Below are positions 1 to 64,000 of a stretch of DNA of 64,000 nucleotides, in pieces; position 1 is the first letter of the stretch, and every line of letters starts with the position of its first letter. This stretch comes from Conexibacter sp. SYSU D00693. GTDB lineage: Bacteria; Actinomycetota; Thermoleophilia; Solirubrobacterales; Solirubrobacteraceae. The stretch is from NCBI RefSeq assembly GCF_017084525.1, contig NZ_CP070950.1, positions 1,364,001 through 1,428,000 on the forward strand, written 5' to 3'. The position numbers were made by a program, and so were the translations under genes. The notes beneath the pieces are model-generated. The model saw only the letters and a list, made by a program, of their open reading frames with translations, did not search any database and was not told the DNA's origin.

Positions 1-1257
1 GAGCAGCTCCCCGTCCGCGTCGAGCCGCAGCTCGCAGCCCTCGATGACCTGGCCGACCGAGCCGATCTTCGCCGCGGCGGGCGCGGTGACGGTCACGCAG
101 CAGGAGCACTCCGACATGCCGTAGATCTCCGAGATCGGCAGACCCAGCGCGAGGAGGAACTCCTGGACCGCACGGGCCAGCGGCGCCGCGCCGATGATGA
201 ACCACTCGACCTGGTCGAGGCCCAGCTTGGCCCGCAGCTTCGAGAGGACCGCCTCGTCCATGGCCGCGACCTTCTGGGCGAGCTCCTCGGGAACCGGCTC
301 CCCGGCCTGCTCCAGGCGGACCTTCTGCTTGGCCAGCTCGATCGCGCCGAGCACGGCCTCGCGCCGCGCCTCGTCGGGCTCGGCCTGCAGCCCCGCCTCC
401 AGCGCCGCCTTGAGCTTCTCGGCGACGCGCGGCACGGCGCCCCACACCGTGGGCCGCACCTCGGGCAGGACCTGCGCGATGAGCTTCGGGTCGGGCACCG
501 TGGTGATCTGGAGCCCGAAGCACATCTGGTTGTAGTGCGAGGACCAGCGGTCGGCGATGTGCGCCGACGGCAGGTAGGAGGTGATGCGGGCGCCCGGGCG
601 CATCGGCAGCACCTGCGAGACGCCGCGGCACTGGGCGAGCATGTTCGCGTGGGTCAGCTCGACGCCCTTTGGCGGACCGGTGGTGCCCGAGGTGTAGATC
701 AGGGTCAGCACGTCGTCGGGCTGGACGGCCCGCCACGCGGTCTCGAAGTCGAAGGCCGGGTCGCCGGCGGCCTCGAGCTCCTCCAGCGTGATGGTCCCGT
801 CACGGCGCCCGTCGAGGCAGACGATCGTGCTCGGGCGGCCGCGGTCGCCGCGCGCCTCGATCAGCTTGTCGACGAAGACCTCCTGCGTGATGACGAGGTC
901 GGCCTGGGAGTTGTCCAGCAGGTAGGCGACCTGCTCGGGCGACGAGGTCGCGTAGATCGAGAACGGCGTGGCGCCGAGGTGCACGGCGGCGGTGTCGCAG
1001 AGGTGGAACTCCGGCCGGTTGACCAGGAGCAGCGCGACGGTGTCCCCGCGCGCGACGCCCTTGGCGGCCATGCCCGCGGCGATCGAGCGCACGCGGTCGG
1101 CGTAGGCGCCGAAGGTGATCTCGGTCTGGCCGTCGTGGCTGCGAACGGCGACCTCCTCGGCGTAGGCGGCGGCGGTCGCCTGGAAGGCCTCGCACATCGT
1201 GGAGGCGTGGACCTCCGGGGACGCGGAGCCCAGCGACTCGGGGGCGGTGGTCGTCAT
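1..1257 (-). CDS. Long-chain acyl-CoA synthetase (AMP-forming), 3' end cut by window edge
   Basis: The first 419 residues of an ANL-superfamily acyl-CoA ligase of the long-chain (FadD15/FAA1-like) type are visible. The family forms an acyl-adenylate and then the CoA thioester. The ATP-binding motif LIYTSGTTGPPKG lies at about residues 187-199 and the adenylate motif EIYGMSECS near residue 390. Roughly 180 C-terminal residues, including the hinge and catalytic lysine, lie outside the window. The ATG is preceded by a strong ribosome-binding site (AGAGGAGAGGGA). It is the last visible member of the minus-strand catabolic run and has its own 78-bp upstream gap holding a palindrome and a diverged copy of the cluster operator. 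It probably activates the acid that the neighbouring thiolases and hydratases degrade; the substrate cannot be read from sequence. Confidence 0.93.
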   Translation of the reverse strand, partial: MTTTAPESLGSASPEVHASTMCEAFQATAAAYAEEVAVRSHDGQTEITFGAYADRVRSIAAGMAAKGVARGDTVALLLVNRPEFHLCDTAAVHLGATPFSIYATSSPEQVAYLLDNSQADLVITQEVFVDKLIEARGDRGRPSTIVCLDGRRDGTITLEELEAAGDPAFDFETAWRAVQPDDVLTLIYTSGTTGPPKGVELTHANMLAQCRGVSQVLPMRPGARITSYLPSAHIADRWSSHYNQMCFGLQITTVPDPKLIAQVLPEVRPTVWGAVPRVAEKLKAALEAGLQAEPDEARREAVLGAIELAKQKVRLEQAGEPVPEELAQKVAAMDEAVLSKLRAKLGLDQVEWFIIGAAPLARAVQEFLLALGLPISEIYGMSECSCCVTVTAPAAAKIGSVGQVIEGCELRLDADGELL

Positions 1258-1287
1258 TCCCTCTCCTCTTGGCGGACGGCGGTTCGT

Positions 1288-1300
1288 TGTAGACGCTACA
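1288..1300. promoter_or_regulatory. Short palindrome upstream of acyl-CoA synthetase
   Basis: TGTAG-ACG-CTACA is a perfect 5-bp inverted repeat with a 3-bp spacer, 31 bp upstream of the ligase ATG. The minus-strand reading includes TCTACAAC, which could serve as a -10 region. An operator role is inference from position and symmetry only. Confidence 0.35.
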
Positions 1301-1310
1301 GATGGCGGGG

Positions 1311-1331
1311 TCGGACGTCGTGTCCAGACGG
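1311..1331 (-). promoter_or_regulatory. Diverged copy of the cluster operator motif
   Basis: Read on the minus strand this is CGTCTGGACACGACGTCCGA, which matches the block TGTCTGGACAGCATGTACGA found upstream of the other units of this cluster at most positions, including TCTGGACA, but without the TACGAT -10 hexamer. It sits in the gap between the thiolase stop and the ligase start. A weak regulator site is plausible. Confidence 0.4.
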
Positions 1332-1335
1332 CGCG

Positions 1336-2529
1336 TCAGGCAGGGTCGCGCTCCGCCCCGACGATCGAGATGAACGACACGCACGCCCCGGGCGAGCCGC
1401 CGAGGTTGTGGGTCAGGCCGAGCTTGGGGTCCTCGAGCTGGCGGTCGCCCGCCTCGCCGCGGAACTGCAGCCAGCACTCGAAGAGCATCCGCAGGCCGCT
1501 GGCGCCGATCGGATGGCCGAAGGACTTCAGCCCCCCGTCCGGGTTGACCGGCAGGTCGCCGTCGAGGTCGAACCGGCCCTCCATGACGTCCTTCCAGCCC
1601 TCGCCCCGGTCCGAGAAGCCGAGGTCCTCCATCAGGACGAGCTCGGTCGGCGTGAAGCAGTCGTGGACCTCGGCCATCGAGATCTCCGCCCGCGGGTCGG
1701 TGACGCCCGCCTGCGCGTAGGCGTCCTCGGCCGAGGCGACGACCTCGCCGAACGACGTGAAGTCGTACTCGGGGTCGACGGGACCCTCGGCCGGTCCCGC
1801 GGCGAAGGCCAGCGCCTTCACGAACATCGGCCGGTCGGTGTAGCGGTGGGCGTCCTCGGCGCGGACGATGATCGCCGCGGCCGCGCCGTCGGCGACGCCG
1901 CTGCAGTCGAAGATCCCGAGCTGCCCCGCCACGATCGGCGAGCTGGCGATCTTCTCCATCGGCACCTCGCTGCGGAACTGCGCCCGCTCGTTGAGCGCGC
2001 CGTTCTTGTGGTTCTTCCACGCGATGCGCGTCATGACGTCCTTGAGCTGGCCGGGCTCGACGCCGTACTTCTTGGCGTACGCGGGTGCGAGGAGGCTGAA
2101 GACCGCCGGCGCCGACGGCTCGGAGACCGTGCCGTCGTTGGAGGCGGGCGGGACGACGAGGCCCGAGTAGCCGGAGTCCTTGAGCTTCTCCCCGCCGACG
2201 GCCATGACGACGTCGTAGGCGCCCGATGCGACGGCGTAGCAGGCGTTGCGGAACGCCTCGGAGCCCGTCGCGCAGTAGTTCTCGACGCGGGTGACCGGCT
2301 TGTTGTCGATCTTCAGCGGCCGGCTGAGGGTGAGCCCGGAGGTCCCGGAGCCCATGGTGCCCAGCCAGTAGGCGTCGACGTCGTCGCGCTGCAGGCCGTC
2401 GACCGAGCCGACCGCCTCGTTGACGGCGTCGATGAGGAGGTCGTCGATCGACCGCCCCCAGTGCTCGCCGAAGGTCGTGCATCCCATGCCCACGATCGCG
2501 ACGCGGTCGCGGATCCCATGGCTCGCCAT
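1336..2529 (-). CDS. SCP2/lipid-transfer-type thiolase (copy B)
   Basis: A 397-residue thiolase-superfamily protein of the acetyl-CoA acetyltransferase/SCP2-thiolase type. The nucleophile is Cys86 in the context ENYCATGSEA; HDCFTPTEL and GHPIGASG supply the further conserved active-site segments. The stop of the upstream DUF35-fusion gene is one base from this start, so the two are translationally coupled. The gene is clearly paralogous to the thiolase at 4698-5894: the N-termini and most blocks are the same and Cys86 is at the same index. In the family such enzymes cleave or form beta-ketoacyl-CoA, or act as retro-aldolases when paired with a DUF35 protein. Which of these applies here is open. 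Confidence 0.9.
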   Translation of the reverse strand: MASHGIRDRVAIVGMGCTTFGEHWGRSIDDLLIDAVNEAVGSVDGLQRDDVDAYWLGTMGSGTSGLTLSRPLKIDNKPVTRVENYCATGSEAFRNACYAVASGAYDVVMAVGGEKLKDSGYSGLVVPPASNDGTVSEPSAPAVFSLLAPAYAKKYGVEPGQLKDVMTRIAWKNHKNGALNERAQFRSEVPMEKIASSPIVAGQLGIFDCSGVADGAAAAIIVRAEDAHRYTDRPMFVKALAFAAGPAEGPVDPEYDFTSFGEVVASAEDAYAQAGVTDPRAEISMAEVHDCFTPTELVLMEDLGFSDRGEGWKDVMEGRFDLDGDLPVNPDGGLKSFGHPIGASGLRMLFECWLQFRGEAGDRQLEDPKLGLTHNLGGSPGACVSFISIVGAERDPA

Positions 2530-2530
2530 C

Positions 2531-3922
2531 TCAGCTGCGCTCCTTCACGGGTCGGCCCTTCCAGAAGTAGTTGTGCACGCCGGCCGCGCTGTACATCCGG
2601 CGGAAGGTCATCTCGACGCGCGTCCCCACGTCGACGTCCTCCGGCGTGCAGTCGGTCAGCTCGCACGTGAAGCGGCCGCCGCCCTCGAAGTCGATGGCGG
2701 CGGTGATCGTCGGCGGGCTGAGCGAGAACGCCAGCCGGTCGACGGTGTAGGTCGTGACGGTCCCCTGGCGGTCGGCCATCGAGACGTCGTCCATCTCGTC
2801 GACCGCGCCGCAGGTGCCGCACACCCGCGTCGGCGGGACGTGCACGCGCTCGCACGAACGACAGCGGGTGCCGACGAAGCCGAACTTCCAGCTCGCCGCG
2901 CGCTGGGCCGGAGGGCCCTCGGGCCGGACGGGGTCCGGCCGCCGCGGCGGCTCGCGCACGAGCGTCCCGCGCCAGGTCAGGTACGTCGCGTAGTCGACCT
3001 CCTCGGCGAGCCCGAGCTGTGCCCGGGGTCCGGCGGTCGCCGGGCGGCCGGCGATCGCGTCGGTCACCCGCAGCACCAGGGCGTCGGCACCGTCGGCGGC
3101 GCTGACGACGAGGACGTGCTCGCCGGGCTGCGCGCGGTCCAGCGCGTCGGCCAGCCCGACGCCGGCCTGCGCGGCACCGAGGTTCCCGGTGGCCGCCTCG
3201 AGCGACGGGTCGACCGCGGCGCCGAACGCCCTGGCCGCGGTCGCGGCGGCGCGGGTGTGCGGCGAGGCGATGACGACGTGGTCGGGCCGTTCGACGCCGG
3301 CGGCGGCCAGCGCGCGGCCGGCGGCGTCCTGCACGAGCGGCAGGTAGACGCCCAGGCCGAAGCGCTCCTCCCAGACGCTCGAGTGCTGCTCGCCGGGCAC
3401 GCGCCAGCGGTCGAGGAACTCCGCGGTGGCGCTCGCCTGGCCGACGAGCTCGGCGACCACGCCGTCGCCCTCGCCGAAGAGGAACGCGGCGGCGCCGTCG
3501 CCGCCGCCCGCCTCGTCGGCCGACCCCGGGCGGCCGATGCGCACGTCGCTGAGCACCGCCAGCCCGCCCTCGGCGGCGGCCGCGCGCAGGGCGCCGACCG
3601 CGCTGCGGATGGACCCGACGTGGTCGGTGGCGAAGACGTCGGGAGCGAGCGTCAGGGCGGCGTGGATGGCCGTCGCGTTGGTCTTGTCGGCGTAGGCGGG
3701 CGCGGTCGTGGCGAAGTGGACGGCGGTCGGCGTGAAGCTGCCGTTCCACCGCGCGGCCCGTGCCGCCTCCACGCCCATGGAGGTCGTGTCCTCGTCGAAG
3801 CCGGCGACCGCCCGCGTCCCCCTGCCGCCGGGCGGGTCGGACGGGTTCAGGGTCCTGCGGATCGCGGCGCGGTCGAGGCGGTGGCGGGGGACGTAGGTCC
3901 CGTAGCTGACGATGCCGGGCAT
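2531..3922 (-). CDS. HMG-CoA-synthase-like domain fused to zinc-ribbon/OB-fold DUF35 (copy B)
   Basis: A 463-residue fusion. Residues 1 to about 320 follow the HMG-CoA synthase/KAS III thiolase fold. Residues about 345-463 are a DUF35 acyl-CoA-binding module with a zinc ribbon (Cys354, 357, 368, 371) and an OB fold ending near GVHNYFW. The first cysteine of the protein is Cys354, so the thiolase-fold half has no cysteine at all, and the usual catalytic cysteine region reads HVGSIRSAVGAL. It is therefore unlikely to be a working HMG-CoA synthase and more likely a structural or CoA-binding partner for the adjacent thiolase. The start is the ATG of MPGIVSYG, which matches the paralogue's length. 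The enoyl-CoA hydratase ends 8 bp upstream. Confidence 0.85.
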   Translation of the reverse strand: MPGIVSYGTYVPRHRLDRAAIRRTLNPSDPPGGRGTRAVAGFDEDTTSMGVEAARAARWNGSFTPTAVHFATTAPAYADKTNATAIHAALTLAPDVFATDHVGSIRSAVGALRAAAAEGGLAVLSDVRIGRPGSADEAGGGDGAAAFLFGEGDGVVAELVGQASATAEFLDRWRVPGEQHSSVWEERFGLGVYLPLVQDAAGRALAAAGVERPDHVVIASPHTRAAATAARAFGAAVDPSLEAATGNLGAAQAGVGLADALDRAQPGEHVLVVSAADGADALVLRVTDAIAGRPATAGPRAQLGLAEEVDYATYLTWRGTLVREPPRRPDPVRPEGPPAQRAASWKFGFVGTRCRSCERVHVPPTRVCGTCGAVDEMDDVSMADRQGTVTTYTVDRLAFSLSPPTITAAIDFEGGGRFTCELTDCTPEDVDVGTRVEMTFRRMYSAAGVHNYFWKGRPVKERS

Positions 3923-3930
3923 GTGCTCCT

Positions 3931-4701
3931 TCAGCGCCCCTGCCAGACGGGGGCGCGCTTCTCGGTGAAGGCCCGCGCGCCCTCGCGCGCGTCCTCGGAC
4001 GCCATGACCGGATCGGCGATCGCCGCCTGCCGGTCGAAGAACTCGCTGTCGCTCCAGGACCACTGCTCCTGGAGCACCTGCTTGCTCGCGGTGAGCGCCA
4101 GCGGGCCGTTGGCCGCGATCGTCTGCGCCAGCGCGAGGGCCTCGGTGAGCGCCTCCCCCGGCTCGGCGAGCCGGTTCACGGCGCCCAGCGCGTGGGCGCG
4201 TTCGGCCGTGATGAGCTCGCCCGTGAGCGCCAGCTCCATCGCGATGGGCGCGGGCAGCAGCCGCGGCAGCCGGCGCAGCGCCCCGCCCGCGGCGACCAGG
4301 CCGCGCTTGGCCTCCGGGATGCCGAGCTTCGCCCCCTTCGCGGCGACGACGAGGTCGCAGGCCAGCGCGACCTCCAGGCCGCCGGCGACGGCGAAGCCCT
4401 CGATCGCGGCGACCAGGGGCGTGCGCGGCGGGCGGCGGACGATGCCGGCGAAGCCGCGGTCGCCGGCCCACGGGCGCGTGCCGGTCTGCGCGAAGGCCTT
4501 GAGGTCCATGCCGCTGCAGAAGCCCTTGCCCGCGCCGGTGAGCACGCCGACGCGCAGGCCCGGGTCGCCGTCGAGCTCGTCGAGCGCGGCCGCGATCGCC
4601 TCGGCCATGGGGACGTCGACGGCGTTGCGCTGCTCGGGGCGGTTGAGCGTGAGGACGAGCACCGCGTCGCGGCGCTCGACCAGCAGTGGCGGGGCGCTCA
4701 C
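3931..4701 (-). CDS. Enoyl-CoA hydratase/isomerase family protein
   Basis: A 256-residue crotonase-fold protein. The oxyanion-hole segments are GKGFCSGMDLKAF and AVAGGLEVALACD; the conserved IPEAKRGL segment carries a glutamate. The GTG start overlaps the stop of the upstream thiolase by four bases (GTGA), which fixes the start and indicates one operon. In the family it hydrates trans-2-enoyl-CoA or does related isomerisations or lyase reactions. Here it sits between two DUF35-fusion/thiolase pairs and presumably supplies the hydration step of the same CoA-ester pathway. Confidence 0.9.
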   Translation of the reverse strand: MSAPPLLVERRDAVLVLTLNRPEQRNAVDVPMAEAIAAALDELDGDPGLRVGVLTGAGKGFCSGMDLKAFAQTGTRPWAGDRGFAGIVRRPPRTPLVAAIEGFAVAGGLEVALACDLVVAAKGAKLGIPEAKRGLVAAGGALRRLPRLLPAPIAMELALTGELITAERAHALGAVNRLAEPGEALTEALALAQTIAANGPLALTASKQVLQEQWSWSDSEFFDRQAAIADPVMASEDAREGARAFTEKRAPVWQGR

Positions 4702-5894
4702 CCCTGCTCGGCCCCCACGATCGAGATGAACGACACGCACGTGCCGGGGCGCCCGCCGAGGTTGTGGGTCAGCCCGAGGCGCGGATCGGCGAGCTGGCGG
4801 TCGCCCGCCTCGCCGCGGAACTGCAGCCAGCACTCGAAGAGCATCCGCAGCCCGCTGGCGCCCACCGGATGGCCGAAGGACTTCAGGCCGCCGTCGGGGT
4901 TGACCGGCAGCGCGCCGTCGAGGTCGAAGACGCCCTCGAGCTCGTCGCGCCACGCCTGGCCGCGCTCGCTGAAGCCGAGGTCCTCCATGAGCACGAGCTC
5001 GGTCGGCGTGAAGCAGTCGTGCACCTCGGCCATCGAGATCTCGGCGCGCGGGTCCGTGATGCCGGCCTGCGCGTAGGCGTCCTTGGCGCAGGCCACGACC
5101 TCGTGGAAGGTCGTGTAGTCGTAGGAGGGGTCGATCGGCCCGCTGGCGGGGCCCGCGATGACCGACAGCGCCTTCACGAACATCGGCCGGTCGGTGTACC
5201 GGTGGGCGTCCTCGGCGCGGACGACGAGCGCGGCCGCCGCGCCGTCGGAGACGCCGGAGCAGTCCATGACGCCCAGGCGGCCCGCGACCCGGCCGGCCCC
5301 CGCGTCGATCTTCTCCTTCGGGACCTCCTTGCGGAACTGCGCGCGCGGGTTCTTGGCCCCGTTGACGTGGTTCTTCCACGCGACGTGGGTCATCGCGTCG
5401 CGCATCGCCTGCGGGTCGACGCCGTACTTCTTGCAGTAGGCGGGGTCCAGCAGCGAGAAGGCGGCGGGCGCGGTGAGCGTCTCCTCCGGCGCGGTGCCGT
5501 CGCCCGGGACGTTGGAGCGCACGAGCCCCGAGTAGCCGGTGTCCTTGAGCTTCTCGACGCCGACCGCCATGACGCGGTCGTAGGCGCCGGAGGCCACGGC
5601 GTAGCAGGCGTTGCGAAACGCCTCGGAGCCCGTCGCGCACATGTTCTCGACGCGGGTGACGGGCTTGTAGTCGATGCCCAGCGGCTTGGAGAGGACGGTG
5701 CCCGACTGGCCCGAGTTCATCGTCCCCAGCCAGAAGGCGTCGACGTCCTCCTTGGGCAGGCCGGGCGCCGAGGCGAAGCACTGCTCGGCGGCGTCGACGA
5801 GGAGGTCGTCGGCCGACTTGCCCCAGTGCTCGCCGAAGGCCGTGCAGCCCATGCCGACGATGGCGACCTTGTCGCGGATCCCGTTAGACGGCAC
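4698..5894 (-). CDS. SCP2/lipid-transfer-type thiolase (copy A)
   Basis: A 398-residue thiolase-fold protein and close paralogue of the gene at 1336-2529. Nucleophile Cys86 lies in ENMCATGSEA, with HDCFTPTEL and GHPVGASG further on. It overlaps the upstream DUF35-fusion gene by 11 bp and the downstream hydratase by 4 bp, so all three are co-translated. The duplication of the fusion-thiolase pair, with a hydratase between the pairs, suggests two rounds of chain or ring cleavage, or two substrates, handled by dedicated complexes. This is inference from gene order. Confidence 0.9.
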   Translation of the reverse strand: MPSNGIRDKVAIVGMGCTAFGEHWGKSADDLLVDAAEQCFASAPGLPKEDVDAFWLGTMNSGQSGTVLSKPLGIDYKPVTRVENMCATGSEAFRNACYAVASGAYDRVMAVGVEKLKDTGYSGLVRSNVPGDGTAPEETLTAPAAFSLLDPAYCKKYGVDPQAMRDAMTHVAWKNHVNGAKNPRAQFRKEVPKEKIDAGAGRVAGRLGVMDCSGVSDGAAAALVVRAEDAHRYTDRPMFVKALSVIAGPASGPIDPSYDYTTFHEVVACAKDAYAQAGITDPRAEISMAEVHDCFTPTELVLMEDLGFSERGQAWRDELEGVFDLDGALPVNPDGGLKSFGHPVGASGLRMLFECWLQFRGEAGDRQLADPRLGLTHNLGGRPGTCVSFISIVGAEQG

Positions 5895-7257
5895 GGCGCA
5901 CCCTGACCTTCCAGAAGTAGTTGTGGACGCCGCCGGCCGTGTAGAGCCGGCGGAAGGTGAGCTCGAGCGGCGTGCCGATGTCGACCTGGTCGGGGTCGGC
6001 GTCGGCGACCTCGAGCGTGTAGCGCCCGCCGCCGTCGAAGTCGACGACCGCGTCGATCATCGGCGGCGAGGGCGAGAAGGCGAGGCGGTCGACGGTGTAC
6101 GTCGCGACGGTCCCACCCTTGCCGGCCAGCGGCGCGCGCGCCATGCGGTCGACGGCCTGGCAGTTGACGCACACCCGCCGCGGGGGGACGTGGACGTGGT
6201 CGCAGGCCTCGCAGCGCGAGCCGACGAACGCGAACTTCCAGGCCTCGGAGCGCGCGGACGCCGGCCCCGCGGGACGGCTGGGCTCGGGCCGGCGCGGCGG
6301 CTCGCGGTGCAGCATCCCGCGCCAGGTCAGGTAGGTCGCGTACGGGACGTCGTGGCCGCCCTCGAGCTGCTCGGCGACGGGCACCGTCGCCCGGCGGCCG
6401 GGCAGCGCGTCGGTCGTGCGCAGCACGGTCGCGTCGCAGCCGTCGGCGGCGATCACCAGCAGGATCGTCTCCCCCGGCCCCGCGCGGTCGAGCACCGCGG
6501 CGAGCCGGACCCCCGGGTCGGCCGCGCCGGCGTAGCCGATCGCCGGCGGCTGCTCGGGCACGCGCCCTGCGAGGCTCTTGGCGGCGGTCGCGGCGGCGCG
6601 GCTGTGGGGCGAGGAGACGACGACGTGGTCGACCTCGTCGAGGCCCGCGGCGTCGAGCGCGCGGCGGGCGGCGTCCCGCACGAGCGGCAGGTAGGCCTCG
6701 AGGCCGAAGCGCTCCTCCCACTGCCCGCTGGCCTGCTCGCCGGGCGCGCGCCAGCGGTCGAGGAACTCCGCGGTGGCCGACGCCTCGGCGACGACCTCGG
6801 CGATCGGCGGGCCCTCGCCGAAGAGGAACGCCGCGGCGGCGTCGCCGCTGTCGCGCTCGTCGGCCGACCCGGGCCGGCCCGTGCGCAGGTCGCTCAGCAC
6901 GGCCAGGCCTCCCGAGCCCGCGGCGGCGCGCAGCGCACCGGTGGCCCCGCGTGCCGAGCCGGCGAGGTCGACGGCGAAGCCCTCGTGGCCCAGGTCGAGC
7001 GCGGCGTGGATCGCCGTCGCGTTGGTCTTGTCGAGGTACGCCGGTGCCGTGGTGGCGAAGAACAGGCTCTGCGGCCGGGTGCCGTCGGTCAGGGCGGCAC
7101 GCGCCGCCTCGACGCCCATCGTCGTCGAGTCCTCGTCGTAGGAGGCGACGGCCCGGGCGCCCTTGCCCCCGCCCGTGCCGAGGGCGGAGGCGAGCTCCGC
7201 GCGCTGCAGCCGGTGCCGCGGGACGTACGCGGCGTAGGACAGGAGGCCGTGACCCAT
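5884..7257 (-). CDS. HMG-CoA-synthase-like domain fused to zinc-ribbon/OB-fold DUF35 (copy A)
   Basis: A 457-residue paralogue of the gene at 2531-3922, first gene of the minus-strand operon. It has the same domain order: a thiolase-fold N-terminal part, then a zinc ribbon with four cysteines (RCEACDHVHVPPRRVCVNC), then an OB fold ending with GVHNYFW. The position of the synthase cysteine reads DLAGSARGATGAL, so the nucleophile is missing here too; the only cysteine before the ribbon is in AADGCDAT, not a catalytic position. The start is MGHGLLSY, which lies 10 bp after a TACGAT -10 box in the shared operator block, so the leader would be only a few bases. It diverges from the hydratase at 7304. 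Confidence 0.85.
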   Translation of the reverse strand: MGHGLLSYAAYVPRHRLQRAELASALGTGGGKGARAVASYDEDSTTMGVEAARAALTDGTRPQSLFFATTAPAYLDKTNATAIHAALDLGHEGFAVDLAGSARGATGALRAAAGSGGLAVLSDLRTGRPGSADERDSGDAAAAFLFGEGPPIAEVVAEASATAEFLDRWRAPGEQASGQWEERFGLEAYLPLVRDAARRALDAAGLDEVDHVVVSSPHSRAAATAAKSLAGRVPEQPPAIGYAGAADPGVRLAAVLDRAGPGETILLVIAADGCDATVLRTTDALPGRRATVPVAEQLEGGHDVPYATYLTWRGMLHREPPRRPEPSRPAGPASARSEAWKFAFVGSRCEACDHVHVPPRRVCVNCQAVDRMARAPLAGKGGTVATYTVDRLAFSPSPPMIDAVVDFDGGGRYTLEVADADPDQVDIGTPLELTFRRLYTAGGVHNYFWKVRVRRAV

Positions 7258-7264
7258 ACGCCAA

Positions 7265-7287
7265 GATCGTACATGCTGTCCAGACAT
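7265..7287 (-). promoter_or_regulatory. Cluster operator/promoter block, site A
   Basis: On the minus strand this reads TGTCTGGACAGCATGTACGA followed by TC. It combines a near-palindrome TGTC-TG-GACA with a TACGAT -10 hexamer just upstream of the DUF35-fusion start (7257). It also lies 17 bp from the divergent hydratase start (7304), so one regulator could control both. The same block occurs at 11648-11670 and, slightly changed, at 13959-13980 and 14655-14676. Confidence 0.65.
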
Positions 7288-7303
7288 TGCGTAGCATCCG
7301 CGC

Positions 7304-8101
7304 GTGGCCGAGCGCAGCGACGACGTCCTGGTGCAGCGCGACGGTGCCGTCGCGCACCTGCAGCTCAACCGCCCGGAGGCGCTCAACGCGTGGACGCCCG
7401 ACATGGGCCGCGCCCTGCTGGCGGCGCTGCGCGACGCCGGCACGGACCCCGGCGTGCGCGCCGTGCTGGTCACCGGCGCGGGCCGTGGCTTCTGCGCGGG
7501 CGCCGACGTCAAGGTGCCGCGCGAGCTGCTGCCCGACGGCGCGCCCGACCTCCACACCCGCCTCGAGGAGATCTACAACCCGGTCGTGCTCGAGGTCCGG
7601 CGGATGCCCAAGCCCGTCGTCGCCGCCGTCCACGGCCCGGCCGCCGGGCTCGGCGTCTCCCTCGCCGCCGCCTGCGACCTCGTCGTCGCCGCCGACTCGG
7701 CGACCTTCCTCCTGGCCTTCGTCCACATCGCCGTCATGCCGGACGGCGGCGTCCTCGGCCACCTCGCGGCGAAGGTCGGCGCCGGCCGTGCCGCGGAGCT
7801 CGCGATGCTCGGCGAGCGGCTTCCCGCGGCCCGCGCGCACGCGTGGGGCCTCGTCCAGCGCCTCGTCGCCGACGACGAGCTCCACGCCGAGGGGTTGGCC
7901 CTCGCGCAGCGCCTGGCCGCCATGCCGACGACGGCCCTGGCCTCGATCAAGGAGGTCCTCGACCGCTCGCGCACGCTGGCCCTCGAGGACGCGGTGGCGC
8001 TCGAGGCGCAGGTCCAGCAGCGCCACGCGACCACCGCGGACTACGCCGAGGGCGTCGCGGCGTTCAAGGAGAAGCGGCGGCCGCGGTTCGTGGGGCGGTA
8101 G
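7304..8101 (+). CDS. Enoyl-CoA hydratase/isomerase family protein
   Basis: A 265-residue crotonase-fold protein transcribed away from the minus-strand operon. Oxyanion-hole segments are GRGFCAGADVKV and GPAAGLGVSLAAACD. At the usual catalytic-glutamate region it reads FVHIAVMPDGG, so the second glutamate typical of hydratases is not obvious, and an isomerase-like or other crotonase activity is possible. The GTG start is supported by a TAGCAT -10-like hexamer at 7292-7297, which would give a nearly leaderless transcript. Its last 38 bp overlap the convergent 3-hydroxyacyl-CoA dehydrogenase gene. Confidence 0.87.
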   Translation: MAERSDDVLVQRDGAVAHLQLNRPEALNAWTPDMGRALLAALRDAGTDPGVRAVLVTGAGRGFCAGADVKVPRELLPDGAPDLHTRLEEIYNPVVLEVRRMPKPVVAAVHGPAAGLGVSLAAACDLVVAADSATFLLAFVHIAVMPDGGVLGHLAAKVGAGRAAELAMLGERLPAARAHAWGLVQRLVADDELHAEGLALAQRLAAMPTTALASIKEVLDRSRTLALEDAVALEAQVQQRHATTADYAEGVAAFKEKRRPRFVGR

Positions 8102-9620
8102 GAGCGACCGGCGCCTCGACGTCCCGCAGGCCCATCCCGATCGCCGCGCGCCGGCGCAGGAGCGGCGCGACGCGGTAGCGCTCCTCGTGGAGCTCGGCGA
8201 ACAGGCCGTCGAGGATGCGCACGACCTGGGCGGTGCCGGTGGCCTCGGACCAGGCGACGGGCCCGCGGGGGTGGTTGACGCCGAGCTCGAGGCCGGCGTC
8301 GACGTCGTCGGGCGTGCCGTCGCCGGCGCCGACGAGGAAGGCCGCCTCGTTGACGAGCTGGGCGACGATGCGGCCGAGGACGAGGCCGGGGCCGTCGCCG
8401 ACCCACTCGGGCACGCGGCCCAGGCTGCGGACGAGCGCGTCGAGGCGCTCGGCCGCCACCGGGTCGGTGCGCGGGGTGCGGGTGAGCTCGACGAGGCGCG
8501 CGCCGTCGAACGGCGCGAGGAGGTGCAGGCCCGCGGCCTCGGGCGCGGCGAGGTGCAGCGAGGCGCCGTCGACGAGGACCGCGTCGCGACCGACCCACAG
8601 CCACGGGTCGTCGTGGTCGCCGACGTCCCAGCCCGCCGCCCGGGCGGCGCTGCGCAGGGCGTCGGGTGCCGGGCCGTCGCCGTCGACGCGCAGCGGGCGG
8701 CCGTCGCCGCCGCCGGCCTGCGGCGGCTCCGGGTCGGCCGGCGGGCCGGCGCCGTCGCCCTCGTAGGCGTACCAGCCGGCGCCCGTCTTGCGACCCAGGC
8801 GCCCCGCGGCGACCATCCGCGCGGCCAGCGGGCTCGGGCGGTAGCGCGGCTCGCCGTAGGTCTGGCGGTGGAAGCCCTCGGCGACCGCGTGGTTGGTCTC
8901 GATGCCGATGAGGTCCATGAGCTCGAACGGGCCCATCCGGAAGCCGCCGGCCATGCGCATGACGCGGTCGACCTGCTCGACGGTCGCCTGGCCCTCCTGG
9001 ACCACGCGCAGCGCCTCGAGGAAGAACGGGCGGTTGACGCGGTTGACGAGGAAGCCCGGGATGTCGGCGGCGTCGATGACGCGCTTGCCCATCGCCTCCC
9101 CCACCGCGCGGGCGACGGCCACGACGTCGGGCGCGGTCGCGACGCCCGGGACGACCTCGGCCAGGCGCATGACCGGCGCCGGGTTGAAGAAGTGCAGGCC
9201 GACGACGCGCTCGGGCCGCGGCACGCCGGCCGCGATCTCGGTCACCCCCAGCGACGACGTGTTCGTCGCCAGGACGCAGTCCGCGCCGCAGAGCTCGGCG
9301 AGCCGGCCGAAGAGCTCGAGCTTGAGCTCCAGGCGCTCGGGGACGGCCTCGATCACCATGCCGCAGCCGGCGAGCTCCTCGAGCCGGCCGGCGGGCTCGA
9401 CGCGGGCGCGCAGCGCCGCCGCCTCCTCGGCGCTCAGGCGCCCCTTGGCCACGAGCTTGCCCAGCCCGCGCTCGATCGTCGCCAGGCCGCGCTGGAGCCC
9501 CTCGGGGACGGCGTCGAAGAGCCGCACGCGCGCGCCCGCCTGCGCGGCGAGCTGCGCGATGCCCGCGCCCATCGTCCCCGCACCCACGACGCCGATGACG
9601 TCGGGGACCCGCGCGCTCAC
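8064..9620 (-). CDS. 3-hydroxyacyl-CoA dehydrogenase
   Basis: 518 residues. The N-terminus carries the NAD-binding signature GVVGAGTMGAG, then the family features TNTSSLGVTEIA and GLHFFNPAPVMRL. A second C-terminal dehydrogenase domain follows (GVNHPRGPVAW), so this is a two-domain form longer than the usual protein of about 285 residues. The GTG start overlaps the upstream small gene by four bases (GTGA). It oxidises (S)-3-hydroxyacyl-CoA to 3-ketoacyl-CoA in beta-oxidation-like pathways. It ends the Rieske-oxygenase operon, so the same pathway contains a ring or side-chain hydroxylation followed by a CoA-dependent oxidation. Confidence 0.92.
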   Translation of the reverse strand: MSARVPDVIGVVGAGTMGAGIAQLAAQAGARVRLFDAVPEGLQRGLATIERGLGKLVAKGRLSAEEAAALRARVEPAGRLEELAGCGMVIEAVPERLELKLELFGRLAELCGADCVLATNTSSLGVTEIAAGVPRPERVVGLHFFNPAPVMRLAEVVPGVATAPDVVAVARAVGEAMGKRVIDAADIPGFLVNRVNRPFFLEALRVVQEGQATVEQVDRVMRMAGGFRMGPFELMDLIGIETNHAVAEGFHRQTYGEPRYRPSPLAARMVAAGRLGRKTGAGWYAYEGDGAGPPADPEPPQAGGGDGRPLRVDGDGPAPDALRSAARAAGWDVGDHDDPWLWVGRDAVLVDGASLHLAAPEAAGLHLLAPFDGARLVELTRTPRTDPVAAERLDALVRSLGRVPEWVGDGPGLVLGRIVAQLVNEAAFLVGAGDGTPDDVDAGLELGVNHPRGPVAWSEATGTAQVVRILDGLFAELHEERYRVAPLLRRRAAIGMGLRDVEAPVAPTAPRTAAAASP

Positions 9621-9871
9621 CGGTCGAGCTCCTCGCGGGCCAGCACGCCGTCGTCGCGCCAGCGGTGCAGCGACGGGTCCAGGAAGCGGTGCAGGGCGCC
9701 GTCGGGCAGCCACGCCAGCGTCTCGAGCTCGAGGGCATCGAGGAACCCCACGTGGCCGGTGCGCAGGTCCTCGACGCGCAGCCGCGGCCCGTTGCCCTCG
9801 TGGTCGATGCTCAGGGAGACCGCCGCGAACTCGCTGACGACCTCGCCGACCGGCTCGGCCTCGCCGCGCAT
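9617..9871 (-). CDS. Small protein of Rieske-oxygenase operons, function unknown
   Basis: 84 residues, no signal peptide or membrane segment. It contains FLDALELETLAWLPDGALHRFL. Actinobacterial databases hold similar small proteins, often mislabelled dihydrodiol dehydrogenase, next to ring-hydroxylating oxygenase genes. The gene starts 2 bp after the oxygenase beta-subunit stop and overlaps the dehydrogenase start by 4 bp. Tight coupling suggests a role with the oxygenase, but nothing catalytic can be seen. Confidence 0.7.
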   Translation of the reverse strand: MRGEAEPVGEVVSEFAAVSLSIDHEGNGPRLRVEDLRTGHVGFLDALELETLAWLPDGALHRFLDPSLHRWRDDGVLAREELDR

Positions 9872-9873
9872 GC

Positions 9874-10374
9874 TCAGATGAGGAACGACAGCGTGTACAG
9901 GGCCCGGTCGTTGTCGACGAGCATGACCTTCTTGAAGGCCATCCGCAGCTCGCCGTCGACCTCGCGCAGCCCGTACTCGTACCGGCCCGCCCAGTGCGTC
10001 GTCCCGCGCTCGCGCGACTCGACCACCAGGAAGTTGGCCCCCACGCGGACCTGCCCGTCGACCTCGGGGTCGGGGCCGAGCAGCTCGACGTTGGTCACCA
10101 GCCGGCGCACGCGCGAGGGCGGCGTGGCGGCGTGGCGCTTGCCGGTGTGGAACTGCTTGACGCGCGTGGCGATCCGCGCGCGGTTGTCGAAGATCACCGA
10201 CATCTGCCGCGTCGGGTCGATGTCGTCGCCGTTGGCGGGCACCCAGTAGATCGCGTCGTCGGTCCACAGGGCCTCCCACGCGTCGTAGTCGTGGTCGTCG
10301 GCGTAGCGCGCCTCCCGGAAGAGGAACTGCTCGACGTCGCGCAGGTCGATCCCGACCGCGGGCGTCGCCGCCAC
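9874..10374 (-). CDS. Aromatic-ring-hydroxylating dioxygenase beta subunit
   Basis: 166 residues with the SnoaL-like/NTF2 fold expected of the structural beta subunit. It starts VEQFLFREARYADDHDYDAW (a typical N-terminus) and includes DDAIYWVPANGDD and RRLVTNVELL. The GTG start shares one base with the alpha-subunit stop (TAGTG). It forms the hetero-oligomer with the alpha subunit at 10374-11636. No ferredoxin or reductase gene is adjacent, so electron transfer must come from elsewhere in the genome. Confidence 0.9.
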   Translation of the reverse strand: MAATPAVGIDLRDVEQFLFREARYADDHDYDAWEALWTDDAIYWVPANGDDIDPTRQMSVIFDNRARIATRVKQFHTGKRHAATPPSRVRRLVTNVELLGPDPEVDGQVRVGANFLVVESRERGTTHWAGRYEYGLREVDGELRMAFKKVMLVDNDRALYTLSFLI

Positions 10375-11636
10375 TAGACCGCCTCCATCAGCGACCGGTA
10401 GTGGCGCCAGATGCCGCGCTGGGGCACCTCGTCCGTCGCGTCCCCGATGAGGAAGCCGCGCTCGTCGTGGCGCTCGCGGTGCACCCCGCGCTTGAGGACG
10501 AGCCACTCGGGGTCCTTGGCCAGCACGCCGCGCTGGTTGCGCTCGTACATCTCCGAGTCGTCGGCGAGCAGGAAGCCCGCCGGCCCGACGGACCCGATCG
10601 TCTGCTGCAGCATCCGCCGGTTCATGTCCGGGCAGCCCCCGTACTGGACGGCGGTCACGTGCTGCACGGTCTGGTCGACGGCCAGCGGCTGCAGGACGAA
10701 GAGCTGGATCTCGGCGATGAAGAGGTTCGGGAAGACCATGACGTGCGGGGAGCCGTCGATGAGCACCTCGCGCGCCCTGTCCTTGCCGTAGGCGTCCTCC
10801 ATCTGGCGCACGTAGTCCGGGACCTTCTCGGGCTTCGTGCCGAACCACCCCAGGGGCTGGCCGATGCGCCGGAACTCGGGCCGCAGGTCGTTCTCGGTGT
10901 GGCCGTTGCCCAGGTCGCGCGCCACCGCGGTCGACTTCTCGCCGTAGAGGTCGCCGATGCCGCTGTCGGCCACGCTGAAGATCGACGAGTGGACGAACTG
11001 CGGGTGGTAGCCGTCGGTCTCGTTCTCCAGCAGCATCTTCCAGTTGGCCTTGACCTTGTGCTGGAGCCAGCCGGCGGTCAGCTCGACCTCGCCCGTCGGC
11101 GAGAGCGCGACGAGCCGGTCGAAGGCCTCGCGAGCGGCGCCGAGGTGCTCGAGCAGCGTCGGCCCCTCCTCGGCGAAGGAGCCGAAGACGAAGCCCTGGT
11201 ACTGGGCGACGCGCGGGACGCGGCCGAGGCCGAGGTCCTTCTTGGCCTCGCGCCCGCCGTAGCCGCTGTTGAAGGGGTACCCGAGCAGCTTGCCGGTGTT
11301 GGAGAACGTCCAGCCGTGGTAGGGGCAGCGGAACGCGCTCGAGTTGCCGCGGGGCGCGTCGCAGACGAGGTTGGCCCGGTGGGTGCAGCGGTTGAGCAGC
11401 AGGTGGATCTCGCCCTGCTTGTCGCGGGACATGATCACCGGCTGCGGGCCGAGGGACTTCAGGACGTAGTCGTTGGGCTCGGGCACCTCGGACACGTGCC
11501 CGACGTAGACCCACTCGCGGTACCAGATGCGCTCGAGCTCGGCCTGGTAGATCGCGGGGTCGGTGTAGAGCGACCCGTGCACGCGGTCGTGCTCGATCAG
11601 GTCCGCCCAGGGCGTGAGGGGCTCGACGGCGGTCAT
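10374..11636 (-). CDS. Rieske 2Fe-2S aromatic-ring-hydroxylating oxygenase alpha subunit
   Basis: 420 residues. The Rieske motif is Cys84-x-His86 and Cys104-x2-His107 (CTHRANLVC, then CPYHGW). The mononuclear iron site follows in the segment ENETDGYHPQFVHSSI with the Asp/His/His pattern. In this family the oxygenase inserts O2 into an aromatic ring or does O-demethylation or monohydroxylation; the substrate is not predictable from the sequence. The ATG is preceded by TAGGAG and, 12 bp upstream, by the cluster operator with a TACGAT -10 box. It heads the operon alpha-beta-84-residue protein-3-hydroxyacyl-CoA dehydrogenase. Confidence 0.93.
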   Translation of the reverse strand: MTAVEPLTPWADLIEHDRVHGSLYTDPAIYQAELERIWYREWVYVGHVSEVPEPNDYVLKSLGPQPVIMSRDKQGEIHLLLNRCTHRANLVCDAPRGNSSAFRCPYHGWTFSNTGKLLGYPFNSGYGGREAKKDLGLGRVPRVAQYQGFVFGSFAEEGPTLLEHLGAAREAFDRLVALSPTGEVELTAGWLQHKVKANWKMLLENETDGYHPQFVHSSIFSVADSGIGDLYGEKSTAVARDLGNGHTENDLRPEFRRIGQPLGWFGTKPEKVPDYVRQMEDAYGKDRAREVLIDGSPHVMVFPNLFIAEIQLFVLQPLAVDQTVQHVTAVQYGGCPDMNRRMLQQTIGSVGPAGFLLADDSEMYERNQRGVLAKDPEWLVLKRGVHRERHDERGFLIGDATDEVPQRGIWRHYRSLMEAV

Positions 11637-11643
11637 GGTGCTC

Positions 11644-12801
11644 CTACGATCGTACATGCTGTCCAGACACCTCGCGTGGAGTTGTCGTCCGATCGGCGGC
11701 GGGCACGAGCGCGAACAGCGCCTGCGCGACGGCGTCGGCCGCCGCGGTCGTCCCGCCGGCCAGCCGGCGGGCATGCTCGGCGCGCCGGTAGGTCAGCGAG
11801 GCGTCGTGCTCCCACGTGGCACCGACGCCGCCGTGGACGAAGATGCTCTCCAGCGCGCAGAAGCCCAGGGCGTCGGCGGCGGTCACCCGCGCGGCGTTGG
11901 CGGTGAGGGCGAAGCGCTCGCGCTCCTCGTCCCACTGGCGCGCGGCGGCGATGACGACCGACCGCGCACCCTCGGTGCGCCGCAGCATCTCCACCAGCTT
12001 GTGCTTGATCGCCTGGTAGGAGCCGATCGGCCGGCCGAAGGCGACGCGGTCCACCGCGTAGTCGCGCGCGAGCTCCAGCGCCGCCGACGCGGCGCCGACC
12101 GACTCGGCCGCCAGCAGCAGCCGCTGCAGGTCGGCCCCGTCGCGCGCCCGCGCGGGCGCCAGGTCCAGCACGCGCACCTCGAGGTCGTCGAGCGCGACGT
12201 CGCCGACCGCCCGCGTGGCGTCGTAGCCGGCCACCGCGTCCAGCGCGACGCCGCCGGCCTCCGCCGCCACGACCCCGGCCGCGGGCAGCCCCTCCTCGTC
12301 CTCGCCGACGAGGACCAGCACGTCGGCGCCCGGCGCGTCGAGCACCCCCGGCACGTGCCCGGTGGCCCGGGCCACCGCGCCGTCGCGGCGCAGCGTGAGA
12401 CGCCCGCCGCGCCCGCCGACCGCCGGGTCGACCAGCGCGGCGCGGCGCGTGCCGTCGGCCAGCTGGCCCAGGAGCCCGCCGCCGGCGTCGGGGGCCGCGC
12501 CGAGCAGCGCCGTCGCCGGCAGGTGGCCGAGCAGGCGGGCGTCGGCCAGGCGCCGCCCGCACTCCTCCAGGACGAGGGTCGCCTCGGCGGCCGACAGGGC
12601 GGCGCCGCCGGCGTCCTCGGCGACCAGCAGCCCGGCCCAGCCCGCCTCGCAGGCCAGCGGCCAGAGGTCCGGGGCCGGCCCTCCGTCGAGCGCCGCCCGC
12701 GCCGCCTCGAGCGTCGCGACGCGCCCCAGCGCGTCGCGCGCGGCCTCGACCAGGAAGCCCTGCTCGTCGCTGAGCGCCCGGAACATCGCCGCCGCGCTCA
12801 C
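11644..12801 (-). CDS. Acyl-CoA dehydrogenase, second (degenerate-type) subunit
   Basis: 385 residues of acyl-CoA dehydrogenase fold, with the C-terminal substrate/FAD region RVAFGRPIGSYQAIKHKL and FVHGGVGATWEHD. The N-terminal half is diverged. It overlaps the upstream acyl-CoA dehydrogenase by a GTGA junction. Paired unequal ACAD genes of this kind usually form alpha2beta2 enzymes in actinobacterial steroid/terpenoid side-chain degradation (the FadE26/27 or ChsE type); this assignment is by analogy. Its last codons lie inside the operator/promoter block of the downstream Rieske operon. Confidence 0.85.
   Translation of the reverse strand: MSAAAMFRALSDEQGFLVEAARDALGRVATLEAARAALDGGPAPDLWPLACEAGWAGLLVAEDAGGAALSAAEATLVLEECGRRLADARLLGHLPATALLGAAPDAGGGLLGQLADGTRRAALVDPAVGGRGGRLTLRRDGAVARATGHVPGVLDAPGADVLVLVGEDEEGLPAAGVVAAEAGGVALDAVAGYDATRAVGDVALDDLEVRVLDLAPARARDGADLQRLLLAAESVGAASAALELARDYAVDRVAFGRPIGSYQAIKHKLVEMLRRTEGARSVVIAAARQWDEERERFALTANAARVTAADALGFCALESIFVHGGVGATWEHDASLTYRRAEHARRLAGGTTAAADAVAQALFALVPAADRTTTPREVSGQHVRS
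11648..11670 (-). promoter_or_regulatory. Cluster operator/promoter block, site B
   Basis: Minus-strand reading TGTCTGGACAGCATGTACGA followed by TC, identical over that stretch to site A. It is 12 bp upstream of the Rieske alpha-subunit ATG and overlaps the 3' coding end of the acyl-CoA dehydrogenase gene. TACGAT is the likely -10 hexamer and the TGTC-TG-GACA near-palindrome the likely operator. Confidence 0.65.
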
Positions 12802-13949
12802 GCCGCCACCCGCGGCTCGGGCGGCAGGCCGAGGACCCGCTCGCCGATGACGTTGCGCAGGATCTCCTCGGTCCCGCCGGCCGACCGCACGCCGGGGAGC
12901 ATCGAGACCTGATGGCCCCACTCGGGCGCCACGAGCGCCTGCGCGCCGCGGACGTCGACGGCCAGCCGGCAGGCGTCGAGGGACGCCAGCACGCTGGTGA
13001 TCTTGATCAGCCCGGCCTCCGGGCCGGGGACCTGGCCCTGGGAGACCTGCTCGACGACCCGCTCGCTCGTGTGGCGCAGGGCCAGCAGCTGGGAGGCCAC
13101 CTCGCCCAGGCGGACGCGCACGGCCGGGTCCTCGCGGTCGTCGGCGTGCGCGCCGACCGCCGCCACGAGCTGGTCCAGCGGCGTGGCGTGCAGCCCGGAG
13201 CCGACCGCGACGCGCTCGAAGCCGAGCATCGTCAGGGCGACCTTCCAGCCCTCGCCCGGCGCGCCGATGACGGCCTCGGCGCAGAGCCGGACGTCGTCGA
13301 GGAAGACCTCGTTGAACTCCGCGTCGCCGGTGATCTGGCGCAGCGGACGGATCGTCACGCCCGGTGCGTCCATCGGGACGACGAACATCGTCAGGCCCTT
13401 GTGCTTGGCGACGTCCGGGTCGGTGCGCGCGAGCAGGATCCCGAAGGCGGCGTGCTGGGCGAAGGACGTCCACACCTTCTGGCCGTCGACGGCCCAGGTG
13501 CCGTCGTCCTGGCGGCGCGCGCGGGTCTGCACCGCGGCGAGGTCCGAGCCGGCGCCCGGCTCGGAGAGCAGCTGGCACCAGGGCTCGTCACCGCGCAGCA
13601 GCGGCTCGAGGTGGCGGTCCTGCTGCTCGGCGCTGCCGTGCACCATGAGCGTCGGGCCGACCATGCCGATGCCGATGAAGTCGAAGGCGGTCGCGACGCC
13701 GTGGGCCTCGAGCTCCTGCTCGACGGCCACGGCCTCGGCCGGGCTGCCGCCCGCGCCGCCGAAGCGCTCGGGCCAGGTCACCCCGGCGTAGCCGGCCTCG
13801 CTGAGCGTCCGCTGCCACGCGAGGCGGCCGCGGACGTCGTCGTCGTCGAGCGGCTCGAGCACCGTGCGGCGCGGGGCCGTCTCGGCGTGGGCGGCCAGCC
13901 ACTCCCTCAGGCGCGCCCGGTAGGCGCGCAGCGCGTCGTCGTCTGCCAT
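12798..13949 (-). CDS. Acyl-CoA dehydrogenase
   Basis: 383 residues with the family signatures CQLLSEPGAGSDLAAVQTRA (FAD/substrate segment) and WAVDGQKVWTSFAQHA, and a C-terminal SAGGTEEILRNVIGERVLGL. It alpha,beta-desaturates an acyl-CoA and passes electrons to ETF. The start MADDDALRAY is chosen over two upstream in-frame ATGs because those overlap the TACGAT -10 box of site C; from 13949 the leader would be about 5 nt. It is the first gene of an operon with the second ACAD subunit. Confidence 0.9.
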   Translation of the reverse strand: MADDDALRAYRARLREWLAAHAETAPRRTVLEPLDDDDVRGRLAWQRTLSEAGYAGVTWPERFGGAGGSPAEAVAVEQELEAHGVATAFDFIGIGMVGPTLMVHGSAEQQDRHLEPLLRGDEPWCQLLSEPGAGSDLAAVQTRARRQDDGTWAVDGQKVWTSFAQHAAFGILLARTDPDVAKHKGLTMFVVPMDAPGVTIRPLRQITGDAEFNEVFLDDVRLCAEAVIGAPGEGWKVALTMLGFERVAVGSGLHATPLDQLVAAVGAHADDREDPAVRVRLGEVASQLLALRHTSERVVEQVSQGQVPGPEAGLIKITSVLASLDACRLAVDVRGAQALVAPEWGHQVSMLPGVRSAGGTEEILRNVIGERVLGLPPEPRVAA

Positions 13950-13958
13950 GTCGAGCGG

Positions 13959-13980
13959 CATCGTACGTGCTGTCCACACA
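13959..13980 (-). promoter_or_regulatory. Cluster operator/promoter block, site C
   Basis: Minus-strand reading TGTGTGGACAGCACGTACGA followed by TG: the shared block with a few changes, with the TACGAT -10 hexamer at 13960-13965. A further half-site GCTGGACACCATG lies immediately upstream (13979-13992). It precedes the acyl-CoA dehydrogenase operon. Confidence 0.6.
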
Positions 13981-14007
13981 TGGTGTCCAGCACGGTGTCG
14001 GTGCCGC

Positions 14008-14610
14008 CTACGCAGCGCGGCCGGCGGCCGCCTCGGCCTCGCGCGTGTGTCCGGCCAACCCGATCAGGTCCTCGTGCAGCTCGAACCACACCGTGTGGTA
14101 GCTGTCCACCACCGGGCGCAGGAACCACGCGTGGTCGCCCGCCTGGATCGTCGCGAGCGCCGCATCGAAGCGCCCGGGGTACGGCGCGAGGCGCGGGGCG
14201 ACCGCGACCAGGCGGTCCAGCAGCGCACGCAGCGGCGGGTGGACCTCGTCGGCCAGCCGCCGCAGGATCGCACCGTCGTAGGCGGCGTCGGTGTGGTCGT
14301 TGGGCGCGCCGTCGCGCTGCTGCCAGGCGGTCGCGAGCTCCTTGAACGTGGCGTTGAGCGCGGTGAACTCCTCGTAGAGCGCCGCCAGTGCGTCCTGATC
14401 GACACCCGCGCGCTCGCGGGTCAGCAGCTCGCCGAGGCGCGCCTTGCCCTCGGGCGTCATCCGGTAGCGCTCGCCCTTGTCCACCAGCAGGCCCGCCTGC
14501 GCCAGGCCGGCCAGGGCCTGGGTGGCGTCGGCGCCCGTGACGCCGGCCACCTGCTCGGGCGTGGCCCGCCCCTTCAGGCGCACGGCCTGCAGCACCTCGA
14601 TGTCGTCCAT
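14008..14610 (-). CDS. Winged-helix transcriptional regulator of the catabolic cluster
   Basis: 200 residues. Residues 1 to about 75 form a winged helix (LKGRATPEQVAGVTGADATQ, then RYRMTPEGKARLGELL); the rest is helical with no recognised ligand domain. The general type is MarR/PadR-like. The ATG has a strong GGAGGAG ribbon site 8 nt upstream. A copy of the operator block (site D) lies upstream of this gene, and similar blocks lie upstream of the catabolic units, so local auto- and cross-regulation by this protein is the simplest reading. That link is inference. Confidence 0.8.
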   Translation of the reverse strand: MDDIEVLQAVRLKGRATPEQVAGVTGADATQALAGLAQAGLLVDKGERYRMTPEGKARLGELLTRERAGVDQDALAALYEEFTALNATFKELATAWQQRDGAPNDHTDAAYDGAILRRLADEVHPPLRALLDRLVAVAPRLAPYPGRFDAALATIQAGDHAWFLRPVVDSYHTVWFELHEDLIGLAGHTREAEAAAGRAA

Positions 14611-14654
14611 CAGCTCGCTCCTCCTGCTCGTGGGGTCGAGGCACTATGAGACAC

Positions 14655-14676
14655 CATGTACGTACAGGCTGTCCAG
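14655..14676 (-). promoter_or_regulatory. Cluster operator block, site D (regulator gene)
   Basis: Minus-strand reading CTGGACAGCCTGTACGTACA, about 45 bp upstream of the regulator ATG. It keeps CTGGACAGC and TGTACG of the shared block, but the -10 reads TACGTA. It is the most diverged strong match and would fit autoregulation. Confidence 0.5.
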
Positions 14677-14696
14677 CCGAGGTGTGGGAGCGGGCC

Positions 14697-14972
14697 TCAG
14701 ACCGCGAGGTAGAGCACCACGAGCGCGCCGCCGACGGCCAGGCACCAGCCGTCCAGGACGCGGCGCAGGGCGAGCGGGGCTCCGCGGACCTCCATGAACT
14801 CGCGGCCGACCCATCGGGCCTTGAGCAGCGCGACCGCGAGAGCGACGGCGGCGCCGGCGTGGACGGCGCCCGTCGCCTGGTGGTGCGCCCCCACCGCCCA
14901 CGACAGGACGGTCGCCGCCACGAGGACCGTCCAGGTGACGAGCTGGCGGCGGTCGAACGCGGCGGCGCTCAT
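14697..14972 (-). CDS. Cytochrome c oxidase subunit IV-like membrane protein
   Basis: 91 residues with three hydrophobic segments (about residues 12-28, 34-50 and 72-90) and the family-typical KARWVGREFMEVRGAP between the second and third. This is the prokaryotic oxidase subunit IV pattern. The ATG overlaps the subunit III stop by four bases. No subunit I or II gene is in the window, so it is an accessory part of an oxidase or nitric oxide reductase encoded elsewhere. Confidence 0.8.
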   Translation of the reverse strand: MSAAAFDRRQLVTWTVLVAATVLSWAVGAHHQATGAVHAGAAVALAVALLKARWVGREFMEVRGAPLALRRVLDGWCLAVGGALVVLYLAV

Positions 14973-15619
14973 GCGGCGGCCATGTAGAGCAGCGGGAAGA
15001 TGAGCAGCCACAGCAGGTCGACCATGTGCCAGTAGCCCGCCGCGCACTCCACCACGAGCTCGTCGCGCGGCCGGCGCGCGGGCCGGCGCACGGTGCGCCA
15101 CAACAGCGCGAGCGCCCCCACGCCCACGACCAGGTGCAGGGCGTGCACCCCGGTGATGGCGAAGTAGTACATGAAGAAGTCCGCGCGCTCGGGCGTGTCG
15201 CCGGCGCCGAGCAGCTCGGCCCACTCCAGGCCCTTGACGGCCAGGAAGGCCGCGGCGCAGGCGAGCGTGAGGGCGACGAACCGGCGGGCGTCGCGCTCGC
15301 CGCCCTCGAGGCGGAACGCCCGCACGGCCGAGGCGACGAAGAGCGAGCTGGTGAGCAGCACCAGCGTGTTGAGGACGCCGAGGCCCGGCGACAGCGCGCT
15401 CCCCGCCTCGGCGAAGCCCGCCGGGTCGCCGCCGCGGGCGACGAGGTACGCGCCGAAGAACAGCGCGAAGACGGTCATGTCGCCCAGCAGCAGGACCCAC
15501 AGTCCTGCCTCGCCCGGGACGCGCCCCGCCGCCGGCCGGACCGGCGCCGACGACGCGGCCGCCACGGGGCGCCGGGCCCGCGGGGGCGGCGGCTGGAGGA
15601 AGGCGGGGAGGTCGCTCAC
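14969..15619 (-). CDS. Cytochrome c oxidase subunit III / NorE-like protein
   Basis: 216 residues with a Pro-rich cytoplasmic start followed by five membrane segments. GEAGLWVLLLGDMTVFALFF, the conserved KGLEW motif, and a segment containing the expected histidines (TGVHALHLVVG, YWHMVDLLWL) are typical of heme-copper oxidase subunit III and NorE. It starts GTG, overlapping the upstream stop by four bases. It works as part of a membrane oxidase or NO reductase; which one cannot be told without subunit I. Confidence 0.87.
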   Translation of the reverse strand: MSDLPAFLQPPPPRARRPVAAASSAPVRPAAGRVPGEAGLWVLLLGDMTVFALFFGAYLVARGGDPAGFAEAGSALSPGLGVLNTLVLLTSSLFVASAVRAFRLEGGERDARRFVALTLACAAAFLAVKGLEWAELLGAGDTPERADFFMYYFAITGVHALHLVVGVGALALLWRTVRRPARRPRDELVVECAAGYWHMVDLLWLLIFPLLYMAAA

Positions 15620-16386
15620 ACGCCCTCGAGGCGCTGCTGCTGCAGGACGGCCCGCCGTGTCGCCCAGGCCATGATCGGCAGCCAGAGGCCGTAGGTCACC
15701 GTGGGGATCCAGAACGCCGCGAGCCCCTGCACGGCGAACGGCCCGGAGTGGAAGAAGCCGAGCAGGACGTCGGGCAGGAACGAGGCCGCGATCAGCAGGT
15801 TGGCCCAGGCCACCCACCGCGGGAAGACCGGCTCGGCCGCGTCGTCGGAGAACGTCGTGACCGCGATCGCGACGTTCTGCACCACGAAGGGCGCGATCGG
15901 GATGAGGAACATCACCCACGCGAGGTCGTGCAGCGTGCGCGTCAGGGCCGGGTCGCGGTCGGCGCGGTAGGCCGCCACGAGCATGATGAGCAGCGGGACG
16001 GTGAGCATCACCCACACCACCGCGCCCGCGACGAGCTGGAGGAACGCCATCGTCGGGTGGCGTCCCTCGACGCGCAGCATCTGCATCGAGATGGCCGCCA
16101 CGAGCGGTCCGACCAGGCCGATCGCGAGGAACGACACGACGATGCCGGCGATGCGCAGGTCCGTGTGCTCGGCGTAGAACGCAGCGATCTGCGCGTCGCT
16201 GTGGTTGGCCGGCTGCGGGGGCATGAGCCCCGTGCCGAAGAGCGCCAGGAGCACGACGGGCGGCACGAGGAAGGCGAGGGTCGCCGCCCAGCGCTGGACG
16301 GCCATGGCGCGGGCCAGGCGCCGCAGCTCGTGCGCGTCCTCGCCGAGCGGCGCCGCGGCTTCGGGGACGACCGCCACCGCGCTCAC
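15616..16386 (-). CDS. Seven-TM membrane protein of the oxidase-accessory operon, unknown function
   Basis: 256 residues with seven clear hydrophobic helices and no recognised catalytic motif. HSDAQIAAFYAEHTDLRI lies in the first large loop. It is the first gene of a three-gene operon with overlapping junctions that continues into the subunit III-like and IV-like genes, so it probably supports the same respiratory complex. It diverges from the TetR gene, and a palindrome lies between the two. Confidence 0.6.
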   Translation of the reverse strand: MSAVAVVPEAAAPLGEDAHELRRLARAMAVQRWAATLAFLVPPVVLLALFGTGLMPPQPANHSDAQIAAFYAEHTDLRIAGIVVSFLAIGLVGPLVAAISMQMLRVEGRHPTMAFLQLVAGAVVWVMLTVPLLIMLVAAYRADRDPALTRTLHDLAWVMFLIPIAPFVVQNVAIAVTTFSDDAAEPVFPRWVAWANLLIAASFLPDVLLGFFHSGPFAVQGLAAFWIPTVTYGLWLPIMAWATRRAVLQQQRLEGV

Positions 16387-16436
16387 GGCCGCGGCCTCCC
16401 CACCGTCTCGACCAGCTGCATGGCGCGACGCTAGCG

Positions 16437-16447
16437 CAACTTAGTTG
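16437..16447. promoter_or_regulatory. Palindrome between oxidase-accessory operon and TetR gene
   Basis: CAACT-T-AGTTG is a perfect 5-bp inverted repeat in the roughly 100-bp gap between divergent genes. That is the usual place for a TetR operator controlling both directions. Repressor binding is inferred. Confidence 0.4.
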
Positions 16448-16474
16448 TCGCGTGGCAATAAGTTCGGTCCCGGC

Positions 16475-16480
16475 TACGAT
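16475..16480 (+). promoter_or_regulatory. -10 box of the TetR gene
   Basis: TACGAT ends 6 bp before the GTG at 16487. A TGGCAA hexamer at 16453-16458 gives a 16-bp spacer. The expected transcription start coincides with the GTG, so the mRNA is probably leaderless. Confidence 0.5.
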
Positions 16481-16486
16481 CGCGAC

Positions 16487-17089
16487 GTGCCGCGCCCCCG
16501 CCGGACCCAGCAGGAACGCGTCGAGGAGTCCACCGCCCGGCTCTTCCGCGCCGCGGTCGAGCTCATCGCCGAGGGCGGCTACGAGGCCGCCACCGCCGCC
16601 GAGATCGGCCGGCGCGCCGGCTACAGCCGGTCGATGGTGCGGGCCCGCTTCGGCTCCAAGGAGCAGCTCATCGACGCCGTGCTGCGCTCGGCCTACGAGG
16701 CGCCGTTGACCAGGTCGCCCGACGACGACGCCTCCGGCCTGGAGCGCGTCCTGGCGCGGCTCGACACGGTCGCCGCCCTCGTCGAGGACGACCCCGCGCT
16801 GATGCGCACGATCTTCTCCGTCGAGTTCGTCGCCGCGGGCAGGGGGTCGGCCCTCACCGACCGCGTCGCCGCGTGGGTCGCGGGCCTGCGCGCCGACGTC
16901 CTGGCCGCGGTGCTCGACGGCCAGGCCGACGGCTCGGTGCGCCCGGAGCTCGACGCCGAGACCACGGCGCACGCCATCGTCGCCGAGGGCATCGGCTCCG
17001 CGTTCATGTGGACCGTGAACCCCGACGAGGACTTCCGGGCGCGGATCCCGCAGTGGCGGGAGCGCACGCGCGCGGCGCTCGAGGCGTGA
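16487..17089 (+). CDS. TetR/AcrR-family transcriptional regulator
   Basis: 200 residues. The N-terminal TetR DNA-binding domain reads LFRAAVELIAEGGYEAATAA, then EIGRRAGYSRSMVRARFGSK. The C-terminal ligand-binding region is variable. I chose the GTG at 16487 (VPRPRRTQ) instead of an upstream in-frame ATG because the -10 box lies between them. It is divergent from the oxidase-accessory operon, which it probably represses. The ligand is unknown. Confidence 0.88.
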   Translation: MPRPRRTQQERVEESTARLFRAAVELIAEGGYEAATAAEIGRRAGYSRSMVRARFGSKEQLIDAVLRSAYEAPLTRSPDDDASGLERVLARLDTVAALVEDDPALMRTIFSVEFVAAGRGSALTDRVAAWVAGLRADVLAAVLDGQADGSVRPELDAETTAHAIVAEGIGSAFMWTVNPDEDFRARIPQWRERTRAALEA

Positions 17090-17093
17090 GGGC

Positions 17094-17120
17094 TGTCACG
17101 CGGCGGTCGCGGGCGGTGTC
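17094..17120 (+). promoter_or_regulatory. ECF41-like promoter
   Basis: TGTCACG, a 16-bp spacer, then TGTC, 8 bp before the ATG at 17129. Known ECF41 target promoters follow TGTCACA-N16-CGTC, so this is a near match directly upstream of the CMD/sigma operon. It implies autoregulation by the sigma factor encoded two genes on. Confidence 0.6.
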
Positions 17121-17128
17121 TCCGTGCC

Positions 17129-17713
17129 ATGACGACCACCACCCACCGCATCCCGCCCGCCGAGCTCAGCGGCCTCTCCGGCGCGCTCGTCAAGCGCATG
17201 GCCCGCAGGAAGGTCGGCCGCGTCCCGGACTCGCTCGGCGTCGCGTGGCACAACCGCAGGGTCATGCGGTTCATGTTCGGGCTCGGGCGCAAGGCCGAGC
17301 GCTGGGACGCCTGCGACGCGCAGCTCAAGGCCTTCGCGCACATGGCGACGGCGAGCGTCGTGGGCTGCAGCGCCTGCCTGGACTTCGGCTACTACCAGGC
17401 CCACCACGCGGGGCTGGACCTGGCCAAGGCGCGGCAGGTGCCGGTGTGGCGGGGCTCGGACGCGTTCACGGCGCTCGAGCGCGACGTCCTCGAGTACGCG
17501 GAGGCCATGGCCCAGACGCCGACGGCGGTGACCGACGAGCTGTCGACGCGCCTGCGCGAGGCGCTCGGTGCGCCGGCGCTCGTGGAGCTGACGGCGTTCA
17601 TCGCGCTTGCGAACCTCTACAGCCGCATGAACACCGCCCTGGGCATGGAGTCCGAGGGGCTGTCGGCCTCCTGCGACCTGCCACCGCTGACCCTGGCGAC
17701 GGCGACGGCATGA
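17129..17713 (+). CDS. Carboxymuconolactone decarboxylase/AhpD-like protein
   Basis: 194 residues. The CxxC redox pair lies in VVGCSACLDFGYYQAHHAG, the AhpD-type active-site segment with downstream histidines. Members act as peroxidase-like thiol oxidoreductases or as decarboxylases. The gene overlaps the sigma factor by four bases (ATGA). This pairing is the textbook genomic context of ECF41 sigma factors, whose regulated partner is typically a CMD, oxidoreductase or epimerase. Confidence 0.88.
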   Translation: MTTTTHRIPPAELSGLSGALVKRMARRKVGRVPDSLGVAWHNRRVMRFMFGLGRKAERWDACDAQLKAFAHMATASVVGCSACLDFGYYQAHHAGLDLAKARQVPVWRGSDAFTALERDVLEYAEAMAQTPTAVTDELSTRLREALGAPALVELTAFIALANLYSRMNTALGMESEGLSASCDLPPLTLATATA

Positions 17714-18579
17714 GCGACGACCCCTGGGTCGCCCACCGCAGCCTGCTCTTCACCGTCGCCTACGAGCTGCTGGGCTCGGCGGCCGACGCGGAGGACGTGG
17801 TGCAGGAGACGTGGCTGCGGTGGGACGCGGTCGACCGGGCGCAGGTGCGCGACCCGCGGGCCTACCTCGTCCAGGTCGTCACCCGGCAGGCGCTCAACCG
17901 GCTGCGGACGCTCGCGCGCCGGCGCGAGGACTACGTCGGCGAGTGGCTGCCCGAGCCGGTGCTCACGAGCCCCGACGTCGCGGAGGACGTCGAGCTGGCC
18001 GAGAGCCTCTCGCTGGCGACGCTCACGGTGCTCGAGACGCTCGGGCCGGCGGAGCGGGCGGTGTTCGTGCTGCGCGAGGTCTTCGACGTGCCCTACGACG
18101 AGATCGCGGCCGCGGTCGGCAAGCGCCCGGCCGCGGTCCGCCAGATCGCGCATCGGGCGCGCGAGCACGTGGCGGCGCGCCGGCCCCGGATGGCGGTCGA
18201 CCGCGCCGAGCACCGGCGCGTGCTCGACCGCTTCGTGGCCGCGGTCCAGGACGGCGACGTGCAGGGGCTGCTCGACGTGCTGGCCCCGGACGTCGTCCTG
18301 CTCGCCGACGGCGGGGGCGAGGTCCAGGCCGTGCGCGTGCCCGTGCACGGCAGCCGCAAGGTGGCGCGCCTGCTGTCGCTCTTCCCGCAGCGCGCGCCGG
18401 GCGTGCGCATCGGCCGCGTGTGGCTCAACGGCGCGCCGGCCGCGCGGGTCGACCCGGCCGGCGAGTTCGACACCGCCGTGAGCGTCGCCGTCGCCGAGGG
18501 CCGGATCACCCACCTCTTCCTCGTGCGCAACCCCCGCAAGCTCCAGCGGCTCACCGACGAGGTCGTCGTCAGCCGGTGA
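17710..18579 (+). CDS. RNA polymerase ECF41-family sigma factor (SigJ-like)
   Basis: 289 residues. Sigma region 2 (AYELLGSAADAEDVVQETWL) and region 4 (AVFVLREVFDVPYDEIAAAV) come first. The family-defining WLPEP motif lies in the linker, and a C-terminal SnoaL-like domain carries DGGGEVQA, the counterpart of the DGGGK motif. In ECF41 proteins the C-terminal extension replaces a separate anti-sigma factor and tunes promoter activity. Together with the upstream CMD gene and the ECF41-like promoter this is a complete self-regulated module. Confidence 0.92.
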   Translation: MSDDPWVAHRSLLFTVAYELLGSAADAEDVVQETWLRWDAVDRAQVRDPRAYLVQVVTRQALNRLRTLARRREDYVGEWLPEPVLTSPDVAEDVELAESLSLATLTVLETLGPAERAVFVLREVFDVPYDEIAAAVGKRPAAVRQIAHRAREHVAARRPRMAVDRAEHRRVLDRFVAAVQDGDVQGLLDVLAPDVVLLADGGGEVQAVRVPVHGSRKVARLLSLFPQRAPGVRIGRVWLNGAPAARVDPAGEFDTAVSVAVAEGRITHLFLVRNPRKLQRLTDEVVVSR

Positions 18580-18584
18580 GCCGG

Positions 18585-21074
18585 TCAGCGCGCCCGGCAG
18601 ACCTCGAAGCGGCGGGTCTTCGCCACCCGCTTGCCGCCCTTGGTCCTGCCCGCGACGCGCACCCGCACCGTCCCGTCGGGGAAGCGCGAGAGCCGGACCG
18701 CCCGGCGCAGGCCCTTGCCGCGCAGGCGCTTCACGCGCGCGCCGTTGACCGTGACCGTCGCCGTGCGCAGCCACCGGGACGGCAGCGTGACGCGCAGCGC
18801 CCGGAGGTCCTTGCAGCTGCGCGACGGCGCCGGCGCGCCGAGCGGCTCGCCGCCGAAGACCGCCTTGCCCCGCGCGTCGCCGTAGCGCAGCCAGGGCACG
18901 GTCGGGACCTGGTCGACCCCCCGCGCCGACCAGTCGCACACGCCCTCCGGGAACGCGCGCTCGAGCCGGCGCCACTGCGACGCGGTGAACGACGCGCGGT
19001 AGTCCGAGGACGACAGCGGACGCAGACGGCACTTGTTCTGGTCGGTGGAGAGCGGCTCGCCCGCGATCGTGCGCGGGGTGCCGTACACCGGCACGACCAC
19101 CGGGCCGCAGAGCCCGTCGGCGACCTTCGTGCCGTTGCCGTTGGAGCACTGGTCGCGGACGTCGGCGGGTCGGTTCGCGCGGACCTTCTGGGCCAGCGTG
19201 CGATCCGACCGGTCGGCCTGGACCGCGCCGAGCCAGCGGTCCATCGCGACGAGGGCCTGGGCCGTGTAGTGCAGGTCGCCGACGATCGGCACCGGGCCCT
19301 GCCACATCACCTGGTTGGCCGCGGTGCCGTGCTCGCGCACGAGGCGCTCGCGCAGCGCGAACGCGCGGTAGCTGTCGTGCGCCAGGCCGGGGTCGTTCGG
19401 GCCGGCGAGGTTGATGATCGGCACCCGGTCGAGGTGGTCGGCCTGGTTGACGATCCCGGTCCGGTAGGCGTTGGCCAGCGCCGGGCGGTCGGCCACCGTG
19501 CGGGCGGCCCGCGGCCGGAAGTCGACGTCGAGGCCGCCGATGGCCTCGTTGAGCTCGACGAACTGCTCGGGCGTGATCCGCCCGCCGCGCAGGGCGCCCA
19601 GGCCGTACTGCACGCCGACGTTGTCGACCGGCAGGCCGGCGAAGCCCCGGCCGGCCGCGCGCTCCTGCGGGCTCCACACCGCCGGGTCGCGCGGGCCCAG
19701 GAGGTTCATCGCCCAGTCGATGATCCCGCAGCGCACCCCGCCCGGCCGGTGCTGGGCGTCGTAGACCTCGTCGCGCTCGATGCCTGGGCACCGGTCGTCG
19801 GGCGCGGCGAGCCCGAAGTACGCCGCCGCGCTCACGCCCCAGTTCGCGCCGACCGGGAGGTTCAGGACGCCGTCGCCCGCGATCGCGGCGACGTGGGCGG
19901 TCGTCCAGCCCGCGCGCCGCGGCGCGACGACGCCGATGACGGTGTTCAGCGGGACGCCGCCGACGTCCCCGGTCCCGGGGCCGGAGATCGGCACGCCGAG
20001 GAAGTTCGCCAGCAGCGCGTAGTCCATGATCTGCTGCGCCGTGGAGCCGGCGTCCGGGAACGTGCACTGCGTGATGAGGCCGTCGTAGAGGCCGGGGTAC
20101 GCGTTGGCGATCCAGAGCTGCGCGAGCGATCCGCCCGAGCAGCCGGTGCCGATGACGTAGCGCACGTCGCCGAGGCGCTCGACCACCCGCTCCTTGGCCA
20201 TCATGATCGACTCGGCCTGGAGCGCCGGGTTGCAGTTCACGCCCGAGTTCGCGAGCGCCGTCGCCATGACGGTGAAGCCGCGGCCGAGCGCGACGACGGA
20301 GCTGTCCGGCGTCCCCACCCCGTCGAGCGTCCCGGAGTAGTCGGTGAACGGCGGGTCGGTCGGGCGGTACGCCGTCCCGCAGCTGCCGCCGTGCATGACC
20401 AGCACCTTGCCGTTGTACGAGCGCGGCGGCGCGAAGCGGTCCCAGGTGGTGCCGGGCTGGAAGAGGCTGTCGATGCGGTAGCGGCTGCGGTCCTGGTAGC
20501 CGACCTCGGAGCGCACGATGAACGGGACGGTCGCGCCGGTGTCGGTCGTCGTCGTCGCGACGTCGCTCGGCGGGCTGGCCGGGTCGTAGGGCTCGAGCAG
20601 CGACCGGCCGCGGGGCTGGTAGAGGAAGCGCACCTTCGGCGGCTCGTTGCACTGCCGGTCGACCGCCGTGGGCTGGCAGGTCCACGGCTGCAGCTGCGGG
20701 CCGGAGAAGACCGGCCCGCCGTTGGGGTGGTTGGTGACCTCGAGCCGCGCGCCGCGGCCCCCGGGCAGCGTGGCGGTGAGGACGTTGCGCCCGTCGGCGA
20801 GCCCCTCGACGAGGCCCTCGACCCGGCCGCTCGCGCGCTTGGCGAACGCCCCCGTCACGTCGCGCCGGCCGAGGCGGACCCTGAGGCCGTCCGCGGAGAC
20901 GCCGGGTGCCAGGTCGACGGCGACGAGCGCGTCGCCCGCGGAGACGAGGTCGGCGCGGTTGGAGAGCACCTCGAGCTCCAGCGCGGGCGGCGCCGCGCTC
21001 GCGCTGCCCGCGCCCAGCGCCGCCAGGGCAGCCGCCAGCAGCCCCACCCGGCGCACGTCGAACGTCCTCGCCAT
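18585..21074 (-). CDS. Secreted DUF6351-family protein, alpha/beta-hydrolase-like
   Basis: 829 residues with an N-terminal signal peptide (VGLLAAALAALGAGSASA). A beta-rich region comes first, then a hydrolase-like core with GTGCSGGSLAQ, a nucleophile-elbow type motif, as in DUF6351/tannase-like esterases. About 110 C-terminal residues form a separate beta domain rich in basic residues. It is probably exported and acts on an ester outside the cell; the substrate is unknown. It is convergent with the sigma factor (5-bp gap) and divergent from MscS. Confidence 0.78.
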   Translation of the reverse strand: MARTFDVRRVGLLAAALAALGAGSASAAPPALELEVLSNRADLVSAGDALVAVDLAPGVSADGLRVRLGRRDVTGAFAKRASGRVEGLVEGLADGRNVLTATLPGGRGARLEVTNHPNGGPVFSGPQLQPWTCQPTAVDRQCNEPPKVRFLYQPRGRSLLEPYDPASPPSDVATTTTDTGATVPFIVRSEVGYQDRSRYRIDSLFQPGTTWDRFAPPRSYNGKVLVMHGGSCGTAYRPTDPPFTDYSGTLDGVGTPDSSVVALGRGFTVMATALANSGVNCNPALQAESIMMAKERVVERLGDVRYVIGTGCSGGSLAQLWIANAYPGLYDGLITQCTFPDAGSTAQQIMDYALLANFLGVPISGPGTGDVGGVPLNTVIGVVAPRRAGWTTAHVAAIAGDGVLNLPVGANWGVSAAAYFGLAAPDDRCPGIERDEVYDAQHRPGGVRCGIIDWAMNLLGPRDPAVWSPQERAAGRGFAGLPVDNVGVQYGLGALRGGRITPEQFVELNEAIGGLDVDFRPRAARTVADRPALANAYRTGIVNQADHLDRVPIINLAGPNDPGLAHDSYRAFALRERLVREHGTAANQVMWQGPVPIVGDLHYTAQALVAMDRWLGAVQADRSDRTLAQKVRANRPADVRDQCSNGNGTKVADGLCGPVVVPVYGTPRTIAGEPLSTDQNKCRLRPLSSSDYRASFTASQWRRLERAFPEGVCDWSARGVDQVPTVPWLRYGDARGKAVFGGEPLGAPAPSRSCKDLRALRVTLPSRWLRTATVTVNGARVKRLRGKGLRRAVRLSRFPDGTVRVRVAGRTKGGKRVAKTRRFEVCRAR

Positions 21075-21143
21075 CCTGACCCTGCCTCTCCGTCGTGGCT
21101 CCCCACCTCCGACGCGCCGACCATACGCGACCGAGCTGGCAGG

Positions 21144-22043
21144 ATGGAACGCATCGCCCTGCCGGCCGCCGACATCACGCCGCTCGACGACCTCGACGTC
21201 TGGATCCGGGGCGAGCTGCTGGAGATCGTCCTGCTCATCCTCGGGTCGGTCCTGCTGGGCCGCTTCATCGGCTGGTTCCGCGACCGGCTGCTGCGCCGCA
21301 TCGCCGAGGGCCAGGACGAGGACGCGCTGGTGCGCTCGGAGACCAGCAAGCACCGCCGCGCCGTCGTGCAGATCCTCGCGTGGAGCGCCGTCGTGCTCAT
21401 GTGGACGATCACCGCGGCGCTCGTCGTCCACCGCTTCGGCATCCCGTTCGCGAGCCTGGCCGCGCCGCTCGCGGCCGGCGGCGTCGCCCTCGGCCTGGGC
21501 GCCCAGCGGCTCGTGAGCGACCTCATCGGCGGCGGCTTCATCATCGCCGAGCGCCAGTACGGCGTCGGCGACCTGATCGACATCGCCCCCACGCCGAACA
21601 CGGCGGGCGCGACCGGCACGGTCGAGGACGTGACGCTGCGCATCACCCGGCTGCGGACCGCGGGCGGCGAGCGGGTGATCATCCCCAACGGCCAGATCGT
21701 CCAGGTCACGAACCTCTCCAGCGACTGGGCCCGCGCGGTCGTCGACGTCCCGCTGCAGCTGGGCACCGACCTCGGCCAGGCCACCGAGCTGCTGCGCGAG
21801 GTCGGCGCCGCCGCCTACGCCGACGACGAGGTCCGCCAGCTGCTGCTCGACGAGCCGTCGGTCATGGGCGTCGAGCGCTTCGAGGCCGACGAGGTGACGC
21901 TGCGCGTCGTCGCCCGGACCCTGCCCGGCAAGCAGTTCGAGGTCGCGCGCCTGCTGCGGGTCCGCATCGCCCAGGCCCTGCAGCAGGCCGGCATGAGCTC
22001 GTCCCCCGACAGCGCGGCCGGCACGCCGACGGCGGACGCATGA
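21144..22043 (+). CDS. MscS-family mechanosensitive ion channel
   Basis: 299 residues with three TM segments. The pore helix GGVALGLGAQRLVSDLIGGG is the glycine/alanine-rich TM3, followed by the beta domain containing GTVEDVTLRITRLR and IIPNGQIVQVTNLS. It opens under membrane tension to release solutes on hypo-osmotic shock. An ATGA overlap couples it to the next gene. Confidence 0.93.
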   Translation: MERIALPAADITPLDDLDVWIRGELLEIVLLILGSVLLGRFIGWFRDRLLRRIAEGQDEDALVRSETSKHRRAVVQILAWSAVVLMWTITAALVVHRFGIPFASLAAPLAAGGVALGLGAQRLVSDLIGGGFIIAERQYGVGDLIDIAPTPNTAGATGTVEDVTLRITRLRTAGGERVIIPNGQIVQVTNLSSDWARAVVDVPLQLGTDLGQATELLREVGAAAYADDEVRQLLLDEPSVMGVERFEADEVTLRVVARTLPGKQFEVARLLRVRIAQALQQAGMSSSPDSAAGTPTADA

Positions 22044-22480
22044 GTGACGGCCGCCGGATCCCGCCGACCGTCCTGGGCGGTCGCATGCGCACCTCGACGG
22101 CGGTGCTGGCCTTCGTCTTCGCCGCGGTGCTGGCGCTCTACGTCGTCGTCCGCCCGCCGCCCGAGACCGGCCCGAGCAGCCGGCCGGCTGCCGCCGCCCG
22201 CGCGCTCGAGCGCGAGCAGGAGCGCGAGCGGGAGGAGCGCGAACGGTCGCGCACCGTCCCGACCGCGCCGCAGACGACCACCACCACGACGCCGACCACG
22301 ACCGAGCCGCGGGAGCCGCGCACGACGACGTCGACGACGCCGCGCACCACGCCGACGACGCCGCGGACGACCACGGCGCCGGCGACGACGCCCACGACGC
22401 CCGAGGGCGAGGGCGAGCCGCCGGTGACCGAGACGACGCCGGTCGCGCCCGAGGCGCCCGAGACCACGCCGGCGCCGTGA
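22040..22480 (+). CDS. Single-TM protein with Thr/Pro-rich tail
   Basis: 146 residues: a short cytoplasmic start, one TM helix (TSTAVLAFVFAAVLALYVVV), a charged EREQEREREERERS stretch and a low-complexity Thr/Pro tail of about 75 residues. It is probably anchored in the membrane with a wall-spanning tail. It is coupled to MscS by a four-base overlap. No function can be assigned. Confidence 0.65.
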   Translation: MSDGRRIPPTVLGGRMRTSTAVLAFVFAAVLALYVVVRPPPETGPSSRPAAAARALEREQEREREERERSRTVPTAPQTTTTTTPTTTEPREPRTTTSTTPRTTPTTPRTTTAPATTPTTPEGEGEPPVTETTPVAPEAPETTPAP

Positions 22481-22512
22481 GCGCCCGAGGCGCGCGCGGG
22501 TAGCCTGGCGCC

Positions 22513-23412
22513 GTGCCTCTCCACGCGCCGATCGTCCCCACCTTCGCCGGAGGGACGCTCGACCGGGCGGGCCACCGGCGCACCGACGCGGCGTGGCAGG
22601 AGCAGGCCCGGCAGGACGCGAGCGCGCGCGTGGTCGTCGTCGGCCGCGCGGGCATCGGCGTCACCGATGGACCTGCGGGCCCCGACGCGATCTTCCTCGG
22701 GCTCGACGGCGAGCGTCCCGTCTTCGCGCGGGCGGCGGACGGCGGCGACGGCTCGCCGGTCGAGCTGCGCGACCTGCGCGGCCTCGCCGCCCGGGCCGAC
22801 GCCGCCGAGGCGGGCCTGCTCGCCCACGCGCAGGCGATGGTCGGCTGGCACGCGGCCACCGCGTTCTGCGGCCGCTGCGGGACGGCGACGCAGGCCGGCG
22901 AGGCCGGCCACGTCCGGACCTGCGCCAACGGCCACCAGCACCACCCGCGCACCGACCCGGTCGTCATCGTCGTCGTCGCCGACCGCGAGGGCGACCGGCT
23001 CCTGCTGGGCCGCCAGCCGTCCTGGCCCGCCGGGCGCTTCTCGGCGCTCGCGGGGTTCGTCGAGCCGGGCGAGACGCTCGAGGCCGCGGTCGCCCGCGAG
23101 GTCGCCGAGGAGGCCGGCGTCGCGGTGCGCGACGTCCGCTACGTGGCCGGACAGCCCTGGCCGTTCCCCGCGAACCTCATGCTGGGCTTCGAGGCGACCT
23201 GGGACGGCGGCGAGGCCCATGTCGCCGACCCCGAGCTGGAGGCGGTTCGCTGGTTCACGCGCGAGGAGGTCGCCGCGGCCGCGCGCCACGAGGAGCCGTG
23301 GCCGACCGAGGGCGCGCCGCCGCCGCCCCAGGTGGAGACCGACCTCATCCTGCCGCCGTCGATGGCCATCGCCCGCGACCTCGTCGACGGCTGGCTCGCC
23401 GCCGGCGCCTAG
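22513..23412 (+). CDS. nudC: NADH pyrophosphatase (NudC-type Nudix hydrolase)
   Basis: 299 residues, GTG start. The order is an N-terminal NudC domain, a zinc ribbon beginning FCGRCG, a complete Nudix box (GFVEPGETLEAAVAREVAEE, continuing AGV), and the NudC-specific GQPWPFPANLM motif right after it. It splits NAD(H) to NMN(H) and AMP, and in some bacteria removes NAD caps from RNA. The ribbon has only two obvious CxxC cysteines, with C and H residues further on (CANGHQHH). Confidence 0.92.
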   Translation: MPLHAPIVPTFAGGTLDRAGHRRTDAAWQEQARQDASARVVVVGRAGIGVTDGPAGPDAIFLGLDGERPVFARAADGGDGSPVELRDLRGLAARADAAEAGLLAHAQAMVGWHAATAFCGRCGTATQAGEAGHVRTCANGHQHHPRTDPVVIVVVADREGDRLLLGRQPSWPAGRFSALAGFVEPGETLEAAVAREVAEEAGVAVRDVRYVAGQPWPFPANLMLGFEATWDGGEAHVADPELEAVRWFTREEVAAAARHEEPWPTEGAPPPPQVETDLILPPSMAIARDLVDGWLAAGA

Positions 23413-23424
23413 GCCGCGCGCGCC

Positions 23425-23919
23425 ATGGCCCCGCTGCCCACCACCCTCACCGAGCCCGCCGCCGCGGTGGCCCAGCGCCTCGAGGACCGCGGCGAGACGC
23501 TCGCGCTGGCCGAGTCCTCCGGCGGCGGCCTCGTCACCGCCGCCCTCATCGCCGTCCCGGGCGCCTCGGCCTTCCACCGCGGGGGCGTCGTCATCTACAC
23601 GCTGGGCGGGGCGAAGGCCCTCCTGGCCGACGCCCGCCCCCTCGACGAGGGCGTGCGCAGCGCGTCCGAGCCCTTCGCGGTGTGGCTCGCCTCGGCGGTC
23701 GCCACGAAGCTCCGCGCCGACTGGGGCTTCGGCGAGACGGGCGCCAGCGGCCCGACCGGCAACCCCTACGGCGACCCCGCCGGCCACTCGTGGCTCGCGG
23801 TGCACGGCCCCGACGGCCCGAGCACGCGGCACGTCCTCACCGGCGACGACGACCGCGCGGCGAACATGGAGGCCTTCGCCGCTGCGGGGCTCGCGCTGCT
23901 GCTCGACCGGTTGGGCTAG
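23425..23919 (+). CDS. pncC: CinA C-terminal-domain amidase (NMN amidohydrolase type)
   Basis: 164 residues, a stand-alone CinA C-terminal domain: LALAESSGGGLVTAALIAVP is the family's AESxTGG region and GASGPTGNPYGDPAG the second signature. The family deamidates nicotinamide mononucleotide in pyridine-nucleotide recycling. Position 13 bp after nudC supports an NAD-salvage pair. The usual AESCTGG reads AESSGGG here, so activity should be tested before relying on the name. Confidence 0.8.
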   Translation: MAPLPTTLTEPAAAVAQRLEDRGETLALAESSGGGLVTAALIAVPGASAFHRGGVVIYTLGGAKALLADARPLDEGVRSASEPFAVWLASAVATKLRADWGFGETGASGPTGNPYGDPAGHSWLAVHGPDGPSTRHVLTGDDDRAANMEAFAAAGLALLLDRLG

Positions 23920-23931
23920 CGCGCCACCGCC

Positions 23932-24102
23932 CTAGGCCGCGGGCGCGTGCGCCCCGGGCACGGCCGGCGAGGTCGCTCGCGGCTCGGGGCCGCGCTCGCC
24001 CTCCGGAGGGCAGGCGGTGTCGCAGCTCCAGCAGCTGGCGTCCTGACGCGCCAGGGGTCGCTGGCAGGCGGCGCAGAGGCGCGGGACGTGCCGGTCGCGC
24101 AT
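23932..24102 (-). CDS. Small zinc-ribbon protein, unknown function
   Basis: 56 residues starting MRDRHVPRL. Two CxxC pairs (LCAACQR and CWSCD) with 15 residues between them make a rubredoxin-like or zinc-ribbon knuckle; the tail is Pro/Ala-rich. A GGAG-type ribosome site precedes the ATG. It is convergent with the amidase gene. A nucleic-acid-binding or scaffold role would be typical of such proteins, but nothing specific is visible. Confidence 0.6.
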   Translation of the reverse strand: MRDRHVPRLCAACQRPLARQDASCWSCDTACPPEGERGPEPRATSPAVPGAHAPAA

Positions 24103-24105
24103 GCC

Positions 24106-24198
24106 TCAGCGCTCCGAGGTCCGAGGCACGCTGCGGACGCGGGCCGTGGGCGGTTCGCCGCGGGCGGCACTCCAGGGCCGGGCGGGGGCGGTCTTCAT
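24106..24198 (-). CDS. Possible 30-residue basic peptide
   Basis: Starts MKTAPARPWS, preceded at good distance by AGGAAGG, and stops 3 bp before the small zinc-ribbon ATG. The composition is Arg/Pro-rich. Translational coupling to the zinc-ribbon gene is possible. It could equally be chance in high-G+C sequence. Confidence 0.25.
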   Translation of the reverse strand: MKTAPARPWSAARGEPPTARVRSVPRTSER

Positions 24199-24367
24199 GG
24201 CGACGACCTTCCTGAGCGGCGGCACGGCCGTGGGCGGCGTCGCGGTGCTCGAGCGGGATGGAACTGCCCTGTCTCGACGAGCGTACTCCGTCGGGGGTGC
24301 CGCCCCAGGGGGGCCCCGCGCGGGGAGGGGTACACTCGACCCTCCGGGCTCTACTGGAAGGTCGTCC

Positions 24368-24586
24368 ATGACCCACGCCTGCTGCCCAGGCTGTCGGCTT
24401 CGCGTCTCTCGCGCCGCCGCAGCACACCTCGTGGCCTGTCCCGCATGCGGCGCGCCACTCGAACCCGCCCTCGACGCCGAGCACGTCCTGGGCTTCCGCC
24501 TGCTCGACGACGACCTCGGCGAGGCCCTGCCCGTCGCCTTGGCCCAGGCGCTGTCCCACCTCCCGACGGACGAGCCACCGACATGA
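24368..24586 (+). CDS. Small zinc-ribbon protein, unknown function
   Basis: 72 residues starting MTHACCPGCRLRV. CCPGC and CPACG form a four-cysteine zinc ribbon, followed by an acidic helical tail. A TGGAAGG ribosome site and a TACACT -10 candidate (24331-24336) lie upstream. It overlaps the next gene by four bases. It is divergent from the other zinc-ribbon gene at 23932. Function not recognised. Confidence 0.6.
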   Translation: MTHACCPGCRLRVSRAAAAHLVACPACGAPLEPALDAEHVLGFRLLDDDLGEALPVALAQALSHLPTDEPPT

Positions 24587-24780
24587 CCGACCACCACCTG
24601 CGCATCCTCGCCGTCGCCGCGCGCCTCAGCCAGCGGCGGCTGGAGCAGCACGACGCCGGCGCGTCGCCGGAGGCCGCGGGTCGCGGCGCCCGGCGGCGCG
24701 ACCTCGTGGCCCGGGCCGCCCGCACCAGGGCGCAGCTCGCCGCGTCGAAGGCGCGGCGACGCCGCACACCAGGGACCTGA
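24583..24780 (+). CDS. Small basic helical protein, unknown function
   Basis: 65 residues, strongly Arg/Ala-rich and predicted helical (RILAVAARLSQRRLEQHDAG). The ATGA overlap with the small zinc-ribbon gene supports a real, co-translated gene. The basic composition would allow nucleic-acid binding; nothing more can be said. Confidence 0.5.
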   Translation: MTDHHLRILAVAARLSQRRLEQHDAGASPEAAGRGARRRDLVARAARTRAQLAASKARRRRTPGT

Positions 24781-24850
24781 CGTCGGACGGCCCGCGCGAC
24801 CCTTCGAGCGTGGCAGGATGCGCACTCCGGGGATGAGCAAGGAGGCGGGC

Positions 24851-26008
24851 ATGTCGATGCAGGTCGTGGGACGGCGGGGACGCCGCCGCGTCGTGCTGGG
24901 TCTCGTGGCGGTCGCGGCCGCCGCGCTGGGCGCGACGGGCAGCGCCTCGGCGGCGCCGCTGAAGTACGTGGCGCTCGGCGACTCGTTCAGCGCCGGCTCG
25001 GGCGTCGGACCGCCGGACACGAGCGCGTTCCAGGCCTGCATCCGGTCGGACCGCAACTACCCCAAGCTCCTCGCGCGGCGGCTGGGCGCCTCGATCAAGG
25101 ACGTCACCTGCGCCGGTGCCGACACCCGCGCGTTCCGCAACGCGCAGTACCGCGAGGTCGGACCCCAGCTCAACGCGCTGAGCTCCGACACCGAGCTCGT
25201 GACGATGACCATCGGCGGCAACGACAACAGCGTGTTCTTCGGGACGCTCTTCGCCTGCGCGTTCACCGGCGGCCAGGGCGCGTCGTGCGAGCAGCGCTAC
25301 GCCGCCACGAACGACGAGACGCTGCGCACCAAGACCTTCCCCGCGGTGGTCCAGGCGCTCAAGGACGTCCATGACCGCGCGCCGCGGGCGACCGTGGCGA
25401 TCCTGACCTACCCGATGCTGCTGCCGCCGACGGGCGGCTGCCGGGCGCGGGTGCCGATCGCCGAGCGCGACGTCCCGTACATCCACCGCCTCCAGCTCCA
25501 GCTCAACGAGGTCCTGCGCCAGGCCGCGCGGCAGACGGGCAGCTTCCTCATCGACGTCGAGCCCGCGTCGGTGGGCCACGACGCCTGCCAGGCCGACGGC
25601 GTGCGCTGGGTCGAGCCGGCCTCGGGCGGCCAGAACATCCTGCACCCCGGCGCTCCCGGCATGAACGCCATGGCCGCCAAGGCCTTCGACGCGCTCAAGG
25701 ACCGCCGCGACCAGACGACCTCCGCGGTGCGCGAGGCGACGAGGCCCGGCGTGGTGCTCACCCGGCGCGCCATCGGCAGCCGCCGCCTGCAGGTCGGCTG
25801 CACGCTGCGCGCCGCCACGATGCGGTCCTGCACCGTGACGGTGCTCTCGGGCTCGCGCCCGCTGACCACCGTGAAGCTCACGCGGAGCCGGTCGACCCGG
25901 ACGGTCACCCTGCGCTCGAGCGCGCGGCGGCTGACCCTCAGGGCCACCGCGCTGAGCACGGGCGGGCAGCGCTACACCACCCGGCGCACCTTCACCCGGT
26001 CCCGCTGA
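24851..26008 (+). CDS. Secreted SGNH/GDSL hydrolase
   Basis: 385 residues. The signal peptide ends at about ATGSASAAP. SGNH blocks: GDSFSAGSG (nucleophile Ser), TIGGNDNSVFF (Gly/Asn), and HPGAPGMNAM (catalytic His). About 85 C-terminal residues form an added beta-rich domain with two cysteines. The start is set at MSMQVVGR because AAGGAGG precedes it by the right distance; two upstream ATGs lack this. It is probably an extracellular lipase or esterase. Confidence 0.88.
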   Translation: MSMQVVGRRGRRRVVLGLVAVAAAALGATGSASAAPLKYVALGDSFSAGSGVGPPDTSAFQACIRSDRNYPKLLARRLGASIKDVTCAGADTRAFRNAQYREVGPQLNALSSDTELVTMTIGGNDNSVFFGTLFACAFTGGQGASCEQRYAATNDETLRTKTFPAVVQALKDVHDRAPRATVAILTYPMLLPPTGGCRARVPIAERDVPYIHRLQLQLNEVLRQAARQTGSFLIDVEPASVGHDACQADGVRWVEPASGGQNILHPGAPGMNAMAAKAFDALKDRRDQTTSAVREATRPGVVLTRRAIGSRRLQVGCTLRAATMRSCTVTVLSGSRPLTTVKLTRSRSTRTVTLRSSARRLTLRATALSTGGQRYTTRRTFTRSR

Positions 26009-26026
26009 CGCGAGGCCGGGCACCGG

Positions 26027-27304
26027 TCAGCCCCGCAGCGCCTTGAGGAAGGCGTTGGCGGCGATGCGCTGACCGGGCAGCGAGAAGTGCAGGCCGTCGG
26101 GGTCGCGGACCTTCACCCCGTCGATCTCCTCCTGCCAGGTCGTCCCGAAGATCGCGTCCAGGGGCACGAGCTTGAGCTTCGGGCGCCGCGCCGCGACCCG
26201 CCGCAGCACGTCGTTGACCGCGGCGATGCCCTCGTCGAGCTCCTTGAACTTGCTCGCCGGCAGCAGCGCCCACACGACCTTGCCCTGGCCGTCGCGGCCC
26301 CAGGCGTCGGCCATCCCGTCGACGCGGCGGAAGTACTCCTTGCGCCAGGGCTCGCCGCAGCACTCGACCTTGCCGCCCTTGGGGGTGGTCATCCCGATCG
26401 AGTCGGTCCCGCCGAGCAGGACGACGGTCACCGCCGGCTTGAGCTTCGTGGCCTGCTCGCGGGCCAGGGTCGTCCACGGCTTGCCGATGTCCTTCGCCAC
26501 GCCGGAGCCCGACCGGATGACGCTGGAGACGAGGTACTTCGAGCGCAGCTTCTCGGCGAGGATCGCGCCGATGCCCTGCATCATCGAGTCGCCGGCGACG
26601 AGCAGCCGGGGGCGGTTGACCTTGGGCGCGGCGCGGCCGACTCCGACCTGCTGGCGCTGGTGGAAGCGCCCGACGGCGACGTCGAGGTCCAGCAGCCCGA
26701 CGCGCGAGCCGGCGTCGCGCGTGACGCTGACGGCGCGCTGGCCGGCCTTGAAGACCTCGGTGGAGCACTGACGCCCACCGCCAGCCCGGTGGGTGCAGAC
26801 CTTGACCTTGACGTCGCCGAGCTGCCAGCGGTCCTTGAGCTTGATCCTCACGCGGCTGCCGGGCTGGACCCGCGAGCGCGTGGTCACCGAGATGCGGTCG
26901 CGGCAGTCGGGCGTGCGCCCCTGGTTGGTCGCCTCGATCGTCCGGCCGTCCTTGAGGAAGGCGGTCGCCTTGAAGTAGCGCACGGTGCGGTCGCAGCGCC
27001 ACGGGATCGGCACCGGCGCGTAGGCGCCGCTCACGTCGCCCCGGCCGACATCGAGCGCGGCGGTCGCCTCGCCCAGCGGCTCCTGGGTCCCGCCCACCTC
27101 CTCGACGAAGCGCACGAGCGAGCCGGTGGGGGCGAACATCGCGAGCTTCACGTAGCTCTCGCCGACGCCGACCGTGAGCAGGCTCTCGGGCTCGGCCGGC
27201 GGGGTCTGCGCCGGAGCGGTCCCGGTCGCCGCGACCGCACCCGCCGCCAGCGCGATCGCCGCCGCCGTCGCCCCGCCCACCTTCCGTGCCCTGGTCATGC
27301 GCAT
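26027..27304 (-). CDS. Secreted SGNH-fold protein with N-terminal beta domain
   Basis: 425 residues with a signal peptide (GGATAAAIALAAGAVAATG). About residues 40-220 form a beta-rich domain; then an SGNH core follows: LLVAGDSMMQGIG (Ser block), LLGGTDSIGM in place of GGND, and DPDGLHFS (Asp/His block). This resembles the DUF459/OpgC-associated type of SGNH proteins that act on cell-envelope polysaccharides. It is convergent with the other SGNH gene, 18 bp apart. Confidence 0.78.
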   Translation of the reverse strand: MRMTRARKVGGATAAAIALAAGAVAATGTAPAQTPPAEPESLLTVGVGESYVKLAMFAPTGSLVRFVEEVGGTQEPLGEATAALDVGRGDVSGAYAPVPIPWRCDRTVRYFKATAFLKDGRTIEATNQGRTPDCRDRISVTTRSRVQPGSRVRIKLKDRWQLGDVKVKVCTHRAGGGRQCSTEVFKAGQRAVSVTRDAGSRVGLLDLDVAVGRFHQRQQVGVGRAAPKVNRPRLLVAGDSMMQGIGAILAEKLRSKYLVSSVIRSGSGVAKDIGKPWTTLAREQATKLKPAVTVVLLGGTDSIGMTTPKGGKVECCGEPWRKEYFRRVDGMADAWGRDGQGKVVWALLPASKFKELDEGIAAVNDVLRRVAARRPKLKLVPLDAIFGTTWQEEIDGVKVRDPDGLHFSLPGQRIAANAFLKALRG

Positions 27305-27377
27305 CGCGAGCAGGGTAGAGCGCCCGTTCGCTCGTGAGCGCAGGTCGCTGCGGCGCCCGCGACGAACGGCGCCGGGC

Positions 27378-28282
27378 TCAGCAGGCCGTCGGAGAGGCGT
27401 CGGGCTGGGCCTCGGCTCGCGCCCGCAGGACGTCGAGGAGCATGAGCGCCGCCGAGGTCTCCAGCCGGCGGCTGTCGACCGGCCGTCCGAGGAGGCCGGC
27501 GGCCTTCTGGACGCGGTAGGAGATCGTGTTCGTGTGCACCCCGAGGCGTCGGGCCGCCGCCGCGTGGCTCGACCCCTCCTCGAGGTAGACCCGCAGCGTC
27601 TCGGCCATCCGGGGGCGCCGTCGTGGTCGGCGCTCAGCGGTCCCAGCTCGCGTGCCACGAACCGCTGCGCGCGCTCGAGGTCCCGGGTCAGGAGGTCGAC
27701 CAGGGCCACCTCGCGGTAGCTCGTGGCGATCCCCACACAGCGACGTCGCCGGCTCGCCACGCGTTGGCAGACCAGCGCGTCGTCGTGGCTGAGCCGGAAG
27801 CCCTCCAGGCCGACCATCGGGTCGCCGATGGCGATGCTGACCGGGCCCGACGCGGTCGAGCGCCAGTCTGCGAGGATCGCGCCGGCATCCAGCGCGTCCC
27901 CGCTGAGCCAGCCGGCGAGGATGCCGTGGCCCAGCTCGAGCGTCGTCCGCCCCTCGGCGCCAGCGAGCGCGCGGGCCGCGTCCACCGCCGCCTCGAGCTC
28001 CGCCGGGCCGACGTCGTCGGTCTCGGCCCAGCAGACCACGCCCAGGTGCGCGCGCCCCAGCTCCTAGGAGATGCGCCGCGACGCCTCGTCCTGGTCGCGG
28101 TGGTCTCCGCGGGCGACGGCACGCAGCTCGTGGGCCCGCGCCGCCTCGGCGGTTCTGAGCCAGTCGGCCAGGGCCGCCTGATGGGCCCCGAGCGCCGCTC
28201 CCAGCGTCAGGTCGACGTACCGGAAGGTCCAGTCCAGCAGCGCCCGCGTCGCGGTGTCCAGCGCCTCCGTCGTCGAGGCCAT
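27378..28282 (-). pseudogene. PucR/CdaR-family transcriptional regulator, broken
   Basis: Three consecutive pieces add up to one regulator: an N-terminal piece starting MASTTEALDT, a middle CdaR-like domain (LGVVCWAETDDVGPAELEAA) and a C-terminal PucR helix-turn-helix (AARRLGVHTNTISYRVQKAA). The first two are in the same frame but separated by a TAG (28064-28066) where homologues usually have tyrosine. The last is one frame off because one C is missing in the C-run at 27611-27615 (G-run on the plus strand). Open coding also continues upstream of 28282 into the neighbouring gene, so a 5' truncation is possible. Read errors could explain both lesions. Confidence 0.75.
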
Positions 28283-28302
28283 CGCGCTGAGCGCCTCCCG
28301 GT

Positions 28303-29304
28303 CTAGAGCGTCACGATCCGCACGTCCGTCGGGACCGCGCGACTCCTGAACGACAGGCGGCGGCCGTCGAAGTCGAAGCCTCGGTCAGCGGTCTCCGGCG
28401 TGGCCACGTCCCGGCTCAGGCGAACCGTCATGCCGCTGTCCAGCCTCACGACGCCGACCTCGGCGCGTCCGTCGGCTAGTTCGCGCAGGTAGCCCAACCG
28501 GCGGCCTCGAAGCCGCACCCGGTAGCCACGTGAGGTGGGAAGGCGCAGGTGCTGCACGCGGCGCCCGTCTGCCGGGAAGAACACGACCCGGTAGCCCGGC
28601 GCCTTGATGTCCAGCCCCTCACGGCGAACGACCAGGGCCACGCTGCCATCTGGTCCGAGGTCGTAGCCGTTCGGCTCGACGCCTGTGGTGCTGAACGGCG
28701 CCACGAGGATCCGCCGCCGCACGTCTTGAGGCCCGTCGCGAGCCACCACGATCTCGGTGCTCTGCTTGCGGCGGTTGTAGCGCACCCAGCTCAGGAATCG
28801 GCCGGCGATCCGGCCCCGGCGTGCCGGAACCGGAACGTGAGCACGAGCGCGCAGCTGGAAGTCGCTCACCGCGACACCGCAGCGCGAGCTGATCAACACC
28901 TGCGCTCCACTTGTCGCCAGCCCGCCCGGCCGGCAGCCCGTGGCGCGCTGCGCCGGGGAGCCGAACGGCGCCGCAACGACGTACGTCAAGGATGCCGAGA
29001 GATCCCACACCAGGGCAGACCAGCCCAGCGGCGTCGCTGACGGCTCGATGCTGAGTTCCGATGGGGGTGCACCGGAGACCAGCGTGGCGAGCACCGACGT
29101 GCTCCCCGCGAACGGATGCCGGACCACGGTCGCCGGGCCCGTCTGACCCCTCGTGGCGTAGACGATGCTCTCACCCGCCAGGGCGGGGTAGCTCATCAGA
29201 CCGGGAGCGGGCAAGACCATCTGACTGGCCGCCCAGCAGACCTGCCCGGACGTACACAGCAAGACGGCGCCGGCCAGCGCCCCGCCACGGAGCACGCGCG
29301 TCAT
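28303..29304 (-). CDS. Exported protein, beta-propeller-like, unknown function
   Basis: 333 residues from the ATG chosen here (MTRVLRGG). An N-terminal signal peptide (GGALAGAVLLCTSGQVCWA) is followed by repeated short beta segments, with patterns such as DGSVALVVRR, GRRLGYLRELADG and GRRLSFRSR that resemble degenerate propeller blades. The ATG shares a base with the stop of the upstream 29-codon reading frame (TGATG), which is why I prefer it over the ATG six bases upstream. No catalytic motif seen. Confidence 0.6.
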   Translation of the reverse strand: MTRVLRGGALAGAVLLCTSGQVCWAASQMVLPAPGLMSYPALAGESIVYATRGQTGPATVVRHPFAGSTSVLATLVSGAPPSELSIEPSATPLGWSALVWDLSASLTYVVAAPFGSPAQRATGCRPGGLATSGAQVLISSRCGVAVSDFQLRARAHVPVPARRGRIAGRFLSWVRYNRRKQSTEIVVARDGPQDVRRRILVAPFSTTGVEPNGYDLGPDGSVALVVRREGLDIKAPGYRVVFFPADGRRVQHLRLPTSRGYRVRLRGRRLGYLRELADGRAEVGVVRLDSGMTVRLSRDVATPETADRGFDFDGRRLSFRSRAVPTDVRIVTL

Positions 29305-29393
29305 CACCACCGCTCAGCCACCAGCTCCAGAACGTCCTCGAGCGGTGCCCCCGGCGCGGCGCACCGCCAGATCGCGGAGGTCTCAGGATGCAT
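29304..29393 (-). CDS. Possible PqqD-like fragment, 29 residues
   Basis: MHPETSAIWRC followed by APLEDVLELVAERW resembles the C-terminal half of PqqD-fold peptide-binding proteins (pattern: ...SAIWxxL...PLEDVxxxLAExF). Codon use is coding-like. Its ATG lies inside the end of the upstream broken gene and its stop overlaps the next start. It may be a remnant of a longer gene or the true C-terminus of its upstream neighbour after another lost base. Confidence 0.35.
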   Translation of the reverse strand: MHPETSAIWRCAAPGAPLEDVLELVAERW

Positions 29394-29966
29394 CGTGTTC
29401 TCGTGAGCTGTTGCAGGACTGCGGAGCCAGTCCAAGATCCTCCAACAGCGCCAGCTTCTGCTCCCCGGCGGCGAACGCCACGCTCGAGATCAGCTCGCTG
29501 CCGAGCTCGGGGTCCGCGACGTAGGCCACGAACTCTGGAGCAGCGGGCTGGACCGGAGGTTCTTGGGTGAGCCGCTGAGCCGTTCGATCCAGGACCACCG
29601 CGCCGGGTCCCGCACCTGCCGCTGGGTGAGGTGGCCCAGCAGTCGCTCCGCCGCGTCCGCGTAGCCCTCCAGCGCCCGAGGGTCCGTCGAGAGCGGGTGC
29701 TCCTCTCCCCAGCGAGGCATCCACAGGTCCCAGTGGGGGAAGTCGCCCACGAGGACGCGCAGGCGCTGCGCCTCGGTCCCAAGGACGACCGCGACCGGAT
29801 CGGCTGCCGGACCATCAGGGTCGAGCCACAGGCCCAGCATGCACGCCGGTGATCCCAACACGACGCCGCTGAGCGTCGCACAGACAGCCTCGACGTTCAC
29901 GCGCGTGATGAACCGCAGGTCGTCGACCCGGTCGGCCGGCAGAGCGTTCTCGGCGACGTCGCCCAT
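29383..29966 (-). pseudogene. Frameshifted gene of unknown function beside the element border
   Basis: The start MGDVAENALPADRVDDLRF runs in good coding frame to ...RSSPLLQ, then a second frame takes over with EFVAYVADPELGSELISSVA and ends ...NSSREHDAS. The junction near 29535 reads CAGAG; adding one G (CAGGAG) restores a single frame of about 194 residues. No known domain was recognised. It may be real decay next to an integration site or a consensus error. Confidence 0.55.
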
Positions 29967-30084
29967 CTGTGGAGCGAGATCCTGATCGAATCTGCGGGAA
30001 GTGGTCCCCGGAGCCGGCGCTTCGAGATGCGCCCGGGGGATCCGAGCGGCGTGCTGGGCGCTTGACGTCGCGTGCCGCAACGAC

Positions 30085-30110
30085 GAAGGGCCCGCACTCG
30101 CGGGCCCTTC
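30085..30110 (-). terminator. Hairpin terminator of the original tRNA-Pro locus
   Basis: A perfect 11-bp stem (GAAGGGCCCGC / GCGGGCCCTTC) with an ACTC loop, immediately downstream, in tRNA sense, of the displaced tRNA-Pro 3' half. It is what would have ended the tRNA transcript before the element inserted. Confidence 0.6.
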
Positions 30111-30115
30111 GCTCA

Positions 30116-30160
30116 AGTCGGGGATACAGGATTTGAACCTGCGACCGCCCGGCCCCCAGC
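30116..30160 (-). repeat. attL: displaced 3' half of tRNA-Pro
   Basis: 45 bp that match 41473-41517 except at one position (30125 against 41482); the last 35 bp are identical. They cover the tRNA-Pro sequence from the anticodon loop to the 3' end, including the T-arm GGTTCAAATCC. There is no 5' half here, so it is not a functional tRNA but the duplicated attachment core of an integrase-borne element. Confidence 0.85.
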
Positions 30161-30243
30161 GCCCCGGGGTGAGTTCCGCTGGGTGCGATTCCCAGCAGTC
30201 ATGGCGGGCAAGTTACGCCGAGTTCGGCTCCGTGCGGCTCGCT

Positions 30244-30267
30244 TTGGACCCCGGATTGGACCCCGTC
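30244..30267. repeat. Tandem TTGGACCCCG pair, left end of element
   Basis: Two TTGGACCCCG units separated by two bases, followed by TC. The same 24-bp arrangement, with one change, is at 41392-41415 inside the other end. Short repeats inside both ends of such elements are commonly arm-type integrase sites; the role here is inferred. The rest of 30161-30372 shows no convincing gene. Confidence 0.5.
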
Positions 30268-30372
30268 CACACCCATTCTGCAGCCCTTAGAGCCGATCGC
30301 GCGAAGCGCCGGTCCCGTGGACCTCGGGAGGACTCCTTGCGCTCGCTCCTCGATTCCATCCCTGCCGAGACC

Positions 30373-30378
30373 TAAAAT
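30373..30378 (+). promoter_or_regulatory. -10 box of the RT operon
   Basis: TAAAAT ends 7 bp before the ATG at 30386, so transcription probably starts at or next to the start codon (leaderless). The hexamer is unusually AT-rich for this window. No good -35 is seen. Confidence 0.5.
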
Positions 30379-30385
30379 CCTCGAC

Positions 30386-31771
30386 ATGGCCCTTGCTACC
30401 GCGACCCCCACCGCCCTCAGCAACGCGGCCGGCGACCTTTTCGAGGATGTCCTTGGAGCATGGGCCCCGGATGTCGCAGCTTGGGCCGATATCGAGACCC
30501 TCCTCAGCGACCCTGGGAATGTCGGGTCCTATGCAGCGCTCCCGATCACGGTCCCTGGAGTCGGTGGCGCGAGTTTCGTGGCGCGGATGCTCCATCCAGC
30601 CTTGCACGCGCGGATGCACGCGACGGTTGCGCCCCTGCGTGACACGGTGGACGCTGCTCTGGCCAAGACGGTGTTCGGCTACCGCCGAGGCGCCGAAAAA
30701 GGCCATCGCTACGCGGACGACTGGCGTGCGTTCAGCCAGTTCGTCGCCGAGCGAGCCGATAGCAGCTCACATCTCCTTCTGACCGACGTCAAGTCGTTCT
30801 TTGGGTCCACGCCGTGGACCACTGTCGAACGGTGCTTGAGGTCCTTCATCGGTGTCGAAGTGCCAGCGCTGTCGGATCTGGGACAGACGATGCACTCCGT
30901 CGGTGTCACAACGCTGCCGACGGGATACTCAGATGCTCGGTTCCTGGCCAACATCGTCCTCGCCGTTGCTGAATCGGGCGTAGGGACGACCTACGCTCGG
31001 TGGGTCGACGACTATCGCTTTTTCGTCGACGGCCAGGCCGAAGCGCAAGCCGTTCTTGCCGCTCTGGACCAAGGCCTCTACAAGGTCGGTTTGCGGCGCA
31101 ACCTGGACAAGACCCGGTTGCTGCTTTCCCACGACGCGGTGGAGAGGCACCACCGTACGCTCGCAAGTGTCTACCACCCGGAACGTGACCCGGATGAGGT
31201 GGTAGCCGCCCGTCTGCACTCGGTGCTCGAGACCGCGTTGCTGGACCCGATCGCAAACCGCCGACAGCTCCGGTTCGTCCTCCCGCGACTTGCTGCGGAA
31301 CACGACTCGATCGCAGTCCATTCCGCCCTCAACTTGCTTGAGCATGCGCCTTGGGAGGCACCCAGACTCACGGCCTACCTAGCGGAGTTCGCAACTCACG
31401 AAGAGGTTGGTCTCGGCGCCAACGCTTCCCTGAGGGCCGCAGCACTTGCGGGCGACTCGTGGCTCGTCTCGCGCCTAGTACCACTCGTCATTAGGTCTAC
31501 CGTCGAGCCCGCGACCCTGCGACTTCTTCACGCGGCGATGCCGGCACTTAGGGGAACGCCGGCCTGGGGTCTCGCGCTTCGCCTACTTTCGCTGCACGGT
31601 TGCGGAAGCGAGTTCATCACCGACGACGCCGAAGACGGGCGAGCAGTCGTTGCCGCCGCTCGAGATCTGCAGACGCCAATTCCATCGCGGATTGCCCGAG
31701 CAGAAGGCCCATTGGTGCGGGCGACGGACCACAGGCCCGCGCCGCTACCTCGTGTAGACACTTTGCTCTGA
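30386..31771 (+). CDS. Reverse transcriptase with C-terminal helical-repeat region (candidate defence RT)
   Basis: 461 residues. RT motifs in order: motif A LLLTDVKSFFGS with catalytic Asp134; motif B TLPTGYSDARFLANIVL (177-193); motif C RWVDDYRFF with Asp208-Asp209; motif D VGLRRNLDKTRLL (234-246). All three metal-binding aspartates are present. From about residue 260 the protein continues as helix-rich, HEAT-like repeats with no maturase, endonuclease or nitrilase domain. An RT followed by alpha-helical repeats is the layout of abortive-infection and 'unknown-group' defence RTs (AbiA/AbiK/Abi-P2, DRT), not of group II introns. No retron ncRNA is obvious upstream. The next gene, 3 bp on, encodes a multi-TM protein. 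Exact RT class unknown. Confidence 0.83.
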   Translation: MALATATPTALSNAAGDLFEDVLGAWAPDVAAWADIETLLSDPGNVGSYAALPITVPGVGGASFVARMLHPALHARMHATVAPLRDTVDAALAKTVFGYRRGAEKGHRYADDWRAFSQFVAERADSSSHLLLTDVKSFFGSTPWTTVERCLRSFIGVEVPALSDLGQTMHSVGVTTLPTGYSDARFLANIVLAVAESGVGTTYARWVDDYRFFVDGQAEAQAVLAALDQGLYKVGLRRNLDKTRLLLSHDAVERHHRTLASVYHPERDPDEVVAARLHSVLETALLDPIANRRQLRFVLPRLAAEHDSIAVHSALNLLEHAPWEAPRLTAYLAEFATHEEVGLGANASLRAAALAGDSWLVSRLVPLVIRSTVEPATLRLLHAAMPALRGTPAWGLALRLLSLHGCGSEFITDDAEDGRAVVAAARDLQTPIPSRIARAEGPLVRATDHRPAPLPRVDTLL

Positions 31772-31774
31772 CAC

Positions 31775-32878
31775 GTGGCGCAGGAAAACATCAACGCTTC
31801 TGGCTTCGAGTTCTACGAAGGCATCCGCATTGCTATCCCCGGGGCGCAGGTTCTCGGTCTCTACGTCGTTGTGACGGAGACCTTCGCGCTGGATGTTCCG
31901 CGGCCGTTTGATGACGCGCTGGCGGGCTTGGTGCTCACTCTCGCAGCGGGTCTATTCCTCTACTTCGTCGATGTCCCGGCACGTTCTCAGATCTACAACG
32001 CTGCTCTTCCGCATCGCGTGCTCGAGAAGTGGACTGCGAAGCCTCCCAACGGCGTCTCCACCAGCAACTATTACTTCGTCTTGCTGGACTCCTTCATGCC
32101 AGCGGGGATTAGGAGTCGCACGCTGTATTCGGGCTCCATCTTCAAGCTGGGCTTTGAGGCGATTGCCCTGTCGGGTCTCACGGCCGCCGCTGTGATCGGC
32201 GTGGCCATCGCCACTGACTCGCCGGCCGCGGCCCGTGAGACCGATCGAACGGTGCTCTGGTTGGCTCTCGGGCTTCACATCGCGGCCGGAGCGCTGGGAG
32301 TCAGGGAGGGGTGGACGTTGTCGAAGAAGGAGGGCCGCGCCGACCGTACGCGCGACCTAGCAAAGCGATTCCGGCAGCAAGTGGGTGTCGTGGGCGCAAT
32401 CGTCCTGGCCCTTGCCGTCGTAGCGATCCTTCACCACACGGTTGTTGAGGACCATTGGTGGTCCGCCGCCGTCGCGATCGGCGGCCCGAGCGGCCTCTGG
32501 CTCGCTAGGTACGTCAGCGGTTATCGGCCTGACTCGGCAAAGTCGGCTCGTAGGAACGTTGATCCGCCTGCAGCCGCGCTTCTACTTTGCGCTGCGCTCT
32601 CGTCTGCAGTGCTGCTGGCTGCGTGCTCCCTTCCGGATACTTCCGTGCTCGGCACAGGAGCTGCCCTCGGATGGTCGGGCATCGGTCTGTTCGCCCAAGT
32701 CCTGCTAGCCCGTCGAGGACACGAGAAGAAACTCTGGGCCGCCTACCACACGCAGCGCGCGTGGATGGAGCTGCGGAAGCCACTACTGGTGAACAATGGC
32801 CGACTGGTGCTGCCAGACCCAGTGGCGTTGGACCCGACAGCTGCTGCACCAGGCGCGCCGGGAACCGGCCCGTCCTGA
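31775..32878 (+). CDS. Multi-TM protein paired with the reverse transcriptase (candidate effector)
   Basis: 367 residues, GTG start 3 bp after the RT stop, so co-translated. About eight hydrophobic helices: pairs near residues 20-65, 120-180, 205-250 and 275-330, with a basic loop (SKKEGRADRTRDLAKRFRQQ) after the fourth. The C-terminal cytoplasmic tail is Pro/Ala-rich. No domain was recognised and no enzymatic motif seen. By analogy with other two-gene defence modules the membrane protein would be the toxic or signalling effector; this is inference. Its G+C and codon use match the RT, supporting joint transfer. Confidence 0.7.
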   Translation: MAQENINASGFEFYEGIRIAIPGAQVLGLYVVVTETFALDVPRPFDDALAGLVLTLAAGLFLYFVDVPARSQIYNAALPHRVLEKWTAKPPNGVSTSNYYFVLLDSFMPAGIRSRTLYSGSIFKLGFEAIALSGLTAAAVIGVAIATDSPAAARETDRTVLWLALGLHIAAGALGVREGWTLSKKEGRADRTRDLAKRFRQQVGVVGAIVLALAVVAILHHTVVEDHWWSAAVAIGGPSGLWLARYVSGYRPDSAKSARRNVDPPAAALLLCAALSSAVLLAACSLPDTSVLGTGAALGWSGIGLFAQVLLARRGHEKKLWAAYHTQRAWMELRKPLLVNNGRLVLPDPVALDPTAAAPGAPGTGPS

Positions 32879-33000
32879 ACACCAGGTCGTCCTTGAGCGT
32901 CGTCCCTCTTCGCGGTGCGCCCACAGGCTCGCGTCGGCGCGTCGTAGGCCGGGTGGCTTGGCTCAGGTCCTGCGTGCGAGTACTGGCGGATAAGTTGCGG

Positions 33001-36000
33001 CTAGGACGGCGGGCCGGCGGGCTTCTCAGGACTCGCCGCGGCGTAGCTATCGAAGATTGCGCCGAAGATGAGCTGGCCGGCCCGGGCCCGAAAGTCTTCG
33101 TCGTCGAGGAAGGCCTTCAGCAACGTGGCCTGCCGGTCACGGTCTCCGCCGACGGTAAGCGCGGCGTCAATTAGCAGGCCGTCGCGGTCACGGACGAAGT
33201 CCTCGCGCGTGTTGTTGGCCGCTTGCTCCTCGAGCTCGGGCTTGGTCTCGCGGATCGTGTCGCGGACGTCGGTGGCGACCTTGAGGAGGTCCATGTCGCC
33301 GAGCTCCTGCCCGTAGCGCTCGTTGAAGAGCTCGACGAGTTCGCCGAGCCGACTCATCGGGATCTCGCCGCGTCCCCCAACGCCTCCGTCGTCGGTAATG
33401 GACGGCTTCGGCTCGACGACTTCGTCGCCAAGGACAATCTGTTCCGTCCCGAGCTCCTGGAGGCGGTAGTGGGTGAGCACGAGCTCGCCCGCAAGGTCGA
33501 GGCCGCCATCGGGGGTGTCGGAGGCCAGGCGTTGCATAAGGACCTTGGCGAACTGGAAGAGCACCTCAGTTCGCGGCGGGGTGTACGGCAGCGCCTGGGA
33601 GAGGAACCCGTAGAAGCGAGTGAATCGGTTGAGCGCCTCGCGCAGCAGGAGGCGGGCGTCGGCGTCGAGGTCGCGGGCGGCGTCATACGCGACCTGCGTC
33701 GAGATCGACAGGACGGCGTGGCGCCTGTCATCGTCGATCTCCTCAAGCCGTGCCCACGAGTCGGCGGACGCTTCAAGTTCGGCGTCGGTGATGACGCCGT
33801 AGTTCATGACGGTGTCGGCGGCGTCGAAGAGGACGTTAGGGTCCGAGGGGACGCCCTCAGTGCGGCCGAAGAACGGCTCGAAGGCCTTACGGATCTCCTC
33901 ACCGGTGTTGCGGAAGTCCAGGACGTAGACGGCGTCCTTGCCGCGATGCGCGCGGTTCAGACGCGAAAGGGTCTGCACGGCGTTGACGCCGGTGAGCTTC
34001 TTGTCGACATACATGCCGCAGAGCCTGGGCTGGTCGAAGCCGGTCTGGTACTTCTCAGCGACGACGAGCACGCCGTAGGCCGGCTTGTCGAACTCCTCGG
34101 GCAGCTTGGCCTCCGGCAGCGGCTTGCCGGCCGTCTTATTCATCTCCGACTCGGTGTACTCGAGGCCGACGTTGTCGGCCTCGACGTTGCGAATCTTCAC
34201 CTCGCCGGAGAACGCGACGAGCGCCTTGACGTCCTCGTGGCCGTGGCGCTCGATCTCCTGGTCGAGGGCGCGCTTCCATTGCACGGCCTCCTCGCGGCTT
34301 TCGCAGACGACCATGGCCTTGGCCTCGCCGCCCAGCAGCGGCCGGACGACGCGCTTGAAGTGCTCGACGACGACGGCGGCCTTCTGGCTCTTGACGTACG
34401 GGTGCAGCTCGGCGAACCGCGCCAGCCGAGAAGACGCCTGGCCGGCGGGGACCTCGAGCTCCTTGCCGGCCTTGTCCTCCAGCCGGCGCAGCTGCTCGTA
34501 GGTCGTGTAGTTCGCGAGGACGTCGAGGATGAAGCCTTCCTCGATGGCCTGCCGCATCGAGTACGTGTGAAACGCCTTGAGACGGTCGTCGGCGCCGCGG
34601 GAGCCGAACAGCTCGAGGGTCTTGCCCTTCGGCGTGGCCGTGAAGGCGAAGAACGACAGGTTGGGCTGCTTGCCGCGGGCGGCCAGGCGGGCCAGCAGTG
34701 CCGGCGGGGTGCCGTCGTCCTCATCGAGGTCGAGGTCTTCGGGCTTCAGCGACCCGAGGGCCTCCTTGAGATCGGTGGCCGACTCGCCGGTCTGCGACGA
34801 GTGCGCCTCATCGACGATGACGGCGTAGCGCTTGTGCTTGAGCGCATCGTCGTCGAGGGCCTTGAGGACGAACGGGAACTTCTGCAGCGTCGTCGTGATG
34901 ATCTTCGCCTGCTCAGAGCCAAGCGCGTCCTTGAGCTCCGAGGAGCCCTGCGTCACGGAGCGCACGACGCCGGCGACCTGCTCGAACTGGGCGATCTGGT
35001 CGCGGAGCTGGCGGTCCAGGACACGGCGGTCGGTGATGACGATGACCTTGTCGAAGACCTTGGCGTCGTCGTCCTGATGCAACGTGGAGAGGTCGTGCGC
35101 CAGCCAGGCGATCTCCTTGGTCTTGCCCGAGCCGGCGGAGTGCTGGATGAGGTAGTTCGTGCCCGCCCCATGCACACGGGCGTGGGCCTGGCAGCTCACG
35201 ACGACGTGCCACTGGTGGTAGCGGGGGAAGATGATCGTCGGGCGCGAGCCCTTCTTGGCCGGGTCGGCCGCCTCGACGTGGACGAACTTCTGGATGAGCT
35301 CGAGCCAGCGGTCGCGGTCCCACACCTCGCGCCAGACGTAGGCGGTCGGGTGGCTATCGGCCTGGCCGGGGTTGCCCTTGCCGCCGGGCTCGCCGGCGCC
35401 GCCGGAGCCCTGGTTGAACGGCAGGAACGTCGTGCGCTTGCCCTCCAGGCGGGTCGTCATGAACGCCAGCTCGGCGTCCATGGCGAAGTGCACGAAGGCG
35501 CGACGCGCGAAGAGCGTGCTCTTCGGGTCGCGGTCCTCGCGGTACTGCTTGATCGCGTGCTCGACCTGCTGGCCGGTCCAGCGGTTCTTCAGCTCGGAGG
35601 TGGCGGTCGGCACGCCGTTGACGAACAGGACGAGGTCGACCGACTCGCCGGACTTCGGGTCGAAACGGACCTGGCGCACGACACGCAGTCGGTTGGCGGC
35701 GTAGCGGGCCTCGACATCGGCGTCGATGGCGTGCGCCGGCCGCAGCTGGCACAGCGAGAAGGAGACGCCGCGCTCGCTAAAGCCCGTGCGCAGCACGTCC
35801 ACCGTGCCGGCCCGGTCAAGCTGGGCGGCCAGCCGCTTGAGCACGGCGGAGCGCGCGGCCGTCTCGCCGCCGGTCAGCTTCAGCAACCGCTCCCATTTCT
35901 TCGGCTGCGTCTCGGCCAGGAAGCCGACAACGTCCTCGGAGTACAGGCCGAGCTCGGCGTGGTAGCCCTTCGGGTCGCCGGTCACCCAGCCACCTGACCC

Positions 36001-36063
36001 GGTGAGCTCAGCGACGATCAGGCCCTCAAAGTCCTTCTCCGCCGACGGGATGGTCGAGCTCAT
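33001..36063 (-). CDS. hsdR: Type I restriction endonuclease subunit R
   Basis: 1020 residues. The N-terminal PD-(D/E)xK nuclease is visible as SVDLVLFVNGVPTATSELKN (Asp143, Glu157, Lys159). The motor follows with Walker A SAGSGKT (309-315) and VDEAHSSQTG as the DEAD-box motif II. The C-terminal third is helical and contacts the methylase. It translocates and cuts DNA lacking the HsdS/HsdM methyl mark. The ATG overlaps the hsdS stop by four bases; it is the last gene of the M-S-R operon. Intact in this sequence. Convergent with the RT/TM module, 122 bp apart. Confidence 0.95.
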   Translation of the reverse strand: MSSTIPSAEKDFEGLIVAELTGSGGWVTGDPKGYHAELGLYSEDVVGFLAETQPKKWERLLKLTGGETAARSAVLKRLAAQLDRAGTVDVLRTGFSERGVSFSLCQLRPAHAIDADVEARYAANRLRVVRQVRFDPKSGESVDLVLFVNGVPTATSELKNRWTGQQVEHAIKQYREDRDPKSTLFARRAFVHFAMDAELAFMTTRLEGKRTTFLPFNQGSGGAGEPGGKGNPGQADSHPTAYVWREVWDRDRWLELIQKFVHVEAADPAKKGSRPTIIFPRYHQWHVVVSCQAHARVHGAGTNYLIQHSAGSGKTKEIAWLAHDLSTLHQDDDAKVFDKVIVITDRRVLDRQLRDQIAQFEQVAGVVRSVTQGSSELKDALGSEQAKIITTTLQKFPFVLKALDDDALKHKRYAVIVDEAHSSQTGESATDLKEALGSLKPEDLDLDEDDGTPPALLARLAARGKQPNLSFFAFTATPKGKTLELFGSRGADDRLKAFHTYSMRQAIEEGFILDVLANYTTYEQLRRLEDKAGKELEVPAGQASSRLARFAELHPYVKSQKAAVVVEHFKRVVRPLLGGEAKAMVVCESREEAVQWKRALDQEIERHGHEDVKALVAFSGEVKIRNVEADNVGLEYTESEMNKTAGKPLPEAKLPEEFDKPAYGVLVVAEKYQTGFDQPRLCGMYVDKKLTGVNAVQTLSRLNRAHRGKDAVYVLDFRNTGEEIRKAFEPFFGRTEGVPSDPNVLFDAADTVMNYGVITDAELEASADSWARLEEIDDDRRHAVLSISTQVAYDAARDLDADARLLLREALNRFTRFYGFLSQALPYTPPRTEVLFQFAKVLMQRLASDTPDGGLDLAGELVLTHYRLQELGTEQIVLGDEVVEPKPSITDDGGVGGRGEIPMSRLGELVELFNERYGQELGDMDLLKVATDVRDTIRETKPELEEQAANNTREDFVRDRDGLLIDAALTVGGDRDRQATLLKAFLDDEDFRARAGQLIFGAIFDSYAAASPEKPAGPPS

Positions 36064-37376
36064 GACGCGAGCACCTCCGGCGACTCGCCCTCGCGCACGG
36101 CGTGGATGTTCTCCTCCATGCGGGCGTCACTCAACTTCGCGAGATCGAGCCCGCCAGTGACAGCCTTGGTGATGAGCGCCGAGCGGTACTCCTCTAGCTC
36201 GCGGTCGAGCGCACCGAGCTCGTCAGTGAACGCGTCCCGCTCGGCGCGGTCCTGATCTGCACACTCGACGAACAGCGCCTGCACGTCCTTCGTCGGAAGC
36301 ATCATCCGGACCTTGCGAATCTCACCGGCCTCAAGATGCGGGTGAAGCGCTCCGGTGGCCGACCGCATGAGCGCGGCACGTCCCGCGTGCGACTGAAACC
36401 ACGCTGCCAGGTACTCAGCCGAGACGAGCACCGGATCGACCCTCGCGATCAGCAGCGCGTGGCAGCTCGCCGGGCCGAAGCCAGCAGGCACGAGCGCTGT
36501 CTCTCCGAGCTTGCCGGTCTGCACGATCAAGACGTCGCCCTCGCGCAGGCTGATGCGCGGCCGCTCGTCGTGCCATTCCCGTGTCACAAAGAAGGGTCGA
36601 CGGAAGAAGTCGATCCTTCCGTCCTTGATGTGCGTCGACTGGATGTAGGGGACGCCGTCCTCGACGAGGATGTCCCTTGTCGGCCCGACGAAGCCGTTGG
36701 TCAACTGGCGAAGGACGCGACCCAGCAGCGGCGCTCTCCACCCCTCTGGCAAGTCCCCAAAGTCCTCAGGATCGGCCGACGACAGCGCAACACCTCTAGC
36801 GGCGAGAAGAGCTGAGACACGACCCGACGAGGACGCTCTCGCAGGCAGCAGCGCGGCGATCTCTCGGCGGACTCCAGCAATCCTGCTCGTCTCTGCGTCA
36901 AGGAAATCCGCGATGGCGACCCGGTTCTGCCATGCCGTCTCGGGGATCCGCGTGTCCTTGATGAACGCAGCCGACACGCGCTTGAGCCCGGCCACGCCGA
37001 ACCAGGAGGCCTGACCCTCCCGTAGGAAGTCCGCAGCCAGTAGCCGGTACTGCAGGTACCGGGTTGCGTCACGGTCGTGAGGTCGCAGAACGAAGACTTC
37101 ACTGGTTGCTAGAGCCCGACCTCCGTAGAGGCCGCGCGCGATGGCCGTTCGACCGTGGGCGAAGGTAGGCGACACCTTCGGGACGAGCAGATCGCCCTCG
37201 GACACGGCGTTGTAGGACTGCACATCGCCCGAGAACTCCACGGTGCGCGAGGGGTCGAAGCGCTCGTCACTCCAGACGGACTCCAACGGGAGGAAGGAGA
37301 CCACCTCGCCCTGGTCGGCTGGCCCGAAGCCCGACACCGGGGGGTTCAATCGTGCGACGAAGCGGAGTCGCTTCAT
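36060..37376 (-). CDS. hsdS: Type I restriction-modification specificity subunit S
   Basis: 438 residues with the two-repeat HsdS layout: a target-recognition domain, then a conserved helix (AIADFLDAETSRIAGVRREI), a second TRD (SADPEDFGDLPEGWRAPLLG onward) and a second helix (ELGALDRELEEYRSALITKA). It sets the DNA target of both methylation and cutting. ATGA overlaps join it to hsdM upstream and hsdR downstream. The two TRDs are intact. Confidence 0.93.
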   Translation of the reverse strand: MKRLRFVARLNPPVSGFGPADQGEVVSFLPLESVWSDERFDPSRTVEFSGDVQSYNAVSEGDLLVPKVSPTFAHGRTAIARGLYGGRALATSEVFVLRPHDRDATRYLQYRLLAADFLREGQASWFGVAGLKRVSAAFIKDTRIPETAWQNRVAIADFLDAETSRIAGVRREIAALLPARASSSGRVSALLAARGVALSSADPEDFGDLPEGWRAPLLGRVLRQLTNGFVGPTRDILVEDGVPYIQSTHIKDGRIDFFRRPFFVTREWHDERPRISLREGDVLIVQTGKLGETALVPAGFGPASCHALLIARVDPVLVSAEYLAAWFQSHAGRAALMRSATGALHPHLEAGEIRKVRMMLPTKDVQALFVECADQDRAERDAFTDELGALDRELEEYRSALITKAVTGGLDLAKLSDARMEENIHAVREGESPEVLAS

Positions 37377-39333
37377 GCCAGCACGTCCTCCAGCAGCTGA
37401 CGAACGCGCATCTCACGGGCGCGTAGCTCCGCCTTGATCTCCGCATCTGCCCGGGGCGGCAGGTATCGGTAGAACTGCCGCGTGAACGGAACTTCGTAGC
37501 CGATCTTGCCAGCGGCATCCGCCACCCAGGCGTCGGGTGCAAACGGGAGCACCTCCCTCTCGAGGTAGTCATGCACGTCCTCGGTGAGAGGAACCGTTTC
37601 CGTGTCGCGCTGCTCAGGATCTGGCACGAAGTTGCCCCTGGCATCGAGGACCGGCTCCGCCTCTGGATCCCGCACCATGCACCGCGCGACGAGTGCCTTG
37701 ATCAGCGCCGCCGCCGGCTTGGCCATGCCGACGTCCTCGAGCATGCCCTTGACGGCCTTCTTCAGCTCGGCCTCGCCGCCAGGTACCTCGCCGTTGCCGA
37801 GCTCGACCATCGCGCGCGAGACGAGCTCGCGTTCGTCGTCGGTGAGCTTCGCAAAGGCCTTGTCCTTAGGCAGCGGCGACCAGGCAGCGGAGTCGAGGAT
37901 CCACTTGGCGCGCAGCGGCCGGTCAACGGTGATGGTGCGGTAGCCGAACTGCTCGACGGGGACGAGCTTGACGTGCTCGCCCTCCTTCAGGGCGCCGTGC
38001 AGGCGGGTGATCTCGGCGATGTGCTCGTCGGTGAGGAAGCGGCGCTTCTCGCCGAGGCTCTTGCGCATCTTCGCCCACATGGCGCGCGCGTCAATGAGCT
38101 GGACGATCCCCTCGCGCTCGGGGGCCTTGCGATTGGAAATGAGCCAGACGTAGCTGGCGATGCCGGTGTTGTAGAAGAGCTGCTCGGGGAGGGCGACGAT
38201 GGCTTCGAGCAGGTCGTTTTCCAGCAGGTACCGCCGGATCTCCGACTCCCCCGAGCCGGCGGCGCCGGTGAAGAGTGGCGAGCCGTTGTGGACGATGGCG
38301 ATGCGCCCGCCGCCCTCCTCGGGGCTGCGCATCTTCGAGACGAGGTGCAGCAGGAAGAGCAGCTGGCCGTCCGACTTGCGCGGGAGGCCGGGGCCGAAGC
38401 GCCCGTGGAAGCCCTGCGCCTCGTGCTCCTCGCGGACGGCCTCCTCGACCTTCGACCAGTCAACGCCGAACGGCGGGTTGGCGATGGCGTAATGGAACTT
38501 CTCGCCGCGGTGGCCGTCCTCCGAGAGCGAGTTCCCGTGCACGATGTGGCTGGCGTCCTGACCCTTGATGAGCATGTCGGCCAGGCAGATGGCGTAGGAC
38601 TCGGAGTTGAGCTCCTGGCCGTAGAGCATCACGTCGGCCGCTGGGTTGAAGCGGTGGATCTGCTCCTCGAGCTCGGAGAGCATCCCGCCGGTGCCGCAAG
38701 CGCAGTCGAAGACGCGCCGGCGCACGCCGGGCTGGCGCAGGACGTCGTCGTCGCCGTCCAGGAGGAGGTTGACCATAAGGCGGACGACCTCGCGGGGCGT
38801 GTAGTGCTCACCGGCCGTCTCGTTGGAGGCCTCGGCGAAGCGCCGGATGAGCTCCTCGAAGATCGCCCCCATGTCCGCGTTGGAGACCCGGTCGGGGTGC
38901 AGATCGACCGCGCAGACTCGGCCGATGACCTTGTAGAGGAGGTTGGCCCCCTTGAGGCGGTCGATCTGACCGTCGAACTCGAACTTGTCGATGGCCTGCC
39001 GGGCCAGCGCGGAGTGGCCGTCGATGTACGAGCGCAGCAGGTCGGCGATGTTGCCCGGGTCGTCGAGCAGCTGGTGGAAGCGGAGCCGGTGACGGCTGAA
39101 GAACTGCATGCCAGCGACCGAGCGCAGCGCGAGCTCGAGGTTCTCCACGCCGGCGGCCTCCAGCTGGGCGGCGCGCTCGATGACGCGTCGCGGGTCGGCT
39201 CCATCATCTGGTCGAGCCGGCGCATGACGACCAGCGGCAAGATGACCTTGCCGTAGTGGGCCTGCTTGTAGTCGCCGCGAAGGAGCTCGGCGATGTTCCA
39301 GATGAGGTTGGCGTGGTTGCGGACGTCGGTCAT
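37373..39333 (-). pseudogene. hsdM: Type I DNA methyltransferase subunit M, frameshifted near its 5' end
   Basis: The true N-terminus MTDVRNHANLIWNIAELLRG runs to RRLDQMMEPTRDA, then the frame changes and continues VIERAAQLEAAGVENLELAL to the end. The span is 1961 bp, one base short of a whole number of codons; one base is missing near 39182-39187. The rest is intact: DCACGTGGML (SAM binding), IANPPFG (catalytic NPPF motif for N6-adenine) and helical C-terminus; about 653 residues when repaired. As written, only the part before the shift would be made. If real, both methylation and restriction are lost; if a consensus error, the operon is complete. Confidence 0.85.
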
Positions 39334-39550
39334 TCGGCCTCGGATTCGTCTTCGCCGCGGGTGTGCGAGCCGTCGCACTTCTATCGGCTCTGCGGTCGCG
39401 CATCGAGTCGCACGATGCGGTCGCGTCCTGACGCGGCCGTGTACATGCTCACTCGTCGACACGAGTGCAAATGTGTGCGGGTCTTGGTCGTTTGCGTTGT
39501 CGCGACGATTGTCGAGGGGGAAGTTCGGGCGGCTCGCACGACAGAGGGGC

Positions 39551-39859
39551 ATGGGCAAGGGTGAAAGGCGGCGGAACGTAGCGGCGCCGTCGCAGACGGT
39601 GTGGCAGACGGCGCGGGTGCGCGTCGATGACGAGACCTGGGCCGAGTGGCGGCACGTGCTCGGGGAGCGGTCGGTGGCCGAGGCACTTGGGGCGTACGTG
39701 GAGCTCGAGGTGGCGCGTGCGCGGAAGCGGCGGGCGTCGCGGTCGGAGATCTCGGAGCGCGAGGCCGTCGAGGTGCTCGAGCGGATCGAGGCGACGCAGG
39801 CGACCCTCGAGAAACTCGTCAACCGGCTCGAGGGTCGCCTGCCGCTGCGGCGGGACTAG
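39551..39859 (+). CDS. Small probable DNA-binding protein of the element
   Basis: 102 residues from the ATG of MGKGERRR. QTARVRVDDETWAEWRHVLG followed by ERSVAEALGAYVELEVARAR resembles a ribbon-helix-helix type unit, followed by a coiled-coil helix (EREAVEVLERIEATQATLEK). Its stop overlaps the convergent integrase stop. A regulator of element excision or transfer is a reasonable guess. The 217 bp between hsdM and this gene hold both divergent promoters, but no clear motif was found. Confidence 0.55.
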   Translation: MGKGERRRNVAAPSQTVWQTARVRVDDETWAEWRHVLGERSVAEALGAYVELEVARARKRRASRSEISEREAVEVLERIEATQATLEKLVNRLEGRLPLRRD

Positions 39860-41116
39860 ATGCCTGGCAGCCGCGGGCGTTCGTCGGCGCGAGCCGGCGG
39901 CGGCGGCTTGGGCTTGAACGCGTCGTTGACCATGGCGACCTCGTGCTCGCTTGGTGCGTAGTAAGCGTAGATCTCGGTGGTCTTCGAGTCGGCGTGGCCG
40001 AGGAAGGCTGGATCGCCTTCATCGGCACGCCGCTTGAGGCCAGGCAGGTCGCGAAGGTGTGGCGCAGGTCGTGAAAGCGGACGAGGTGAACACCGGCGTC
40101 CCGGCAGCCCTGCTGGAACTTGGCGTGACCTTCGCTCCGTCTAGCGGCGTGCCGGGCTGCGGGTGGGCGAAGACCAGGTCTGCATCGCCGCTGTACGCCG
40201 AGCGGCGCGACCAGTCGTCCAGGGCAGCGACGACGTCGTCGGCCAGCGGGACAGAGCGGCGGGTCGAGAGGTCGCTCTTGCCGCGGCCGGAGAACTCCGT
40301 GCGCCGCCAGGTCTGCCGGACGCGGAGGCGCTGGATCGACCAGTCGACGTCGCGCCAGCGCAGGCCGAGCAGCACACCTTGTCGCAGGCCGGTCATCGCA
40401 GCGGTCAGGACCATCACGCGCACGACCGGTCCGAGGACGTCGGGCGGTGGTGGCGGCGCCGGTCCGCGGCGGCCGGCGCGGTAGAGCTTGGGCTCGCGGA
40501 CGACGACGTCGTCGGGGATCGCTCGGATCACAGCCTGCAGCTCCTCGACGGTGAGGAAGCGGAGGTCGGGGTCGGTGTCGCGGACGTGCTTCGGTCGTGC
40601 CGCGCGTCGGACCGGGTTGTCAGTGGTCCACTCGAGGTCGATGGCGTGCTCGAAGACGCCGTGCAGGACCTTCAGCGTGTTGGCGACCGTCTTCGGCGAC
40701 AGGCCGCGGCCCAGCAGCGCGGCGCTCATGGCTTCGACGTCGCGACGATGGACCTTGCGCAGCGGCATCGTCCCGAGCTCGGGACCGAAGTGCAGCCGCC
40801 GCGCGGTGCTCAACGTCCCGAGGTTGCTCTTGCTGACGCCCTGCACGCGTTTGAACTCGATCAAAGCCAGCGCTGCGTCATTGACGGTCTGCCGCGCGGC
40901 GGCCGGCGGCGGACTCGGGCGCTGCTCCTCGGCGAGGACCATCTTGCGCAGCTGCGCCTCGGCCTCACGGCGCGTGAGGCCCTCGGCGGTGCCCGGCGGT
41001 CGGACCGGGCCGATGCGCCGCGACACGCGGCGGCCGTCGGGCAGCCGCCAGCGTCCGTACCAGGCGCCGTGCTTGGTGAAGAGCGAGCCGGTTCCGTACG
41101 CCCTCTTGCCGCTCAC
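39856..41116 (-). pseudogene. Tyrosine recombinase/integrase, two frameshifts
   Basis: The GTG start (VSGKRAYGTGSLF) overlaps the excisionase stop by four bases. SAM-like core-binding domain about residues 65-165; catalytic domain begins FLTVEELQAVI with the arginine in TGLRQGVLLGLRW. Then the frame breaks near 40121-40126; the next frame carries VHLVRFHDLRHTFATCLA (the HxxR box), and a second break near 40007-40011 leads to AFLGHADSKTTEIYAYYAPS with the catalytic tyrosine. The span needs two extra bases to be a whole number of codons; the repaired protein is about 420 residues. Each break is one lost G/C. It would have integrated the element into tRNA-Pro. Confidence 0.85.
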
Positions 41117-41340
41117 TTGCGCTCCCGTGTTCTGAGCCACTCGTCGATCGAGCTGCGGCGGTAGCGGTAGAAGCGGCCCATCGGGATGTGGGGCAGGCGG
41201 CCGGCGCGGGTCTCGGCCTAGACCCATGCGACCGTCATTCGCAGCAACTGAGCGACAGCGGGCGCATCGAGGAGCTCGTCGTCGTCACTGGGAGGACGCG
41301 AGAAGCGCCGGGAGGGCTCAAGTGGCAGCTGTTCGTGCAT
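41113..41340 (-). pseudogene. Excisionase/helix-turn-helix protein with internal TAG
   Basis: The frame starts MHEQLPLEP and contains an excisionase-type winged HTH: LLDAPAVAQLLRMTVAWV, then TAG (41218-41220), then AETRAGRLPHIPMGRFYRYR and SSIDEWLRTRERK. The pattern WVYAETRxGRLPHxPxGRYxRYR is standard in this family, so TAG stands where tyrosine is expected. 75 codons in total. It overlaps the integrase start. Either a nonsense mutation or a base-call error. Confidence 0.7.
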
Positions 41341-41391
41341 GCCCCTACGTCGGCCCAACCGAGAGAACTTCCCCGTGGATCCGGAGGCGCA

Positions 41392-41415
41392 TTGGACCCC
41401 GAATTGGACCCCGTC
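41392..41415. repeat. Tandem TTGGACCCCG pair, right end of element
   Basis: The partner of 30244-30267, differing at one base between the two units. It lies between the excisionase gene and the tRNA. Likely integrase arm site, inferred from position at both ends. Confidence 0.5.
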
Positions 41416-41444
41416 GGTGTCGCGGAACCCGTCCAGAACGCCGA

Positions 41445-41467
41445 AAGCCCCGACGTCGTCGGGGCTT
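41445..41467 (-). terminator. Terminator of tRNA-Pro
   Basis: Stem AAGCCCCGA / TCGGGGCTT, about 10 bp with inner C-G pairs, just downstream of the tRNA-Pro 3' end on the minus strand. It lies on the element side, so the element seems to bring its own terminator to replace the displaced one at 30085-30110. Confidence 0.5.
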
Positions 41468-41472
41468 CCGTG

Positions 41473-41517
41473 AGTCGGGGAGACAGGATTTGAACCTGCG
41501 ACCGCCCGGCCCCCAGC
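41473..41517 (-). repeat. attR within tRNA-Pro
   Basis: The right copy of the 45-bp attachment repeat, inside the intact tRNA. One mismatch to the left copy at 41482 (acceptor stem side). It restores the tRNA after integration. Confidence 0.85.
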
Positions 41518-41548
41518 CGGGTGCGCTACCAGACTGCGCCACTCCCCG
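41475..41548 (-). tRNA. tRNA-Pro(GGG)
   Basis: 74 nt with a 7-bp acceptor stem CGGGGAG/CTCCCCG and discriminator A, a D-arm, anticodon stem CCCGG/CCGGG with loop CTGGGGG (anticodon GGG) and T-arm GGTTCAAATCC. The CCA end is not encoded. Its 3' half is the integration site of the 11.4-kb element (attR 41473-41517). The 5' half is chromosomal. Confidence 0.95.
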
Positions 41549-41555
41549 CGGTGCA

Positions 41556-41626
41556 AGCGGGCGACGGGAATCGAACCCGCCCTAAGAGCTTGGAAGGCTC
41601 CTGTGCAACCACAACACTTCGCCCGC
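41556..41626 (-). tRNA. tRNA-Gly(TCC)
   Basis: 71 nt, acceptor GCGGGCG/CGCCCGC with discriminator T, anticodon loop CTTCCAA (anticodon TCC), T-arm GGTTCGATTCC. Seven bases upstream of tRNA-Pro and in the same direction, so the two are probably co-transcribed. Confidence 0.93.
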
Positions 41627-41641
41627 CAGCTGAGCGGGATG

Positions 41642-42484
41642 CTAGCGCGAGGGGGCCGGGCGGCGCTGCTCGGTCGGGACGGTCCCGGTCTCGTCCTCCC
41701 AGGTGCGCGGGGGCCAGGCGCCCCACCAGTTGTCGCAGGCGCCGTCGAGGGTGACGACGGTGCCCGAGAGGGTCCGGCCGAAGGGTGAGGCGAGGAGGGC
41801 GACGAGCCAGCCGAACTCCTCCATGCGGCCCAGGCGCTGGAGCGGGACGGTCGCCGCGGCCTGGCGCCAGATGTTCTCCGGGTACTTGCGCAGCGACTCG
41901 GTGTCGAAGCGGCCGATGGCGGCGGCGACGAGCGCGATCCCCTCCCCCGCCCAGCGCTCCGCCAGCTCGCGCGTCAGCGACTCGACGGCGGCCCGCGCCG
42001 CGCCGGTGTGGGCCATCGCCGGCATCCCGTGGTGCGGGGAGACCGTGACGTTCACCACGCTGCCCGAGCGCTGCGGGAGGAAGGCGCGCTGCGCGGCGAC
42101 GGTCGTCATCCGCAGCGTCCCCTCCACGTTGAGGCGCTGGACCGCCTGCCAGCCCTTGGCCGCGATGTCCTCGGCGGGGACGAAGTACTGACCGCCGGCG
42201 TTGTTGACGAGGACGTCGAGGCGGCCGTGGCGCTCGAGCGCCGCGCCGACGATCGCCTCGGCGCCCTCGTCGGTGCGGATGTCCCCCACGACCCAGGAAC
42301 ACCGCTCGCCGATCCGCTCGGCGGCCTCCTGCAGCACCTCCTCGCGCCGGCCGGCGATGACGACGTGCGCGCCGCAGCGGGCGAGCTCGGTCGCGGCCTC
42401 GCGGCCGAGGTTCGTCCCGCCGCCGGTGACGAGGCAGACGCGCCCGTCGAGCGCGCCGTCGGCGAACACGGAGGACGGGTCCAT
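41642..42484 (-). CDS. SDR-family oxidoreductase with atypical active site
   Basis: 280 residues, Rossmann fold with VTGGGTNLGRE (cofactor binding) and NNAGGQYF. At the catalytic Tyr-x3-Lys position it reads GMPAMAHTGAARAAVESLTR, so Tyr and Lys are replaced by His and Ala/Arg. That GMAHTGAARA pattern is shared by a subgroup of enoyl/dienoyl-CoA-type and citronellyl-CoA-pathway SDRs, so this is probably a subgroup feature and not damage. The substrate is probably an acyl-CoA; inferred. Confidence 0.8.
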   Translation of the reverse strand: MDPSSVFADGALDGRVCLVTGGGTNLGREAATELARCGAHVVIAGRREEVLQEAAERIGERCSWVVGDIRTDEGAEAIVGAALERHGRLDVLVNNAGGQYFVPAEDIAAKGWQAVQRLNVEGTLRMTTVAAQRAFLPQRSGSVVNVTVSPHHGMPAMAHTGAARAAVESLTRELAERWAGEGIALVAAAIGRFDTESLRKYPENIWRQAAATVPLQRLGRMEEFGWLVALLASPFGRTLSGTVVTLDGACDNWWGAWPPRTWEDETGTVPTEQRRPAPSR

Positions 42485-42512
42485 GGGCCGGGACCCTACG
42501 GCGCGGGCGCGG

Positions 42513-42974
42513 CTACGAGGTCTGGCGGCGGCGCAGGAGCAGCGCGCCGGCCGCGAGCAGGACGAGGCCCGCGGCGATGAGCGGCAGCGGCTCGGCGCCG
42601 GTGTTCGCCAGCCCGCCGCTCGTGCCCGTCGGAGTGCTCGCGGGCACCTGGGACGCGGAGGCGGGCGCGGCGCCGGCGCTCGGCGTCGGCGTCACGGGCG
42701 CCGGGTCGTCCGGGACCGTGACCGTCGCGCCCTCGTCGTCGCTCTCCTCGTCGGGGACCGTGACGGTGACGCCCGGGTCCTCCTCCTCCTCGGCGGGCGT
42801 GGTCTCGGCCGGGGCGGTGAGCGTCGGGTCCGGCGTCGTCGGCGGGACCGTCGTCGTGTCCTGCGCGAGCGCGCCGGGCGCCGGCAGCAGGACGAGGGCG
42901 GCGACCAGGGCAGCGAGGAGGCGGTGCACGACGCGCCTCACCTGCCCGCTCGGCGACGGGACGTGACAGCTCAC
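42513..42974 (-). CDS. Cell-wall anchored protein with LAxTG-type sorting signal
   Basis: Up to 153 residues from the GTG at 42974; a GTG a few codons in (VRRVVHRLL) would also work. Signal peptide (LLAALVAALVLLPAPGALAQ), an acidic Thr/Pro/Val-rich spacer, then GGLANTGAEPLPLIAAGLVL and a RRR tail: a sortase substrate end of the LAxTG kind used by class E sortases of actinobacteria. No sortase gene in the window. Confidence 0.7.
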   Translation of the reverse strand: MSCHVPSPSGQVRRVVHRLLAALVAALVLLPAPGALAQDTTTVPPTTPDPTLTAPAETTPAEEEEDPGVTVTVPDEESDDEGATVTVPDDPAPVTPTPSAGAAPASASQVPASTPTGTSGGLANTGAEPLPLIAAGLVLLAAGALLLRRRQTS

Positions 42975-42995
42975 GTCCGGGAGCGTACCCGTGGC

Positions 42996-44027
42996 TCAGG
43001 CGGCGCGACGCTGGGGCGCGGGGACCGCGCGCAGGCGTCGGCGACGGCTGCTGCCGGGCAGCAGGGCGCCCTCGCGGCGCAGCTCGCGGACGGCGAGCGC
43101 GGTGCTGCGCCGGGCCTGCTCGAGGACCTCGACGCGGCGGCCGTGGGCCATGAGGTTGACGCCCATGAGCGCGACGTCCTCGGCGCTGGGCTGCACGAGC
43201 AGGACCTCGGTGCCCCTCGCGCGCAGCTTGCGCGCCTCGTGGCCCAGGCGCTTGCCCGACGCCGCACGCATGAGGGCGCCCATGCGCTCGCCCGGCGTCC
43301 CGCCGGCGGCCTCGGCCAGCGACGAGGTCGGGTTGAGGCAGACGACGAGGTCCAGGCCGCGCCCGCACAGGAGGTCGAGGTTCGACATGGAGCAGATGCC
43401 GCCGTCGACGTAGGAGCGTCCCGCCACCCTGACCGGGTGGTAGAAGCCGGGGATCGCGCAGGACGCGGCGACGGCGTCGGTGACGTCGGCCACGGGCGCG
43501 TCCTCACGGCCGAAGGCCACGCGCCGGCCCGTGCCGTAGTCCGCAGCGACGGCCCAGAAGGACGGGTGCTCGGGCCAGGCGCCCCGGACCTTGTCGCGCA
43601 CGAGGTCCTTGATGGGGTCCGTGGAGACGAAGCCGCGCGGCAGCAGGCCCGCCATGAGCATCGCGGGCGGCCGGCGGCGCAGGTGCACGAGGCTCGACAG
43701 CGCCAGGCGCGCCGAGCCGGGGCCGATCGGGGGCAGCGCCCTGGCCAGGCGCAGCTCGTGCCCGCCGACGCGCTCGGCCAGCTCGTCGGCGCGGTCGTCG
43801 GCGTCCTGGACGTCGTCGCCGGCCGGGCCCTGGAGGTGGGCGCCCATCAGCGCGGGCGCGAGGCCGTCGGCCACGATCGCGCCGACGACCGAGCCCGCCG
43901 AGGTGCCGACGACGTGCTCCGCCGAGGCCGGGTCCCACCCGGTCTCGTCGGCCAGCGCCTCCAGCGCCCCGACGAGCCACGAGGCGCCGACGACACCGCC
44001 GGCCCCCAGCACGAGTCCGATCCGCAT
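42996..44027 (-). CDS. Patatin-like phospholipase
   Basis: 343 residues. Oxyanion loop GLVLGAGGVVGASW, nucleophile GTSAGS and catalytic Asp in YVDGGI form the patatin Ser/Asp dyad. No signal peptide, so probably cytoplasmic or membrane-peripheral acyl-ester hydrolysis. The ATG at 44027 starts the domain directly, and an upstream in-frame ATG adds no conserved sequence. Confidence 0.88.
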   Translation of the reverse strand: MRIGLVLGAGGVVGASWLVGALEALADETGWDPASAEHVVGTSAGSVVGAIVADGLAPALMGAHLQGPAGDDVQDADDRADELAERVGGHELRLARALPPIGPGSARLALSSLVHLRRRPPAMLMAGLLPRGFVSTDPIKDLVRDKVRGAWPEHPSFWAVAADYGTGRRVAFGREDAPVADVTDAVAASCAIPGFYHPVRVAGRSYVDGGICSMSNLDLLCGRGLDLVVCLNPTSSLAEAAGGTPGERMGALMRAASGKRLGHEARKLRARGTEVLLVQPSAEDVALMGVNLMAHGRRVEVLEQARRSTALAVRELRREGALLPGSSRRRRLRAVPAPQRRAA

Positions 44028-44122
44028 GGCAGCGCCGCCTACCCGGGGAGGGTGTGCGAGAAGCACCGCGAGGGTCCGGGCCGGACGGCGGGATCGGGGC
44101 CCGACGCGCGATCATGGAGGCC

Positions 44123-44494
44123 ATGACCACCCTGGAGGTCGAGGGCGAGCGCGTCGTGGTGCGGTTCTCGGGCCGCCACGCCGTGATGGCGCTGGCGCGC
44201 TCGGTGAGCGTCCCGCTGGCGTCCGTGCGCTCGGCCACCGTGGTCCCCGACAGCTGGCAGGTCCGCGTCGGCTGGCGCCTGGGCGGCACCTTCCTGCCCC
44301 GGCGGCTGGCCTTCGGGCGCTTCCGCAAGGGCCAGGTGCGCACCTTCGCGGCGATGTACGCCGGCGAGCCGGCGGTCCTCCTCGAGCTCGAGGGCGACCA
44401 CTGGGACCGCCTCTGCATCGCCGTCGAGGACGCGGAGGCCGCGGTGCGCCGCATCACCGCGGCCACGGGGCAGTCGACGGACGCCGGCGGCTAG
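44123..44494 (+). CDS. Conserved hypothetical protein, PH-like
   Basis: 123 residues from MTTLEVEGERV, preceded by GGAGG. Mostly beta strands with one C-terminal helix (VEDAEAAVRRITAATG), which fits a small PH-like fold. LPRRLAFGRFRKGQVRTFAA is the most distinctive segment. The gene ends 16 bp before tRNA-Trp. Function unknown. Confidence 0.6.
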   Translation: MTTLEVEGERVVVRFSGRHAVMALARSVSVPLASVRSATVVPDSWQVRVGWRLGGTFLPRRLAFGRFRKGQVRTFAAMYAGEPAVLLELEGDHWDRLCIAVEDAEAAVRRITAATGQSTDAGG

Positions 44495-44510
44495 GATCCG
44501 AGGCACACCA

Positions 44511-44581
44511 GGGGGACTGGTGTAGTGGTAACACGGCGGTCTCCAAAACCGCAACTCGAGGTTCGATTCCTCGGTCCCCCG
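44511..44581 (+). tRNA. tRNA-Trp(CCA)
   Basis: 71 nt: acceptor GGGGGAC/GTCCCCC with discriminator G, anticodon loop CTCCAAA (CCA), T-arm GGTTCGATTCC. A TAGGAT -10 candidate is at 44492-44497, overlapping the stop of the upstream gene. Confidence 0.95.
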
Positions 44582-44600
44582 CTCGTCGCGCTGCGCTGAA

Positions 44601-44625
44601 GGCCCCGCTGTCCGACCGCGGGGCC
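44601..44625 (+). terminator. Hairpin terminator after tRNA-Trp
   Basis: Stem GGCCCCGC / GCGGGGCC with a 9-nt loop, 20 bp downstream of tRNA-Trp. Confidence 0.5.
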
Positions 44626-44686
44626 GCCGCTCAACTGCGACGCCCTGGCGCCGACCATCGAGAGGGTCCACGCAAGGAGCTCTCTC

Positions 44687-47600
44687 TTGTCTCGCCTCCC
44701 CAGGCTGGCGGCGCTGTGCGCGCTGCTGCTGTGCGTCCTGGCCGCCCCGGCCCAGGCCGACACCCCGTTCGACGTCGCCTACTCGAAGAACACGACGGGC
44801 GACATCGCCGTCATCGGCAACACCCTGCTGTCGTGCGCGACCGGCGCGACCGGCTGCGCCGACGCCCGCAACGGCACCGGCACGCTGAACAACAACAACT
44901 GGCCGATGGCCTTCGTCGACGTCGACAGCGACGGCGCGACCTTCAACAGCAGCTCGGCCACCCTCAGCCTGCTCGCCGGGCGCACGATCCTCAACGCGCA
45001 GCTCGTCTGGGGCGCGAACACGAAGGCCGGCGACACGGTCTCGGGCGTCGCCGGTGCCGACGCGCCCGATGCGGCGCTGAAGGACCGCGTGCGGTTCACC
45101 ACGCCCGCCGGGACCACGCAGGTCGTCGCCTCGCAGCTCGACACCGACGCGACCAACGGGTCCTCCCAGGACCGCTACGGCGCGGTGGCCGACGTCACCT
45201 CGCTGGTCCAGGCCGGCGGCGACGGCGTCTACGCGGTGGCCAACGTCCAGGCCGGCCGGGGCGGTGACCGCTACGCCGGCTGGGCGCTCGTCGTGACCTA
45301 CGCCCACCCGTCGCTCGAGCCCCACAACCTGACGGTCTTCAAGGGCTACGTCCCCGTCTCGTCCGGCAACCCGAAGACCATCACCGTCAACGGCTTCCAG
45401 ACGCCGAAGGCCGCGCCCTTCACCACGAAGCTCGGCCTCGTCTCCTACGAGGGCGACCTCGGCCTCGTCGGCGACCAGGCCTCAGTCGGCACGACGGAGC
45501 TCGCCAACGCGGCCAACCCGCTGAACAACACCTTCAACTCGACGATCGCCACCCCGGCGGCGTCGCGCACCCCCGGCTACGTCAACCAGCTCGGCTTCGA
45601 CGCGGACGAGTTCTCCATCGACGGGGCGCTCGCCCCGAACCAGACCTCGGCGCAGATCCCGCTCGAGACCGACAGCGACCGCTACATCCCGAACCTCGTC
45701 ACCTTCGTCTCCGACCTGCGCTCCCCGCGCTTCCTCCCCACCGAGTCGGTCGCCCCGTCGACGGGCGGCAAGGTCGAGCCGGGCGACGTGCTGACCTACA
45801 CGATCGTCGCCAAGAACGAGGGCGACGACCACGCCAAGGACGTCGTCGTCGAGCGGGACCTCGACCCCGACGTGCAGTACGTCCCGGGCTCGCTGACGGT
45901 CGACGGTGCCCCGGTCACCGACGCGACCAACGACGACACCGGCGAGATCACGGGCGGCACGCTGAAGTTCCCGCTCGGCGTCGTCAACGAGGGCGCCACG
46001 AAGACCATCACCTTCCAGGTGAAGGTCCCCGAGGCGATCGCCACCGGCACGCCGATCACCGGCACGACGAAGATCGACTACTCGGGCACCACCATGGCCG
46101 GGCTCGACCTCGAGGGCGAAGGCTCGTCCTCCGTCGTCGTCGTGCGCCCGGACCTCGCGGTGAGCGCGACCCACGGGACGCTGACGCGTGGCGACTCGGC
46201 GACCTACGAGCTGACCGCGGCCAACGTCGGCCAGGGCGGCACGCACGGGACGACGACGCTTGCGGCGACGTTCCCGGCTGGCCTGTCGGTCACGGGCGTG
46301 ACCGGCACGGGCTGGTCCTGCCTCTCGACGTCGTCGACGGTCTCCTGCACGCGCTCGGACCGCGCGGCCGCGGGGGCGTCGTTCCCGAAGGTCTTCGTGA
46401 CGGTGGACGTCGCCGAGTCGGCCACGACGCTGGACGTCGACGCCTCCGTCGACGGCGACCAGGACCTCAACGCCGCCAACGACGCGGTGACCTCGCCGGG
46501 CAACGCCTCGAGCACCGCCGACCTGCGGGTGACGGCCGTCGCCACCGGTGATGCCGGGGTGGGCAAGCCGCAGACCTGGACCTACACGATCCACAACGAC
46601 GGTCCGTCCTCGGCGACGGGCGTCGAGGGGGCGCTGTCGATCCCGGCCGGCCTGGTGCGCCAGGGCTCGGTCTCCTCGAGCCAGGGCAGCTGCGCCGCGG
46701 CCGGCCCGTGCACCATCGGCACCCTCGCCAAGGGCGCGACCGCCACGGTGACCCTCGTCGCCGTCCCGGGCTCGTCGCTCGCCGGCCTGACGACCGACCC
46801 GCGCCTCACCGTGAGCGCCACGACGACCGACCCGGACGCGACCGACGACCAGGGCGGCGACCCCGTGGCGGTCCGTCCCGCGGTCGACCTGATGGCCGGC
46901 GTCACCGCCGCGCCGACGGTCACGGCCGGCACGGCGGCGCAGTGGGACGTGACCCTGCGCAACGACGGCCCGTCGACGTCCTCGGCGACGCTGGCGGTGA
47001 CGCTCCCCGCCGGGCTCGCGTCGCCGACGGTCGAGCTCTGGAACGGCACGGCCTGCCCGGTCGTCTCCGGCGTCGCCACCTGCCCGGCGGTCACCCTGGG
47101 CGCCGGCGTGCAGCGCACGGCGACGGTCCGCGGGTCGGTCCCGGCCGGAGCCACGGCGGGCTCGACGCTCGCCGTGACCGCCCGGGGCACGACCTCGTCG
47201 GCGACCGACGAGCTCGACGCCACCGACGACGAGGCGACCGCCACGTCGACGGTCACGGGCCGCGCCGAGCTGTCCGTGGGCCCGACCGCGGCGCTGCCGG
47301 CCCTGACGATCGGCCAGGGCACCGACACCGCGTTCCCGGTGGGGAACACGGGCCCGTCCGAGGCGCACGACGTCGTCCTCGAGGTCGCGCTGCCCGCCGG
47401 CCTCGGCTTCGACGCCGCCGGCTCGGACGTGCGCTGCGTCGTCGTGGGCGGCAAGGTCCGCTGCGCGCTGGGCACGCTGGCCGTCGGCCAGACCGTCGCG
47501 CCGGTCGTCCGCCTCGTCGCGATGCGCGACGGCGCGGGGGCGAGCCGGCCGGTCAAGGCCACGGTCGACGCGACCGAGACCGACACCGACCCCAGCGACG

Positions 47601-48322
47601 ACGCGGTGACCGCCACGGCGACCATCGCCCCCGCGGTCGAGCTGTCGGTGAAGGCCGACGGTGCGCCGCAGGCCGCCGGTCGTGAGGTGTCCTACCGTCT
47701 CAAGGTCGCCAACGCCGGTCCCAACGAGGCCACCGACGTCACCGTCGAGGACGTGCTGCCCGAGGGCGCGGTCTACGAGAGCGCGACGGTCGAGGGCGGC
47801 GAGTGCACCATCGGCGGCGGTCGGGTGACGTGCCGTCTGGCGACCCTGCCCGTCGGCCAGGAGCGCACGATCTCCCTGCGCGTGAAGGTCAGCCCGCAGC
47901 AGGCCGGCCGGGCCTTCCAGACCGCGCCGGGCGTCGGTTCGGCCCAGGCCGCGCTGCGCGCCCCGGTGCTCGAGGCCCCGACGCTCGTCGTCGAGGCCGA
48001 GCGCGCCGAGTCGCCCGCCCCCGCGAAGGTCCCGGCGGCCTGCGTGTCGCGCCGGCGGTTCGCCATCCACTGGACCGTGCCGCGCGGCAGCCGCCCGACG
48101 TCCTTCCGGGTCGTCGTCAACGGCAAGACGGTCAAGCGCCTGGGGCGCTCGGCTCGGCGGTGGACGGTCGACCTCCGCGGCCGGACCCCCTCGACGGTCC
48201 GCGTGCAGGTCGTCGCGACGGGTCGCAGCGGCCGCAAGGTCGGGACGGCTCGCGTGTACCGCACGTGCCTGCGCAAGGCGGAGTCGGCGCTGCCGACGAT
48301 CCGCCTGGGCAAGGTCCGCTAG
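44687..48322 (+). CDS. Large secreted DUF11-repeat surface protein
   Basis: 1211 residues, TTG start with AAGGAG at good distance. Signal peptide ends at APAQADTP. Residues about 25-350 form an N-terminal beta domain; then at least five DUF11/CARDB-like beta-sandwich repeats follow, each with the pattern 'tYtltv.N.GpS.A..v.v...lP.gl' (for example TWTYTIHNDGPSSATGVEG, and VSYRLKVANAGPNEATDVTV). The last about 95 residues make a basic C-terminal domain (RKVGTARVYRTC). Extracellular or envelope-associated structural or adhesion role is likely. No sorting signal or TM anchor at the C-terminus. Confidence 0.82.
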   Translation: MSRLPRLAALCALLLCVLAAPAQADTPFDVAYSKNTTGDIAVIGNTLLSCATGATGCADARNGTGTLNNNNWPMAFVDVDSDGATFNSSSATLSLLAGRTILNAQLVWGANTKAGDTVSGVAGADAPDAALKDRVRFTTPAGTTQVVASQLDTDATNGSSQDRYGAVADVTSLVQAGGDGVYAVANVQAGRGGDRYAGWALVVTYAHPSLEPHNLTVFKGYVPVSSGNPKTITVNGFQTPKAAPFTTKLGLVSYEGDLGLVGDQASVGTTELANAANPLNNTFNSTIATPAASRTPGYVNQLGFDADEFSIDGALAPNQTSAQIPLETDSDRYIPNLVTFVSDLRSPRFLPTESVAPSTGGKVEPGDVLTYTIVAKNEGDDHAKDVVVERDLDPDVQYVPGSLTVDGAPVTDATNDDTGEITGGTLKFPLGVVNEGATKTITFQVKVPEAIATGTPITGTTKIDYSGTTMAGLDLEGEGSSSVVVVRPDLAVSATHGTLTRGDSATYELTAANVGQGGTHGTTTLAATFPAGLSVTGVTGTGWSCLSTSSTVSCTRSDRAAAGASFPKVFVTVDVAESATTLDVDASVDGDQDLNAANDAVTSPGNASSTADLRVTAVATGDAGVGKPQTWTYTIHNDGPSSATGVEGALSIPAGLVRQGSVSSSQGSCAAAGPCTIGTLAKGATATVTLVAVPGSSLAGLTTDPRLTVSATTTDPDATDDQGGDPVAVRPAVDLMAGVTAAPTVTAGTAAQWDVTLRNDGPSTSSATLAVTLPAGLASPTVELWNGTACPVVSGVATCPAVTLGAGVQRTATVRGSVPAGATAGSTLAVTARGTTSSATDELDATDDEATATSTVTGRAELSVGPTAALPALTIGQGTDTAFPVGNTGPSEAHDVVLEVALPAGLGFDAAGSDVRCVVVGGKVRCALGTLAVGQTVAPVVRLVAMRDGAGASRPVKATVDATETDTDPSDDAVTATATIAPAVELSVKADGAPQAAGREVSYRLKVANAGPNEATDVTVEDVLPEGAVYESATVEGGECTIGGGRVTCRLATLPVGQERTISLRVKVSPQQAGRAFQTAPGVGSAQAALRAPVLEAPTLVVEAERAESPAPAKVPAACVSRRRFAIHWTVPRGSRPTSFRVVVNGKTVKRLGRSARRWTVDLRGRTPSTVRVQVVATGRSGRKVGTARVYRTCLRKAESALPTIRLGKVR

Positions 48323-48339
48323 GCGGCGGGGGACCCGTG

Positions 48340-48371
48340 GCAGACACTTAGGCAGATGCCTAAGTGTCTGC
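48340..48371. promoter_or_regulatory. ArsR operator: perfect 15-bp inverted repeat
   Basis: GCAGACACTTAGGCA and its exact complement flank a 2-bp spacer. The inner TTAGGCA-GA-TGCCTAA is the kind of site known for ArsR proteins paired with SRPBCC genes. A TACGGT -10 box (48372-48377) abuts it, and the GTG start follows 7 bp later, so repressor binding would block the promoter. It might also act as the terminator hairpin of the upstream gene. Confidence 0.65.
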
Positions 48372-48384
48372 TACGGTCCCGGCC

Positions 48385-48741
48385 GTGTCGACGACGACCA
48401 CCGAGGACCTCGACCGCGCCTTCCACGCGCTGGCCGACCCGAGCCGCCGCGCGATCGTCGTGCGGCTCGCCGAGGGCCCTGCGTCGGTGAGCGAGCTCGC
48501 CGCGCCCCTGCAGCTGAAGCTGCCGTCGGTCATGCAGCACCTCGACGTGCTGCAGCGCAGCGGGCTCGTGCGCTCCGAGAAGGTCGGCCGCGTGCGGACC
48601 TGTCGGCTCGAGCCGGCGCGGTTGCGCACGGTGGAGGAGTGGGTCGTCCACCACCGCCGGACCTGGGAGCGGCGGCTGGACCTCCTCGGCGACGTCCTCG
48701 ACCGCGCCTTCCCCACCGACGACGAAGGGAGCTCGACGTGA
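48385..48741 (+). CDS. ArsR-family transcriptional regulator
   Basis: 118 residues from the GTG of VSTTTTEDLDRAF. Winged helix with LADPSRRAIVVRLAEGPASV and LPSVMQHLDVLQRSGLV as recognition helix. No metal-binding cysteines; this is the SdpR-like type that partners SRPBCC genes. Leaderless by position of the TACGGT box. It overlaps the SRPBCC gene by four bases. Confidence 0.88.
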   Translation: MSTTTTEDLDRAFHALADPSRRAIVVRLAEGPASVSELAAPLQLKLPSVMQHLDVLQRSGLVRSEKVGRVRTCRLEPARLRTVEEWVVHHRRTWERRLDLLGDVLDRAFPTDDEGSST

Positions 48742-49204
48742 GCATCCGCCAGCACGACTCCCCCTCCAGCGGCGCTTCGCCCAGTCGCCGGCGCAGACGT
48801 TCCGCGCCTGGTCGGACCCGGAGCTCAAGCGGCGCTGGTTCTCCCCGCCCGACGAGTGGGGCGACGCGGAGTGGTCGCTGGACTTCCGGGTCGGCGGCGG
48901 CGAGCTGAGCAAGGCGCGCGACACCGACGGCGTGCTCCACGAGTTCCGCAGCCGGTTCCACGACATCGTCGAAGGCGAGCGGATCGTCTTCGCCTACGAC
49001 CTGCTGCTCGACGGCCGGCTGATCTCCGTCTCGCTCACGACGGTCGAGGTGCGAGCGGCCGATGATGGCGGCACGCGCCTCGTCTTCTGCGAGCACGGGG
49101 CGTTCTTCGACGACCTGGAGGACCCCGCGGAGCGCGAGCACGGCACCGGCCTGCTCCTCGACGGGCTCGAGCGCTTCCTCGCCGGCGAGTCGGCGGTCGC
49201 ATGA
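48738..49204 (+). pseudogene. SRPBCC/AHSA1-family protein, frameshifted at its start
   Basis: GTG start MSIRQHDSP overlaps arsR, then the frame breaks in the C-run at 48760-48764. Adding one C gives LQRRFAQSPAQTFRAWSDPE, then RRWFSPPDEWGDAEWSLDF and on to the stop, 155 residues of normal SRPBCC (START-like ligand-binding fold). As written, a shorter product could begin inside at 48932. Because the gene sits in a well-kept operon with arsR and GST, a homopolymer read error is the likeliest reason. Function: small hydrophobic ligand binding, unknown ligand. Confidence 0.75.
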
Positions 49205-49854
49205 CGGTCGTCCTGCACGAGCACCCCTTCGCGGCCTACTGCTGGAAGGCGCTCGTCGCGCTGGAGGAGCGCGGCGTGCCGTACGAGACGGTGCTCGTCG
49301 AGGACCGCGCGCCGCTCGAGGCGCTGTGGCCGCTGGCGAGCATCCCGGTGCTCGAGGACGACGGCATGGTGGTCGCCGAGTCCTCCGTCGTCGTCGAGCA
49401 CCTCGACCGCCACGGCAACGCTCCGCCGATGGTGCCGCTCGACCACGACGCGGCGCTGCGCGTCCGGCTCTGGGACCGCGTCATCGACGGGTACGTCGCG
49501 ACGCCGATGCAGACGATCGTCGGCGACGTCCTGCGCCCGGAGGGGTCGGGCGACGCCTACGGCGTGGCGCAGGCGCACGCGCAGTTCGACCGCATCTACC
49601 GCGTGCTCGACGACCACCTCGCGGCGAGCGACGGGCCGTGGCTGGCGGGCGCGTCGTTCTCGCTGGCCGACTGCGCCGCCGCGCCGGCACTGCACTACGC
49701 CGACGTCCTGCACCGCCTCGACCGCGACGCCCACCCGGCGCTGGCGGCCTACGAGGAGCGGCTGTTCGCGCGCCCGTCGGTGACGCGGGTCGTCGAGCGG
49801 GCGCGGCCGTACCGGCACCTCTTCCCCCTGCCCTGGCCGGCGCACGTCGCCTGA
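49201..49854 (+). CDS. Glutathione S-transferase-like protein
   Basis: 217 residues. Thioredoxin-fold N-terminal domain (VVLHEHPFAAYCWKALVALE, IPVLEDDG, and AESSVVVEHLD, the glutathione-gamma-glutamyl region) and an all-helical C-terminal domain (GASFSLADCAAAPALHY). ATGA overlap with the SRPBCC gene. Actinobacteria of this kind often lack glutathione, so another thiol may be used; that is inference. Confidence 0.85.
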   Translation: MTVVLHEHPFAAYCWKALVALEERGVPYETVLVEDRAPLEALWPLASIPVLEDDGMVVAESSVVVEHLDRHGNAPPMVPLDHDAALRVRLWDRVIDGYVATPMQTIVGDVLRPEGSGDAYGVAQAHAQFDRIYRVLDDHLAASDGPWLAGASFSLADCAAAPALHYADVLHRLDRDAHPALAAYEERLFARPSVTRVVERARPYRHLFPLPWPAHVA

Positions 49855-49886
49855 GCGGCGGCGCCGGCGCGTCACCCGTCGGTCGA

Positions 49887-49970
49887 TGCGGGTGGAGGGA
49901 CTCGAACCCCCACGGCCAGGTGGCCACGAGGACCTAAACCTCGCGCGTCTGCCAGTTCCGCCACACCCGC
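49887..49970 (-). tRNA. tRNA-Leu(TAG)
   Basis: 84 nt with acceptor GCGGGTG/CACCCGC, discriminator A, anticodon loop TTTAGGT (TAG), a long variable arm (TGGCCACCTGGCCG region), and T-arm GGTTCGAGTCC. Confidence 0.94.
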
Positions 49971-50031
49971 GGGTCGCTTGGGCGAAGAACCGCTGCAAGC
50001 GCCGGACGCGGATTGTAAGGTCGCCAGCGAG

Positions 50032-50502
50032 ATGGCTGCCGCTGCCCGCAACCGCGACGTGATCATCGAGCACCCGAACCGGGAGAAGGCCGCCTCCAAG
50101 GCGACGAAGGCCACGGTCATCGTGCTCCTCCTCGCGTCGGTCGCCCTCATCGCGATCGTCACGGTCGGCGGCTGGGACGCCCTCGAGGGCGCCAAGCCCG
50201 TGCAGCTCGCCTACCTCGCGATCTACCTCGTGATGGCCTACTACGTCGCCCGCTGGAACCGCGGCGTGCTGCCCGTCATCGCGGCCCTCGCGATCATCAT
50301 GGCCATCTTCGCCGCGGTCGCCACGCCGGAGTGGTTCGACCGCACCAAGGACGGCTTCACGAGCCCGACCCTCGACGAGGGCGTCCTCGGCACCATCACG
50401 GCGATCATCGTCCCGGCCCAGGCCCTCCTCATCGCGTTCGCGATGCGCGGCTTCGCGCAGGCGTGGAACGTCGAGGTGGAGCGGCAGGTCGAGCGGTCGT
50501 AG
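50032..50502 (+). CDS. Four-TM membrane protein, unknown function
   Basis: 156 residues from MAAAARNRD. Basic cytoplasmic N-terminus, then four hydrophobic helices (VIVLLLASVALIAIVTVGG; YLAIYLVMAYYVA; VIAALAIIMAIFAAVA; TAIIVPAQALLIAFAM), ending with a charged helix (WNVEVERQVERS). Similar small proteins are widespread in actinobacteria. No function inferred. Confidence 0.6.
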   Translation: MAAAARNRDVIIEHPNREKAASKATKATVIVLLLASVALIAIVTVGGWDALEGAKPVQLAYLAIYLVMAYYVARWNRGVLPVIAALAIIMAIFAAVATPEWFDRTKDGFTSPTLDEGVLGTITAIIVPAQALLIAFAMRGFAQAWNVEVERQVERS

Positions 50503-50528
50503 GGCTCAGTCTCGCCCGGAGGCCGCGG

Positions 50529-50534
50529 TACGAT
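50529..50534 (+). promoter_or_regulatory. -10 box of tRNA-Leu(CAA)
   Basis: TACGAT, 11 bp before the 5' end of the mature tRNA. Confidence 0.45.
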
Positions 50535-50545
50535 CCGCGCGTCAA

Positions 50546-50628
50546 GCCCGGGTGCTGGAATGGTCTACAGGGATCCCTCAAAAGGATCTGGCCTTCGGGC
50601 CTTGCGGGTTCGAATCCCGCCCCGGGTA
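50546..50628 (+). tRNA. tRNA-Leu(CAA)
   Basis: 83 nt with acceptor GCCCGGG/CCCGGGT (terminal G-U pair), discriminator A, anticodon loop CTCAAAA (CAA), variable arm TGGCCTTCGGGCC, and T-arm GGTTCGAATCC. Confidence 0.92.
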
Positions 50629-50726
50629 CTCCATCGGTCGACTCGCGGACGTGGCCTCGATCCGTCACCCGATGGACGCCACTCGTCGGAGTGGCGCGAC
50701 CGCCGGTCGCCGTCTACGTTCGTCGC

Positions 50727-51188
50727 ATGTCCGAGCTACGGTCGGTGGTCGTCGGGCCTGGGGAAGGGACGACGATCGAGGGGCCCGCGGGTGGGCCGCT
50801 GACGTTCAAGGTCCGCGGCCAGCAGACCGGCGGGCGCCTGACGGCCCTCGAGAACGTCGTCGCCCCCGGCGACGGTCCGCCGCTCCACACCCACGACGCG
50901 CAGGACGAGGCGTGGCACGTGCTCGAGGGCGAGCTGCGCTTCCAGCTCGGCGAGGAGGTCACGAGCGCGCCGGCGGGGAGCTTCGTGTTCGTCCCGCGCG
51001 GAGTGCCGCACTGCTTCCAGAACGCCGGGTCGACCCCGGCGCGGATCCTCGTGCTCTTCACGCCCGCCGGGATGGAGCCGTTCTTCGACGGCTTCGCGCA
51101 GCTCACGCCCGAGGAGCTGGGACCGCAGGCGTTCGGCCGGCTCGGCGAGCCGGTCGGGATGCGCGTCGTCGGCCCGCCGCTGCGCTGA
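50727..51188 (+). CDS. Cupin-domain protein
   Basis: 153 residues, a single beta-barrel cupin: motif 1 PPLHTHDAQDEAWHVLEGEL with metal-ligand His/His/Glu/His, and motif 2 GSFVFVPRGVPHCFQN. A TACGTT box ends 6 bp before the ATG, so the mRNA is probably leaderless. In this family such proteins are metal-dependent dioxygenases, isomerases or ligand binders. Convergent with the TenA gene. Confidence 0.82.
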   Translation: MSELRSVVVGPGEGTTIEGPAGGPLTFKVRGQQTGGRLTALENVVAPGDGPPLHTHDAQDEAWHVLEGELRFQLGEEVTSAPAGSFVFVPRGVPHCFQNAGSTPARILVLFTPAGMEPFFDGFAQLTPEELGPQAFGRLGEPVGMRVVGPPLR

Positions 51189-51192
51189 CGGC

Positions 51193-51861
51193 CTAGCCGT
51201 CCTGGAGCACCTGGTCCCAGAAGGCCAGCTCGTGCTCGCTGCAGCGCAGGAACGCCCGCGTCATCGCCGCACGCGCTGCGTCGTCGACGCGTGAGGCGGC
51301 GCGATCCGCCTCGTCCCGGCACCAGGCCGCGAGCGCGGCGAAGCCCTCGTCGGCGTAGGAGCCGATCCACGCGCGGTAGCGCTCGTCCTCGGGCGCCGCG
51401 CCCTCGGCGGCCAGGCGCAGGCCGATCTCGCTGAAGCCCCACATGCACGGCAGCAGTGCGGCGACGAGGACCTCGTAGGGCTCGGCGACGGCGCAGCGCA
51501 GGAGGAAGTCGGTGTAGCCGGCGGTGGCGCGGCCGGGCGCGTGGTCGGCCAGCTCGTCCTCGGTGATCCCGAACTGGGCGGCGTAGGAGCGGTGCAGGCG
51601 CAGCTCGTCGGCCAGCGTGCTGTGCGCGACCTCGGCCCAGCGGGCGACGGCGTCGAGCTCCGTCGCGCGGCCGGCGGCGAAGGCCAGGACGCGGGCGTAG
51701 TCGACGAGGAAGCACCAGTCCTCGCGGACCCATCGCTCCAGCCGGTCGACCGCCAGCGTGCCGTCGGCGATCCCGCGGACGACGGGGTGGCGGTGCTGGG
51801 CCTCCCAGAGCTCGTCGGCCACCGCGCGTGCGGCGGTGCTCCAGCGCCCGTCGCCGGTCAC
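51193..51861 (-). CDS. TenA/thiaminase II-like protein
   Basis: 222 residues, all-helical TenA/PqqC fold, with HRHPVVRGIADGTLAVDRLE, WVREDWCFLVDYARVLAFAA and a C-terminal CSEHELAFWDQV (typical end SxxYExxFWD). TenA hydrolyses aminopyrimidine precursors in thiamine salvage, but many homologues lack the catalytic cysteine and do other chemistry; the CMWGFSEIG segment here carries a cysteine. GTGA overlap with the phosphatase. Confidence 0.75.
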   Translation of the reverse strand: MTGDGRWSTAARAVADELWEAQHRHPVVRGIADGTLAVDRLERWVREDWCFLVDYARVLAFAAGRATELDAVARWAEVAHSTLADELRLHRSYAAQFGITEDELADHAPGRATAGYTDFLLRCAVAEPYEVLVAALLPCMWGFSEIGLRLAAEGAAPEDERYRAWIGSYADEGFAALAAWCRDEADRAASRVDDAARAAMTRAFLRCSEHELAFWDQVLQDG

Positions 51862-52637
51862 GGGCCGACGAGCTCGCGCAGCTCGGCCACGAGCGCCGGG
51901 GGCGCGACGAGGATCCCCGCCGGCAGGACGCCGCCGCCGTCGAGGCGGACGACCTCCAGGCCCGCACGCGCGCACAGCAGCTCGCCCGCGCGGGTGTCCC
52001 AGGCCTTGACCCCGTGCTCGAAGTACGCGTCGTAGCGGCCGGCAGCGGTCCAGGCGAGGTCGAGCGCCGCCGAGCCCATGCGGCGCACGTCGCGCACGCG
52101 CTGGATCACCCGTGTCACGAGCTCGGCCTGGCGCCCGCGCTGAGCGGCGTCGTAGCCGAAGCCCGTGGCGACGAGGGCCTGCGAGAGCTCGTCCTGGGAC
52201 GAGCCCTCCAGCGCCTCGCCGCCGAGCGTCGCGACGCCCTCGGCCGTCGCGCGGAAGAGGTCGCCGCGCACCGGGTCCCAGACCACGCCCACCAGCACGC
52301 CACCGCCGTCCGCGGTCGACTCGCACGCGACGCTCACGCACCACTGCGGCAGCCCGAAGAGGAAGTTCACCGTCCCGTCGAGCGGATCGACGACCCAGCG
52401 CCGGCCGGTCGTTCCCTCGACGTCGTCGCCCTCCTCCCCCAGGATCCCGTCGTCCGGCACGCGGGCCGCGAGGACCTCGCGGATCGCGCGCTCCGCGGCG
52501 AGGTCGGCCTCGCTGACGACGTCCGTCGGCGTGCTCTTCGTCGCCAGCGCGCGCTCGCGCCCGAAGCGCGCGACGAGGACGTCGCCCGCGGCGCGAGCGG
52601 CCTCCTCGGCGACGGCGGCGAGCTCGTCGCCCGTCAC
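51858..52637 (-). CDS. Inositol monophosphatase-family protein
   Basis: 259 residues. Metal-binding GEEGDD and DPLDGTVNFLFGLP, then AWDTRAGELLCARAG (WDxxAG motif). It hydrolyses inositol-1-phosphate or a related sugar phosphate with Mg2+. GTG start overlapping the amidase stop by four bases; middle gene of the amidase-IMPase-TenA operon. Confidence 0.9.
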   Translation of the reverse strand: MTGDELAAVAEEAARAAGDVLVARFGRERALATKSTPTDVVSEADLAAERAIREVLAARVPDDGILGEEGDDVEGTTGRRWVVDPLDGTVNFLFGLPQWCVSVACESTADGGGVLVGVVWDPVRGDLFRATAEGVATLGGEALEGSSQDELSQALVATGFGYDAAQRGRQAELVTRVIQRVRDVRRMGSAALDLAWTAAGRYDAYFEHGVKAWDTRAGELLCARAGLEVVRLDGGGVLPAGILVAPPALVAELRELVGP

Positions 52638-54049
52638 GCGCGACCACCCGGGCGGCGCTGCGCCCAGGGGTGGGTCTGCTCGAGCTGCGCGGCGAGGGCG
52701 AGGACCGTCGCCTCGTCGCGCGGGCGGCCGACGAGCTGCACGCCCAGCGGCAGGCCGTCGTCGTCGAAGCCCGCCGGGACCGACGCCGCCGGCTGGCCGG
52801 TGAGGTTGTACGGCGCGAAGTACGGGATGCGCCGCGCGGCGAAGGCCAGCCACCAGGCGGTGCCGTGCTGGGTGAACGTCCCGGCGGTGTAGGGACCATC
52901 GGCGCACGACGGGGTGAGCAGGACGTCCACGTCGTCCCACAGGGCCTCGATGCGCCGGGCGATCCCGTCCTCGGCGCCGCGCGCCCAGCGCACCGCGGCG
53001 TCGGGGATCCGCGCGCCGATCGCCGCCACGTTGCGCGACCGCGGCTCGAGGACCGCGGGGTCGTCGAGCTCGTCGCGCGCCTGGTCGGCGATGCCGCGCA
53101 GCACGCGCGTGTACGCCGCTGCCCAGAACGACGGCGGGAAGTCCGGGTCGCGCTCGACGACGTCGTGGCCGAGGGCGCGCAGCCGCTGCGCGGTGCCCCG
53201 CAGCGCCTCGCGCTCCTCGCGCCCCAGCGGCGCCACCACCCCGACCGGGACCTTCGTGGAGACCGCGATGCGCAGCCGCCCCGGGTCGGCCGCGCGCACG
53301 GCCGCAGCGAACCCGCCGTCCTCCAGCGGCGCGTCGTCGACCGTCGCGTCGAGGAAGAGCGCCGCGTCGAGCACCGTCCGCGCCAGCGGGCCGCGGTGGG
53401 CCATGCCCTGCCAGCCGTCGGCGGCGTCGGGCGTCATGGGAACGCGATCGCGCGTCGGCTTGATGCCGAAGAGCCCGCACCACGCCGCCGGCCCGCGGAT
53501 CGACCCCGCGCCGTCGGAGCCCAGCGCGACACCGCACAGCCCGTCGGCCGCCGCCGCGCCGCTGCCGCCGCTCGAGCCGCCAGGCGTCCGGCGCAGGTCC
53601 CACGGGTTGCGGACCGACCCGTAGGTCGTCGTGTCGGTCGCCGGGCTCATCGAGAGCTCGGGGATGTGCGTCTTGCCGACCACGACGGCCCCGGCCGCGC
53701 GCAGCCGCGCCACGACGTCGGCATCCACCACGGCGCGCCCACGCGACGTCGCCGTCCCGTGGCAGGTGTCGAGCCCCGCGACGTCCGCGTCGTCCTTGAT
53801 CGCCACCGGGACGCCGTTGAGCACCCCGCCCTCGCCCGCCGCGCGACGCTCGTCGGCCGCCGCCGCCTCGGCGAGCGCCTCCTCGCCCAGGACGACCCGG
53901 AACGCGTTGAGCCGCGGGTTGCGCTCGGCGATGCGGTCGAGCGTCGCCCGGACCAGCTCGACGCTCGTGACCTCGCCGTCGGCGACCGCCTGGGCCTGGC
54001 GGGCGGCGCCCGCGAAGAGGAGGTCGGCCGTGCTGGTGGTGGCGGTCAT
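52634..54049 (-). CDS. Amidase-signature enzyme
   Basis: 471 residues. Catalytic Lys in VAIKDDADVAG, then TPGGSSGGSGAAAADGLCGV and GSDGAGSIRGPAAWCGL carrying the Ser-cisSer-Lys triad. Hydrolyses an amide; substrate unknown. First gene of the operon; divergent from the gene at 54048. Confidence 0.9.
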   Translation of the reverse strand: MTATTSTADLLFAGAARQAQAVADGEVTSVELVRATLDRIAERNPRLNAFRVVLGEEALAEAAAADERRAAGEGGVLNGVPVAIKDDADVAGLDTCHGTATSRGRAVVDADVVARLRAAGAVVVGKTHIPELSMSPATDTTTYGSVRNPWDLRRTPGGSSGGSGAAAADGLCGVALGSDGAGSIRGPAAWCGLFGIKPTRDRVPMTPDAADGWQGMAHRGPLARTVLDAALFLDATVDDAPLEDGGFAAAVRAADPGRLRIAVSTKVPVGVVAPLGREEREALRGTAQRLRALGHDVVERDPDFPPSFWAAAYTRVLRGIADQARDELDDPAVLEPRSRNVAAIGARIPDAAVRWARGAEDGIARRIEALWDDVDVLLTPSCADGPYTAGTFTQHGTAWWLAFAARRIPYFAPYNLTGQPAASVPAGFDDDGLPLGVQLVGRPRDEATVLALAAQLEQTHPWAQRRPGGRA

Positions 54050-55256
54050 GGTCGGGCCCGGACGCTACCGTCCCGCCATCCGCCGGGCGACGAGGGAGAC
54101 GACGGCGCCAGCCGAGCTGGCGCGCGAGCTGGCCAGCGCCAAGGGGCGTGGCGCCGGGACCGACGCCGAGCGCCGCGCGGCCAAGCGCCTGGCCCGCGAG
54201 CTGTGGGCCCACGGGCGTGAGGCGCGCGTCGAGACGCTGTGGGTCCGCCCGCAGTGGGCGGCGCCGTACGCGGCGGTCGCCGTCGGCGGCATCGCCGCGT
54301 CCGTCGTCAGCGTCGACCACGCCCGGACGGCCCTGTGGATCGCCCTCGCGTCCCTCGTCCTGCTCGTCCTCGAGCTCGCCGGTGCCGGCGTCCTGCGCCG
54401 CCTCACGCGCGAGCGCGCGACGCAGCTCGTGGTCTCCCCCGCGCGCGCCGCCGGCCGCCGCGTGACGCTCCTGGTCACCGCCTCGACCGACGCGCCCCGC
54501 CGCGGCGCGCTCACCGGCGTCCCCGGCGCCGTCCGCGTCGTCGCGTGGTCGCTGCTCGGCGTCGCCGTGTTCTGCGCGCTGCGCAGCCAGGACGTCGACG
54601 ACGACTGGCTCGGTCCCGCGCAGCTCGTGCCGACGATCGGGCTCGTCGTCGCCTTCGGCGCGCTGCTGGACCACGCCTTCGCGCCGCCCGATCCCTCCCC
54701 TGGCGCCGCGACCGGGCCGGCCGCGGCCCTCGCGGTCGCGGCGGCGCTCGACGCGCGCCCTCCGCGACGCCTCGCGGTCGAGGTCGTCCTGTGCGGCGCC
54801 GGCGCGCTCGGGATGGCGGCGCACCTCCAGCGCCTGCGCCGGGCCGGCGTCTCGGCCGAGGAGGTCTGCGTCCTGCACCTGGGCGACTGCGGCAGCGGCC
54901 CCCCGCGGTTCTGGCGGCGCGAGGGGCTCGTCGTCCCGCTCGCCGCACACCCGCAGCTCGTGGCGCTGGCACAGCGCCTGGCGGCGGAGGAGACCCACCT
55001 CCAGGCCGCCCCCACGGCGTCGGCCACCACGTCGCCCGCACGCGTCGCCCGGGCGCGGCGCTGGCCGGCGATCCGGCTGGGCACCAGGCGCCAGGGCGGC
55101 GAGCTGGACCCCGCCGCCCTACAGGCGACCGTCGAGCTCGCGGTCGGCCTCGTCCGCCGGCTCGATGCCGAGCTGGGCGCCGCCGAGCCGGAGCCGGCCC
55201 GGCCGGCGAGCGGGCCGCGGCGCCCCAAGCGCCTGCTCGCGCGCACGCGCGCGTAG
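54048..55256 (+). CDS. Membrane protein with degenerate M28-peptidase-like domain
   Basis: Up to 402 residues from the ATG at 54048, which overlaps the divergent amidase start; a start further in is possible. Three TM segments (about residues 80-105, 160-180, 190-215). The C-terminal part follows the outline of M28 aminopeptidases: SPGAATGPAAALAVAAAL stands where SPGANDNASGVAA is usual, and VLCGAGALGMAAHL where GAEExGxxGS is usual, so the metal-binding Asp and catalytic Glu are gone. Probably an inactive peptidase-like protein. Start and family both moderately certain. Confidence 0.55.
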   Translation: MVGPGRYRPAIRRATRETTAPAELARELASAKGRGAGTDAERRAAKRLARELWAHGREARVETLWVRPQWAAPYAAVAVGGIAASVVSVDHARTALWIALASLVLLVLELAGAGVLRRLTRERATQLVVSPARAAGRRVTLLVTASTDAPRRGALTGVPGAVRVVAWSLLGVAVFCALRSQDVDDDWLGPAQLVPTIGLVVAFGALLDHAFAPPDPSPGAATGPAAALAVAAALDARPPRRLAVEVVLCGAGALGMAAHLQRLRRAGVSAEEVCVLHLGDCGSGPPRFWRREGLVVPLAAHPQLVALAQRLAAEETHLQAAPTASATTSPARVARARRWPAIRLGTRRQGGELDPAALQATVELAVGLVRRLDAELGAAEPEPARPASGPRRPKRLLARTRA

Positions 55257-55284
55257 ACGCGACGCACAGGCATAGAGTGCGGCC

Positions 55285-57204
55285 ATGTCCGCGACCGCCG
55301 ACGTCCTCTGGACCCCGTCGCCCGAGCGCATCGAGCGCGCGGCGGTCACGCAGTTCGCCCGCTCCCGCGGCCTGCCCGAGGACTACGACGCGCTGTGGCG
55401 CTGGTCGGTCGACGACCTCGAGGGCTTCTGGGCCGCGATCTGGGAGCACTTCGGCGTCGACTCGACCTACGAAGCGGTCCTCGCGTCCCGTGCCATGCCG
55501 GGGGCGGTGTGGTTCCCGGGCGCGCAGGTCAACTACGCCGAGCACCTGCTGCGCACGGCGCCCCACGACGACGCCGACGTGGCCATCCGCCACGCCTCCG
55601 AGCTGCGGCCCGCGGCCGCGATGACGTGGGGCGAGCTGCGCACGCGCGTGGCGGAGGTCCGGGCCGGCCTCCAGGCGCTCGGGGTCGGCCGCGGCGACCG
55701 CGTCGCCGCCTACCTGCCCAACATCCCCGACACGATCGCCGCGTTCCTGGCCACGGCCTCGCTCGGCGCGATCTGGTCCAGCGCAGCGCCCGAGTTCGGC
55801 GCGCGGTCGGTCATCGACCGCTTCGCGCAGATCACCCCGAAGGTCCTGCTGGCGGTCGACGGGTACCGCTACGGCGGCAAGGACTTCGACCGCACCGAGC
55901 AGGTCCGCCAGATCGCGGCGGAGGTCGGCGGCGAGGTCGTGCGCTTCGGCCACCTCGACGGCACGGGCTGGGAGGACGGCTTCCTGCGTCCCAGACCGCT
56001 CGCGTTCGAGCGCGTGCCGTTCGACCACCCGCTCTGGGTCCTCTACTCGTCGGGCACGACCGGCCTGCCCAAGCCGATCGTCCACGGCCAGGGCGGCATC
56101 CTGGTCGAGCACCTCAAGAAGATGCACCTGCACCTCGACGCGCAGCGCGGGGACCGCGTCTTCTGGTTCACGACGACCGGCTGGATGATGTGGAACTTCC
56201 TGGTCGGTGTGCTGCTGACCGAGGCCTCGATCGTCCTCTTCGACGGCAACCCGGGCGGCGACGTGCTGTGGGACCTCGCCGAGGAGACGGGCATCACGAC
56301 GTTCGGCACCGGCGCGGCGTACCTCGCCGGCTGCATGAAGCAGGGCGTCGAGCCCGCGCGCGGGCGCGACCTCCAGGTCCAGGCGGTCGGCTCGACCGGC
56401 TCGCCGCTGTCGCCCGAGGGCTTCCGCTGGGTCTACGACCAGCTCGGCGCGGACACCTGGCTGTTCTCCACCAGCGGCGGGACCGACGTCTGCACGGCGT
56501 TCGTCGGCGGCGTCCCCACCCTGCCGGTCTACGAGGGCGAGCTCCAGGCCCGCTCCCTGGGCTGCGACGTCCAGGCGTGGGACGAGGACGGCAAGGCGCT
56601 GGTCGGGGAGGTCGGCGAGCTGGTGATCGCCCAGCCGATGCCGTCGATGCCGGTCTCCTTCTGGGGCGACGAGGACGGCTCGAAGCTCCGCGAGGCGTAC
56701 TTCGAGCACTTCGCGGGCGTCTGGCGCCACGGCGACTGGCTCGAGCTCACCGACCGCGGGACCGCGATCATCTACGGGCGCAGCGACTCGACCATCAACC
56801 GCGGCGGCGTGCGCATGGGCACGAGCGAGCTCTACCGCGCGGTGCTCGCCGTCGAGGACGTCGTCGACGCGCTCGTGGTCGACGTGCCGCAAGAGGGTCG
56901 CGAGAACTGGATGCCGCTATTCGTCGTGCTGCGCGAGGGCGCGCAGCTCGACGACGACCTGCGCCGGGCCCTGGCCAAGCGCGTGCGCGAGGACTGCTCG
57001 CCGCGCCACGTGCCCGACGAGGTCTTCGCCGTCGCCGAGGTGCCGCGGACGCTCAGCGGCAAGGTCCTCGAGGTGCCGGTCAAGCGGATCCTCATGGGCC
57101 AGGACCCGGACAAGGCCGCGAGCCGCGACTCGCTGGCCAACCCGGCGGCGCTCGAGCCGTTCGTGGCGCTGGCGCGCGAGCGCGCGGGCGGCGCCGCCGG
57201 CTGA
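55285..57204 (+). CDS. Acetoacetyl-CoA synthetase
   Basis: 639 residues, full length for this family (AACS and the short-chain ligases with an N-terminal ACAS_N domain). P-loop LYSSGTTGLPKPIVH, adenylate segment TFGTGAAYL ... WLFSTSGGTDVCTAFVGG, hinge YGRSDSTINRGGVRMGT and C-terminal lysine in RTLSGKVLEVPVKR. Activates acetoacetate or a related keto acid with ATP and CoA. ATG 28 bp after the previous gene. Confidence 0.92.
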   Translation: MSATADVLWTPSPERIERAAVTQFARSRGLPEDYDALWRWSVDDLEGFWAAIWEHFGVDSTYEAVLASRAMPGAVWFPGAQVNYAEHLLRTAPHDDADVAIRHASELRPAAAMTWGELRTRVAEVRAGLQALGVGRGDRVAAYLPNIPDTIAAFLATASLGAIWSSAAPEFGARSVIDRFAQITPKVLLAVDGYRYGGKDFDRTEQVRQIAAEVGGEVVRFGHLDGTGWEDGFLRPRPLAFERVPFDHPLWVLYSSGTTGLPKPIVHGQGGILVEHLKKMHLHLDAQRGDRVFWFTTTGWMMWNFLVGVLLTEASIVLFDGNPGGDVLWDLAEETGITTFGTGAAYLAGCMKQGVEPARGRDLQVQAVGSTGSPLSPEGFRWVYDQLGADTWLFSTSGGTDVCTAFVGGVPTLPVYEGELQARSLGCDVQAWDEDGKALVGEVGELVIAQPMPSMPVSFWGDEDGSKLREAYFEHFAGVWRHGDWLELTDRGTAIIYGRSDSTINRGGVRMGTSELYRAVLAVEDVVDALVVDVPQEGRENWMPLFVVLREGAQLDDDLRRALAKRVREDCSPRHVPDEVFAVAEVPRTLSGKVLEVPVKRILMGQDPDKAASRDSLANPAALEPFVALARERAGGAAG

Positions 57205-57213
57205 GGGCGCGCG

Positions 57214-57870
57214 CTACTGGTCGGCGCCGCCCTCGAGCCGGGCGGCGACCTCCTCGATGCGCCGGCGGGCGTCGGCGGGGTCGGTCGCGTAGGCGCCGGT
57301 CTCGCCCACGGGCGCGACGCCCGGCACGAGCAGGTCGGGCTCGAGCGCGGCCAGCAGGTGGAGGCTCTCGACGTAGCGCTCGCGGTCGCTGACGCCGTCG
57401 AGCAGCGCGGCGACCCACTGGCCGCCGCGGACGAAGAGCGTGTCGCCGGTGAAGAGGACGCGGCGGCCGTCGTCGTCCCAGACGTAGGCCGTCGCTCCAG
57501 GGGTGTGGCCGGGCACGGGCACGACCTCCAGGTCGCCGTCGTGGTGGCGGTCGGTGAACGTGGCGTCGACGCTGACGGTCCGCGCGACCTCGTCGGCGTC
57601 GGCGGCGTGGACGTGCACCGGGGCGCCGAGGGCGTCGCGCAGCTGCGCGGCCTCGGCGGTCGCCTCGTGGGCGTGGTTGAGGTACTGGCGCGCGACGCCG
57701 CCGACGTCGCGGACGGCGTCGAGCTCCGGCAGTGCGGCGGCGGCGCCGTAGAGCAGGACGTTTCCGTGGTCGGGCCGGACGAGGAGCGCGGCGCGCGCCT
57801 GCAGCGGGACGCGACCGAAGCCCAGGTCCAGCGGTGCGGTGAGGTGCAGGCCGGGGGCGATGAGGTCCAT
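57214..57870 (-). CDS. Metallo-beta-lactamase-fold hydrolase with incomplete metal site
   Basis: 218 residues of MBL fold. The main HxHxDH motif reads YLNHAHEATAEAAQL, so the Asp and the last His are missing, while later ligands remain (GHTPGATAY, FTGDTLFV). One metal site may be lost. Fused to nothing; convergent with the acetoacetyl-CoA synthetase gene, 9 bp apart. Confidence 0.8.
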   Translation of the reverse strand: MDLIAPGLHLTAPLDLGFGRVPLQARAALLVRPDHGNVLLYGAAAALPELDAVRDVGGVARQYLNHAHEATAEAAQLRDALGAPVHVHAADADEVARTVSVDATFTDRHHDGDLEVVPVPGHTPGATAYVWDDDGRRVLFTGDTLFVRGGQWVAALLDGVSDRERYVESLHLLAALEPDLLVPGVAPVGETGAYATDPADARRRIEEVAARLEGGADQ

Positions 57871-57967
57871 GGGCAGGACCGTAGGACTTCAAGCGTGGTT
57901 GAGGTCAAGGGCGCCGTTCACCGCAGCGTCCCCGGCGCCGGCCGAACGCTCGGATAGCGTCGCGCGC

Positions 57968-58768
57968 ATGGGCGACTACCCCTACGAGCTCGAGGTCGAC
58001 TTCGAGCCCAAGCGCAGCCGGCTCACGACGTTCTTCCGCTTCCTCCTCGCGATCCCGCACGTCGTCGCGATCGCCGTGGTCGGCCTGGTCTCGGTCTTCG
58101 CCGTCATCGCGATGTGGTTCAGCCAGGTCTTCGCGGGACGGTCGATCCCGGGCGCTCACCGGTTCGTGCTCGGCACCGTGCGGTGGTCGATCCGCCTGGG
58201 CGCCTACATGCTGCTGGCGACCGATCGCTACCCGCCCTTCAGCCTCGACCCCGGGCCCGACTTCCCGGTGCGCGTCGTCGGCCCGGAGGAGCCGGCGCCC
58301 GAGGCCTCGCGCTGGAAGGCGCTGCTGCGCTACTTCCTGGCGATCCCGTGGGGGATCCTGAACTTCGCGTACATGGTCGTCGCCTACCTGGCGGCGATCG
58401 GGTCGTGGTTCGCGATCCTCGTCACCGGCCGCCAGCCCGAGGGCCTGCAGAAGGCGATCCACATGGGCCTCGCCTCGAACCTCCAGTACTACTCGTTCTA
58501 CGCGCTGCTGACCGATCGCTGGCCGCCGATCGAGCCGGAGCTGCGCCTGGAGCCGCGGGCCCGCGGGGCGCTGCCGTCCTCCGCACCGGCGACCGCGCCG
58601 GCGCCGGTGCCCGCGGCGGTGGGCCCTGCGCCGGCGCCCGAGGCGCCGGCCACGACGACGGCCCTCCCGGGCGTGCCGGGCCAGGACGCCGACGCCGGCG
58701 CGGCCTTCGGCGAGGAGCCCAAGCGCGGGGGCGGCGACGGTGGCTGGCTGCCGCCGGCGTCGCGCTAG
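57968..58768 (+). CDS. DUF4389 membrane protein
   Basis: 266 residues. Two similar halves, each with RxxTFFRFLLAIPH or RYFLAIPWGI followed by TM helices and a 'TDRYPPF'/'TDRWPPI' segment, as in DUF4389 proteins. A Pro/Ala-rich C-terminal tail of about 90 residues is added. Function unknown. Confidence 0.8.
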   Translation: MGDYPYELEVDFEPKRSRLTTFFRFLLAIPHVVAIAVVGLVSVFAVIAMWFSQVFAGRSIPGAHRFVLGTVRWSIRLGAYMLLATDRYPPFSLDPGPDFPVRVVGPEEPAPEASRWKALLRYFLAIPWGILNFAYMVVAYLAAIGSWFAILVTGRQPEGLQKAIHMGLASNLQYYSFYALLTDRWPPIEPELRLEPRARGALPSSAPATAPAPVPAAVGPAPAPEAPATTTALPGVPGQDADAGAAFGEEPKRGGGDGGWLPPASR

Positions 58769-59757
58769 AGCTCGCTCGGCCCGGGAAGCGGCAGGTTCGG
58801 CGGTGCCGGACCGGTCGCCTCGGGCGGCGGGGGCAGCGGCCGCGCGGGCCGCAGCCCGATGACGAGCAGCGCCCCCGCGCCGAGCGCCAGCACGAGCGGC
58901 CAGCCCACGAGCGAACCGTCGTCGGCGGCGAGGACGAGGAAGGCGACGAGATTGGCGACTCCGACGTAGGCCGGCCCGGGTTGGCGCTCCACGCCCGAGT
59001 ACGCGCAGAGGCCGAAGCCGGCGGCGAGGACGAGGAGGATCCAGCCGGTGCCGGTGCCGTCGAAGGCAGGCCCCCCGATCAGGAAGCTGCCTCCTCCTTG
59101 CTCGGCGAAGTGCTCGACGTCGGCGAAGCCCGCGAAGATCCCGGCGACCAGGAGCTCGACGACGAACGTCGCGGCGATCCCCAGCGTCGAGAAGCCGCCG
59201 GCGACCGCGAGCATCGCCGCGCTGCGCGGTCGGCGATCGCGGACGGTCACGGCGCTCAGCGCGAAGACGGCGGTCAGCAGCAGGAGCATCCAGCGGATCG
59301 CGTTGGCGGAGTCCCAGCCGAGGAGCCAGTCGACCGCCGCGAGCACCGCGATGCCGCCCGCCGTCGCGGCGAGCAGCGCGCAGGTCCCCGAGCCGCGCTT
59401 GCGCGCGAACCACGTCGCGGGGGCGGCGATCGCGACGGCCTGCCAGGTGACGGCGCCGGCGCCCTCGGCCTCGAGGAGCTCCGCGACGCGGAAGACGGTG
59501 AGCGCGACGAGCACGACGGTCGTGACGAAGAGGACCGTCTGGTAGACGCGCGGGTCGCGCCCCTCGACGGGCGACAGCACGGCGACCGCCGCGACGAAGA
59601 GCCCGGCCGCCGCGGCGACGGCGAGCTGGACGCCGTCGGCCCAGTCGTCGCGCGCGTCGAGCAGCGCGACGAGCGTCGCGAGGACCACCGCGCCCGCGGC
59701 CACGGTGTCGCCGCGGAACGGCTGGACGCGGAGGGCGGCGAGCACGGGCGAGGCCAT
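58765..59757 (-). CDS. Polytopic membrane protein, unknown function
   Basis: 330 residues with about nine or ten hydrophobic helices and a Pro-rich C-terminus (PLPPPPEATGPAPPNLPLPG). No domain recognised. Stop overlaps the DUF4389 stop (CTAG shared). Divergent from the enoyl-CoA hydratase. Confidence 0.6.
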   Translation of the reverse strand: MASPVLAALRVQPFRGDTVAAGAVVLATLVALLDARDDWADGVQLAVAAAAGLFVAAVAVLSPVEGRDPRVYQTVLFVTTVVLVALTVFRVAELLEAEGAGAVTWQAVAIAAPATWFARKRGSGTCALLAATAGGIAVLAAVDWLLGWDSANAIRWMLLLLTAVFALSAVTVRDRRPRSAAMLAVAGGFSTLGIAATFVVELLVAGIFAGFADVEHFAEQGGGSFLIGGPAFDGTGTGWILLVLAAGFGLCAYSGVERQPGPAYVGVANLVAFLVLAADDGSLVGWPLVLALGAGALLVIGLRPARPLPPPPEATGPAPPNLPLPGPSEL

Positions 59758-59815
59758 CGCTCGCGGGACCCTAACCACGTCGGCGGAGCACCAGCCGCGG
59801 AGTAGGGTCCCGCCC

Positions 59816-60601
59816 ATGAGCATCGTCCTGACCGAGGACCGCGGCCGCGTGCGCCACGTGGTCCTCAACCGCGCCGAGAAGCGCAACGCGATGAACGCCG
59901 AGCTGCTGCTCGCGGCCAAGGAGGCCCTGGTCCAGGCGGCCGCCGACCCGGACGTCCACGTCGTCGTCCTGCGCGGCGAGGGGCCGATGTTCTCCTCCGG
60001 CGTCGACCTCACCGAGCTCGCCGCCGGCGCCGGCGGCGGCGGCCGCTCCCAGCTGCGCCACTTCCGCGAGCTCTTCCTCGACGTGCCGAACACCGCCGAG
60101 CGGATGACCAAGCCGGTCATCTGCCAGATCCAGGGCGGCTGCATCGGCGGCGCGCTCGAGGTCGCGCTGGGTTGCGACTTCCGCGTGGCGTCGGCCGACG
60201 CGCTCGTCGGCCTGCCCGAGGTGCGCCTGGGTCTCATCCCGGACGTCGGGGGGTCGTCGCGCCTGCCGGCCCTGGTCGGCCTGGGCCGCGCGAAGGAGCT
60301 GATCATGACCGGCAAGCTCATCCCGGCCGAGGAGGGCGAGCGCATCGGGCTCATCACGCGCACCGCGCCGGCCGACGGGCTCGACGACGCCGTCGGCGCG
60401 CTGGTCGACGAGCTGCTGCAGTGCGCGCCGATCGCCGTCGGGCTGGCCAAGCGCGTCATGGACGCCAGCGCGCGCCCGGCGCTGAGTACGACGCTCGAGC
60501 AGGAGGTCACCGCGCAGGAGATCTGCGTCGCCTCCGAGGACTTCGCCGAGGCCGCGCAGGCGTTCATGGCCAAGCGCCAGCCGGTCTTCGCCGGGCGCTG
60601 A
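59816..60601 (+). CDS. Enoyl-CoA hydratase/isomerase family protein
   Basis: 261 residues. Oxyanion-hole segments GPMFSSGVDLTEL and GGCIGGALEVALGCD; catalytic region LPEVRLGLIPDVGGSSRL with the conserved glutamate. C-terminal EDFAEAAQAFMAKRQPVF matches the family end. TAGGGT box at 59803-59808 just before the ATG suggests a leaderless transcript. Not adjacent to other beta-oxidation genes. Confidence 0.9.
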   Translation: MSIVLTEDRGRVRHVVLNRAEKRNAMNAELLLAAKEALVQAAADPDVHVVVLRGEGPMFSSGVDLTELAAGAGGGGRSQLRHFRELFLDVPNTAERMTKPVICQIQGGCIGGALEVALGCDFRVASADALVGLPEVRLGLIPDVGGSSRLPALVGLGRAKELIMTGKLIPAEEGERIGLITRTAPADGLDDAVGALVDELLQCAPIAVGLAKRVMDASARPALSTTLEQEVTAQEICVASEDFAEAAQAFMAKRQPVFAGR

Positions 60602-60607
60602 GCGCCG

Positions 60608-61129
60608 ATGGCCGGCGGGCAGGACGCCCCGACCAGCGCGTGCCCGGGCTGCGGCGCCGTCCTGCCGGCGGCCGGCGGCCCGACGCACGCGTACGTCGGC
60701 GCCTCCCCCGCGTGCTGGCTGCGCCACGGCGAGCTGCTGGCGCGCGAGTACCAGCAGCTGCAGCCGTGGCAGGCCCACGGCCTGTCGGTCGACACCTACG
60801 CGGTCCAGCACCCCGGCAAGCCCGAGCGGCGGACCACCCAGTCGCTGGCGCTGCACCTCATGGCCCTCGGCGACCAGCTCGAGCGCGGCGGCGACGAGGA
60901 GCGCCGGCTCCGGGTCCTGCGCGAGGCGGCGCGCCGGGCGCCCGACGGCCTCGAGTGGCTCGACCCACCCGGCCACTACGGCATGACCGTCGTCGACGTC
61001 CTCGACCGTGACCCCGACGAGCACCGTGAGGCCGTCCTCGCCTGGGCCCGCACGACCTGGCAGGCCTGGGCCCCGCACCACGACCGCATCCGCGGCTGGC
61101 TCGACCAGGTCCACGCCCGCCGCAGGTGA
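60608..61129 (+). CDS. DUF5946 family protein
   Basis: 173 residues. N-terminal zinc knuckle-like CPGCGAVLP, then SPACWLRHGELLAREYQQL and SVDTYAVQHPGKPERRTTQS, the pattern of DUF5946. Six bp after the enoyl-CoA hydratase stop. Function unknown. Confidence 0.75.
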   Translation: MAGGQDAPTSACPGCGAVLPAAGGPTHAYVGASPACWLRHGELLAREYQQLQPWQAHGLSVDTYAVQHPGKPERRTTQSLALHLMALGDQLERGGDEERRLRVLREAARRAPDGLEWLDPPGHYGMTVVDVLDRDPDEHREAVLAWARTTWQAWAPHHDRIRGWLDQVHARRR

Positions 61130-61237
61130 AAAGTGCCAGGCACCTTCCACCCCGCGCCCGGCGCAGGTGAAAAGTGCCAGGTACTTTCCACCCCCGCCCG
61201 CTGAGAGCAGGTGAAAGGTGCCTGGCACCTTCCACCC
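61123..61237. repeat. Three tandem copies of a short palindromic repeat
   Basis: Copies at 61123-61152, 61164-61193 and 61208-61237, each about 30 bp: CAGGTGAAA, then a palindromic core (AGTGCCAGGCACCTT in copy 1, GGTGCCTGGCACCTT in copy 3, with base changes in copy 2), then CCACC. The spacers are 11 and 14 bp. REP-like appearance; the gap between DUF5946 and cofE is filled by it. May form terminator hairpins between the convergent genes. Confidence 0.7.
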
Positions 61238-61984
61238 CTAGGCGAAGAGGTCTTCGTCCTTCGGGCGCAGGAGGGCGGCGGCGCCGGGGCCATCGTCGTC
61301 GGTGACCCAGCGCTCGAGGCCCTGGAGGACGACGGCGGGGGTGCGCCCGTCCTTGCCGGCGCGGGCCAGGTCGGCGGCTGCGGCGGCCTGGTCGGCGACG
61401 GCGATCCAGGTGGCCTTGAGCTCGCGACCGTCCGCGTCCGACCGCCCCCGCCAGTCCTCGAGCGGTGCGAGGCCCGCGACGCCGATGGCGACGTCGCACT
61501 GCCCGTGGCGCCAGGCGCGGCCGAAGGAGTCGGCGACGACGACCGCCGGCCGGCCCGGCAGCGCCGCGCGCAGCGCGCGGGCGCTCGCGTCGGGATCGCG
61601 CGGCAGCAGGACGACGTGCCCCTCCGCCCCCGCGTTGGAGCCGTCGACGCCCGCGTTGGCGCACACGAAGCCGTGGTGGGTGCGGCAGATGAGGACGCCC
61701 GGGCGCTCGCGGACGAGCTCCGCGGTCTCGCGCAGGACGACCTCCACGTGGCGCGGGTCCTTGTCGTGGGCCGCCGCGACGTCCAGCGCCCGCGGCGAGG
61801 GCTCGATGCCGGACAGTGCGACGACGCGGCCCTCCGCCTTCGAGACGACCTTGTGCGCGACGACGAGCACCTCGCCGGGCCCGAACCCCTCCCCACCGCG
61901 GGCGGCGGCCAGGAGCGCGGCCAGGTCGTCGCCCGCGCGGACCTCTGGCAGCCCCTCGAGCGCCCGCCCGCGCAGCACCGTCAC
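61238..61984 (-). CDS. cofE: Coenzyme F420-0:gamma-glutamyl ligase
   Basis: 248 residues. Family blocks VLVVAHKVVSKAEGRVV, ICRTHHGFVCANAGVDGSNA and VVVADSFGRAWRHGQCDVAI. It adds gamma-linked glutamates to F420-0. It corresponds to the N-terminal domain of FbiB, with no nitroreductase-like C-terminal domain. It overlaps cofC by four bases. Confidence 0.93.
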   Translation of the reverse strand: MTVLRGRALEGLPEVRAGDDLAALLAAARGGEGFGPGEVLVVAHKVVSKAEGRVVALSGIEPSPRALDVAAAHDKDPRHVEVVLRETAELVRERPGVLICRTHHGFVCANAGVDGSNAGAEGHVVLLPRDPDASARALRAALPGRPAVVVADSFGRAWRHGQCDVAIGVAGLAPLEDWRGRSDADGRELKATWIAVADQAAAAADLARAGKDGRTPAVVLQGLERWVTDDDGPGAAALLRPKDEDLFA

Positions 61985-62670
61985 TCCGGCGGTGTGGGCG
62001 GCGGCGGCGCGACCCGCGCGAAGCGGGCGAGCAGGCCGCGCGTGTTCGCGGCGTTGCCGTGCACGCGGGCGAGCGCCTCGCGCAGCGCGCCGAGGTCCTC
62101 AAGCGTGTCGACGTCGAGCATGAGCGACGGCACCTCGACGACCTCCGACCGCGCCCCCGCGCGCGCCGCCAGGTCCTCGTGGCGCTCGCGCGAGCCCGGG
62201 CCGAACGACGGCTCCATGACGCCGGGCGGCGTCAGCACGAGCGCGTTGGTGCCCGTCCCGTGGCGGTCCGGGACCACGAGCACCTCCGGGCCCTGCCCGG
62301 CCCGCGCGACGAGGTCGTCGAGCTCGGCCGGCACGAGTGCCGGGCAGTCGCCGGGCAGCAGGACCACGCGCTCGGCGCCGAGCATGATCGCCGCCTTCAC
62401 CCCGCGCAGCGCCGCCGCGGAGTGGCCGTCGTCCGACGGGTCGGCGACCACGGAGGCGTCGTAGCCGCCGGCGAGCGCCTCGGCCGCCGGCTCGCCCGTC
62501 ACGACCAGCGTGGTGTCGATGCGCTTGGAGCGCCGCAGGGCGATGAGGACGTCGGTCACCATCGCCTCGGCCAGCGCCCGCTTCGTGCCCTCCGACATCC
62601 CGTCGGTGAACAGCCGCTGCTTGGCGGCGCCGAAGCGCTTGACCGGGAGGACCGCGATCGTCTGGCTCAT
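61981..62670 (-). CDS. cofC: Phospholactate/PEP guanylyltransferase of F420 biosynthesis
   Basis: 229 residues. Nucleotidyltransferase start IAVLPVKRFGAAKQRL and VVLLPGDCPALVPAELDDLV, with RHGTGTNALVLTPPG, as in CofC/FbiD. It makes the guanylylated three-carbon donor for CofD. ATGA overlap with cofD. Confidence 0.92.
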   Translation of the reverse strand: MSQTIAVLPVKRFGAAKQRLFTDGMSEGTKRALAEAMVTDVLIALRRSKRIDTTLVVTGEPAAEALAGGYDASVVADPSDDGHSAAALRGVKAAIMLGAERVVLLPGDCPALVPAELDDLVARAGQGPEVLVVPDRHGTGTNALVLTPPGVMEPSFGPGSRERHEDLAARAGARSEVVEVPSLMLDVDTLEDLGALREALARVHGNAANTRGLLARFARVAPPPPTPPE

Positions 62671-63590
62671 GCCGCCAGCGCCTCCGCGAACTCGAGCGCC
62701 GAGGCGGCCACGCGGCGGCGCGCGTCGGCGTCGGCCATGAGCGTGTCGATCTGGCGCACGGGGAGGTCGTGCCCGGCGTCGGCCTCGTCGCAGACCACCC
62801 CGTCGACCAGCGACGCGCCGCCGTAGGACGCGACGACGCCCGCGGCGTCCAGCGAGAAGCCCGCCCAGGCCATGAACGGCCCGGTCGGGCCCTTCACCAC
62901 CTCGCCGCCCACCAGCGGCGAGACGCAGACGACCTTGGCCTCGGAGGCGCGCAGGGCGTCGACCATGCCGGGGACCTCGAGGATGGGGCGGATCGAGATG
63001 ACGGGGTTGGACGGGCCGATGACGATCGCCCGCGCACTCGCCAGAGCGTCGAGGACCTCGGGCGGCGGGGCGGCGTCGTCCAGGCCGTCCCACGCCACGT
63101 CCTGCACCGGGCCGCGGGCACCCTCGCGGATCATGAAGGCCTGGAAGTCGTGCCACGCGTCGCGCGCCTTGACGCGCGTGCGCACGGGCGCGTCGCTCAT
63201 CGGCAGGACCCGCGCGCGGACGCCCAGCGAGGCCGCGACCTCGCCGATCGCCTCCGTGAGACGCGCGCCCTCGGCCAGCCGCCGCGCGCGCAGCAGGCAG
63301 ACGGCCAGGTCACGGTCGCCGAGGTTGAACCAGACCTCCTCGCCGAGCTCGCGCAGCCCGTCCATGACGTGGAACGTGTCGCCCTCCAGCCCCCAGCCCC
63401 GCGCGTCGATGCGGTCGGCCAGCCAGAACGTGACGAGGTCGGGATCGGGCGCGACGTAGCCGCCGTAGAGCTCCACGTCGTCGCCGGTGTTGGCGACGAC
63501 GACGAGGTCCTCCCCGACGACGTCGAGCATCCCGCGGGCGAGCTTCGCCCCGCCGGTCCCTCCGGCGAGCACCACGACCGGCCGGCTCAC
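62667..63590 (-). CDS. cofD: 2-phospho-L-lactate transferase of F420 biosynthesis
   Basis: 307 residues. LAGGTGGAKLARGMLDVVG, VVANTGDDVELYGGYVAPD and IGPSNPVISIRPIL are hallmarks of CofD/FbiA, which joins the CofC product to Fo. GTG start overlaps the npdG stop by four bases. Confidence 0.94.
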   Translation of the reverse strand: MSRPVVVLAGGTGGAKLARGMLDVVGEDLVVVANTGDDVELYGGYVAPDPDLVTFWLADRIDARGWGLEGDTFHVMDGLRELGEEVWFNLGDRDLAVCLLRARRLAEGARLTEAIGEVAASLGVRARVLPMSDAPVRTRVKARDAWHDFQAFMIREGARGPVQDVAWDGLDDAAPPPEVLDALASARAIVIGPSNPVISIRPILEVPGMVDALRASEAKVVCVSPLVGGEVVKGPTGPFMAWAGFSLDAAGVVASYGGASLVDGVVCDEADAGHDLPVRQIDTLMADADARRRVAASALEFAEALAA

Positions 63591-64000
63591 AGGCCCGTGA
63601 TCTTGATGCCCGCGTGGGTCTTGTAGCGGACGTTGATGCCGATGAGCAGCGGCGTCAGCTGCTCGGTCAGCCGCGCCATCTCCAGCTTGCCGCAGTCGAC
63701 GCAGCGCAGGCCAGGGATGCGCTCGACGAGCTCCATCACGGGTCCCTTGTCGGCCTTGCGGTCGCCGCACACGAGGATGTCCTCGTCGAGCGTCGCGTCG
63801 AGGTCGCGCAGGACCGAGGCCGCCACGGTGTGCAGCGCGCTGACCACCCGCACGCCGTCGGGCGCCATCTCCTGGGCCTGCTGGGCCGCGGAGCCCTGCC
63901 AGACGCCGAGCGTCCGCGTCGCCTTGCCGCTGACGGCGGCCGCGAGCGGCACGGTGGCGTCCACGAGGAGCTGCCCCTCCTGGAGCACCTCCTTGAGGTT
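63587..64000 (-). CDS. npdG: F420-dependent NADP reductase (npdG), N-terminus outside window
   Basis: The last 137 residues are visible: EVLQEGQLLVDATVPLAAAV, SALHTVAASVLRDLDA, and LLIGINVRYKTHAGIKITGL at the end, as in NpdG/Fno. The N-terminal dinucleotide-binding part is outside the window. It moves hydride between F420 and NADP. First visible gene of the F420 operon. Confidence 0.88.
   Translation of the reverse strand, partial: NLKEVLQEGQLLVDATVPLAAAVSGKATRTLGVWQGSAAQQAQEMAPDGVRVVSALHTVAASVLRDLDATLDEDILVCGDRKADKGPVMELVERIPGLRCVDCGKLEMARLTEQLTPLLIGINVRYKTHAGIKITGL

What the first reader, a model, noticed from the sequence alone, without database searches (positions are those of the whole stretch)
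2531..7257. Duplicated thiolase + [HMG-CoA-synthase-like-DUF35 fusion] pairs without the synthase cysteine
In archaea, thiolase, HMG-CoA synthase and DUF35 form a channelling complex, and in actinobacterial steroid degradation SCP2-thiolase-like aldolases pair with DUF35 proteins. Here the synthase-like and DUF35 parts are one chain, sit next to a thiolase, and occur twice. In both copies the catalytic cysteine region (HVGSIRS, DLAGSARG) has no cysteine; copy B has none before residue 354. The fold may have become a scaffold that docks DUF35 onto the thiolase.
Basis: partly seen in the sequence, partly recalled or inferred. Interest (0 to 1): 0.62.

Follow-up and report, generated by a model that had tools for sequence, protein, structure and literature searches.

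The report
Thiolase pairs with fused dead synthase
Two neighbouring gene pairs each encode an intact thiolase plus a partner protein that fuses a synthase fold lacking its catalytic residues to a zinc-binding DUF35 domain, a widespread one-chain version of known three-protein enzyme complexes, here sitting among genes that probably break down ring-shaped acids.

Summary
Both fusions (2531-3922, 5884-7257, minus strand) join an HMG-CoA-synthase-like domain to a Zn-ribbon/OB DUF35 domain, each directly before a thiolase (1336-2529, 4698-5894). None of 136 distinct fusions keeps the synthase Cys, Glu or His positions. The thiolase motifs are intact in 80 of 80 aligned thiolases. Of 296 phylum genomes, 45 carry the fusion and all 45 carry this thiolase. 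The pair is most likely an obligate thiolase complex: catalytic thiolase plus a fused equivalent of PhlA+PhlB, or of archaeal HMGCS+DUF35. A Cys-less synthase-like partner is already known in PhlACB, so the scaffold idea has precedent; the one-chain form and catabolic setting are the less familiar part. The copies are old paralogues, not a local duplication: B lies in a clade with all 21 sampled fusions linked to one Rieske dioxygenase, A outside it. That DUF35 needs the synthase fold to dock is unlikely, since DUF35 binds other thiolase-fold enzymes without it. Complex formation, substrate and activity are inferred. New variant of a known kind.

The parts
1336..2529 (-). thiolase A (397 aa), partner of fusion A
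   Evidence: NF004810/PRK06157 607 bits against cut-off 403; Cys, HDCF and GHP motifs aligned with 6esq_A
2531..3922 (-). fusion A (463 aa): HMGCS-like domain residues ~1-322, linker ~323-340, Zn ribbon ~349-373 and OB fold ~384-441
   Evidence: model pLDDT 90.4; one base before thiolase A
3931..4701 (-). enoyl-CoA hydratase between the two pairs; its start overlaps the stop of thiolase B
   Evidence: ECH_1 E 6.1e-48; overlap read from sequence
4698..5894 (-). thiolase B (398 aa), partner of fusion B; start overlaps the end of fusion B by 11 bp
   Evidence: NF004810 610 bits
5884..7257 (-). fusion B (457 aa): HMGCS-like domain plus Zn ribbon ~344-366 and OB fold ~379-436
1..1257 (-). start of an AMP-dependent acyl-CoA ligase (604 aa), continuing outside the window, followed there by two ECH genes and a MaoC hydratase
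   Evidence: locus L093
7304..8101 (+). PaaG-like enoyl-CoA isomerase/hydratase, divergent from fusion B
   Evidence: best model PaaG, 247 bits, below cut-off 345
8064..9620 (-). 3-hydroxyacyl-CoA dehydrogenase (PaaH-like)
   Evidence: PRK08268 511.5 bits against cut-off 508; PaaH 441, below its cut-off (start)
9617..9871 (-). p84, conserved small protein of unknown function found with the dioxygenase
   Evidence: no Pfam match at E <= 1e-5; present in all 19 of 80 loci that carry this dioxygenase
9874..10374 (-). ring-hydroxylating dioxygenase beta subunit
   Evidence: PF00866 E 4.2e-28 (boundaries)
10374..11657 (-). ring-hydroxylating dioxygenase alpha subunit (Rieske), 41% identical to the alpha subunit of plasmid pIBU218 that I take to be IpfA
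11644..13961 (-). two adjacent acyl-CoA dehydrogenase genes (11644-12801, 12798-13961)

Best explanation
Each pair encodes one thiolase complex made of two chains. The thiolase is the only catalytic subunit: its Cys attacks a 3-oxoacyl-CoA and CoA resolves the acyl-enzyme. The partner chain is the fused counterpart of PhlA+PhlB, or of archaeal HMGCS+DUF35: the DUF35 Zn-ribbon/OB part bridges to the thiolase, and the dead synthase fold packs alongside and completes the cavity and CoA site. Fusing the two fixes their stoichiometry and orientation. In this genome the complexes probably carry out thiolytic steps of a beta-oxidation-like breakdown of ring-containing acids activated to CoA thioesters; pair B belongs to the orthologous group linked with a Rieske dioxygenase. 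Shown by computation: domain anatomy, loss of synthase residues, intact thiolase motifs, gene pairing, gene context. Inferred: physical complex, pocket role, direction of the reaction, substrate.
For: Domains and fold. Loss of Glu/Cys/His positions in 136 of 136 distinct fusions. Thiolase Cys85, HDCF and His336 equivalents in 80 of 80 (the window's two plus 78 of the 83 neighbours, those of 350 residues or more). Pairing: 83 of 86 loci have a thiolase downstream on the same strand, 79 within 100 bp; of the other three, two end 117 and 192 bases after the fusion and one (L051) shows none in 2077 bases. In the wider distinct set 126 of 134 non-window fusions have it within 300 bp downstream. Whole genomes: 45 of 296 have a fused match (44 span the profile, one of them, G096, in two pieces; G306 is cut short), and all 45 have an NF004810 thiolase over its cut-off; 48 genomes have the thiolase at E <= 1e-100, and the other three (G018, G193, G303) have divergent fused ORFs beside it. 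Tree-distance correlation of 124 fusions and partners r = 0.917 against a maximum of 0.119 in 200 permutations. Catabolic context. PhlA precedent: passages of PMC2954200 and PMC6392133.
Against: No complex was modelled or observed: the tools allowed single chains only. The tree correlation is inflated by shared descent. The synthase-like half keeps 35 residues invariant over 58 aligned members, 16 of them not shared with the archaeal HMGCS, which is more than a bare scaffold needs. The Zn ribbon keeps all four cysteines in 101 of 136 distinct members and none of them in the other 35, so Zn is dispensable in part of the family. One locus (L051) shows no thiolase in the 2077 bases held. The substrate is a guess from neighbours, and neighbours other than the thiolase vary between loci.
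Confidence: 0.7

Rival explanations
1. The synthase-like half is not inert: it has swapped the Cys site for another function, for example binding or gating the acyl-CoA, or a Cys-independent reaction, centred on the conserved D..GS.RS motif that replaces the Cys loop.
For: 35 invariant residues in the synthase half of 58 aligned members, 16 not shared with archaeal HMGCS (R37, H87, R106, R128, D142, E168, R172, W184, D277 and others); position 106 is R or K in 130 of 136.
Against: It is the fastest-changing part of the pair; 19 of the 35 invariants are shared with archaeal HMGCS and may be structural; PhlA, one of its nearest solved relatives, contributes no residue to the acyl transfer (PMC6392133, passages).
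Confidence: 0.2
2. The pair is an acyltransferase of the PhlACB/MucABC kind that makes a C-acylated product rather than a degradative thiolase.
For: PhlA and MucA are among the nearest solved relatives; equivalent domain content.
Against: Neighbours are acyl-CoA ligase, acyl-CoA dehydrogenases, hydratases, hydroxyacyl-CoA dehydrogenase and ring-hydroxylating dioxygenase; no polyketide synthase was seen among the window and plasmid neighbours listed there, but none was searched for by a dedicated model; the thiolases score far higher to PRK06157 than to other models.
Confidence: 0.07
3. The thiolase subunit is a retro-aldolase, like Ltp2, Sal or the ibuprofen-pathway IpfD, releasing a side chain after ring dihydroxylation.
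For: The dioxygenase alpha subunit is 41% identical to that of plasmid pIBU218, where the next genes are the beta subunit, a thiolase-like protein and a DUF35 protein.
Against: That thiolase-like protein (taken to be IpfD) lacks the thiolase Cys, has YDAF where the window thiolases have HDCF, and lacks the GHP motif; both window thiolases keep Cys, HDCF and GHP.
Confidence: 0.06
4. The fusion is an HMG-CoA synthase or FabH-like condensing enzyme.
For: Best curated models are archaeal-type HMG-CoA synthases.
Against: Below the cut-offs; Glu, Cys and His positions lost in 136 of 136; TIGR00748 reaches its cut-off in 0 of 296 phylum genomes, although 3 of 14 controls, all archaea, ring.
Confidence: 0.01

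Closest known systems
PhlACB (2,4-diacetylphloroglucinol acyltransferase; 5m3k, 9skh)
   Same: synthase-like subunit without the Cys and Glu, thiolase-like subunit with Cys, and DUF35 subunit; the synthase-like gene precedes the thiolase gene; structural Z 41 to PhlA
   Different: three separate chains; makes a polyketide antibiotic; here the PhlA and PhlB equivalents are one chain in a catabolic-looking cluster
[quoted passage not shown]
   Same: same three domains; fusion A matches chain I (Z 43 to 6esq_J/6et9_I) and chain E, thiolase A matches chain A (E 6.2e-55)
   Different: archaeal synthase has Cys114 and Glu82 and is active (PMC6392133, passages); separate chains; mevalonate pathway
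MucABC acyltransferase (9vbo, 9vbt)
   Same: synthase-like subunit without the Cys (Glu at that column)
   Different: separate chains; about 20% identity
Benzoylsuccinyl-CoA thiolase BbsAB (7pxp)
   Same: thiolase plus DUF35-type subunit, catabolic (partly recalled)
   Different: no synthase-like domain (recalled); window thiolases 135 and 109 bits against BbsB cut-off 750
Ltp2-ChsH2, Sal-Shy and IpfDE
   Same: thiolase fold with DUF35 partner; IpfDE also beside a related Rieske dioxygenase
   Different: aldolase-type residues; no synthase-like domain

Membership tests
Archaeal HMG-CoA synthase (TIGR00748) | score above the curated cut-off | tested here: not met
   108.9 and 89.3 bits against 353.35
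Archaeal HMG-CoA synthase (TIGR00748) | catalytic Cys114, Glu82 (PMC6392133, passages) and His238 (His role recalled) | tested here: not met
   absent in both copies and in 136 of 136 distinct fusions
PhlACB-type multicomponent acyltransferase | synthase-like part without Cys/Glu, plus thiolase with Cys, plus DUF35, encoded together | tested here: met
PhlACB-type multicomponent acyltransferase | three separate subunits | tested here: not met
   synthase-like and DUF35 parts are one ORF without inner stops
PhlACB-type multicomponent acyltransferase | acyl transfer to phenolic substrates; (A2C2)2B4 assembly | not testable with these tools
   needs purified protein and a structure
Thiolase PRK06157 (NF004810) | score above curated cut-off | tested here: met
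   607 and 610 bits against 403
Thiolase (catalytic) | nucleophile Cys, HDC motif and GH motif | tested here: met
   both window copies and 78 neighbours, 80 of 80 aligned
DUF35 (PF12172 + PF01796) | Zn ribbon and OB domain above gathering scores | tested here: met
   29.0 and 31.6 bits (cut-off 23.2); 48.5 and 41.8 bits (cut-off 27.1)
Benzoylsuccinyl-CoA thiolase BbsAB | equivalog scores | tested here: not met
   BbsB 135.2 and 108.8 against 750; BbsA 17.6 against 250 for copy A, not listed for copy B
Ltp2/Sal/IpfD aldolases | Tyr or YDxY/YDxF in place of the thiolase HDC residues | tested here: not met
   window thiolases have HDCF and GHP; the pIBU218 protein has YDAF and no Cys

The most novel reading that the evidence does not exclude
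The gene set is an undescribed CoA-thioester route for ring-containing acids: a Rieske dioxygenase with its constant small partner p84, no catechol ring-cleaving dioxygenase, and two thiolase/pseudosynthase-DUF35 machines that cut the ring-derived chain by thiolysis. The pseudosynthase domain has been re-purposed as part of the substrate pocket through a rebuilt, conserved GS.RS loop where the Cys used to be.
Probability: 0.25. Interest if true: 0.7.

Novelty: new variant of a known kind. Interest (0 to 1): 0.45.

Why it matters
The thiolase/synthase/DUF35 architecture known from archaeal mevalonate synthesis and from phloroglucinol biosynthesis exists as a two-gene version, with two of the parts in one chain, in Actinomycetota, several other phyla and catabolic-looking plasmids. 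On the plasmids it carries generic names such as 'OB-fold domain-containing protein', '3-oxoacyl-ACP synthase III C-terminal domain-containing protein' or 'hypothetical protein'. The fusion gives a natural fixed-stoichiometry system in which to test what a dead synthase fold contributes to a thiolase, which for PhlA is only proposed (passages).

Tried and rejected
Recent local duplication: rejected, since fusA groups with Patulibacter L013 and fusB with Conexibacter L035, L003 (a genome that held the same match coordinates as Conexibacter arvalis L026) and Patulibacter L016. Lineage-specific decay of the synthase: rejected, since the Cys is missing in all 136 distinct fusions, and also in six unfused HMGCS-like/thiolase/DUF35 triads of same-class genomes, PhlA and MucA. 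Order of fusion and Cys loss: undecided; the unfused triads sit on a very long branch inside the fused group, with support as low as 36 nearby. Filing under the ibuprofen ipf system: rejected, because the pIBU218 thiolase-like protein has aldolase-type residues; that its genes are ipfA, D and E I infer from gene order and the plasmid named in PMC9195938 (passages). A long frame that might be a natural larger fusion (L168, 1121 aa): Pfam found nothing in its first ~650 residues at E <= 0.001, so probably only an open frame. p84: fold model pLDDT 74, no PDB match at E <= 0.001. Two first gene-calling scripts picked antisense frames; the first was used only to choose neighbour representatives. 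Absence of catechol cleavage genes rests on PF00775, PF02900 and PF22632 without a match in the genome and TIGR03211 only below its cut-off, a weak signal also seen in 9 of 14 controls; PF22632 itself rang weakly in only 1 of 14 controls, so that test is poor, and a homogentisate-dioxygenase-type match exists. Genome completeness is 97.46%, so absence is not proof.

Rows set aside: L001 and L002 (the window itself) were left out of neighbour counts; partial fusions L007 and L009 were dropped; 30 of 166 sequences were removed as duplicates; L072, L058 and L008 were left out of alignment A1 because of poor starts, and near-duplicates were thinned, 58 rows remaining. The eight fusions without a thiolase within 300 bp are L033 (thiolase about 300 bp away), L043 and L049 (1260 and 2161 bp away), L041 (thiolase broken into two frames), L076 (thiolase cut by the contig end), L045 and L046 (contig ends) and L051 (none in 2077 bp).

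Literature: no paper describing this fusion was found in the listings (open-licence PMC only, capped lists), nor by find in PMC11237513. PMC2954200 says that DUF35 homologues are fused to members of the thiolase superfamily, without naming this one in the passages I saw. Papers seen as passages: PMC2954200, PMC6392133, PMC12329534, PMC9195938, PMC10398937, PMC11237513. Others: search listings only. The archaeal complex paper (10.1073/pnas.1718649115) was not held.
Full report
What is there. On the minus strand, in transcription order: fusion B (7257-5884), thiolase B (5894-4698), an enoyl-CoA hydratase (4701-3931), fusion A (3922-2531), thiolase A (2529-1336), then an acyl-CoA ligase that runs out of the window, followed by two more hydratases and a MaoC-type hydratase. 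From fusion B to thiolase A the genes abut or overlap by a few bases, as in an operon. A second block on the same strand holds two acyl-CoA dehydrogenases, the alpha and beta subunits of a ring-hydroxylating dioxygenase, an 84-residue protein and a 3-hydroxyacyl-CoA dehydrogenase. A PaaG-like gene (7304-8101) points the other way between the blocks.

The fusion. Pfam recognises only the Zn ribbon and OB domain. The rest matches HMG-CoA synthase models below cut-off and aligns with archaeal HMGCS over residues 3-321 and with PhlA over 3-318. The model of fusion A is confident (pLDDT 90.4, pTM 0.92) apart from the linker around residues 321-350 and a few ends and loops. Its best structural neighbours are the archaeal HMGCS, PhlA and MucA.

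Loss of the synthase site. At the Cys114 column copy A has Ile and copy B Ala. In the first set 0 of 88 (window copies included) had Cys there. In 136 distinct fusions none has Cys, none has the Glu82 residue and none has His at the His238 column. That His238 is catalytic is recalled, not taken from a call. Next to the lost Cys, the Lys of HMGCS is R or K in 130 of 136. These sets come from the best 80 of 320 confirmed loci, genome searches and plasmids, so they are a sample of the family.

The thiolase. Both window thiolases exceed the NF004810 cut-off. Cys85, His284, Cys286 and His336 equivalents are kept in 80 of 80 aligned thiolases (the window's two plus 78 of 83 neighbours, those long enough). 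This separates them from the aldolase members of the fold, including the thiolase-like protein of the ibuprofen plasmid pIBU218.

Pairing. Of 86 loci, 83 have the thiolase downstream on the same strand; two of the other three end too soon, and L051 shows none in 2077 bases. In the larger distinct set 126 of 134 do so within 300 bp; of the eight others, five do have a thiolase, further off, broken or cut, two end at the contig end and one is L051. In 296 genomes of the phylum, 54 match the fusion profile; by my reading of the table 45 of these are fused proteins and nine are single-domain, short or divergent matches. All 45 have the thiolase over its cut-off. The thiolase is found at E <= 1e-100 in 48, and the other three have a divergent fused ORF next to it.

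Two old paralogues. FusA and fusB are 63% identical, thiA and thiB 76%. FusA is nearest to Patulibacter L013, fusB to L035 (Conexibacter) and L003, and the thiolases agree. One Patulibacter genome holds a relative of each on different contigs. All 21 dioxygenase-linked fusions in the tree fall in the 30-member clade of fusB (support 1.0), which excludes fusA; that clade also holds fusB and eight members for which no such dioxygenase was seen in the stretch held. The small group around fusA (7 members, support only 0.64) includes Pseudonocardia L014, which has MaoC- and FAS1-dehydratase-like genes upstream.

Setting. Of the 80 loci of the genome scan, 19 carry the same dioxygenase alpha and beta subunits and the 84-residue protein, always all three. 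Plasmids of Rhodococcus qingshengii and Mycobacterium avium carry ligase, hydratases, dioxygenase, small protein, fusion and thiolase in one run (the avium run has another thiolase gene in between), and Variovorax SRS16 has dioxygenase, fusion, thiolase and hydroxyacyl-CoA dehydrogenase, without the small protein in its gene table. Against an obligate link with the dioxygenase, Sulfitobacter and Pseudonocardia plasmid stretches of 17 kb have the dioxygenase and no fusion in any of six frames, and 61 of 80 fusion loci show no such dioxygenase within the flank held, at most 6 kb and often less.

How it probably works. The thiolase is the enzyme. The partner supplies, in one chain, what PhlA and PhlB or the archaeal synthase and DUF35 supply in two. 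[quoted passage not shown] Passages of PMC12329534 say that DUF35 domains hold the archaeal and Phl complexes together, and that DUF35 binds Ltp2 and Sal without a synthase-like domain. So the dead domain is probably not needed to dock DUF35, and completing or shaping the pocket is the better guess. It changes fastest of the three domains, yet 35 positions of that half are invariant in 58 members, 16 of them not shared with the archaeal enzyme. All four Zn cysteines are kept in 101 of 136 and none in the other 35, which a purely Zn-dependent bridge would not predict.

Known or new. The parts, the Cys-less partner and the complex type are known. PMC2954200 already notes DUF35 fused to thiolase-superfamily members and an inactive partner in phlABC (passages). 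I found no description of this fusion in the searches named under Tried and rejected. It is a new variant of a known kind.

Noticed in passing
window 9617-9871 (-): 84-residue protein without Pfam match, present in all 19 genome-scan loci that carry this ring-hydroxylating dioxygenase, on three further plasmids and, in part, beside an ipf-like cluster of Rhodococcus DK180; possibly a dioxygenase accessory. Not listed in the Variovorax and Sulfitobacter clusters.
   Followed up: partly
window 10374-11657 and the whole genome: The dioxygenase alpha subunit is 41% identical to the presumed IpfA of pIBU218, while the genome shows no intradiol (PF00775), LigB or BphC_D1 match and no catechol 2,3-dioxygenase above cut-off.
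   Followed up: partly
loci L154-L159: Six genomes of the same class carry the unfused triad HMGCS-like, thiolase, DUF35 in that order, also without the Cys.
   Followed up: partly
alignment of 136 distinct fusions: About a quarter of the sampled family has lost the Zn site: 101 keep all four cysteines, 35 keep none.
   Followed up: partly
G000:C1:3957626 and 2670310: Two further DUF35 OB domains elsewhere in the genome, one inside a 1108-residue open frame.
   Followed up: no
window 18585-21074 (-): Large protein with a tannase-like DUF6351 domain.
   Followed up: no
L093 7169-8764 and 11533-13140: Two proteins with a PEP-utilising mobile domain further along the strand from the operon, outside the window.
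   Followed up: no
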